From: an uncultured Syntrophobacterales bacterium
GTDB taxonomy: Bacteria > Desulfobacterota > Syntrophia > Syntrophales > UBA5619
Assembly: GCA_903928915.1 (NCBI GenBank)
Contig: CAIYSL010000098.1
Coordinates: 1-35,178 of the forward strand
Direction of reading: 5' to 3'
DNA: 35,178 nt
Both the position numbers and the translations under genes were made by a program. This document shows positions 1 through 35,178 of the stretch, piece after piece; position 1 is the stretch's first letter; each line of letters begins with the position of its first letter. The notes under the pieces were generated by a model. The model saw only the letters and a program-made list of their open reading frames with translations. It was not told the origin of the DNA and searched no databases.

Positions 1-28
1 CATCGCTTCTGTTCTCAAAACCGCGCAT
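1..28 (-). CDS. 5' end of a gene leaving the window (unknown; possibly transposase)
   Basis: Only nine codons are visible. An ATG at 26-28 on the minus strand reads M-R-G-F-E-N-R-S-D before the window edge. An AGGAG box six bases upstream of that ATG is the reason for calling it. Starts of the form MRG... occur in some IS transposases, and the neighbourhood is full of insertion-sequence debris, so a transposase is plausible. Nine residues cannot establish this. Confidence 0.35.
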
Positions 29-207
29 TGTTATCTCCTGTAATTCCAAGATATTATGCGCTGAATACTACCACAAAACGGACAAAGTTGCGAAACGTTA
101 TTTGAAAGAGTTTTTCAACAACCTGTTAGAAGTAGCACGGCAGTGCCCTTTCAAGATAAGAACTTCGTGGCCAAACGTTGTTCAAATTTTGAAAGGAGGC
201 AGCTGCC

Positions 208-282
208 GTGAGGAAAGATTGTACACAGGAACGGGAAAAAGTCATCCAGATAAATGAGGAGGCGGTCAAAGATCATCTGTAA
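208..282 (+). pseudogene. IS256-family transposase, N-terminal stub cut by an IS481 insertion
   Basis: A GTG start at 208, eight bases after an AAGGAGG ribosome site (193-199), opens a frame of 24 codons reading V-R-K-D-C-T-Q-E-R-E-K-V-I-Q-I-N-E-E-A-V and then K-D-H-L. This closely resembles the N-terminus of IS256 (Mutator-type) transposases as I remember them. The frame then enters the left end of the IS481 element at 278, whose first bases supply the TAA stop. No continuation of the IS256 gene appears to the right of the inserted element, so the older transposon is interrupted and also deleted downstream. A 13-nt palindrome (TTCAAA-T-TTTGAA, 181-193) sits just before the ribosome site. The assignment is from recognition of the start sequence, not from a search. 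Confidence 0.7.
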
Positions 283-294
283 AAGTTAGGGACT
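278..294 (+). repeat. IS481 terminal inverted repeat, left end
   Basis: The 17 bases TGTAAAAGTTAGGGACT match the reverse complement of 1446-1462 exactly. They form the transposase-distal end of the element and overlap the last codon and stop of the IS256 stub. Confidence 0.9.
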
Positions 295-327
295 TCCCGG
301 ACAGTCAGTCCGTCTTCAGTGCGATGT

Positions 328-1359
328 TTAAGCCGCCTGTTGGGTCGTCACCTGCTCTTTGACAATCTTGCCAGCTTCGATGGTCTCAATGGGTCTCTTG
401 CCGATGTTCCGGTAACCGCGGTGCGGCCTCTCGTAGTTGTAGTGATGGAGCCACTTATCGAGCGCCTCTTGGAGTTTCTCCACGGAAGGATAAAACTCTT
501 TCCGGAATGCCTCCCGGAAGAACTCATCCAGGATCGTTCGGTTGAACCGCTCGACGAACCCATTGGTTCTGGGCCGCGCCACCTTGGTCCGGCGATGCTC
601 GATGTCATAAAGCTCCAGAACGATCTGATAAGGATGAATCATCGGCCGCCCACAGTACTCCCGGCCGTTGTCCGTGAGGATGTTCTCAACCTTCAGGCCC
701 TGGGCTTCGTAGAAAGGCAATACCCGGTCGTATAACACATCCACCGCTGTCTCCGGAAGCTTCGAGGTATAGAGCTTGCCAAAGGCGAACGAACCAAAGG
801 TGTCCACCACCGCCTGCAGGTAGATCCGACCGATGCCTTTCAATGTACCCACCATGAAGGTGTCCTGGCTAAGCAGGTATCCCGGATAGGGACTCTCCAC
901 ATGGCGTTCTCGGAAACAGGGATTGGCCTTCTCCAGAAGACGGATCTGCTCCTCCGTCAGCTCAACGTTCCCCTTCTCCTCCTCCATGCGGAGCAGTCGT
1001 TTGTACCGGGTCTCCATCTCCTCCTTGATCCAGATATTCCGCACCGTGCTGGCGGCAACGCTCACGTTCTCCAGCCGAAGCTGGTCGGATATCTTCATCG
1101 GACCCCAGGAGGGATGGTGGAGGGAAAGGGCGATCACCTTCTCCCGGAGTTCAGCCGGTGTCTCGTTCGGCGAACTCTTCGGGATCGGCGGCCGATCGAT
1201 CAGCCCGTCGAACCCTCGCTCCTGGAAGGCCCGCTTGTACTCATAAAACTGGCTCCGGCATATCCCATGATGCCGGCAGGCCTCCGATACGTTTCGGATC
1301 CGCTCTGCTAATTGTAGCAATGTCAAACGCTTTTGTGCTATCTTCTTCGCGGCGGTCAT
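328..1359 (-). CDS. IS481-family transposase (DDE integrase-type)
   Basis: This 343-residue protein catalyses transposition of the surrounding element. The N-terminal third (about residues 10-120) is helix-turn-helix DNA binding. The rest is an RNase-H-fold rve integrase core. The DDE triad is visible as D166 (in SQDTF), D230 (in LTDNGREY) and E270 (in NGFVERFNRT), with the D-E spacing typical of the family. The C-terminus has the usual HHYNYERPHRGY motif at about 305-316. The frame is uninterrupted. An ATG at 1359 follows a GGAGGAAG ribosome site. Its G+C is lower than that of the genes to the right, in keeping with mobile DNA. Confidence 0.93.
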   Translation of the reverse strand: MTAAKKIAQKRLTLLQLAERIRNVSEACRHHGICRSQFYEYKRAFQERGFDGLIDRPPIPKSSPNETPAELREKVIALSLHHPSWGPMKISDQLRLENVSVAASTVRNIWIKEEMETRYKRLLRMEEEKGNVELTEEQIRLLEKANPCFRERHVESPYPGYLLSQDTFMVGTLKGIGRIYLQAVVDTFGSFAFGKLYTSKLPETAVDVLYDRVLPFYEAQGLKVENILTDNGREYCGRPMIHPYQIVLELYDIEHRRTKVARPRTNGFVERFNRTILDEFFREAFRKEFYPSVEKLQEALDKWLHHYNYERPHRGYRNIGKRPIETIEAGKIVKEQVTTQQAA

Positions 1360-1445
1360 GTCTTCCTCCTTCAGTTTTTTGTTTTGGGCAAAAACATATT
1401 AACCGAAGAGAAGACTGACTGCCATTTTTCTCTAACTGTAGGGAG

Positions 1446-1462
1446 AGTCCCTAACTTTTACA
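1446..1462 (-). repeat. IS481 terminal inverted repeat, right end
   Basis: AGTCCCTAACTTTTACA is the perfect inverted copy of 278-294. It lies about 87 bases upstream of the transposase start, so the transposase promoter should be between them. Confidence 0.9.
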
Positions 1463-1587
1463 CTTAAAATGTACTCGTCCTATCCGAAAATAACCCGACA
1501 AAACCCAACGCAATCCAACATGCCCTATGTAACCAGTCGATATCTAAGCGATTAAAATTGATGGAGAATCGCCCATTTTCAGTTATC

Positions 1588-1634
1588 GACTTTTAATCCG
1601 TTGGTCGCGGGTTCGATTCCCGCACGACCCACCA
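1588..1634 (+). other. isolated 3' fragment of tRNA-Lys(TTT), probable attachment site
   Basis: From the anticodon loop (C-T-TTT-A-A) onward the sequence reads as a tRNA-Lys 3' half: 3' anticodon strand, variable loop, T arm with GGTTCGATTCC, acceptor strand ending CGACCCA, and an encoded CCA at 1632-1634. The 5' half is missing: there is no GGGTCG acceptor strand or D arm upstream, and the bases before the anticodon pair poorly. This is the usual result when an integrative element recombines into the 3' end of a tRNA gene. The intact tRNA is remade on one side and a duplicated 3' fragment remains on the far side. The orientation predicts an island to the left and native chromosome from 1635. 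No integrase is visible here. Confidence 0.8.
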
Positions 1635-1657
1635 GAATGATTTCGCGATCCGCCCCC

Positions 1658-3613
1658 CTACCAGGAATAGCGTTCACCCGGGTCCGGCGGCCGGACGAAC
1701 AGCACCTTGGAGCGTGGAGCGGCGCCTCCGCAGGAGCCGTTCCCGTAAACCGAATGGCGCGTCGTGGCTGAATACCCGTTGATCGAGGGATTCCTGCCGG
1801 TCGCCGGATCGACCTGATCCTGCCAGTTGAATTCCCAGAGAAACTCATAGATGTTGTCGGCGCTGGACCAGATCCCGTAATTCGTCCCGTTGATGATCAG
1901 GTACGGCGGCTGCCGGATGGCGAGGTCGTTGGTGGCGAACGCGAAGGCATGTCCGTCGAAGATGAAGCTGGCCCGGAAGCCCTGCTTGTCCAACCAGCCG
2001 GCAGGATTGGGATCGCCTCCGACCCCTTGCAGGAATGTCTCCATATCGGAGCAGGTGGGTGTCATCCAGCGGGGATCGGTCACGCTGTACCCCATGCCCC
2101 AGCCCATGTTCGCAAACAGTTCATACCCGAGGTCTACGTATATCCACGGACCGACCCACCAGATGAGGTTGGTGCGGCTGTCCACCACCTGGTCGGCAAG
2201 TCCGCAGTTGCGGACGGGGCCGAAGTGGTGGCAACTGGTTGCGGCAGCAGGGAGCGCACTCGGGATGACGAGGTCCTGGACGTCCTTGATGTATCCCGCG
2301 CACTTCTTGGCTTCTTTGTCCGCCTGCGTGTACAGCCCCAGGTCCGTGTAATAATTGACGACGATCGAGCAGGCCTGGATCTGGTGCAGGGCCAGGAATG
2401 CGTACTGCCGCTGAATGGCCGCGGACTTGTCCCCGTTGATGTACCTGCCGCAGGTCTTCAACATCCTGCTCAACCCCTTGACTGCGCCCGAGGTGCTGAG
2501 CGGGTCGCTCCCGACGATGAGCCGGTGGATGAGGTCGTGCAGGTCCGTCCCGAGGATCAAGGTCTCCCTCCTGATCTCCTCCTTCTGCTTGCCCATCTCC
2601 ACCAGTTTGTCCAAGCTGTTGTCGGCGGGGTCGAAATGGATGAGCGTATCGTAGAGGTCGGCGAGATGCTGGATGTCTTCCAGGGTCTTGTACCCCAGCC
2701 CCTCGATCGTGCCCTGGTATCCGTAGAAGCCGATCTCGCAGGAAAGATCCTGCGCCATGTTCTTGACCTGGCTCTGGAGCAGGGTAAGCTGCGAGCTGAT
2801 CTGGTCGAGCTTCTGCTTCACCTCGGCGAGGGGGTCGCCGCCCATGTCCAGCCCGAACTTGCTCAATACATAGGACATGGTATTGGAGCCCAGGTAGCTC
2901 AGCGCCCCGCTGGCGAACTGCTGGCCGCTCCAGGCAAGGACATCTGCCATGCCTCCCCGCAGCATCTGCACATCCCCCGCAGGCGCGACGAGAAAGGTGT
3001 GGGCGGCATCGGCGCCTGCATCCATCTCGTTCACCAGCGACGTGACGAACCCGTCAAAACTGCCGCCCGCCGCCGCAGCCGCATCCAGGAACGTAGCGTG
3101 GTCGAAGTAGGGGTTATTGCCGCCCCTGAGACCGGAGGCGATGTCCACGGAGTCGGGTATCCGCAGGAAGCGTCTTACCGCCGTTTCCGCCTGCGGCAAA
3201 GAAACGTCGGCATGCCTGCGGAGGTAGGCCGCGACGAGCGTTGTGGCCGGGTGGAGATAGACAACCTTCCCCCCCGGAGCAGCGCCCCTGACTTCCGCCT
3301 TCATCGTCCCGCGAAAAGGGGCGCCTCCGCTTATGCCGCCGGTTGCCTCCACGCGGAAATCGGTCAGGGTCTGCGGGATGCGGAAGACGAACGTGCCGGT
3401 CACGGAATCGGAGGAGGGCTTTGCCACCAGCCTTCCGGCCGTGTCATAGACCCGGATAGTCGCGCCGTCGGTGTTGCCCGCGGTGACCCGGCCGGTGACG
3501 GTCACCTGCGGTCCTCCGTCTGACTTGCTGCATCCGATAAGGGCAGCGGTTCCGATAAGAGCTACCGAGAGCGACAGGAATACAGACGTGGTCGAGAAGA
3601 ATCTACGGAACAT
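1658..3613 (-). CDS. large secreted lipoprotein of unknown function
   Basis: The 651-residue product starts with a lipoprotein signal: basic start (MFRRFF), hydrophobic stretch, lipobox L-I-G-C with C28 as the lipid-modified residue. It should therefore be anchored in the envelope. Residues about 35-120 look like a carboxypeptidase-regulatory-like beta-sandwich (VTVTGRVTAG... IRVYD). The middle is mostly helical with a likely coiled coil (LDQISSQLTLLQSQVKNM). The C-terminal third (VVDSRTNLIWW ... KVLFVRP) resembles the Lcl/DUF1566-type domain of surface proteins. The frame is open as far as 3886, but I chose the ATG at 3613 because it has a GAGGGGG ribosome site and gives a proper signal peptide. 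Its stop lies 24 bases from the tRNA-Lys fragment. It would be the first native gene beyond the island. Function unknown. Confidence 0.8.
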   Translation of the reverse strand: MFRRFFSTTSVFLSLSVALIGTAALIGCSKSDGGPQVTVTGRVTAGNTDGATIRVYDTAGRLVAKPSSDSVTGTFVFRIPQTLTDFRVEATGGISGGAPFRGTMKAEVRGAAPGGKVVYLHPATTLVAAYLRRHADVSLPQAETAVRRFLRIPDSVDIASGLRGGNNPYFDHATFLDAAAAAGGSFDGFVTSLVNEMDAGADAAHTFLVAPAGDVQMLRGGMADVLAWSGQQFASGALSYLGSNTMSYVLSKFGLDMGGDPLAEVKQKLDQISSQLTLLQSQVKNMAQDLSCEIGFYGYQGTIEGLGYKTLEDIQHLADLYDTLIHFDPADNSLDKLVEMGKQKEEIRRETLILGTDLHDLIHRLIVGSDPLSTSGAVKGLSRMLKTCGRYINGDKSAAIQRQYAFLALHQIQACSIVVNYYTDLGLYTQADKEAKKCAGYIKDVQDLVIPSALPAAATSCHHFGPVRNCGLADQVVDSRTNLIWWVGPWIYVDLGYELFANMGWGMGYSVTDPRWMTPTCSDMETFLQGVGGDPNPAGWLDKQGFRASFIFDGHAFAFATNDLAIRQPPYLIINGTNYGIWSSADNIYEFLWEFNWQDQVDPATGRNPSINGYSATTRHSVYGNGSCGGAAPRSKVLFVRPPDPGERYSW

Positions 3614-3778
3614 GGAGCACCCCCTCTGATGCGACTCCCGCTTGCGTTGGCCCGTTTTCGTCGTCCGCACGGCTTTCGCCTTCTCATCCGGCGCAAATAG
3701 GCGCGCTCCGTTGACCGGTTCGCCGGCGAGCGGTTCTAACAAATTGTTATGGGTGAGAAATGAGTCATCTGCGGGCGG

Positions 3779-3808
3779 AGTATGAGGGAAGGGGGATTCC
3801 TCTGTCAA
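3779..3808 (-). promoter_or_regulatory. candidate sigma-70 promoter for the lipoprotein gene
   Basis: On the minus strand TTGACA (3803-3808) is followed after 18 bases by CATACT (3779-3784). The -35 box is perfect and the -10 box matches four of six. The leader would be about 160 nt. Confidence 0.4.
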
Positions 3809-3832
3809 TAGAATTTTAAAGAGAGAATTTCC

Positions 3833-3861
3833 TTGACAGGCCCGGCATATTTCTATAGCTA
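3833..3861 (+). promoter_or_regulatory. candidate sigma-70 promoter of the CoA-ligase operon
   Basis: A perfect TTGACA (3833-3838) is followed by an AT-rich block TATAGCTA. A 17-base spacer gives TAGCTA (3856-3861), and a 15-base spacer gives TATAGC (3854-3859). The -10 match is moderate. Transcription would start near 3866-3870, just before the long inverted repeat. Confidence 0.4.
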
Positions 3862-3884
3862 AATCGTCTTTAAAATTGCTCATC

Positions 3885-3965
3885 AACGAGGCATCGTTCC
3901 GGCGGCAACCCTGCGGGCCCCGAGCCCGCGGAGGCGAAGGTTCCTGCGGGAATTCGTGCCTCGTT
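3885..3965 (+). other. 81-nt rod-like inverted repeat, candidate structured leader RNA
   Basis: The element is closed by a perfect 9-bp stem (AACGAGGCA 3885-3893 with TGCCTCGTT 3957-3965). Next, 3897-3910 pairs with 3939-3952 in 12 of 14 positions, counting one G-T pair. An apical 6-bp stem follows (GCGGGC 3913-3918 with GCCCGC 3924-3929, loop CCCGA). One asymmetric bulge, GGAGGCGAA (3930-3938), interrupts the 3' side. It lies directly downstream of a TTGACA promoter and about 220 nt before the first gene. It could be a regulatory leader element, a small RNA, or a miniature palindromic repeat (REP or MITE type). I compared it mentally with GEMM, SAH and glutamine riboswitches and none fits well. 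Confidence 0.55.
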
Positions 3966-3976
3966 AGCGGAGTTCA

Positions 3977-4004
3977 TTGTCAGGACAACGGCTGTCACCG
4001 ACAG
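3977..4004 (+). promoter_or_regulatory. two tandem dyads in the leader (operator or RNA hairpins)
   Basis: TTGTC-AG-GACAA (3977-3988) and CTGTC-ACC-GACAG (3992-4004) are two adjacent perfect 5-bp dyads with similar half-sites (TGTC/GACA). Their centres are about 15-16 bp apart. Tandem similar dyads may be a repressor operator, or small RNA hairpins following the larger element. No regulator gene lies nearby. Confidence 0.3.
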
Positions 4005-4186
4005 GCGACGGGAGGACACATACCCCAGCGGGATTCCCTTTCTTGCAGCTCACCTTCCAGGCACCGAAGCGGCCACCGGGCCGCTGATCCCCTCCCCTAA
4101 ACGACGATACCATCCGAATCCGAAGGCGCCTTCGTACCTGAAGATTCTATGTGCATTGCTGAACCCAGCAGAGGAGTCGACGCGCC

Positions 4187-5353
4187 ATGCGACTACATGA
4201 ACACGAAGCAGCGACATTTTTCCAGCAGGCGGGCGTCCCCGTGCCGCCCTTCGCCGTGGTCCGTTCCCCCGACGAGGCCAGGGCGGCCCTCGACCGCGTC
4301 GGCCTGCCGGCCGTCCTGAAATCCCAGGTCCTGGTCGGCTCGCGGGGAAAGCACGGCGGGATCCTTTCCGCGGGCAGCAGCGACGAGGTCTGCCAGCAGG
4401 CATCGTCCCTGCTCGGCAGCCAGGTCCGCGGGTTTGCCGTCCAGTCCGTGATGATCGTCAGGAAGGTGGACATCGCCCGGGAGTTGTACGCTGGCATCAC
4501 CGTGGATGCCATGGCCGGGGCGATCACGGTCATCCTGGGCTCGGTCGGGGGGATCGATGTGGAGACGATCGCCCGGGAGCGGCCCGAGACCCTCTTCCGC
4601 AGGACCATCCGGCCGCCCGCACAGCTGCGCGGCCACGAGGCACGGGCCCTGGCCGCCGAGGCAGGCTTCAGCGGCGATCTGATGGTCCGGATCGCCGAGG
4701 TGCTGATGGCGCTGTACCGGGTCTTTTGCACCAGCGACGCCCTGATCGCCGAGGTAAACCCGCTGGCCGTCACGCCGGACCAAGCGCTCTGGGCCCTCGA
4801 CGCCGTGATGGAGGTGGACGACGCGGCCCTGTTCCGCCACCCCGAGATGCCGAAGGACGCCCTGGAGAGGATCGAACATCCGCTGGAGCGGGCGGCGAAG
4901 CGGATCGGGGTCTCCTACGTGGACCTGGACGGCGACATCGCCATCCTCAGCAGCGGCGCAGGCCTGGGCATGGCCACCATGGACGTGGTCGGCCAGCGGC
5001 TGCGGCCCGCCAACTTCCTGGAGACGGGCGGCGGGATCACCGAGGAGCTGATGTACCGGACCACCGCCCACGTCCTCCGGAAGCCGGGGCTGCGCGGCCT
5101 GCTGATCAACCTCTACGGCGGGATCAACCCGATCCACGAGGGGGCAAAGGGGATCGTTCGGGCGCTGAAGGAGCGGCCGGTCGCCTTTCCCGTCGTTGCC
5201 AAGGCCCTGGGGAACCGCCAGGAAGAGACCTGGGCCACGCTCCGCGAAGCAGGGGTCATCATCGTCACCGACATCACCACCGAGGCGGCCGTGGACGCCC
5301 TCGACCGGGCATTGCAGGACCGACAGGGACGAACGGCAGGGGGCGGCGCATGA
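4187..5353 (+). CDS. succinyl/malate-CoA ligase-like beta subunit (ADP-forming, ATP-grasp)
   Basis: At 388 residues this has exactly the usual SucC length. The ATP-grasp fold spans about residues 1-230: N-terminal HEHEAATFFQQAGVPVP, the nucleotide-binding VLKSQVLVGSRGKHGG near 44-59, and the metal-site region AEVNPLAV near 188-195. The C-terminal CoA-ligase domain has FLETGGG and INLYGGINPIHEGAKG, where canonical SucC has N-I-F-G-G-I. With the overlapping alpha subunit it should form a cytoplasmic ligase that interconverts a carboxylate, CoA and NTP with an acyl-CoA. The substrate is not evident. Succinate, malate or another dicarboxylate are possible, and departures from canonical SucC motifs argue against simply naming it sucC. 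A GAGGAG box lies ten bases before the ATG. The ATGA overlap with the next gene indicates translational coupling. Confidence 0.85.
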   Translation: MRLHEHEAATFFQQAGVPVPPFAVVRSPDEARAALDRVGLPAVLKSQVLVGSRGKHGGILSAGSSDEVCQQASSLLGSQVRGFAVQSVMIVRKVDIARELYAGITVDAMAGAITVILGSVGGIDVETIARERPETLFRRTIRPPAQLRGHEARALAAEAGFSGDLMVRIAEVLMALYRVFCTSDALIAEVNPLAVTPDQALWALDAVMEVDDAALFRHPEMPKDALERIEHPLERAAKRIGVSYVDLDGDIAILSSGAGLGMATMDVVGQRLRPANFLETGGGITEELMYRTTAHVLRKPGLRGLLINLYGGINPIHEGAKGIVRALKERPVAFPVVAKALGNRQEETWATLREAGVIIVTDITTEAAVDALDRALQDRQGRTAGGGA

Positions 5354-6243
5354 GCATTCTGTTGAACAGACGCACCCGTGTCCTCGTCCAGGGGATCACC
5401 GGAAAGATCGGCCAGGCCCAGACGAGGTGGATGAAGGAGTACGGCACGAACATCGTCGCCGGCGTCACCCCGGGGCGGGGCGGCGTATCGGTCGAGGGGG
5501 TCCCCGTCTTCGACAGCGTGCGGGCGGCCGTGACCGCAACCGGGGCCGAGGCCTCGGTCTTCTTCGTCCCGGCCCGGGCCGTGAAGGACACCCTGTTCGA
5601 GACGCTGGAGGCCGGGATCAGGCTGGTGGTCGTGGTGACCGAGCATGTGCCGGTCCACGACACCATGGAGATGCGCGCCGAGGCCAAAAAGTCGGGCGCC
5701 ATGCTGCTCGGCCCCACCACCCCCGGGATCCTCACGGTGGGCGAGGCCAAGATGGGGATCATCCCGGGGAATCTCTTCCCCCCGGCGGGCGGCAGCGTGG
5801 GCGTCGTTTCCCGCAGCGGCACCCTGGCCTACGAGGTGGGCGGAATCCTCGCCAAGGCCGGCACGGTGCCGAACACCGTGGTGGGGATGGGGGCCGACCC
5901 GGTGGTCCTCACCGACCTGGCGGACATCCTGCGGCTGTTCGCCGCCGACCCGGAAACCGCATTCGTGACCATCGTAGGCGAGGTGGGCGGGGTCCAGGAG
6001 GAGATGGCGGCCGAGTACATCGCCCGGGAGTTCCCCAAGCCGGTCATCGCCTACATCGCCGGCAGGAACACCCCCGAGGGCAAGCGGATGGGGCACGCCG
6101 GGGCCATCGTCCAGCGCGGCATGGGGAGTGTGGCCGGCAAGGTCGCGGCGCTGGAGCGGGCCGGGGCGCACATCGCCCATACCCCCGCCGAGGTCGGCGA
6201 GCTCGCCCGGCGCCTGGCCTGTTCCTCCGGGAGCAGCCGCTGA
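5350..6243 (+). CDS. succinyl/malate-CoA ligase-like alpha subunit
   Basis: This 297-residue partner subunit starts at the ATG inside the stop of the beta gene. The Rossmann CoA-binding domain begins QGITGKIG (residues 14-21). The ligase domain has GVVSRSGTLAYEVG near 151-164. The phosphohistidine motif GHAGAIV is intact with H249 as the residue phosphorylated during catalysis. The family motif normally written GPNCPG is GPTTPG here (121-126), so two usually conserved residues differ. That change and the location away from TCA-cycle genes suggest a ligase specialised for another acid, for example malate or a hydroxy- or methyl-substituted succinate. The pair is probably transcribed from the promoter near 3833. 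Confidence 0.85.
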   Translation: MSILLNRRTRVLVQGITGKIGQAQTRWMKEYGTNIVAGVTPGRGGVSVEGVPVFDSVRAAVTATGAEASVFFVPARAVKDTLFETLEAGIRLVVVVTEHVPVHDTMEMRAEAKKSGAMLLGPTTPGILTVGEAKMGIIPGNLFPPAGGSVGVVSRSGTLAYEVGGILAKAGTVPNTVVGMGADPVVLTDLADILRLFAADPETAFVTIVGEVGGVQEEMAAEYIAREFPKPVIAYIAGRNTPEGKRMGHAGAIVQRGMGSVAGKVAALERAGAHIAHTPAEVGELARRLACSSGSSR

Positions 6244-6298
6244 TGGTTCACCCCGCCTGCCCGCGGGGGCGGGTCATCCCGGCCGCAGCACTATTCCC

Positions 6299-6327
6299 TT
6301 GACAGGGAAGGTCCCTTTCCTTATCGT
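6299..6327 (+). promoter_or_regulatory. candidate sigma-70 promoter of the aldo/keto reductase gene
   Basis: TTGACA (6299-6304), a 17-base spacer and TATCGT (6322-6327, four of six) lie about 85 bases before the ATG at 6412. A GC-rich inverted repeat just upstream (CCCGCC ... GGGCGGG, within about 6252-6273) may end the preceding transcript. Confidence 0.5.
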
Positions 6328-6411
6328 CGGTCCACGGCACGAGCTGCGCGTCATTCGAACCGCCGTGCGCCGGCGCAGGACGGGCGCCGCACCAGGAACA
6401 GGAGAGAGCGT

Positions 6412-7236
6412 ATGGAAAAGGAATCCGTGGGGAACTATCTGATGCCCGGGATCGGGTTCGGGACGCTGGGGAACACCGGCGAGGCGGGCAGCGCGCTCGT
6501 CGAGGCCGCGCTCAGCGAAGGCTACCGGCACATCGACACCTCCCGGTACTACGGCAACGAGGATGCGGTCGGCCGGGGGATGGAGCGCTCGGCGGTGCCG
6601 CGCGCCGACATCTGGCTGACGACCAAGCTGCTGCATCCCAAGACCCCGCCGATGCCCGACCTCCGCGCCGAGCTGGACAAGAGCCTCCGCCTGCTGCGGA
6701 CGGACTACGTGGACCTGCTCCTGATCCACTGGCCGAACCCAACTGTGTCGCTGGAGTGGGCCCTGGGCGAGTTTGCGGCGCTGCGCCAGCTCGGCCGGGC
6801 GCGGGCGATCGGCGTGTCCAACTTCACCACCTCCCTGCTGAAGCAGGCCCTGGAGATCGTCGGCGACCTGGCGGTCAACCAGGTCGAGTACCACCCCTAC
6901 CTCGACCAGCACGCGCTCCTCCAGCTCGTGCGCGAACGCGGGCTCGTCCTGACCGCCCATTCGCCGCTGGCCCGCGGCGCGGTCCTCGGCGATCCGGTCC
7001 TGCGGGAGATCGCCGACCGGCGCCGGCTGAGCGCCGCCCAGGTCAGCCTGCGGTGGATCGTCCAGCAGGAGCGCGTCGTCGCCATCCCCGGCGCCCAGAC
7101 GGTGGAACAGCTCCGGGAAAACCTCAAAGTGCTCACGTTCTCGCTCACGCCGGAGGAGATGGCCGCCATCTCGGCGCTGGCCCGCGGGACGCGGATCGTC
7201 GACCCGCCCCACGGCCCTGCCTGGGATCCGGCCTGA
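6412..7236 (+). CDS. aldo/keto reductase (2,5-diketo-D-gluconate reductase-like)
   Basis: The 274-residue protein is a typical single-domain NADPH-dependent (alpha/beta)8-barrel carbonyl reductase. The catalytic tetrad is present: D42 and Y47 (HIDTSRYYGNE), K72 (TTKLL) and H106 (LLIHWP). Later family blocks are also there: GVSNF near 142, NQVEYHPY near 163, and the cofactor-binding C-terminal region with IPGAQTVEQLREN. It reduces an aldehyde or ketone to an alcohol, substrate unknown. It follows the CoA-ligase pair after about 170 bases with its own likely promoter and is followed by a strong hairpin, so it may be a single-gene transcript. A GGAGAG box precedes the ATG. Confidence 0.88.
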   Translation: MEKESVGNYLMPGIGFGTLGNTGEAGSALVEAALSEGYRHIDTSRYYGNEDAVGRGMERSAVPRADIWLTTKLLHPKTPPMPDLRAELDKSLRLLRTDYVDLLLIHWPNPTVSLEWALGEFAALRQLGRARAIGVSNFTTSLLKQALEIVGDLAVNQVEYHPYLDQHALLQLVRERGLVLTAHSPLARGAVLGDPVLREIADRRRLSAAQVSLRWIVQQERVVAIPGAQTVEQLRENLKVLTFSLTPEEMAAISALARGTRIVDPPHGPAWDPA

Positions 7237-7262
7237 GGGAGGCCGAAGGCCCCGGAGGGAAA

Positions 7263-7298
7263 CGGCCCGGCGCAGCTGAACCGCCGGGCCGGGGCTTT
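7263..7298 (+). terminator. probable intrinsic terminator after the aldo/keto reductase
   Basis: A perfect 10-bp stem (CGGCCCGGCG 7263-7272 with CGCCGGGCCG 7282-7291, 9-base loop) is followed by GGGCTTT. The stem is very stable but the T tract is only three bases, so this may be a weak or Rho-assisted terminator. Confidence 0.5.
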
Positions 7299-7323
7299 AG
7301 TCGATTCCGGTACCGGAACGCAG

Positions 7324-8928
7324 ATGAATAACGCGGACCTCCTCGTACGAACCCTGCATGCTGCCGGTATCCGGCGCGGGTTCGGCGTGCCGAGCGGCAA
7401 CGTGCTGCCGCTGATCGAGGCGATGCGCACCGGCGGCATCGCATTCGTGCTCACCGCCCACGAAGGGTCTGCCGCCTTTGCCGCGGACGCCACAGCCCGG
7501 GTTACCGGCGTGCCCGGCCTCTGCCTCTCCACCCTCGGACCCGGCGCCACCAACCTCGCCACGGGCGTCGGCTGCGCCTGGCTCGACCGCTCGCCGCTGC
7601 TGGCGATCACCTGCACCCTGCAGTCGGCGCAGCTCGGTCGCCGTCTGCAGATGGGGATCGACCACCACGCGCTGTTCCGGCCGATCACCAAGGCAACGCT
7701 CAGCCTGCGCAGCGGCGAGATCATCCCGCTGCTGGCGCAAGCCCTCACGATGGCCCGCTCCGAACCCTGCGGCCCGGTCCATCTCGACCTGCCCGAGGAC
7801 GTGGCGCTGGCGCCGGCAACCGAGAAACCGGGGGCATTCCTGCCGGAGGCGACGCCGCTGCCGCCTGCGCCGGAGGCGCCGATCGCCCGGGCCGGCGAGC
7901 TGCTCGGGGCGGCGCGGCGGCCGCTGGCCGTGATCGGCGCAGGCGCCATGCGCCTGAGAAACCCGGATGCGCTTCGCGCCTTCGTCGAGCGCCACGGCAT
8001 CCCCTTTGCCACGACGCTGATGGCCAAGGGGATGATCGACGAGGACCACCCCCTGTCGCTGGGCTGCATCGAGCGGGCCATGCGCACCCTGCAGCGAACG
8101 CTCATCCGGAGCGCCGATCTGGTGGTCGGCCTCGGTTACGACACCGTCGAGGTGGAGTACGAGGCGTGGGTCGGCGGGGCGCCGGTGCTGCACGTGGCTG
8201 GCGAGCACGCCGACGTCGCCGTAGGGGTCAGCCTCGCCCAGGAAGCGGTCGGCGACCTCGACGCGTCGCTTACGCGGCTGGCCGGGTTGCCGCGGGCACA
8301 CACCGGCTGGCCCGCCCACGCCGTGCGGCAGCACCGCGCGCTGTTCCGCAAGGCGCTGCGGCCGGAGACAACCGGGTTCGCTCCCCACCAGGCGATCGAC
8401 GTGGTCCGCGCGGTGCTGCCCCGGGAAGGGTTGCTGGCCGTCGACGTGGGCGCCCATACCCACCAGGTGGGCAGCCAGTGGACGTCGCACGCCCCGGCCA
8501 CCTTCCTCGCCACCAACGGGTGGTCGTCGATGGGGTTCGGCATCCCGGCGGCGATCGCCGCCAAGCTCGCCCGCCCGGAGGCGCCGGTGGTCTGCCTCCT
8601 CGGCGACGGCTGTTTCCAGATGACCTGCGGAGAGGTGGCGGTCGCCCGCCGCCAGGGGCTGGCCATTCCCTTCATCGTGCTGAACGATGGCTGGCTGTCG
8701 CTCATCAGGGTGAAGCAGGAACGTCAGGGTCTGCCTTGCTACGGCACCGAGCTTTCCCCGGAAGGGCGACCGGACCCGCCGGCGCACTACTTCGGCGTCC
8801 CCGCGGTCGGGGTGGACGATGCCGCCGGACTCGAACGCGAACTGCGCAGGGCGCTTTGCGCCGACGGCCCCACCGTCATCGAAGCCGCGTTCGATGCCGC
8901 GCAGTATTCGCGGACCGTGTACGACTGA
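7324..8928 (+). CDS. thiamine-diphosphate-dependent enzyme, acetolactate synthase superfamily
   Basis: This 534-residue protein has the three-domain layout of ThDP decarboxylases and carboligases. The N-terminal PYR domain has the catalytic glutamate E47 (AHEGSAAFAAD) and LGPGATNLATG near 71-81. A central domain covers about 190-330. The C-terminal PP domain holds the ThDP/Mg motif G427-D428-G429 ... N454 (LLGDGCFQM ... LNDGW), 27 residues apart as expected. No regulatory small subunit of acetolactate synthase is adjacent, and the length is a little short for IlvB. A catabolic 2-oxo-acid decarboxylase or carboligase therefore seems more likely than branched-chain amino-acid synthesis. The exact reaction cannot be read. 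An SDR follows 73 bases later, which suggests decarboxylation or carboligation followed by carbonyl reduction or oxidation. Confidence 0.85.
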   Translation: MNNADLLVRTLHAAGIRRGFGVPSGNVLPLIEAMRTGGIAFVLTAHEGSAAFAADATARVTGVPGLCLSTLGPGATNLATGVGCAWLDRSPLLAITCTLQSAQLGRRLQMGIDHHALFRPITKATLSLRSGEIIPLLAQALTMARSEPCGPVHLDLPEDVALAPATEKPGAFLPEATPLPPAPEAPIARAGELLGAARRPLAVIGAGAMRLRNPDALRAFVERHGIPFATTLMAKGMIDEDHPLSLGCIERAMRTLQRTLIRSADLVVGLGYDTVEVEYEAWVGGAPVLHVAGEHADVAVGVSLAQEAVGDLDASLTRLAGLPRAHTGWPAHAVRQHRALFRKALRPETTGFAPHQAIDVVRAVLPREGLLAVDVGAHTHQVGSQWTSHAPATFLATNGWSSMGFGIPAAIAAKLARPEAPVVCLLGDGCFQMTCGEVAVARRQGLAIPFIVLNDGWLSLIRVKQERQGLPCYGTELSPEGRPDPPAHYFGVPAVGVDDAAGLERELRRALCADGPTVIEAAFDAAQYSRTVYD

Positions 8929-9001
8929 AGGCCCGGACGGACGAGCGAAGGCTGCGCGGTGGGCTGAGCGAAGGACGGCGGCCTGCGCAAGAGGAGGATG
9001 G

Positions 9002-9769
9002 ATGGACCGGGGAACGAACAGGGTGGCGATCGTCACCGGCGCATCGCGGGGCATCGGGCGAGCCACAGCGCGCGCCCTCGCCGCGGCGGGCTTGCAGGTA
9101 TATCTCGTGGCGGACGGCACCAGGGAAGAGCTCGAGGCCGGCGTGGCCGAGTGCACCGCCGCGCATCCGGCGAGCCTGCCGTCGCACTACGGCATATTCG
9201 ATCTCGCGCGGACCGACGCGGCGCAGGCGATCGTGGACGCGACGGTCGCGGCGTTCGGTCGCCTTGACGTCCTGGTGAGCAACGCCGGCGTACGCGTCCG
9301 CCAGCCCTTCGGCGATTTTACCGCGGCGGACTTCGACCGGGTGGTGGCAATAAACCTGCGGGCCGGTTTTCTGCTCTGCCAGGCGGCCCGGCCGGCGATG
9401 CGCGCCTCCGGCGGCGGGCGCATCATCATCATGGCGAGCCAGCTCGGCATCGTCGCCGATCCGGGCGCCGCACTGTACGGCCTGACCAAGGCCGCGCTCA
9501 TCCACCTCGCGCGCTCGCTCGCCCTCGAGCTTGCGCCGGAAGGCATCCTCGTGAATGCGGTGAGCCCCGGCCCGATAGCGACCGAGTACTACCAGCAGCG
9601 ACTGCGACGGGAGCCCGATCTCCTGCAACGCCGGCTCGACGCCATCCCGCTCAAGCGGCTGGGCAGGCCGGAGGAGGTCGCCGAGGCGGTCGTCTTTCTC
9701 GCGACGACCCCGGCCGGGTTCATCGCCGGCCACAACCTCGTGATCGACGGCGGGTTTGTCATCCGGTGA
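9002..9769 (+). CDS. SDR-family oxidoreductase (classical, FabG-like)
   Basis: A 255-residue classical short-chain dehydrogenase/reductase. The cofactor motif TGASRGIG is at 12-19, NAG at 94-96, and the catalytic residues are S146, Y159 and K163 (MASQ ... YGLTK). The family C-terminal block SPGPIATE begins at 188, and the protein ends with the usual IDGGFVIR. The frame is open further upstream, but the ATG at 9002 directly follows a GAGGAGGA ribosome site and gives a standard N-terminus. It probably acts in the cytoplasm on the product or substrate of the ThDP enzyme encoded just before it. The substrate is unknown. Confidence 0.88.
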   Translation: MDRGTNRVAIVTGASRGIGRATARALAAAGLQVYLVADGTREELEAGVAECTAAHPASLPSHYGIFDLARTDAAQAIVDATVAAFGRLDVLVSNAGVRVRQPFGDFTAADFDRVVAINLRAGFLLCQAARPAMRASGGGRIIIMASQLGIVADPGAALYGLTKAALIHLARSLALELAPEGILVNAVSPGPIATEYYQQRLRREPDLLQRRLDAIPLKRLGRPEEVAEAVVFLATTPAGFIAGHNLVIDGGFVIR

Positions 9770-9871
9770 CCGGGGGGCAGGGTCGTCCGCGCCGGGATCC
9801 GCCCGAGGACGGCTGCGGCCGGCCAGGGCAACCGTTCCCCGGGGCGGAAGACACCGCGTGAACCCCGGTGC

Positions 9872-9885
9872 CCCCGCCGGCGGGG
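9872..9885. repeat. 14-bp perfect palindrome between convergent genes
   Basis: CCCCGCCGGCGGGG lies in the 170-bp gap between the convergent SDR and Bug genes. It could help terminate transcripts from both sides, but there is no T tract on either strand. Confidence 0.35.
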
Positions 9886-9939
9886 TACGGATCCTTCCTG
9901 TCTCTGACGACGCGTCTCCGGTCGGGGTCGCCGTCCGGG

Positions 9940-10995
9940 CTATTGGGCGACCACGTTGGCATCCCGGGCGACCTTGCCCCAGAGCGCGATCTCTTCCTTG
10001 ATGTACTGGGCAAACTGCTCAGGCGTGGTGGTGACGGCCTCGAACCCGAACTTCTGCGTCTTTTCCTTGGTGTCGGGCATGGCCGCGATCTTGGCCCATT
10101 CCGTATTCAGGCGGGCGATGATCTCTTTCGGCGTCCCGGCCGGGGCCATGACGCCGTACCAGGACTTGACCACGTAGTTGGCAACCCCGGCCTCGGCGGC
10201 CGTGGGAACGTCGGGAAGGGAGGGCAGGCGCTCCTTCGTCAGAACGGCCAGCGGCCGCACCTTGCTCGCCTGGATCTGCGGCAGCGCCGCGGGGGTGCCG
10301 ATGATCACCATGTCGATCTCGTTGCTCATCATGCCGATCATCGCCTGGTTCACCCCCTTGTAGGGGACGAGGACCATCTTGATTCCGGCCAGGGTGTTGA
10401 GCAGCTCGCCGGACAGGTGGGGCGGCGTGCCGATCCCGCCGCCGAAATTGATCTTGCCGGGCCTGGCCTTGGCGTACTCGACGAACTCCTTCAGGGTCTT
10501 GACCGGCAGGGTCGGGCGGACGAGCAGCACGTAATGCCCCTCCATGACGAGCGAAACGGCGGCGAGGTCCTTCACCGGATCGTAGTTGAGCTTCTTGTAG
10601 ATCCCCGGGCTGATCGTCAGCGACGGCGATACGAACAGGAGCTCATGGCCGTCGGGCTTTCCCTTGGCCACCAGTTCGGCGCCGATGTTTCCTCCCGCGC
10701 CCGGACGGTTCTCGGGCACGAAGGGCTGACCCAACCGCTCGGCGTACTTCTGGCCGACCAGGCGCCCGAGGACATCGGTCGCCCCGCCCGGCGGGAACGG
10801 CAGGATCAGGTGCACCGGTTTGCTCGGATAGGTCTGGGCGGCAAGGGGCGCGACCATGACGCCCATCAGGAGCATCATCCCCGCGGCCGCAAGCGCGGCC
10901 AGGCAGGCCCTCCCCGCCGCCCGTCCGCGGCCCGCAGGTCTTCGTTCCCGACCCGTTCTTCCCCCGGTGACATACCCCCAGACTCTTCCGTTCAT
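9940..10995 (-). CDS. Bug/TctC-family periplasmic substrate-binding protein (orphan)
   Basis: The 351-residue product belongs to the Bug family of tripartite-tricarboxylate-transporter receptors. A long basic N-terminus and hydrophobic stretch lead to a signal-cleavage site near LAA-QTYPSKP (about residue 53). The mature start YPSKPVHLILPFPPGGATD is the family hallmark for ligand carboxylate binding. Other blocks are ENRPGAGGNIG, NFGGGIGTPPHLSGE, VPYKGVNQA and SWYGVMAPAGTP. Such proteins bind carboxylates, often dicarboxylates or aromatic acids, for uptake. No TctA or TctB membrane subunit is in the window, so it is an orphan receptor, as is common for Bug proteins. I chose the ATG at 10995 because of its GAGAGGAG ribosome site. 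It faces the acyl-CoA-ligase group and could supply or sense its acid substrate. Confidence 0.88.
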   Translation of the reverse strand: MNGRVWGYVTGGRTGRERRPAGRGRAAGRACLAALAAAGMMLLMGVMVAPLAAQTYPSKPVHLILPFPPGGATDVLGRLVGQKYAERLGQPFVPENRPGAGGNIGAELVAKGKPDGHELLFVSPSLTISPGIYKKLNYDPVKDLAAVSLVMEGHYVLLVRPTLPVKTLKEFVEYAKARPGKINFGGGIGTPPHLSGELLNTLAGIKMVLVPYKGVNQAMIGMMSNEIDMVIIGTPAALPQIQASKVRPLAVLTKERLPSLPDVPTAAEAGVANYVVKSWYGVMAPAGTPKEIIARLNTEWAKIAAMPDTKEKTQKFGFEAVTTTPEQFAQYIKEEIALWGKVARDANVVAQ

Positions 10996-11326
10996 GGCGT
11001 TCTCCTCTCTGTATGCGGCCATCCTCGACTCAGGAACAACACAAACGCGGTGCCCGTGAAAACCATGACTGCCGGTGACGGGGGTATTCCTTTCACAATT
11101 TCGACGATTCGTCAAACAGCGATTCATCCCGGCCGGGCCGATCCGGTGCCGGCCGGGCGGCGTCCGTTCGGGCGGCAACCTTGCAGCTGGAAATTTATCG
11201 CAGGAATGGCTATAGAGGGATACCGACCCGTCGGCCGCAGCGGGCGGGGTTCGCGGTCAGCAAAACGGTGGACGGGTATGGGGTCGCAGTGGCGACAGGG
11301 GGAGTGGAGGACCGGATCGGCACGCC
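10996..11326. other. 331-bp divergent intergenic region
   Basis: The region separates the Bug gene (minus) from the O-antigen-ligase-like gene (plus) and contains no credible gene. It has a small dyad GACGA-T-TCGTC (11103-11113) overlapping a minus-strand TTGACG, and a candidate plus-strand promoter near 11188-11216. The rest is GC-rich sequence in which I see no structure. Confidence 0.5.
11188..11216 (+). promoter_or_regulatory. candidate promoter of the O-antigen-ligase-like gene
   Basis: TGGAAA (11188-11193), 17 bases, TATAGA (11211-11216). Each box matches four of six consensus bases. It is the most AT-rich spot of this gap, about 110 bases before the ATG at 11327. Confidence 0.35.
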
Positions 11327-14300
11327 ATGGGGGATGATGGTCGGGACAGCAGACTGGAGTCGTTCTGCACGGCGCTGATGGAAGCCGGCTGGTTGATCGC
11401 CGCCGTCGTCGTACCCGTCTTCTTCAACGTGTACACCGGCCGCATCTTCGAACCCGACAAGATTGCCCTGCTGCGTTCAATCGCCGTGCTGATGGCGTGC
11501 GCCTGGCTCATCCGCCTGGTCGAACGGGGAGGATCGGGACGCCAGTACCTGAGCGGCAGGCTCGGCAACCCGGTGTTCCTATCCGCGGCGGCTGTGGCGG
11601 CCGTGTCGCTGATCGCAACGGCCGCCTCGGTCAACCCGGGGCATTCCTTCTTCGGGTCCTACCGGCGGATGCAGGGGGCGTACACGACCCTCTGCGGCGT
11701 CGTCGTCTTCGCCATCATCTTCCTCGAAATGCGTACCCGTCGGCAGGCGGACCGGCTCTTCACGGCGATCATCCTGGGCAGCCTGCCGGTAGCCCTCTAC
11801 GGGATCCTCCAGCGGCTCGGCATGGACCCCTTGACCTGGAGTACGGACCCGTTCACGCGGAGCTTTTTCGAGGCCGACCGGGCCCCCTCGACCATGGGAA
11901 ATCCGATCTTCACCGGCGCCTACCTGGCGGTGGTCTCGCTCCTGACCATCGGGAGGGTCGCGGCGGACCTCGGGGGGATGAGATCCGCACGGGGCTCGCT
12001 GCCCGCGATCATCCGGGTCTGCGGCTTCGGGCTGGCGGCCCTCGTCCAGGTAGTTGCCCTGGCCAGCTCGGCCAGCCGCGGTCCCTGGGTAGGGTGGCTG
12101 GCCGGGGTCTCCTTTTTCGTGTTCATCCTCGTTATCCTGTCGCAGCGCCGCAGGCTCATCGCGGGCTTCGTCACCGCCGGCGTCCTGGGGATCGCGGCGC
12201 TGCTGGCGCTCAATCTCGGCGGCGGGCCCCTGGCAAAGATCCGCGCCCTGCCGCTTCTGGGCCCCATCAGCCACCTGCTGGAGAGCGAGCGCGGCACCGG
12301 GAAGACCCGGACGTTGATCTGGGAGGGCACCGTCCGCCTGGTTCTCCCCCATCAGCCGATCCGCTATCCCGACGGCTCCGAAGACCCCGTGAACACCCTG
12401 CGCCCGCTCATCGGGTACGGGCCTGAGGCCATGCCCCTCGTCTACGGCCAGTTCTACCCGCCCGAGCTTGGCCATCACGAGCACCGCTCCCTGCTGATCG
12501 ACCGCAGCCACAACGAGCTGTGGGATACCCTGGTCTCGACCGGGCTCATCGGCCTGCTCGCCTGGCAGGCCCTGCTCCTGTCGCTGTTCCGGTTCGGCCT
12601 GCGGTGCATCGGCCTGCTCTCCGCCGGGCGCGACGGGAAGGCGCTTGTCTGGCTGTGGACGGGCGCCGGTATCGCGGGAGGCCTTGTCCCCCTGCTCCTG
12701 CACCGGCCCGGCTACTTCGCCCTCGGAGCGGCGCTGGGGACGGTGGCCGGCATGATCCTCTCCCTTCTCCTGGCAGCCGGCCCGGGCCTTCGGCGCGAGC
12801 AGACCAGCCGCAGCAACGGGGAAGACCGGGTCCTGATCGCCTCTCTGCTCGCCGCGATTCTGGCAAACTACGTGGAGGTGCAGTTCGGGATATCCGTCAT
12901 CGCCAGTCAATCCCTCTTCTGGCTTGCCGCGGGGCTGCTCGTCGCCATCGGCCCGGGAGGACTCCGCGCAGAGGAGGATTTGCCGCCCGCCGACGCTCCC
13001 GCACCCCTGCGGGCAGCAGCTTTGCCGGCAGGCCGCCCGGGGAAGCGGAAGCCCCCTTCCCTGCGCCTGCCTCCTGCCGGCAGCGCCGGCCCCCGCGATC
13101 CGGCGCTCCGCCGGGTCATCGGGGCGGGGTTGGGGTACTCGCTGATGATTGCCCTGATCCTGGCGGCCCTTCTGTTTGCCTTCCTCAGCAACCATGCGCG
13201 GCTGGAGGATCCGCTGGCTGTGCTGTGGCAATCGCTGCGCGCCCCCTCCCGGCAGGGTTTCCCGGCGGCCCTCTGCCTGGTCGTCGCGGTCTGGGCACTC
13301 TCCTGTCTGATCGCAGCCGGCGAGCTCTTCCGCTGCGGGCGCCTCAAGTCCGCAGCGGACCGGGGCATCGCGCTTTGCTTGCTCTCCGCATCTTCCCTCG
13401 GCATTGCCCTGTCATTCGCGCTCCCCCTCGCCGTGCGGCTCCGGGACCTCGCCACGTCGCCCGCGGTCGAACCGCTTCGCCTGTCCGAGGGCATCATCGG
13501 GATGTACGATTTCTTCGTTTTCGCCCTTGCCGCGGCCGTGTTTCTCACCGGCCTGACACTACGGTACTGCAGGCAGGCGCCGCCCCGGACCGTCCGGAAC
13601 CCCTGGGTCCTCCTGCCGGTCCTCCCGCTCGTCCTGGGAGGCGGGTATGCGGCGATCAGTCATGCCAATCTCGATCCGATCCGCGCCGACATCCTGCTGC
13701 GCGAGGGGGGCATCCACCAGGCGCGCAACCGCCTCGATCAGGCAATAGCCCATTTTCACCGCGCCGCCGCACTCTGGCCGAGCGACGTCTGCGCTGCGAA
13801 ACTGGGGGGCGCACTCGCCGCCCGGGCGCAGGCGGCCGCCCCCGATTCCGGCGGCCGTCCCGGCGCGGAAATGAAGCTGAGCCGGGCGATGCGTCTCGAT
13901 CCGCAGGGGATGCGGGACATGAAGCAGAGCGAGCTGTTTTCCGCCGCCGGCGACCTGCTGCTTTATGCCCGCACGCTCAACCCCCTGTACGCCGATCACA
14001 GCTACAACCTGGCCCGCCTGTACCGCCGCTGGACGAGCCTGACAACCGCTGCCGCGGAAAAGACGCGCCTTGCCGAGCAGACAAGCGCCTTCTATCGCCA
14101 GGCCACTGTGATCAGCCCGCAGAATGTCGTCCTGTGGAACGAATGGGCCTCCTTCCTCCTGGACGAGCAGAACGACAACGGCGCCCGGCAGAAGATCGAG
14201 AGATCCCTTGCCCTGGACCCGCGCTTCGGACCGACCCACCTGGTGGCCGGGAGCATCTCCCTGAAGCGCCAGCAATGGGCCGCGGCAGAGGCATCGTTCC

Positions 14301-14599
14301 GCACGGCCCTCGACCTGACGCCCGATCTTGCCGAGGCCTATGACAAGCTCGCATACCTGTTCTCTGTGCAGGGGAATTTCCCGGAGGCGATCGCCGCCCA
14401 CCGGCATGTGCTCCGGATCATGCCCCACGACGCGGGGATCTGGAAGACGCACCGGAACCTGGCGATCCTGTACCGGAAGACCGGCGATCACCGCGCGGCG
14501 CGGGCGCATGCCGAACAGGCCTTGGCCCGGGCGCCCGCCAGCGGCAGGCAGGAGCTGGAGGCCCTGGCCGCGGAGGTCGGCGCACCGGCCCGGCGATAA
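11327..14599 (+). CDS. O-antigen ligase/polymerase-like membrane protein with C-terminal TPR domain
   Basis: A 1090-residue protein. The first 780 residues hold many hydrophobic segments, starting near residue 20. A Wzy_C/O-antigen-ligase-like region lies around 230-420, including the signature DRSHNELWDTLVSTGLIG with H395. A low-complexity Pro/Ala-rich cytoplasmic or periplasmic loop follows near 545-600, then more membrane segments to about residue 780. From about 789 to the end there are tetratricopeptide repeats (DQAIAHFHRAAALWP, AEASFRTALDLTPDLAEAYDKLA, EAIAAHRHVLRIMPHDAGIWK, ARAHAEQALARAP). Fusions of this kind are found in surface-glycan polymerases or ligases and in protein O-oligosaccharyltransferase relatives. 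The TPR part probably docks partner proteins. No glycan-synthesis genes are adjacent. A weak ribosome site precedes the ATG. Confidence 0.82.
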   Translation: MGDDGRDSRLESFCTALMEAGWLIAAVVVPVFFNVYTGRIFEPDKIALLRSIAVLMACAWLIRLVERGGSGRQYLSGRLGNPVFLSAAAVAAVSLIATAASVNPGHSFFGSYRRMQGAYTTLCGVVVFAIIFLEMRTRRQADRLFTAIILGSLPVALYGILQRLGMDPLTWSTDPFTRSFFEADRAPSTMGNPIFTGAYLAVVSLLTIGRVAADLGGMRSARGSLPAIIRVCGFGLAALVQVVALASSASRGPWVGWLAGVSFFVFILVILSQRRRLIAGFVTAGVLGIAALLALNLGGGPLAKIRALPLLGPISHLLESERGTGKTRTLIWEGTVRLVLPHQPIRYPDGSEDPVNTLRPLIGYGPEAMPLVYGQFYPPELGHHEHRSLLIDRSHNELWDTLVSTGLIGLLAWQALLLSLFRFGLRCIGLLSAGRDGKALVWLWTGAGIAGGLVPLLLHRPGYFALGAALGTVAGMILSLLLAAGPGLRREQTSRSNGEDRVLIASLLAAILANYVEVQFGISVIASQSLFWLAAGLLVAIGPGGLRAEEDLPPADAPAPLRAAALPAGRPGKRKPPSLRLPPAGSAGPRDPALRRVIGAGLGYSLMIALILAALLFAFLSNHARLEDPLAVLWQSLRAPSRQGFPAALCLVVAVWALSCLIAAGELFRCGRLKSAADRGIALCLLSASSLGIALSFALPLAVRLRDLATSPAVEPLRLSEGIIGMYDFFVFALAAAVFLTGLTLRYCRQAPPRTVRNPWVLLPVLPLVLGGGYAAISHANLDPIRADILLREGGIHQARNRLDQAIAHFHRAAALWPSDVCAAKLGGALAARAQAAAPDSGGRPGAEMKLSRAMRLDPQGMRDMKQSELFSAAGDLLLYARTLNPLYADHSYNLARLYRRWTSLTTAAAEKTRLAEQTSAFYRQATVISPQNVVLWNEWASFLLDEQNDNGARQKIERSLALDPRFGPTHLVAGSISLKRQQWAAAEASFRTALDLTPDLAEAYDKLAYLFSVQGNFPEAIAAHRHVLRIMPHDAGIWKTHRNLAILYRKTGDHRAARAHAEQALARAPASGRQELEALAAEVGAPARR

Positions 14600-14666
14600 G
14601 GCAGGGGAGAACGCTTGCCTCCACGCCGGCCTGCTGATGCAAAGGTTATTGTCCGAAGGGATGGGG

Positions 14667-16160
14667 ATGATGAAGAGGAAACCTTCGCGTGCGCGAGAAT
14701 TGATGGGTTTGATGATGGGCCTCAGGCCCCTGTTTGGTGACATCTGCGCCGTTCTGATCGCTGTTCTGCTCGCCCTGCAGGGCTGCGGCGGCGGTGGCGC
14801 CGCGGTGGCGGAGGAGGCGCGTCCCCAGGATACGCGGTCCTTTACGGTCGATGCCGCGTCGCTGCCGTTTGCGGCCCTGGCCGGAGCCGCCAAGGAAACG
14901 GACCGCTGGATAGGCATCCTGGGGGGAAGCGGCTACCGCATCGAGGTGCCGAAGACGTGGAACGGCATGCTGGTGATGTACGCCCACGGCTATGCCGGGA
15001 AGGGTCCGTCCCTCACCGTGACCACCCCGCCCGGGATTCGCCGCTTCCTGATCGACAACGGCTATGCCTGGGCCGCTTCGAGCTACGACAAGAATTACTA
15101 CGACGTCCGTTCCGGGGTGGAGGCCACCAACGCACTGGCCCTCGCCTTTCCCGCCATCGCGGCGGCCAACGGCCGGCCGCTGGCCGCGCCGGATAAGATC
15201 TACATCACGGGCCATTCGCTGGGCGGTCACGTGGCGGCGGCGGCGATCGAGGCGGAAACCATGGCCACGGCCAATAACAAGGTGCGGTATGCGGGGGCCG
15301 TGCCCCTGTGCGGCAACGTGGGCGACGGGGAATTATTCGCCTATTTCGCCGCCGCCCAGCTGGCGGCGCAGCAACTCGCCGGATACCCCGCCGCAGCGTT
15401 CCCGGCGGAGAATTTCGCGCCGCTCAACCGGCAGGTCCGGGATGCCCTGTTCACCGCCTTCCCTGCGCCGCCCTTCTATCCTACTGCCGTCACTACCCCC
15501 GCGGGCGATACCTTCAAGGGGATCATGATGAACCTTACCGGCGGGAAGCGTCCGCTCTTCGACCAGGGGTTCGGGGGGCCCTACCTCGCCACGGTTTGGG
15601 GCACCTTCGGCGGAGACGGCACGATCGACGGCATCCTGAACAGGCAGGGGATCGATACGCGCTCCATCGTCTATCAATTCGACGCCGATCCGCTGCTGTC
15701 AGCCGAGGAGCAGGCCTTCAACGCCTCCATCGTCCGGGCCACCGCAGCGGCCGATGCCAACCGCCTGCGGAGCGACGGCCTGCGCTGGATTCCGGTGGTC
15801 CAGGGACGGTTCGCGGTTCCGGTCGTTTCCCTCCACACGCTGGGGGACCTGTATGTCCCCTTTGCGATGGAGCAGGTATACCGGAGGCGGGCGGAGGCGG
15901 GCACCGGCGGGGGGTGGCTGGTGCAGCGGGCGATTCGGGGCGTGGCCCACTGCGATTTCACCGCCGCCGAGCAGGTGGCTGCCCTGAAGGCCATGCTCGA
16001 GTGGGAACAGACAGGGGCAAAACCGGCCGGCGACGATGTGCTCGCGCCGGCGACCGTGGCTGCGGCCGATTACGGCTGCCGGTACACGATCAACGCCACC
16101 GGACCGGACGATCCCCTGTTCATCGGACTGCTGCGGGCGAACATCCCCCCCTGTCCATGA
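14667..16160 (+). CDS. alpha/beta-hydrolase-fold lipoprotein
   Basis: Predicted product of 497 residues. A hydrophobic N-terminus ends in the lipobox-like L37-Q-G-C40, so it is likely an exported lipoprotein. The hydrolase fold shows an oxyanion-type YAHGYAGKG segment and the nucleophile elbow G-H-S-L-G-G with S184. A late histidine, H428 in GVAHCDF, is a good candidate for the catalytic base. An acid residue near the VVSLHTLGDLYVP segment (about 391-403) would complete the triad. Family and substrate are not clear; an esterase or depolymerase acting in the envelope is the natural reading. Three in-frame ATGs (14661, 14667, 14670) compete. I chose 14667, which sits six bases after AAGGG. It follows the O-antigen-ligase-like gene by 67 bases and may share its transcript. 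Confidence 0.75.
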   Translation: MMKRKPSRARELMGLMMGLRPLFGDICAVLIAVLLALQGCGGGGAAVAEEARPQDTRSFTVDAASLPFAALAGAAKETDRWIGILGGSGYRIEVPKTWNGMLVMYAHGYAGKGPSLTVTTPPGIRRFLIDNGYAWAASSYDKNYYDVRSGVEATNALALAFPAIAAANGRPLAAPDKIYITGHSLGGHVAAAAIEAETMATANNKVRYAGAVPLCGNVGDGELFAYFAAAQLAAQQLAGYPAAAFPAENFAPLNRQVRDALFTAFPAPPFYPTAVTTPAGDTFKGIMMNLTGGKRPLFDQGFGGPYLATVWGTFGGDGTIDGILNRQGIDTRSIVYQFDADPLLSAEEQAFNASIVRATAAADANRLRSDGLRWIPVVQGRFAVPVVSLHTLGDLYVPFAMEQVYRRRAEAGTGGGWLVQRAIRGVAHCDFTAAEQVAALKAMLEWEQTGAKPAGDDVLAPATVAAADYGCRYTINATGPDDPLFIGLLRANIPPCP

Positions 16161-16177
16161 GGCCCGGGGGCCTTCCC

Positions 16178-18448
16178 TCACCGCTTCGCGTTCAGATACC
16201 GGTACATGCCGGTACCGAACGAGAACCAGGGATTCAGGTCCCGCGCAGGCGCCACAGCCACCGGCTCCCGCAGCTGGCCGGCCGGACAACTGGGGGTAAA
16301 GGCCACCGTGACGCCCGACCCGCCCTGCGACGCAGTCACCGACCCGCCGGTGGGATAGCCGCTGCACACGCCCGTATCCACGACCACGTTGGTGAATGCG
16401 ACCGCGTAGCCGCCGATGGTCCCGGGAACCGGGGTGTTCAGAACCATCCGGGTGCTGTCGTCCAACTGGGTCGTCTGGATCATCAGGGTCATGTTCACAT
16501 TGCCCTGGCTCGTTACGAGCGCGGCCACGATCTGGGTTGTGTCGGCTCCGGCGCTGCTGATCGTCAGCGTTCCGCTGTAGGCCGTATACCCGGCCGCAGC
16601 GAGATTATTCAGGGTGACCGTGGCGCTGCCGAGAGTCCCGCCCGACAGATCGATGTTCGTCCCGGTGAGGGTCAGACCGCCGGTGATGAGGCTGTCCGCA
16701 GCCTGGAAATTGCTGAACTGCAAACTGGCCGTCGCCTGCGTGACGATATTGTCGGCGATCGCCAGGGCGATGTGTCCGGAAACCGACCCGTTGAGCGCCA
16801 GGGTCCCGTTCCGGCGCAGGTTCGTCGCCGTCAACGCGAGGTCGAGCACCACGCTCGTATCCGTCATGGCGAGGTTGGTCAAGGCCAATACGGTCCGCCC
16901 GCTCATGGTGCTGCCGTCGGTGGCCGTGCAGCCGCCCCCGTAATCGGCGGTGATCGTTATCGACGGCGGCAGCGCCGACAGGTCGTCGAGCGGCGGGGTG
17001 ACGGTCACCTGCGGACAGGTGCCGCCGGAGGTGGACTCGAGTATCTGATTCATGATGTCGGTCACCGTCGACATCCCCAGGGTGACGGCGGACTGGTACC
17101 TGAAGAAATCGAGGGCCTTGTCGATCACCTTCTGGCTGCTGGGGGAGGCGGCAGGCAGGGCGTCGAGCTTGGTGCCGCCGGAACTGTTCAATTGAAAGCC
17201 CGCCACATTCCGGTTGGCCGAAAAGCTCAGGTACGTCGCATTGCTCAGGTTGACCCCGGGAAGCAGCGTCTCCGCCAGCCCCACCACCTTGGCGTAGGCG
17301 TTCAAGACGTTGGACCCCGTTCCCAGGACCGTGCCCGTGCCGGTGTACGCCTTGAGGGTGACCGTCGCCGGCTGGTTCTCCGTGTTGACGAAGGCGATGC
17401 CCGTCCACCCGTCCTTCTCGACCTTGGGAAAGACCCCGGCCTTCCCCTCGAGGTCCACAACCGAATAGCCGGCCAGGGTGTTGAAGTCGGCGGTGCCGAA
17501 CAGTTCGAACCCGACCAGCGGGATCTGCGACTGCAGGCTGAACCAGGCGGTGCCGGCGGGCAGGTTCAGGTCGGTCGAGGCACCGATGTACTTCTGACCG
17601 GGTCCTATCGACCGCTGCGCAGAGCCCAGCTGCGTGCCGTCGGCATTGTACGAGTTCACCGTAATCTGGGCGGTGGCGGTGGCGGAGGGGTTATAGGCCA
17701 CGATCCCGGTCCACCATTGTCCCGGCGTGCTGTCTACGTGCGGGTAGAACAGGGTGGTCGCTGTCTTGCTGGTCAGCGGCACCCCGCCGAGCTGCTTGCC
17801 GAACCCGGCCAGATTCCCGAACAGCTCCAGCCCCACGATGCCGCTGGCATTCTCGATCACTGCGGACTCGATGCGGGTGTCGAGAAGGCCGTCCAACAGG
17901 CCGGAAATGGTGAACGCCATGTGCTCCTTCGGCCGCAAGATCAGCGCCCGGCTTTCACCGGTGTTGAACCGGATGGTTATCGTCTTGGTCGCGGCTGTGG
18001 TATTGACCAGGCTGACGCCGGTCCACCAGGGCACCCAGGCGATGTGGGTGATGTAGACGGTATCGCTGTTCACGCTGTCCACCGCCGGGATGGCGACCCG
18101 CTCTCCGCCGACCTGGGTGAACTTCGTGTACCCCACCGGCGCGCCGGAGGTGTTCTGGAAGACGATGTACCCGGTGCTGCCCGCGTTCGGCAGTTCCGCG
18201 CCCACGTCGATCTGTCGCCGGGAGTTGGGCCCCACCGATATCGGCAGGGTGGCCACGCGGTCGCCGGAATTGCTGTAGCTTTCCAGATTTCCCTGAATGG
18301 TGTCCGTTGCCGCGAGATTGATCACGCAAATCTCGGTCTGCCATCCGTTGGTGTCCACATGGGGGAAATAGAGCGCTGCATCGGATGGGGCGATTCCCAA
18401 GAAGAACGAGACCACCAGAATGACGCACACGGCCCAGATTCGTTTCAT
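16178..18448 (-). CDS. secreted protein with four internal ~100-residue repeats
   Basis: A 756-residue exported protein. A clear signal peptide (MKRIWAVCVILVVSFFLG) has cleavage expected after SDA at residue 24. Residues 26-433 form four degenerate repeats of about 95-106 residues (26-130, 131-232, 233-338, 339-433). Each begins with a pattern like F-P-H-V-D ... W-x-T/G-I ... V-N/Y-N and ends with a G-x-x-L-F/F-x-N segment, consistent with beta-sandwich modules. Residues 434-756 are a Ser/Thr/Gly-rich beta-type region (CPQVTVTPP ... ALTNLAMTDTS) ending NPWFSFGTGMYRYLNAKR. No enzyme motif is visible; it may be an adhesin or surface-layer-like protein. The ATG at 18448 follows AGGAG and a near-consensus promoter lies 75 bases upstream, so strong expression is likely. 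Function unknown. Confidence 0.82.
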   Translation of the reverse strand: MKRIWAVCVILVVSFFLGIAPSDAALYFPHVDTNGWQTEICVINLAATDTIQGNLESYSNSGDRVATLPISVGPNSRRQIDVGAELPNAGSTGYIVFQNTSGAPVGYTKFTQVGGERVAIPAVDSVNSDTVYITHIAWVPWWTGVSLVNTTAATKTITIRFNTGESRALILRPKEHMAFTISGLLDGLLDTRIESAVIENASGIVGLELFGNLAGFGKQLGGVPLTSKTATTLFYPHVDSTPGQWWTGIVAYNPSATATAQITVNSYNADGTQLGSAQRSIGPGQKYIGASTDLNLPAGTAWFSLQSQIPLVGFELFGTADFNTLAGYSVVDLEGKAGVFPKVEKDGWTGIAFVNTENQPATVTLKAYTGTGTVLGTGSNVLNAYAKVVGLAETLLPGVNLSNATYLSFSANRNVAGFQLNSSGGTKLDALPAASPSSQKVIDKALDFFRYQSAVTLGMSTVTDIMNQILESTSGGTCPQVTVTPPLDDLSALPPSITITADYGGGCTATDGSTMSGRTVLALTNLAMTDTSVVLDLALTATNLRRNGTLALNGSVSGHIALAIADNIVTQATASLQFSNFQAADSLITGGLTLTGTNIDLSGGTLGSATVTLNNLAAAGYTAYSGTLTISSAGADTTQIVAALVTSQGNVNMTLMIQTTQLDDSTRMVLNTPVPGTIGGYAVAFTNVVVDTGVCSGYPTGGSVTASQGGSGVTVAFTPSCPAGQLREPVAVAPARDLNPWFSFGTGMYRYLNAKR

Positions 18449-18529
18449 CAACATTCTCCTCCTCGCGCACATCCGCGCTGCCGCTTTCGGTTCAATAAAA
18501 ATGGATAAGGCATTGCTTTTTATGCCGCA

Positions 18530-18558
18530 AATATATAGAGAGAGAAAAGGGGTGTCAA
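18530..18558 (-). promoter_or_regulatory. near-consensus sigma-70 promoter of the repeat protein
   Basis: On the minus strand TTGACA (18553-18558) is followed by exactly 17 bases and TATATT (18530-18535, five of six). It is the best promoter in the window and drives the secreted repeat protein with a leader of about 75 nt. Confidence 0.7.
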
Positions 18559-18623
18559 TTGAATTTTCTCCCGACCGAACCCCTCCGGAGGGGAGGGCAC
18601 GGACCCGGGGGATAAGGTACCGG

Positions 18624-19328
18624 ATGGACGGTAACCCGATGATTGAACTGAAGAACGCCAGCAAGACATACCGGCGGGGCGCCCAGGCAGTGCATGCCCT
18701 GCGCGACGTTTCTCTCGGCATCCGCAGGGGCGAATTTCTGTCCGTGATGGGGGCCAGCGGTTCGGGCAAGAGCACACTCCTGAACCTCATCGGCGGTCTG
18801 GACCAGCCGTCATCCGGAGAGGTGTTCATCGAAGGCCGACCGCTCCACGGCATTTCCGATCACGAATTGACCCTGATCAGGCGGCGGCACATCGGGTTCA
18901 TCTTTCAGTTCTTCAACCTTCTGCCGATCCTCACCGCTGCGGAGAACGTGGCACTGCCCCTGCTGCTGGAAGGCATCCCCTACGCGGAGGTGAAGCCGAA
19001 GGCAGTGGAACTGCTGCGACGGGTGGGGCTGGGGCCCCGCACGGAACACCGGCCGGAGGAGCTCTCGGGCGGGGAGATGCAGCGCGTGGCCATCGCGCGC
19101 GCGCTCATCGCCGAGCCCGCCGTTCTGCTCGCGGACGAACCCACGGGCAACCTCGATTCGCACACCAGCGAAGAAATCTTCGCGCTGCTCAGAACCCTAC
19201 ACGACCGCGGCCAGACCATCGTCATGGTGACGCACGATCACCGCGCCGCAGCCTACGGCTCGCGCATTATCACCCTCAAGGACGGCGCCCTGGCGGGCGA
19301 TATCTCCACCGGGGGTGAGGCGGCATGA
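18624..19328 (+). CDS. ABC transporter ATP-binding protein (LolD/MacB type)
   Basis: A 234-residue ATPase with every ABC motif: Walker [10 protein letters not shown] (43-51), Q-loop Q95, signature LSGGE (147-151), Walker B LLADEP (168-173) and switch histidine H204. Close spacing and the sequence around [18 protein letters not shown] place it in the LolD/MacB/FtsE group, which drives mechanotransmission rather than simple import. The ATG at 18624 is preferred for its AAGG box; MIELKN at 18639 is an alternative. Its stop overlaps the permease start (ATGA), and together they begin a four-gene operon continuing to 24106. A lipid or lipoprotein cargo is suggested by the LolA-like gene that follows. 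Confidence 0.92.
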
Positions 19329-21916
19329 CGTTCACCGGCCTGCTCCGTCGCGTCAGTCTGCAGCATGTCACCCGCCAGAAGCTCCGGACTGCGGTGGCAC
19401 TGTTCGGCGTCGCCCTCGGCGTCGCCTCCCTGACCTCCATCGATATCGTGAGCGTCAGCGTGGTCCGGTCGCTGGGAGATTCGATCAACCGCATCACCGG
19501 CCGGGCAGTGCTCCAGATCACGGGAGCGGCGGCGGGCTTCCCGGAAGCCCTGCTCGAGCAGGTGCAGAACCTCCCCGGCGTCGAGTACGCCGTTCCGGTG
19601 ATCGAGACCGACGCGAACCTGGCTGCGGGCAGTGAACGCCCGTTCATCGTCCTGGGCGTCGATGTCCTGCAGGACGGCAATATCCGCGACTACCACGTGA
19701 CCCACGAGCGTGCCGACATCCCCGACACCCTGCTGTTCCTGGCAAAGCCCGACTCCATCCTGCTGACGCGAGAAATGGCCGAGCGCGAGGGCATCGCCGT
19801 CGACCAGCGGATCCGCGTCCAAACCGTACGGGGCATCGGGACATTCACCGTGCGCGGCCTGCTCGAACCCGACGGCCCGGCAAAGGCCCTCGGCGGCGAT
19901 ATCGCGATCATGGACGTCTATGCGGCACAGCTGGCCTTCGGCAAGGAGGGGCGGATCGACCGCATCGACGTCAGCATCGTCCGCGGCGAGACCCTCGACT
20001 CCGTCAAAGGCCGCATCCAGGACTCGCTGCCGCAGGGATACGCCATCGATACCCCGGCGGGCAGGACCCGGCAGATCGAAAACCTCACCGACCGCTTCCA
20101 GAAGAGCATGAATCTGATCAGTTTCCTGGCGCTGCTCGTGGGCATGTACCTGATCTATAACGCCGTGTCCATCTCGGTGGTCCAGCGGAGAGGCGAGATC
20201 GGCATCCTGCGCGCACTCGGGGCAACGCGGGGCCAGATCTTGCGGCTGTTCCTCGCCGAGACCGCGGTGATCGCCCTGCTCGCCTCGGTCGTCGGCGTCG
20301 GGCTCGGCATCGGCCTCGCCAAGCTGTCGATCGGCGCCGTGGTACAGGCCGCATCGTCCCTGTACGGGCGGTCGCAGGTTACGGAACTGGGGTTCTCCGC
20401 GTTCAGCCTGCTCGGGTATGTCGGCATCGGGGTGATGGCGAGCATCGGCGCCGCGTATCTGCCCGCGCGATCAACGGCCCGCATTGCGCCGGTTTCCGCG
20501 ATCCGCTCCCAGCCCTACGCCGCGGACGGAGCGGCCCGGAACCGTGCGCTCACGCTGCTGGCGGCCTCGCTGATCGCGCTGGCCGGGGTGATCGTCACGC
20601 TCTACATAACCGCAGGTCCCGCCTCGCCGCTCAGGAACACCACGATCACGACGCTCGCCGAGGTCTGCCTGCTGCTCGGCATCTCCTGTGCCACCCCCCT
20701 GATCCTCAAAGGGTTCATTGCCGCCTACCGGTCGCTCATCGCGCCACACTGCGGGGCCGGCGGCAGACTCGCCGGCCTGAACCTCGAGAAGAACCTGCTG
20801 CGCAACTCCGTCGCCGTCGCGGCCGTGTTTCTCAGCATCGCCCTTGCGGTCAGTACGGCCAGCATGGGCAACAGCGCGCGCAGCGGCCTGCTGGACTACC
20901 TCGGCACCGTGGAGCGGAGCGACATTCTCGTCACCTCCGGCCATCCGCTTGCCACCCCCGCCGCCCGGACAATACCGATGCCGCTTTCGCTGGCGCGGGA
21001 ACTCGAAGCGGTCCCCGGCGTTGCCTCGGCGGACCCGTACCGCAAGCTGTTCCTGGACGTTGCCGGCAGACGCATCCTGCTCGAGGCGCTCGACATCTCC
21101 CGCTGGAGCCGCCACAACGCCTGGACGGTTGTGGAAGGCCGCTTGCCCGATCTGCTCCGGGCGATGGCCGAGGGGAACGCGATCGCGGTCAACGAGATCG
21201 TCGCGTCGCGCCTGGCGTTGAAGCCCGGGGACCGCATCACGCTCCCCACCCCTGCCGGTCCGGCAGCCTTTCCGGTCGCGGGCGTCATCGTCAGCTACTC
21301 CTCCGACACCGGAGTCATCGCGATGGATATCCGCACCTACCGGCGCCACTGGCGGGACGACGTCGCCGACATGTTCTCGATCTCCCTCACGCCCGGCAGC
21401 AGTCTGCGGGCAGTGCGCGCCGCGATCCAGGACCGCTTCCGGAGCGAGCGAAGGCTGTTCGTCCTGCCCACGCGGGAGTTCCGTGAGGAGATCAGGAAGC
21501 TGTTCGACCGTTCGTTCGTGATGAACAACGCCGCGAACCTGCTCTCCCTGCTGATCGCCGGCTTCGGCATCATCGTGACCTTGCTGGCGAGCGTTCTCGA
21601 ACGCAGGCGCGAGATCGGCATCCTCCGCTCCCTCGGCATGACCAGGCGCCAGGTCTCCGGCATCGTGCTTATGGAATCGGCGCTGCTGGGCGCTGCGGGC
21701 GGCATCCTCGGCGCCGCGGCCGGCGTGGTCGCCGGCTGGATCAGCCTGGAGGGATTCTTCCGGCTCGCCTTCGGGAGCAGCATGACCTATCATATCGATG
21801 GCTGGACGCTGCTGGGGCCGCTGCTGATGGCCGTCGTCCTGTCGATGCTCGCCGGCCTGTATCCCGCCTGGCGGGCGGCAACAACCACCATCACCGAGAC
21901 GCTGGCCTATGAATGA
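19325..21916 (+). CDS. ABC transporter permease with two FtsX domains
   Basis: An 863-residue inner-membrane protein with duplicated type-VII ABC permease architecture. A first membrane helix lies near residue 25-45, followed by a periplasmic domain. The first FtsX core starts near 262 (YNAVSISVVQRRGEIGILRALGATRGQ), then come further helices and a second large periplasmic domain. The second FtsX core runs from about 733 (SVLERRREIGILRSLGMTRRQV) to the C-terminus. The repeated motif R-R-G/R-E-I-G-I-L-R-x-L-G marks the contact with the ATPase. Duplication in one chain means one copy, or a simple homodimer, could form the complex, unlike the LolC/LolE heterodimer. It overlaps the ATPase upstream by 4 nt and the LolA-like gene downstream by 8 nt. 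Confidence 0.9.
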   Translation: MTFTGLLRRVSLQHVTRQKLRTAVALFGVALGVASLTSIDIVSVSVVRSLGDSINRITGRAVLQITGAAAGFPEALLEQVQNLPGVEYAVPVIETDANLAAGSERPFIVLGVDVLQDGNIRDYHVTHERADIPDTLLFLAKPDSILLTREMAEREGIAVDQRIRVQTVRGIGTFTVRGLLEPDGPAKALGGDIAIMDVYAAQLAFGKEGRIDRIDVSIVRGETLDSVKGRIQDSLPQGYAIDTPAGRTRQIENLTDRFQKSMNLISFLALLVGMYLIYNAVSISVVQRRGEIGILRALGATRGQILRLFLAETAVIALLASVVGVGLGIGLAKLSIGAVVQAASSLYGRSQVTELGFSAFSLLGYVGIGVMASIGAAYLPARSTARIAPVSAIRSQPYAADGAARNRALTLLAASLIALAGVIVTLYITAGPASPLRNTTITTLAEVCLLLGISCATPLILKGFIAAYRSLIAPHCGAGGRLAGLNLEKNLLRNSVAVAAVFLSIALAVSTASMGNSARSGLLDYLGTVERSDILVTSGHPLATPAARTIPMPLSLARELEAVPGVASADPYRKLFLDVAGRRILLEALDISRWSRHNAWTVVEGRLPDLLRAMAEGNAIAVNEIVASRLALKPGDRITLPTPAGPAAFPVAGVIVSYSSDTGVIAMDIRTYRRHWRDDVADMFSISLTPGSSLRAVRAAIQDRFRSERRLFVLPTREFREEIRKLFDRSFVMNNAANLLSLLIAGFGIIVTLLASVLERRREIGILRSLGMTRRQVSGIVLMESALLGAAGGILGAAAGVVAGWISLEGFFRLAFGSSMTYHIDGWTLLGPLLMAVVLSMLAGLYPAWRAATTTITETLAYE

Positions 21917-22700
21917 CCTTCGACTGTCCGTGCTTTCCCATACCCTCTGCGCTCTGCTCTGCACCCTGTACGCAGTCTCTCCGGCGCAAGCCCTTTCCGG
22001 CCGCGAGGTGTACGAGCGGGTCCACGAGGTCCGTGCCCGCTCCCTCGACCGGCAGACGGAAGCGACGATGGTGCTGTTCGACCGGGGCGGCGGCAAGCGC
22101 ACGCGGACATTGCGTGAATACAGCAAGAAAGCGGATCCGGAGGCGTACAAGGTCCTCATCGTGTTCCAGTCGCCGCCGGACCTGAAGAACGTCGGGCTCC
22201 TGATCCATGCCCGCACCTTTTCGGACCGTGCCCTCTGGGCCTACTTTCCCGAGTACAAGCGCGTGCGGCGCATTGCGACGACTGCGCAGGACGATCCCTT
22301 CTTCGGGTCGGATTTTTCCTTCGACGACTTCGGCGGCCCGCCGAACCTCGACGACTATGCGTTCAGCGTCGAGCGGGAAGAGGTGATCGACGGCAGGGTA
22401 TGCTCCGTCGTCGCGGTGACGCCGAACGTCCGCCGGAAATACACGAAATACCTGGCCTGGGTCGCAAAAGACCTCTGGATCCAGCTGAAGGTCGAGTACT
22501 ACCGGGACCGGGAGGTCTATCGCACGGGGGCGTTCAGGGACGTGCGGATGGTTGACGGCATCCCGACCCCCTTCCGGGCGGAGATGGTAAACAGCAAGAG
22601 CGGTCACCGGACCGAGCTCACGATCGAACGCATCCGGTACCGTACGCGCTTCCCCGATGATCTTTTCACGCAGCAGTCATTGGAGCGTGCCGGGAGATGA
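21909..22700 (+). CDS. LolA-like outer-membrane lipoprotein-sorting family protein
   Basis: A 263-residue periplasmic protein with a signal peptide cleaved after residue 28 (VSPAQA). The mature part resembles the LolA-like family usually annotated 'outer membrane lipoprotein-sorting protein': GREVYERVHEVRARSLDRQTEATMVLFDRGG, SPPDLKNVGLLIH, ALWAYFPEYKRVRRI and FGSDFSFDDF, with beta-strands that make a half-barrel with a hydrophobic pocket. Such proteins carry lipids or lipoproteins across the periplasm. Several relatives sit beside RND transporters and DUF1302-like barrels. Here the energy source is an FtsX-type ABC pair. It overlaps the permease by 8 nt and the next gene by 4 nt, so the four products are probably made in fixed proportion. 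Confidence 0.85.
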   Translation: MNDLRLSVLSHTLCALLCTLYAVSPAQALSGREVYERVHEVRARSLDRQTEATMVLFDRGGGKRTRTLREYSKKADPEAYKVLIVFQSPPDLKNVGLLIHARTFSDRALWAYFPEYKRVRRIATTAQDDPFFGSDFSFDDFGGPPNLDDYAFSVEREEVIDGRVCSVVAVTPNVRRKYTKYLAWVAKDLWIQLKVEYYRDREVYRTGAFRDVRMVDGIPTPFRAEMVNSKSGHRTELTIERIRYRTRFPDDLFTQQSLERAGR

Positions 22701-24106
22701 ACCGAGCGCACCCGGGAAATGGCGGCACGCGGATGAGCCGGCATACCGGCCGACTGCTCGTATTTCTGCTGCTGGGGATGCTGAGCGCGTCCTCCACCTT
22801 TGCGGACGACTCCCTGACCTCCTCCGGGCAGCTTCGACTGCGCGGGGTGGATGCGCGGTACGACGACAGCGTGCAGGAACCCCCGAGCCTAACCGGACGG
22901 CTCGTGCTCGACGCGATCGGTTCGGCATGGCGGTTCCACTCCTGGATCGAAGGGGGATGGGACGGAACGGCGCACGACCCGGCGCAGCACAGCTCGCTGT
23001 TGAAGAGCTTCAACAAGGTATACCAGAACAATTCCCCCTTCCTCGAATTCAAGGAGCTGGCCCTCTCCCATACCGCGGGGAATCTCGACCTGCGGATGGG
23101 CATCCAGCGCTTTGCCTGGGGCAGGCTCGACGAGTATCCGCCGAACGACCTGCTGAACCCCTGGGACTACACCCGGTTCCTGGTAAAGCCGATCGAGGAC
23201 CGCAAGATCGGCGTGCCGTCCCTTGCCGCAACGCTGCGGGGGAGCGACTGGTCCTACGACGCCGTCTGGATCCCCTTTCTGGTGCCCTACCGGTTTCCCG
23301 TGCCCGCTGAACGCTGGTTCGGCCGATCGGCCGCCTCGGCGCTTTCCCGCTCCCCCACCGTGGAGTTCACGCCACGCGAACCGGACTTGCCGCCGCGAAC
23401 GATTGCCAACGGCAATATCGCGCTCCGGGCGCGGCATACCGGAGACATCGACTGGGCGGTCAGCCTGTACCACGGGTACGACCCGAGGCCGGTGTTCAAG
23501 ACCACGACCTTCGTGGTAACCCAGCATGCCGGCAGAACGGTGATCGATCCGGGATACGTACCGGACTTTCACAAGATCACCGCGCTCGGAGTGGACGGTG
23601 CGGGGATCCTGGGGGACCTGAGCATCCGGGCGGAAGCGGTGTACATCGCCAACCGCCACTTCAACATCCGCGAGGAGCTCTGGGGGTATCCGCTGTTTCC
23701 CCGGTCCGGCAGCTATTCGCTCAATCCCATCGGCGCGGCGAGCGGTTCGCTCGACTACGGCGTCGGCGCCGACTACCGGCTGTTCGAAGAGGCCCTGCTG
23801 ACCGTGCAGCTGCAGCAGACCTTCATCCTGGACAGGCCGGAGACGCTGTACGCGCGGCAGCGGGAAACCGTCCTCTGGGCGCATCTCCGGGTCGGCCTGC
23901 TGAACCAGAAGGTAGAGACGACCGTCGGGTTCGCCTACAACCCCGAGCACGGCGACAGCATGGCAAAGGCGAATGTGTGGTACCTGTTCAGCGATGCGTG
24001 GAAAGCCGGGCTTTCCGGGGTAACCTTCACCGGACCTTCCCAATCGATCTTCGGGAGGTATGCAAAGAACGACGAACTCGGAGCGGAGCTGGTGTATTCC
24101 TGGTAG
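22697..24106 (+). CDS. outer-membrane beta-barrel protein (DUF1302-like)
   Basis: A 469-residue protein with a signal peptide (RLLVFLLLGMLSASSTFA) and alternating beta-strands typical of a barrel. It ends in aromatic VYSW, as BAM substrates do. The block MGIQRFAWGRLDEYPPNDLLNPWDY (about residues 134-158) matches the conserved G-Q-x-x-W-G-x-x-D ... D-x-x-N-P pattern of DUF1302-like outer-membrane proteins. It ends the ABC-permease-LolA-like operon and most likely receives or exports the cargo at the outer membrane. The ATG at 22697 overlaps the previous stop. The ATG at 22733 would give a shorter, more typical signal peptide and may be the true start. Confidence 0.78.
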   Translation: MNRAHPGNGGTRMSRHTGRLLVFLLLGMLSASSTFADDSLTSSGQLRLRGVDARYDDSVQEPPSLTGRLVLDAIGSAWRFHSWIEGGWDGTAHDPAQHSSLLKSFNKVYQNNSPFLEFKELALSHTAGNLDLRMGIQRFAWGRLDEYPPNDLLNPWDYTRFLVKPIEDRKIGVPSLAATLRGSDWSYDAVWIPFLVPYRFPVPAERWFGRSAASALSRSPTVEFTPREPDLPPRTIANGNIALRARHTGDIDWAVSLYHGYDPRPVFKTTTFVVTQHAGRTVIDPGYVPDFHKITALGVDGAGILGDLSIRAEAVYIANRHFNIREELWGYPLFPRSGSYSLNPIGAASGSLDYGVGADYRLFEEALLTVQLQQTFILDRPETLYARQRETVLWAHLRVGLLNQKVETTVGFAYNPEHGDSMAKANVWYLFSDAWKAGLSGVTFTGPSQSIFGRYAKNDELGAELVYSW

Positions 24107-24132
24107 TGCGCAGCGGCATTTCCCCGCCAACC

Positions 24133-24987
24133 TCAGGTGACGCTCGATGGTCGAGGCGACATAACGGGTTGAACGCGCCGATGGTAAACCGCCCTGAAGA
24201 CCCAAAATGGTCCAAGCACGATCAGGGACAGTGCAACAGGCACCACACTGTCGAGGTGGATATAACAGGCGGCGAAACATACGAACGTGAGAGAGACGGC
24301 GACTGCGATGAAGATCATGTCCCACGGATCATCGGTCGTACGCCTATCGGGGCTTAATGGTTTCTCTGCACTCAAGTAGAGACAGGAAATGATCAGCCCC
24401 ACCAAGAACCAGGCACCGAAATTACCCCAGGGCGTTCCATAATATCCGCCCTGTTCCTGCCACGACCAGAGCCCGCCATGAGTCCCCAGGGGGTCGATGA
24501 ACAGGTCCGTCGCTGTGATATGCAGGGCGCATAACCCCCCTTTGAACAGTATCCGGGTCAGCGGGCGGGAATTCCCCTGTTCAGCCGCGACTGGCTGCAG
24601 GAACTTCAGAGCCGTATAGGCCAGAATGAACCACATCAGGACGACGATGATCGGCACCCCTCCCGGAAGTGTGGGGGATAGCGCCGGGCTGTAGCGGTAG
24701 AGGTTCCCCAGGAACCCGGACCACCGCAAGCCCACGTACTCGGCCGCGTAGGAAAACAGGAAGGCGATGCCGAACAACCGCAGGGCATTGGCCGTTGACA
24801 GGGTCAACACGGCATGCAATAAGAACGCCGCCGCGAGAAAGAAGATCACCGCCCGCAGTTCCCCGTTCATCTCCGTCCAGGCAAAGGGCAGGGGCTTCAG
24901 GAAGGGGACGGAAAACGCAACAACCAGCAGGCAACAGGCGCAAAAGAAAAATTGTACCCAGCGGCGGAAAATCTTGCTAAGGTTCAT
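24133..24987 (-). CDS. carotenoid biosynthesis protein, CruF/DUF422 family hydratase
   Basis: A 284-residue polytopic membrane protein with about seven hydrophobic segments. The family signature is seen in SYAAEYVGLRWSGFLGNLYRY (79-99) and in the acidic/aromatic run TDLFIDPLGTHGG-WSWQ-GGYYGTPWGNFGAW (160-193), which matches CruF-type gamma-carotene 1'-hydroxylase/bisanhydrobacterioruberin hydratases. These add water to psi-end double bonds of acyclic carotenoids. No phytoene synthase, desaturase or cyclase gene is in the window, so the substrate would come from elsewhere in the genome or be a different isoprenoid lipid. It converges with the outer-membrane barrel gene, 26 bases away. A GGAAAAACC stretch precedes the ATG. 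Confidence 0.8.
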   Translation of the reverse strand: MNLSKIFRRWVQFFFCACCLLVVAFSVPFLKPLPFAWTEMNGELRAVIFFLAAAFLLHAVLTLSTANALRLFGIAFLFSYAAEYVGLRWSGFLGNLYRYSPALSPTLPGGVPIIVVLMWFILAYTALKFLQPVAAEQGNSRPLTRILFKGGLCALHITATDLFIDPLGTHGGLWSWQEQGGYYGTPWGNFGAWFLVGLIISCLYLSAEKPLSPDRRTTDDPWDMIFIAVAVSLTFVCFAACYIHLDSVVPVALSLIVLGPFWVFRAVYHRRVQPVMSPRPSSVT

Positions 24988-25040
24988 CGGTTTTTCCGGT
25001 TCGGCATTGGAGGAGCGGTTGCTCCCGGTCGGCGGGGATT

Positions 25041-25076
25041 GTAAACAGGGAGCAGTTCAGAGTCAAGCGTAAACAG
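25041..25076 (+). repeat. direct repeat GTAAACAG upstream of the SDR-fakB-fakA operon
   Basis: GTAAACAG occurs at 25041-25048 and again at 25069-25076, 28 bp apart. It lies about 90 bases upstream of the SDR start in a 176-bp divergent gap with no clear promoter. A tandem activator or repressor site is possible, but two 8-mers can also occur by chance. Confidence 0.25.
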
Positions 25077-25163
25077 CGGGTGAGCACAGCACGGCCGGAC
25101 CAACGATCCGCTGCGGCCCGATGGACACGGGGGCCACGGCCGTTCACCGTGCCGAGGTGATTG

Positions 25164-26168
25164 ATGAATAACGTCCTGATTACCGGCGCCACCGGTTTCA
25201 TCGGCAGACACCTGGTTGCGGCCGCCGTGAAGAACAGCATCGGCGTCCGCGCCCTGGTCAGACCGGGAAACCCGGCGATACCCGCGCTGAAGCGAAGCGG
25301 CGTGGAGGTGATGACCGGCGACGTGATGGATTACCACTGCCTGCGCGCTGCCGCCGAGGGGGTGGATACGATATTCCATCTCGCCGCCACGGTAACCGAC
25401 TGGGCTCCGAAAACGGCCTACGCGGTAAACACCGCGGGAACGGATAACGCGTGCAGAGCGGGCGTCGCCGCCCGGGTGCGCCGCTTCGTGCTGGTGAGCA
25501 CCAACGACGTTTTCGGACGCGGAGAGGACCGGATCATCGACGAGTCGTGCCCGCTCGGCGCATATCACGAGCCCTATCCGGACACGAAGCGGGACGCCAC
25601 GCGGAGCTGCTGGGAGTACCACCGCAGGTTCGCTCTCCCCGTGACGATGGCCTTCCCCTGCTGGGTATACGGCGCGGGCGATACCTCGTTCGTGCCGCCG
25701 CTCGCCGATGCCATTTACCGCCGGCGCATGCTTTTCTGGCGGAGATGCGCCCTGCTCTGGCCGACATACATCGACAATCTCATCGACCTGCTCATGCGCA
25801 TCGCCGAGGACGGCAGGGCCGTGGGAAACGGATATCTGGTCCACGACGGCGAGGCGACGACGCTCCAGGAGTTCTGCGCGCAGATCGCCGAGGCGCTCGG
25901 GGTTCCGCCTGCAACCGCGCACATACCCTATCCGGCTGCGTATGCTGGCGCGCTGCTGCTGGAGCTCCTCTGGGGGGTGCGGCGCAAAGAAACCAGACCG
26001 CCGCTGACTACCTATGCCGTCAAGAACCTCGGCTCACGGCTCCGGTTCTCGATCGGGAAGGCGGAACGGGAGCTCGGCTGGAGACCGCGCATACCGCACC
26101 CGGAAGGAATGAAGCGCACGATGGAATGGCTGAAGAATGCCGATAGCGCCGCCCTGAAAACCAAGTAG
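25164..26168 (+). CDS. NAD(P)-dependent epimerase/dehydratase-type extended SDR
   Basis: A 334-residue extended short-chain dehydrogenase. The Rossmann motif G8-ATG-FIG14 opens the protein. FHLAATV (71-77), the substrate Ser/Thr pair S112-T113 (VLVSTNDVFG) and the catalytic Y138-PDT-K142 are in place. The C-terminal half (VYGAGDTSFVPPLADAIYRRR, YIDNLIDLL) resembles 3-beta-hydroxysteroid-dehydrogenase/ketoreductase relatives more than sugar epimerases. The neighbours are lipid genes, so reduction of a ketone on a lipid chain (3-oxo-sphinganine or ceramide, as for CerR of Caulobacter) is a reasonable guess; sequence alone does not prove it. The start is the ATG at 25164, a few bases after GAGGTGA. 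It leads an operon with the DegV- and FakA-like genes (52 bases, then an 11-nt overlap). Confidence 0.85.
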   Translation: MNNVLITGATGFIGRHLVAAAVKNSIGVRALVRPGNPAIPALKRSGVEVMTGDVMDYHCLRAAAEGVDTIFHLAATVTDWAPKTAYAVNTAGTDNACRAGVAARVRRFVLVSTNDVFGRGEDRIIDESCPLGAYHEPYPDTKRDATRSCWEYHRRFALPVTMAFPCWVYGAGDTSFVPPLADAIYRRRMLFWRRCALLWPTYIDNLIDLLMRIAEDGRAVGNGYLVHDGEATTLQEFCAQIAEALGVPPATAHIPYPAAYAGALLLELLWGVRRKETRPPLTTYAVKNLGSRLRFSIGKAERELGWRPRIPHPEGMKRTMEWLKNADSAALKTK

Positions 26169-26220
26169 CCGGCCCCCCCGGGGGAGCGACAGGAAAGAGG
26201 CAGTGCTGAAGGGGAGAGAA

Positions 26221-27117
26221 ATGGTCCTGGTCGCCAGTTCGGTATTGCAGCTGAGCAGTGAACGAATCAGAGAGCTGAACATCCGGGTGGTCGAGTACCC
26301 CCTGTTCGTCAACGGGGAGCCCTATCCTGCCTCGATCCACATGTCCTGGGCGGACAAGCAGGCGCTACGGGAGATCATCAAGGAACAGCGCAACCGGGTC
26401 ACGACGGCGGGGCTGGGCCATGCGGAGCTGGTTCAGGCGTATCATTCCGCACCCCCGGGCAGAGTCGTTCACATGGAACAGTCCCTCACGGTGACCAGCG
26501 CCTCCGCGGAAATGATGAACCAGGTCGCGCGGGAGTACCCGCGCCTCGACCTCGTCCAGTTCGATACCCGCGCCATTGCCGCCGCATACTCCATCCAGGT
26601 GCTCGAGGCCGCCCGGGCCGTGCACAGGGGAATTGCGGACGATGCCTTGCTCGAATTCATTTCCACGAACCGCAGAAACACCGGACACCTCGGGGTGATC
26701 TACGACCTCTCGTTCCTGCACCGCTCCGGGAAGATCGGTTTCGCAAAGGCCCTGCTCGGTACCGCGTTTAACGTCATTCCCCTGCTGGGATCTTCGGGCG
26801 AACCGGGCAGGCTTACGTCCGTCGGGAGGGCGAAAACCGCCGTCCAGGCCAACAGCCTATTTCTGCGCCGGATCGCAGAGGAGATGAAGGCGAGACAGGG
26901 AAAGCGGATTTCTGCGCTGATCGCCTATTGCGGCGATCACGAAAAGGAGGCCCTGCACATGAAGGAGCTGCTCCAAGACATGCGGTGGGAGACAGGGCTC
27001 GCTGGCCGGCCTGTATCCGGGGCGGCGACTGTCGAGGTTCACTACACGAATCACAGCGCCATCCCCCACCAGGGGCCGGATTTTTATGACATCGGATATG
27101 TGATCTATGCAGACTGA
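26221..27117 (+). CDS. DegV family protein (FakB-like fatty-acid-binding subunit)
   Basis: A 298-residue DegV-fold protein. These proteins hold a fatty acid in a deep tunnel and, as FakB, present it to the kinase FakA. Recognisable blocks are the N-terminal strand VLVASSVLQLS, VEYPLFVNGE, the VTTAGLGHAE loop in place of the usual T-S-Q-P-S, the SLTVTSASAEMM region, and the late YDLSFLHRSGKIG followed by GRLTSVGRAKTAV. Several of the loops that bind the carboxylate are diverged from FakB of Firmicutes, so ligand preference may differ. The ATG at 26221 has a GGGGAGAG box; a GTG at 26203 would add six residues. It overlaps the FakA-like gene by 11 nt, which strongly supports a working pair. Confidence 0.82.
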   Translation: MVLVASSVLQLSSERIRELNIRVVEYPLFVNGEPYPASIHMSWADKQALREIIKEQRNRVTTAGLGHAELVQAYHSAPPGRVVHMEQSLTVTSASAEMMNQVAREYPRLDLVQFDTRAIAAAYSIQVLEAARAVHRGIADDALLEFISTNRRNTGHLGVIYDLSFLHRSGKIGFAKALLGTAFNVIPLLGSSGEPGRLTSVGRAKTAVQANSLFLRRIAEEMKARQGKRISALIAYCGDHEKEALHMKELLQDMRWETGLAGRPVSGAATVEVHYTNHSAIPHQGPDFYDIGYVIYAD

Positions 27118-28705
27118 CTCCCTCGGCTGCGGCGAACTCAAAGTTCTGCTGCTCTCGGCGTTCGCCTACCTGGAAAAGAATTGCCGCATCCTGGACAACC
27201 TGAATGTGTTTCCCGTGCCCGATGGCGATACCGGGGTAAACATGGTCTCGACCCTCAAATCGGGCATTGCGTCGATCGAACGGGCGGGCCATTCCTCGAT
27301 CGCAGCCCTTTTGGCGGATTTGGACAGACAGTGCACCGCCAACAGCAGAGGCAATTCGGGATTCATCCTGGCCCGCTTTTTCCACGGGTTTGCCGAATCG
27401 ATCGGAGCGCACTCCGCCATAACGGCGGCGGTCATCACCCGGGCCTTTGCGAACGGCGCATATCTGGCCAAGACCTCCCTGTACGCGCCCCGAGAGGGGA
27501 CCATGATTACGATCATCGCCGCGGTCGTTGCGGGGATGTCGGCCACCGCATCTCCGGACATCCTGCCCGTCTTGCAGCGAGGTCTCGCCGCGGCGCGGGA
27601 ACGGCTGAAGGAAACGCCGAAGCTGCTTCCGGCCCTGGCACGGGCGGGCGTTGTCGACTCCGGGGCGCTGGGCTTCATCTTTCTCCTGGAAGGGATGGTG
27701 CGGGGCCTCGGTGGCCGGGACGACCGTCAGGAGCGGGAGTTCGACTACCGGTTTCCGCCCGACCCCGCGATGCCCGATGGCGCCGTAGCCGCTGTTGCGT
27801 ACCGGTACTGCACGGAACTGACGGCGGTATGCGGCTCCTCCCCCCCCGTGCCTGCACTGCAATCCTTCCTGGCAGAGCGGGGCGACAGTATCGCGGTCCT
27901 GGTGGACGCGGGGCTGATCAAGGTTCACGTCCACACCGATACCCCCGACGATATCATCGCGGAAATGGAGAAATTCGGCCCCCTGGTAAGAACGAAAATC
28001 GAGGACATGCGGGAACAGACGGCCCGGACGCTCAAAGCGATGAGCCGGCACAGGGATGCAACGGTACTGGCCATCATCCCCGGGGCGGGGTTTGCGGCGA
28101 TCTACCGGGAATTCGGGGTGCACCATTTCCTGACCTACGCGGACACTCTTCCCTCCTGTGCGGAAATCCTGACTGCGCTGGCGAGAATCGATTCCGAGAG
28201 GATCATCGTCCTTCCCAACGAACGCACCCTGCTGCCGGCGGTCATGCTGGCCAGGGACCAGACGGAGAAAGAAATCACCATTCTGCCCACGCAGAACGTC
28301 ATCCAGGGCATTACCGCCCTGTACGGCTTCAGCGACGGGGATTCTCCGGATGCCAACATCCGGAACATGGCCGCTGCGCTCGAATACGCCGTCTGCGTCA
28401 CCCTATCCCGCGGTTTTCGAGACGCACCGTCCGGGAATGCAGCCATAACGGAAAACGGCTACATTGCCGCTGCCGGGGATGATATCCTCTCCGCCTCCGC
28501 CGACCTCGCCGACGCCTTTGCCGGCGCGCTCGAAAAAGTCGACCTTTCCGGCAAGGAGCGGATCACCCTGTACTACAATGAAGAGGTCAGCGGAGAGATG
28601 GTATCCCGGCTCACCGCCGTCGTGCAGGGCTTCGGTCAGGGGATACAGGTCGAGAGCTACTACGGCGGGCAGAAGAGGTTCCTCCTGATCGTTTCGGTCG
28701 AGTAG
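27107..28705 (+). CDS. FakA-like fatty acid kinase (DAK2 domain, YloV family)
   Basis: A 532-residue kinase. The N-terminal DAK2 domain (about 10-200) contains the nucleotide/metal loop F-P-V-P-D-G-D-T-G with D39 and D41, equivalent to D38/D40 of Staphylococcus FakA, and the ANSRGNSGFILAR loop. A linker and a C-terminal DegV-like domain (from about 310; ATVLAIIPGAGFAAIYREF, NVIQGITALYGF) complete the YloV/FakA layout at the usual length. It would transfer phosphate from ATP to fatty acid bound by the FakB-like protein, giving acyl-phosphate. Acyl-phosphate is the donor for PlsY-type acyltransferases, and a PlsY homologue is encoded in convergence with a gap of one base. Translation is probably coupled to the preceding gene, since the ribosome site is poor. 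Confidence 0.85.
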   Translation: MQTDSLGCGELKVLLLSAFAYLEKNCRILDNLNVFPVPDGDTGVNMVSTLKSGIASIERAGHSSIAALLADLDRQCTANSRGNSGFILARFFHGFAESIGAHSAITAAVITRAFANGAYLAKTSLYAPREGTMITIIAAVVAGMSATASPDILPVLQRGLAAARERLKETPKLLPALARAGVVDSGALGFIFLLEGMVRGLGGRDDRQEREFDYRFPPDPAMPDGAVAAVAYRYCTELTAVCGSSPPVPALQSFLAERGDSIAVLVDAGLIKVHVHTDTPDDIIAEMEKFGPLVRTKIEDMREQTARTLKAMSRHRDATVLAIIPGAGFAAIYREFGVHHFLTYADTLPSCAEILTALARIDSERIIVLPNERTLLPAVMLARDQTEKEITILPTQNVIQGITALYGFSDGDSPDANIRNMAAALEYAVCVTLSRGFRDAPSGNAAITENGYIAAAGDDILSASADLADAFAGALEKVDLSGKERITLYYNEEVSGEMVSRLTAVVQGFGQGIQVESYYGGQKRFLLIVSVE

Positions 28706-28706
28706 T

Positions 28707-29489
28707 TCAATCATCTTCGCCCATACGGATGTCCCTGCCGGGGTTCCGGTACTGCGACTCGCGCGGGTACATTTCATACAATCCCCGCAACAGGATCGCC
28801 CTCCCGGGACCGATCCCCCGCCTCAGGTCCTCGCTCAGTCCGCATCCGTACAGCCGCCGCAGAAAATATAGGGCTGCCCAGACCCAGCTGTACCAGAACA
28901 GCGGCCAGGTGTCCGTGATCGCGGGCGGGAAGAGGTCCGAACATTTCCAGCCGAATCCCCCCCAGGGAACGTACAGGTCGAGCAGCCACAACAGGCCCTG
29001 GAGCGGGATGATGGCGATCATGATCAGATTTCCCCGCTTCAGCCGCTTATTGGCGTTCTGCGGGAATAGCGTCAGCAGGAGCAGGGTATGGACTGCGACC
29101 CAGAACCAGGGTCCGAAAAACAGCATCGCGCCCGAGGCGGTCGAAAGCCCCTTTCCGCCTTTGAAGTTGAGCCACACCGGGAAATCATGCCCGGCCTTGA
29201 CGAGTACCGTCAGGAACAGCAGTTGCCAGAGGTCGTCCCGGAAATTCCATCCCCCGAGGCCGTATGCCGCCAGCATGGCCGCCACGGGCTTTGCCATGTC
29301 GAGCACTGTTGCCAGGATGCCGGCCACCGGCCCTGCCGTGAGATAGGCATTGCTTCCGCCCACATGGCCCGTTCCCTCGTCCTTGAGTCTTTTCCCGGGG
29401 GCCAGCAGGCCGGTCAGCATCTGGGAAAAAGGGATGCTGCCGATCAGATAACTCGCCGCATAAAGGCCCAGGATATGCAATTGATCCAT
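28707..29489 (-). CDS. PlsY-family acyltransferase paralogue, divergent and C-terminally extended
   Basis: A 260-residue membrane protein of the acyl-phosphate:glycerol-3-phosphate acyltransferase family. Motif 1 is G17-S-I-P20. Motif 3 (G100-H-D-F-P and F-K-G-G-K-G-L-S-T, 109-117) is well kept. Motif 2, usually G-S-G-N-x-G-A-T-N, reads G-T-G-H-V-G-G-S-N (39-47), with N-to-H and A-T to G-S changes at the phosphate/acceptor site. The protein is about 50 residues longer than ordinary PlsY. The extra C-terminus (LYFLRRLYGCGLSEDLRRG onwards) is hydrophilic and basic/acidic. It starts 13 bases after the stop of the SPT-like gene, so the two are an operon. It may acylate something other than glycerol-3-phosphate. 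Whether another, canonical PlsY exists in the genome cannot be seen. Confidence 0.83.
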   Translation of the reverse strand: MDQLHILGLYAASYLIGSIPFSQMLTGLLAPGKRLKDEGTGHVGGSNAYLTAGPVAGILATVLDMAKPVAAMLAAYGLGGWNFRDDLWQLLFLTVLVKAGHDFPVWLNFKGGKGLSTASGAMLFFGPWFWVAVHTLLLLTLFPQNANKRLKRGNLIMIAIIPLQGLLWLLDLYVPWGGFGWKCSDLFPPAITDTWPLFWYSWVWAALYFLRRLYGCGLSEDLRRGIGPGRAILLRGLYEMYPRESQYRNPGRDIRMGEDD

Positions 29490-29502
29490 CGGGGTTTCCC
29501 GC

Positions 29503-30690
29503 TCATCGCTCGATGATCCCCAGCAGCCTGCCGCACTTCGCGAAAGCGGCCAGAACGGCGTCGAGGTCCCGGTCGGTGTGGCCCGCACCGTAGCTCGTCC
29601 GGATCAGCGCCCGGTCCCGGGGGACGGCCGGGTAGATGACCGGCGTCGTGAAGATCCCTTCATCGCGGAGAAGTTTCCAGAGCAGGACGCTCATCTCGTC
29701 GCCGCCGATGTGGATCGGGATGATCGGCGTCCGGGAGGCGCCCGTGTCGTAGCCCATCGCCTGGTAACCCGTCCGCATCTTGGCCGTGACCTCCCAGAGG
29801 CGCCTGCGGAGTTCGGGCTGGCGCACGACGACCTCCAGGGCGGCCAGCACGGAGGCGACCGAAGCCGGCGTCGCCGCGGCGCTGAAGATCAGACTCCGGG
29901 CATGGTGCTTGATGTAGGAGATGACCTTCCGGTCGCCGGCGACGAAACCGCCGGTGGATGCGAAGGTCTTGCTGAAGGTGCCCATGATGAGATCGACCTC
30001 CCGTTCGAGGCCGAAGTGCTCGGCGGTGCCGCGGCCGTGCTCGCCGAGGACGCCGATCCCGTGGGCGTCGTCGACCATCAGCCGGGCGCCGTATTTCCTG
30101 GCCAGCGGCACGATGCCCGGCAGGTTTGCGATGTCGCCTTCCATGCTGAAGACGCCGTCGACGACGATCAGTTTGCCGGCGTCCGGGTTGAGCGAGGCGA
30201 GGACCCGTTCGAGGTCTTCCAGATCGTCATGGGCGAATTTGTGGACGTCGGCAAAGGCGAGGCGGCAGGCGTCGCTGATGGAGGCATGGACCAGCCGGTC
30301 GGCGATGACGGCGTCGCCCGCTCCGCAAAGCGCCGCGATGATGCCCAGATTCGCCTGCATCCCCGTGCTGAAGGTGAGCGCGGCCTCCCTCCGCAGGAAC
30401 CGCGCCAGCCGCTCCTCGAGTTCTTCGTGGAGGTCGATCGTGCCGGTCAGGAGCCGCGAGCCGCACGTCCCGGCCCCGTAACGGTCGATGGCCTTTGCGG
30501 CCGCTTCCTTCACCTGGGGGTGGTCGGCCAGCCCGAGGTAGTTGTTCGAACCGACCATGATCATCGACCGGCCCTTTACCGTAACCCGGTTCCCCCTGGC
30601 CTCCTGGATGGGGGTGAAGTAGGGATACAGGTCAGCCGCCTGATGCTCCTCTGCCCGGGTAAATTCCCCGCATTTGCCAAAAAGATCCAT
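29503..30690 (-). CDS. spt: alpha-oxoamine synthase, probable serine palmitoyltransferase
   Basis: A 395-residue PLP enzyme of the KBL/BioF/SPT family. Key residues: H135 (DRLVHAS) that stacks on PLP, D207 and H210 (MVDDAHGIG), and the Schiff-base lysine K241 in G-T-F-S-K. Several stretches look more like bacterial SPT, in particular the Bacteroidetes enzymes, than like KBL or BioF: YPYFTPI, GSNNYLGLADHP, YGAGTCGSRLLTGTIDLHEELE, VDGVFSMEGDIANLPGIV and ARSLIFSAAATPAS. SPT condenses serine with an acyl thioester to give 3-oxo-sphinganine, the first step of sphingolipid synthesis. The start at 30690 gives the usual length and follows GGAGG. BioF is less likely because no biotin genes are nearby, and KBL is less likely because no threonine dehydrogenase is adjacent. 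The PlsY-like gene follows in the same operon. Confidence 0.8.
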   Translation of the reverse strand: MDLFGKCGEFTRAEEHQAADLYPYFTPIQEARGNRVTVKGRSMIMVGSNNYLGLADHPQVKEAAAKAIDRYGAGTCGSRLLTGTIDLHEELEERLARFLRREAALTFSTGMQANLGIIAALCGAGDAVIADRLVHASISDACRLAFADVHKFAHDDLEDLERVLASLNPDAGKLIVVDGVFSMEGDIANLPGIVPLARKYGARLMVDDAHGIGVLGEHGRGTAEHFGLEREVDLIMGTFSKTFASTGGFVAGDRKVISYIKHHARSLIFSAAATPASVASVLAALEVVVRQPELRRRLWEVTAKMRTGYQAMGYDTGASRTPIIPIHIGGDEMSVLLWKLLRDEGIFTTPVIYPAVPRDRALIRTSYGAGHTDRDLDAVLAAFAKCGRLLGIIER

Positions 30691-31014
30691 GCCGCCTGCC
30701 TCCGGCTCCTTTCGTCGGGCAGTAGTCGGTTCTGCCACCCGGCCCTCCCGACGGAGCCACCGCCGGAGTCGACCGCAGCCGACATGCTGCCGTCCGATAC
30801 TACTGTGCGCCGGCCCAAAACGGCAAGCCTTTTTCACGCCCCCGCCCGCACGGAGATTCCGCCCGGCCCCCCTCGCCCCGGCCTGCGGAGCCACGCCAGG
30901 CTTCCGGTGGAATCCTGCGCATCCGACCGGCCGCGGTGCCGATTCCCCTTCAGCCCACCCGAGAGGCGCGGCTTGCCGCTCTGTTCCGACCGAGGTTCGC
31001 CGCGGCGCCCGGCA

Positions 31015-31031
31015 ACCGGTCCCGGACCGGT
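31015..31031. promoter_or_regulatory. 17-nt perfect palindrome upstream of the K+ channel gene
   Basis: ACCGGTCC-C-GGACCGGT has 8-bp arms around one base and sits 15 bases before the candidate -35 box of the channel gene. This is a typical place for an operator. The regulator is unknown. Confidence 0.35.
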
Positions 31032-31046
31032 AGCGGTGCGTTATTC

Positions 31047-31076
31047 TTGTTTCTCCCCCTCCGGTTTTATGCTATA
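31047..31076 (+). promoter_or_regulatory. weak candidate promoter of the K+ channel gene
   Basis: TTGTTT (31047-31052), 18 bases, GCTATA (31071-31076). This is a local AT-rich island in GC-rich sequence about 115 bases before the ATG at 31189. The match to consensus is modest. Confidence 0.3.
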
Positions 31077-31188
31077 GCCCTACCGGGTATGGGTTGACTG
31101 CTGTGGCCACGCCGGGGAAAGACGGCGACGGAAGAACGGGTACCACCCGGACATACCAGGAAACTACCGGTAACCGCGACACAAGAAC

Positions 31189-32214
31189 ATGATCAGCCTC
31201 TCTGAGATGCACAAGCGCCTGGCGAGCGTCACCGGGCTCCTCCTCTTCTCGCTCCTGGCCGGGACCGCGGGCTACACCCTGATCGAAGGCTGGCCCCCCT
31301 TCGACGCCTTCTACATGACGGTGATCACGCTGGCGACCATCGGCTACGGCGAGACGAACCCCCTCAGCCAGGCGGGCCGTTGGTTCACCCTGTTTCTCAT
31401 CCTGGGCGGCGTCAGCATCGTCGCCTACACCTTTTCGACGCTCACCTCCATCATCGTGGAGGGACAGCTGTCTCTGGTGCTCAAGAGGAGGCGTATGGAG
31501 AACGAAATCGCGAAGCTCTCGGGTCACTACATCGTCTGCGGCATGAGCCATTCCGCCCAGGTAATCATGGAGGAACTGGGCAAGACCGGGCGGACATTCG
31601 TCGTGGTCGATCAGGACCGGGGGACGGTCGAAAGGCTCATCGCCGACGGGTTCAAGGTAGTCGAAGGCGACGCAACGGAGGAGGAGACCCTGAAACGCGC
31701 CGGCGTGATGAAGGCCGCCGGCGTGTTCGCCGTGCTCTCCTCCGACCAGTACAACGCGTTTTTGGCGCTGACTGCCAAGGGGCTCAACCCGCAGGTCCGC
31801 GTCGTCAGCACGCAGCGCGAACTGGCGGTACGCCAGCAGCTCTTGCGGAGCGGCGCCGACAACGTCGTCAATCCGCAGTACATCGGCGGGCTGCGCATGG
31901 TTTCCGAGATGGTTCGCCCGGCCACGGTCGGCTTCCTGGATTCGATGATGCGGGAACGGGACAGCGTCGTGCGGTTCGACGAGGTCGCCATCCCGGAAGG
32001 ATCTCCCCTCGTAGGACGGCCGATCAGCGACGTGAAAGGGGCCGAAGGCCGCGCCCCGCTCCTGGTAGCGGTGCTCGAACAGGAGACCGGGCGCTACCTC
32101 ATCAACCCGGACTCCGGTCGTCCGATCAAACCGGGCGACCGGCTCGTCATGATCGGAGAAGCGGCGAAGCTCTTCGAACTCAGGAACCGCATCGAATCCG
32201 CCCCACCGACCTGA
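31189..32214 (+). CDS. potassium channel with RCK/TrkA domain (MthK/Kch type)
   Basis: A 341-residue two-helix K+ channel subunit. Membrane helices are at about 12-30 and 64-88. The pore helix and the selectivity filter T50-I-G-Y-G54 lie between them. From residue 112 a TrkA-N Rossmann domain begins (HYIVCGMSHSAQVIMEEL), with the acidic end of beta-2 at VVVDQD. A TrkA-C/RCK-C domain covers about 255-335. The family forms tetramers gated by an octameric ring that senses nucleotide or Ca2+. The first glycine-rich turn is C-G-M-S-H-S rather than G-x-G-x-x-G, which may alter nucleotide binding. The ribosome site is weak; M7 (31207) is another possible start. It appears to be a single-gene unit, converging with the cyclase-like gene. 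Confidence 0.9.
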   Translation: MISLSEMHKRLASVTGLLLFSLLAGTAGYTLIEGWPPFDAFYMTVITLATIGYGETNPLSQAGRWFTLFLILGGVSIVAYTFSTLTSIIVEGQLSLVLKRRRMENEIAKLSGHYIVCGMSHSAQVIMEELGKTGRTFVVVDQDRGTVERLIADGFKVVEGDATEEETLKRAGVMKAAGVFAVLSSDQYNAFLALTAKGLNPQVRVVSTQRELAVRQQLLRSGADNVVNPQYIGGLRMVSEMVRPATVGFLDSMMRERDSVVRFDEVAIPEGSPLVGRPISDVKGAEGRAPLLVAVLEQETGRYLINPDSGRPIKPGDRLVMIGEAAKLFELRNRIESAPPT

Positions 32215-32240
32215 ACCCGTCCGGCCGCCCTCCGGGGACC

Positions 32241-34517
32241 CTACGCGCGGGTATCGACGAACTGATAGATTGCCGGCTGGGTACAGACTTCGTAGTATTT
32301 TCTCGCCGTCGGTCCGCTCACCTCCAGCGACACGGGATTGACCTTCAGAACGGGGGCTTCGCGGATCACGATCCGCTGATACGTTCCGCTCAACGTGGGC
32401 ACCTTCCCGGTATACAGGGTCACCTCTCCGTTCCCCTCCGCCGGATAGGCGATGCGGTTCAGGTTGATCTCGCGGGAGAGCTTGGCAAATCCCTCCGGGT
32501 CGAGCTCAATCCCGTTGACATTGTACCGCAGCGAAAGGTCGTCCGCCGTGGTCTGCAAATCTTCATCCCGGACATGCTGATACACGGAGAGATTGAACGG
32601 CCGCGCACCATTCCGGAAGCGCTTGCGCAGCCTCTTGTCACAGCTCGACAGCCGGTCCGCAAGGTTGATCGCGTGGGAAATCATGATCCGGGAATCCCCG
32701 TCGAACAGAAACGCCGGGGGGCTCGGCTTGTAACAGATGCCGATCCCCAGTTCGAGGGCCGGCAGGTCGTGCTTCAGGTTCTTCTCGTTGCAATGCTGCA
32801 CGATGTGCAGCATGCTGACCGCAAGTCCGCAGGCCCGGGCCACGCTGTACCAGCCCTGGGCGGTATCCTCGTTTTCGAAGATCGACAGGATGATCGCATC
32901 CCCCTCGATGAACACCTTGGACGCATTGTAGTCGCGGATGATCTCGGAGATCGGATCGAAGAAGTTGAGACTGAAATAGGAGGCGGGGTTGAGCCCCTTG
33001 GCCCTCATCGTGTGGGTGATATCCATCGAGCCGCGGATGTCCGCCTTGATGATGACGTGGCTGATGATGGGCTTTTCTTCCTTGCCCCGTTCCTCCGGGA
33101 GCAGGTACTCGTACAGCAGCCGGTTCTTCTTCGACAGCAGCAGCATCTTCTCATCGGTCACCAGGTTGACCGCGTCCATCGCCCGCCTCAGCAGCCGGCC
33201 GTTTTCCCGGTCCCGGTGATACCGGAGAAAATCCTTGAGAAAGCTCAGCAGATGCTCCTGTTTTTTTCGCGTGGTGCAGCCCTTGACCCTGCGGATCGTT
33301 GCCTGGAGGTCGGCAAGGATGCTGCCGTCGAGCTTCCGGCGCTTCAGTTCACGGGCCAGGGATCTTCTCGCTTTTCGCTTTACCAGATACTCCCGGACCT
33401 GCACCGGCCGAAGCGGGGGGCAGCAGCTGCGGTACACGGCCTTCATTTCATATGCCGCCGTGATCGGTTTCAGCAGTCCGGATTTCTTGAATCGCCGGTA
33501 ACACAGGGCCAGCATCCGTTCCTGGATCCTGATCCGCGCTCTCAATTCATGCAGGGCCGCTTTCGCTTCCTTCCCCTGTTTCGCCTTCCGGTACCGCTCG
33601 CGCGTATCAAAACAGTTGAACATCAGGTCGATGTTTTCGCTCTCCATCAGCCAGTGATCCGTCCGGTCCCCGGCGGAGGCGGGGCCCTCTTCCCCCGGTT
33701 CCACCGCTTCCTTCTGTTCGCCCCCGCGGCCCTCCCGTGCCAAACCGGTCTTTGCCACGATTGCATCGATGATCGCTTTGAGGCAGGAGAAATTATCGGG
33801 TTCATCCGCGCGCCGGCCAATGAGCACGTACGCCTCCATCAGGAGAAAATCGTCCGTAACGTCATCGACGTGGAGCGTCGGGTTGATGAAGAAGCCGTCC
33901 GGCAGTATGTACTCGGCGGGGAAATTCGACTCGCGGATATCCCTCAAATTCCTGGCCTGGACATCGGCCAGCACGTGGAACAGCTCTTCGCCCGCCAGCC
34001 GGACGATGCGCCGCCGGCTCTGCTTGATTTCGGCCAGTTTCTCCTTCGCGCGCAGCCATTCCATCTGGTCGTAATTCCGCGACAATTCAGATGCCCGGAC
34101 GAGGGCTTCCAGCGATGCGACGGCCTTCCGGTATTCGTTTCGGACCTCCTCGAGAACGAGCTTCGCCAGCGCGGCCTGCCCGAGGAAATCGATCTGCACC
34201 TCGGATTCTGACTTGGCCCGGTGTATCCCGTCCCGCAGGGCCTCGGTGCACACCTGCCGCAGGGCGATCCGTTCATGTTCCCGGGGCTCCTTCTTCCCCT
34301 CCTCGAAGAAGCCTTCCAGGCGGCCGTGCCTGATCATCGCTGCGGCCGCGGCGCGCTTTACGGCGGTGCGGACCTGCGGACTGATATGGACGTCGATATG
34401 AATTCCGTCCACGCCGAAGGCCAGCCTGCCGAGGGAAAGATTGACCAGGTACCGTTTCAGGGGAAGCTGTCCGAGGTCTGGGGCTTTTGAAAACAAACCG
34501 AGAAAACCGATCATCAT
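32241..34517 (-). CDS. large soluble protein with class III nucleotide-cyclase-like domain
   Basis: A 758-residue protein with no signal peptide or obvious membrane helix. Residues about 1-480 are helical and charged, with no family I recognise (for example QMEWLRAKEKLAEIKQSRRR and many Lys/Arg-rich helices). A class III adenylate/guanylate cyclase homology domain covers about 485-650. The two metal-binding aspartates appear as D493 (IKADIRGSMD) and D540 (FIEGDAIILSIFE). The N-x-x-x-R element of the active site is kept in AINLADRL. A GIGI strand follows the usual order, but the flexible substrate loop differs (CYKPSPPAFLFDG). About 100 further residues follow to the C-terminus. It could make a cyclic nucleotide or act as a degenerate sensor. 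The ATG at 34517 lies five bases after GAGGA. Confidence 0.7.
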   Translation of the reverse strand: MMIGFLGLFSKAPDLGQLPLKRYLVNLSLGRLAFGVDGIHIDVHISPQVRTAVKRAAAAAMIRHGRLEGFFEEGKKEPREHERIALRQVCTEALRDGIHRAKSESEVQIDFLGQAALAKLVLEEVRNEYRKAVASLEALVRASELSRNYDQMEWLRAKEKLAEIKQSRRRIVRLAGEELFHVLADVQARNLRDIRESNFPAEYILPDGFFINPTLHVDDVTDDFLLMEAYVLIGRRADEPDNFSCLKAIIDAIVAKTGLAREGRGGEQKEAVEPGEEGPASAGDRTDHWLMESENIDLMFNCFDTRERYRKAKQGKEAKAALHELRARIRIQERMLALCYRRFKKSGLLKPITAAYEMKAVYRSCCPPLRPVQVREYLVKRKARRSLARELKRRKLDGSILADLQATIRRVKGCTTRKKQEHLLSFLKDFLRYHRDRENGRLLRRAMDAVNLVTDEKMLLLSKKNRLLYEYLLPEERGKEEKPIISHVIIKADIRGSMDITHTMRAKGLNPASYFSLNFFDPISEIIRDYNASKVFIEGDAIILSIFENEDTAQGWYSVARACGLAVSMLHIVQHCNEKNLKHDLPALELGIGICYKPSPPAFLFDGDSRIMISHAINLADRLSSCDKRLRKRFRNGARPFNLSVYQHVRDEDLQTTADDLSLRYNVNGIELDPEGFAKLSREINLNRIAYPAEGNGEVTLYTGKVPTLSGTYQRIVIREAPVLKVNPVSLEVSGPTARKYYEVCTQPAIYQFVDTRA

Positions 34518-34724
34518 TTCATTCCTCGCCGCGCCCGCACCCGCGGCCAATAAATCGGTCAAGGAACGATAAGTATTTGTATTTGCGTGGTATGATGAGA
34601 ATAAGGGAAGGCCGCCGCTATGTCAAGGAGATTTTCATGCCGCTGCGGGCAGACAGGGTGCAACGGCCCGGTGGCGGGGCGGGCAGCCCTTCCGGTCACG
34701 GCACCGCACCGGCGCCGCGGTCCC

Positions 34725-35178
34725 TTACCCGCGCAGCGTACTTATCCCTGCGTACCCGAAGTAGCAGGCAAACCCCACCAGGAAGGATGCACAGAGGCCG
34801 ATCAGTCCGCGGTAGATGCGATCGGACAGGAGCCGCCGCCCCCGGGACACGAGCAGGGATACGGCCGAATACCAGAGGAAATCGCCCGCGACGTGGCCCA
34901 GAAAAAAGGCGGCCACCCCGGCGCCCCCGAGGCTGCGGCAGGTGAGCAGATAGCCGAGCCCGATCGTGGCCCACCAGATGGTCCAGTACGGGTTCGACAG
35001 GCTGAGGAGGATGCCGGCGGAAAGCAGCGGCCCGGAACTGCTCCGGCGCTCCTCCCAGGCGATCCGCAGAGCGGGCAGGGAGCGGAACATCCCCGCGGCC
35101 ATGACGAACAGGACGACGGCCCCCGCCAGGGCGATGGCGGCGAACACGGCATCGCTCGCCAGCACCGGGGCCAAACCG
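34725..35178 (-). CDS. LysE-family transporter, 5' end outside the window
   Basis: About 150 C-terminal residues are visible and the frame stays open to the right edge, so the start lies beyond 35178. Four hydrophobic segments, the S-N-P-Y-W motif (LSLSNPYWTIWWATIG) and a glycine-rich FFLGHVAGDFLWY segment identify the LysE/RhtB family of inner-membrane exporters of amino acids and related small molecules. Roughly 60 N-terminal residues are missing judging by family length. It is on the same strand as the cyclase-like gene but separated by about 207 bases of unassigned sequence. Confidence 0.8.
   Translation of the reverse strand, partial: GLAPVLASDAVFAAIALAGAVVLFVMAAGMFRSLPALRIAWEERRSSSGPLLSAGILLSLSNPYWTIWWATIGLGYLLTCRSLGGAGVAAFFLGHVAGDFLWYSAVSLLVSRGRRLLSDRIYRGLIGLCASFLVGFACYFGYAGISTLRG

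Follow-up and report, generated by a model that had tools for sequence, protein, structure and literature searches.

Genes at the locus

The window analysed here (35,178 nucleotides, from an uncultured Syntrophobacterales bacterium) contains genes for a serine palmitoyltransferase (SPT)-like protein, a PlsY paralogue designated PlsY2, and a FakA/FakB pair, all within 5.5 kb (Table 1). Across the whole genome, there are only two PlsYs and two FakAs, and a single SPT at the threshold used. On the plus strand, the epimerase-family gene is followed by fakB after a 34-nt gap, and fakB overlaps fakA by 11 nt. This row converges on the PlsY2 gene, with a single base between the stop codons. The epimerase-family gene lies 2.5 kb from PlsY2. 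Together with the adjoining SPT gene, this means that PlsY2 is encoded with an SPT and a candidate reductase, as expected for the role of a ceramide synthase.

Table 1. Positions of the PlsY2 gene, its altered motif, and the neighboring lipid genes in the window.
Feature	Position	Strand	Basis
PlsY2 (PlsY paralogue)	28707..29489	-	260 aa; PF02660, 5xj5, AlphaFold vs 5xj7, residue mapping
Codons of GTGHVGGSNAYL, PlsY2 residues 39-50	29340..29375	-	Ser35>Thr, Asn37>His, Thr41>Ser, Arg45>Leu (Aquifex numbering); alignment of 31 homologues
Serine-palmitoyltransferase-like alpha-oxoamine synthase	29503..30690	-	13 nt upstream of PlsY2; PDB 8guh E 2.1e-117
FakA-like fatty acid kinase catalytic subunit (Dak2 + middle + C-terminal domains)	27107..28705	+	PF13684, PF02734, PF21645; TIGR03599 above cut-off; 7w7h E 2.8e-65
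DegV/FakB-like fatty acid binding subunit	26203..27117	+	PF02645 E 1.4e-25; 4x9x (DegV-domain) E 1.3e-7; FakB1 6mh9 E 6.4e-7
NAD-dependent epimerase-family reductase, candidate 3-keto reductase (CerR-like)	25161..26168	+	PF01370 E 2e-28; 28% identity to Rubrobacter cluster epimerase

The start of the SPT-like protein was set at MDLF on the basis of its relatives, which begin with MDLF or MDIF; the open frame itself extends to 30894. The protein was nearer to characterized SPT than to KBL, BioF, ALAS, or cysteate acyltransferase. Its E value was 2.1e-117 for 8guh, a serine palmitoyltransferase, as compared with 1.5e-93 for 8s1y (named BioF/KBL) and 2.8e-75 for a cysteate acyltransferase. Against the NCBIfam equivalog NF047600, it scored 492 bits, which is below the cut-off of 640. 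FakA retained the Mg/nucleotide residues Asn32, Asp38, Asp40, and Asn82, as well as the catalytic Cys240, His282, and His284 (NVFPVPDGDTG, RGNSG, YCTEL, KVHVHT), as established for the Staphylococcus enzyme (PMC9136124). The FakB-like protein is divergent, and its matches are more distant than those of FakA.

We rejected the possibility that the contig is a foreign contaminant. A gene flanking the island is 68–70% identical to its counterparts in the genus and family of this genome, and therefore the 250-kb contig fits the genome. Elsewhere in the window, an ABC ATPase, an ABC permease, a LolA-like protein, and an outer-membrane-type protein are encoded in a row at 18636–24106 (+), just upstream of the epimerase operon; they may form an exporter for the lipid product of the locus. 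A membrane protein of the CruF/carotenoid-hydratase family (PF04240) at 24133–24987 (-) scored well under the CruF equivalog cut-offs. The 773-residue protein at 32241–34562 (-) had no Pfam or NCBIfam match and is 54–70% identical in three relatives, making it conserved but uncharacterized. The frame at 328–1359 (-) resembles an IS-type transposase, as judged by eye.

PlsY2 and the PlsY family

The PlsY2 gene is real and intact, with an ATG start and a reading frame uninterrupted by internal stops. Its product matched the PF02660 profile with 87.5 bits (E 1.4e-24; curated cut-off 24.1), which places it in the family. Its score for the PlsY equivalog TIGR00023 was 73.6 bits, below the cut-off of 137.2. 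Aquifex PlsY (5xj5) was matched with an E value of 4.7e-12, and the identity to canonical PlsY members was 27–33%. An earlier note on this DNA had described an altered motif and about 50 additional residues, and both observations held. At the position of GSGNIGATNVxR in the phylum's canonical PlsYs, PlsY2 reads GTGHVGGSNAYL, and its 260 residues exceed the length of the 31 aligned homologues (189–215 aa) by 45–70.

The extra length resides in a segment of about residues 170–194, inserted ahead of the last helix, and in a tail at the C-terminus, beyond residue 216. Both segments had low confidence in the AlphaFold model, which was built from an alignment of 32 sequences and had a mean pLDDT of 77. 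Comparison of the model with 5xj7 yielded a Z score of 20.3 and an rmsd of 3.9 over 187 aligned residues, and the next unrelated chain had a Z score of 5.7. According to the model, the fold of PlsY2 is that of PlsY across the whole core.

Donor and acceptor sites

Residue numbering and roles were taken from the structure paper on Aquifex PlsY, and PlsY2 was aligned with the 31 homologues. In the Aquifex enzyme, acyl-phosphate contacts Thr41, His92, and the 104–107 loop. The phosphate of glycerol-3-phosphate is held by Ser35, Arg45, Lys104, and Asn180, and its 2-hydroxyl is contacted by Ser142 and His177 (PMC5700162). We found the donor site in PlsY2 as Ser46 (Thr41), His101 (His92), and Lys113-Gly114-Leu115-Ser116 (the Lys104–Ala107 loop). 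The T41S mutant of the Aquifex enzyme retains 45% activity (PMC5700162). The glycerol-3-phosphate clamp is lost: Ser35 is replaced by Thr40 and Arg45 by Leu50, Asn180 is absent, and Lys104 is kept. Asn37, the oxyanion residue, corresponds to His42. The C-terminal HxxN motif (His177, Asn180) is missing from PlsY2, and Arg211/Arg212 align near His177.

Ser35, Asn37, Arg45, Lys104, and HxxN were kept in all 31 homologues. With such agreement at positions 35, 37, 45, and HxxN, chance variation is not a reasonable explanation for the changes in PlsY2. The glycerol-3-phosphate pocket of PlsY has been termed 'invariable' (PMC5700162). The earlier note had regarded motifs 1 and 3 as kept. The motif 3 meant there must be GHDFPVWLNFKGGKG, which is indeed kept and which the structure paper numbers as motif 2 (PMC5700162). 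What that paper calls motif 3 (HRxNIxRL, 177–189) is absent from PlsY2, and the change is thus larger than the note had seen.

Mutagenesis of Aquifex PlsY indicates what these replacements may cost. Single mutants at the clamp positions lost 83–99% of the activity, with residual values relative to the wild type of 17% for S35T, 10% for N37H, 1% for R45A (Km increased 36-fold), 6.5% for H177A, and 4.6% for N180A (PMC5700162). In view of these single-mutant losses, PlsY2, with its combination of changes, is very probably unable to acylate glycerol-3-phosphate, and its donor site is left in place. The residue mapping (kept: His92, the Lys104–Gly105 loop, and a hydroxyl at 41; lost: the clamp) thus supports the previous suggestion of a retained acyl-phosphate site with a changed acceptor. 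A genome with no other PlsY, together with the same substitutions being common in proven glycerol-3-phosphate acyltransferases, would have argued against this suggestion. A second PlsY is present, and the substitutions at 35, 37, and 45 occurred in none of the 31 homologues. Judged from its sequence, the conclusion that PlsY2 no longer uses glycerol-3-phosphate is well supported.

Second PlsY and probable source of acyl-phosphate

The second PlsY of the genome, on contig C32, has an intact clamp and an Asn in place of His92. The same His92-to-Asn form was present in all ten aligned PlsY members from the order. The earlier note had proposed looking for a canonical plsY beside plsX. A PlsY with the clamp was found, albeit with Asn at position 92, and it does not lie beside plsX, which is absent from the genome. 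PlsX (PF02504) was detected in none of the 61 genomes of the order (the present genome and 60 relatives), and the same model was positive in 8 of 14 control genomes. With PlsX missing, FakAB stands out as the local source of acyl-phosphate. The surroundings of the second PlsY are themselves unusual (C32, locus L099, about 5673–14499): two ketoacyl synthase genes and one thioesterase gene accompany three genes of the radical SAM type, one of which encodes a B12 domain.

Long FakA-like proteins (about 570–670 aa) occur across the order (C139:16742–17524 of the present genome, L100; L094:11201–13036). In the relative G038, a FakA–DegV fusion lies about 3 kb from an SPT-like gene, and a B12 radical SAM gene and a thioesterase gene accompany them.

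SPT and ceramide-synthase-like genes in relatives

Within the order, the SPT orthologues closest to that of the locus were those of G035 (56% identity), G059 (54%), G009 (49%), and G019 (47%). In G035, G059, and G009, the SPT gene adjoins an SDR or epimerase-family gene. On a Rubrobacter plasmid, consecutive genes encode an SPT (54% identical to that of the locus), a GNAT protein, and an epimerase-family protein; such clustering of Spt, bCerS, and CerR is reported to be frequent (PMC11334938). The GNAT protein of this cluster served as our probe, and its assignment to ceramide synthase is by synteny and domain rather than by comparison with the Caulobacter protein. Homologues of the probe were found in 8 of the 61 genomes, namely G035, G059, G009, and five more, including G003 from the same genus. 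In G053, of the same order, the GNAT gene adjoins an epimerase-family gene.

Neither the single probe nor an eight-sequence profile (E up to 1) detected a GNAT-type ceramide synthase in the PlsY2 genome. A gap in the draft could explain this result, though the stated completeness is 100%. The GNAT gene was also lacking in several relatives whose SPT-like proteins are more distant, and for this reason, the absence in the PlsY2 genome is suggestive only. On this evidence, the genome has the backbone enzyme without the known N-acyltransferase.

Search for PlsY2 orthologues

No PlsY2 orthologue was found in 60 relatives, 155 genomes of the class, and 395 sampled genomes of the phylum. These contained only canonical or order-type PlsYs, the best of which were 37–41% identical over part of the protein. 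We scanned 84,980 species genomes twice, first with unremarkable PlsY2 peptides and then with an alignment in which an artificial second row weighted the altered motif. Neither scan returned relatives of PlsY2, although such narrow searches use few short peptide patterns, which distant relatives could escape. Plasmids gave only weak matches to ordinary PlsY. Relatives of FakA in the phylum had a FakB-like neighbor, with neither PlsY2 nor SPT nearby. PlsY2 is thus a singleton among the genomes searched, and its linkage to the SPT and FakAB genes is known from this locus only. Literature searches linking PlsY with sphingolipid or ceramide yielded nothing relevant.

Proposed role and alternatives

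With the above results in hand, we tentatively favor, at somewhat less than even confidence, a role for PlsY2 as a membrane acyltransferase that has kept the acyl-phosphate donor, accepts a sphingoid base, and replaces the ceramide synthase, with FakAB supplying the donor. FakB would present the fatty acid and FakA would phosphorylate it, and the resulting acyl-phosphate would bind in the conserved phosphate hole of PlsY2. The adjacent SPT would supply the acceptor, either as the 3-keto long-chain base or as sphinganine after reduction by the epimerase-family protein. The amino group of the long-chain base would then attack the acyl-phosphate carbonyl to give (keto)dihydroceramide, with which PlsY2 would stand in for the missing GNAT-type synthase. 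The epimerase-family protein may reduce the keto group before or after acylation; the order of these steps is debated for Caulobacter (PMC11087976). In PlsY, the donor phosphate itself is the proposed proton acceptor (PMC5700162), and hence the chemistry would need none of the lost residues as a base. A pocket for the long-chain base is hypothetical, and it is worth noting that the insert and the tail are the low-confidence parts of the model.

The same gene context would suit acylation of a hydroxyl rather than an amine, for example one on the long-chain base itself, on ceramide, or on the head group of another lipid. This would agree with the O-acylation chemistry of PlsY, but it leaves the genome without a recognized N-acyltransferase for the long-chain base, and we regard it as rather unlikely. 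PlsY2 could also pass the acyl group from acyl-phosphate to ACP or CoA, making the thioester for SPT and replacing either PlsX run backwards or the acyl-ACP synthetase AasR of Caulobacter. The missing plsX fits such a transfer, which we nevertheless consider unlikely. Thiol acceptors are, to our knowledge, not known for the PlsY fold, and no acyl carrier protein gene was recognized in the island. Caulobacter does activate fatty acids for SPT through AasR and AcpR, but the Bacteroidetes-type SPTs, which are the closest to the present one, use acyl-CoA (PMC11324152).

The remaining explanations dispense with a new acceptor. PlsY2 might still make lysophosphatidic acid through a rearranged phosphate site, as its family membership and the two arginines at the mapped position of His177 would allow. 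The near-complete loss in Arg45Ala (~1% activity) and the values below 7% for all tested His177 and Asn180 substitutions (PMC5700162) render this improbable, as does the second PlsY with an intact clamp in the same genome. Finally, a singleton that has lost several family-invariant residues could be a decaying or inactive copy in a coincidental neighborhood. This we consider quite improbable: the open frame is intact, the losses affect the acceptor site with the donor site kept, and the gene sits among SPT and FakA/FakB genes that have few copies genome-wide.

Significance and comparison with known systems

If the ceramide assignment is correct, PlsY2 may represent an undescribed bacterial route to finish ceramide. 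A ceramide synthase with the PlsY fold, dependent on acyl-phosphate from a dedicated fatty acid kinase, could then possibly constitute a third independent route of ceramide N-acylation, besides eukaryotic CerS and the bacterial GNAT bCerS; we hold this view with similar caution. Acyl-phosphate is a known phospholipid intermediate, and with a PlsY that serves a different acceptor, its chemistry would reach a new class of lipids. We know of no earlier PlsY that uses any acceptor besides glycerol phosphate, and PlsY2 would be the first. In a Black Sea survey, many genomes had SPT-like genes and no co-localized ceramide synthase, and a non-homologous replacement was suggested (PMC11334938). The PlsY2 locus offers a concrete candidate for such a replacement.

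PlsY2 shares with Aquifex PlsY (5xj5–5xj9) the seven-helix fold, the phosphate hole (His92, Lys104, GGKG loop), and the hydroxyl at position 41. It differs in the loss of Ser35, Asn37, Arg45, Asn180, and His177, and in having the insert before the last helix and the C-terminal tail. The proposed function, addition of the second acyl chain onto the SPT product, would be that of Caulobacter bCerS (CC_1154), which acts with Spt and CerR, and the PlsY2 gene likewise has an SPT gene and one for an epimerase-family reductase nearby. Unlike the GNAT-type bCerS, a peripheral GNAT-domain protein, PlsY2 is a PF02660 integral membrane protein of an unrelated family, and its donor would be acyl-phosphate. 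As with FakA/FakB of Staphylococcus and Enterococcus, acyl-phosphate would be made for an enzyme of the PlsY family, and at the PlsY2 locus, the genes are adjacent. The Firmicutes have plsX, and their Fak system feeds a PlsY that acylates glycerol-3-phosphate, whereas the PlsY2 genome is without plsX and the acceptor site of PlsY2 is lost.
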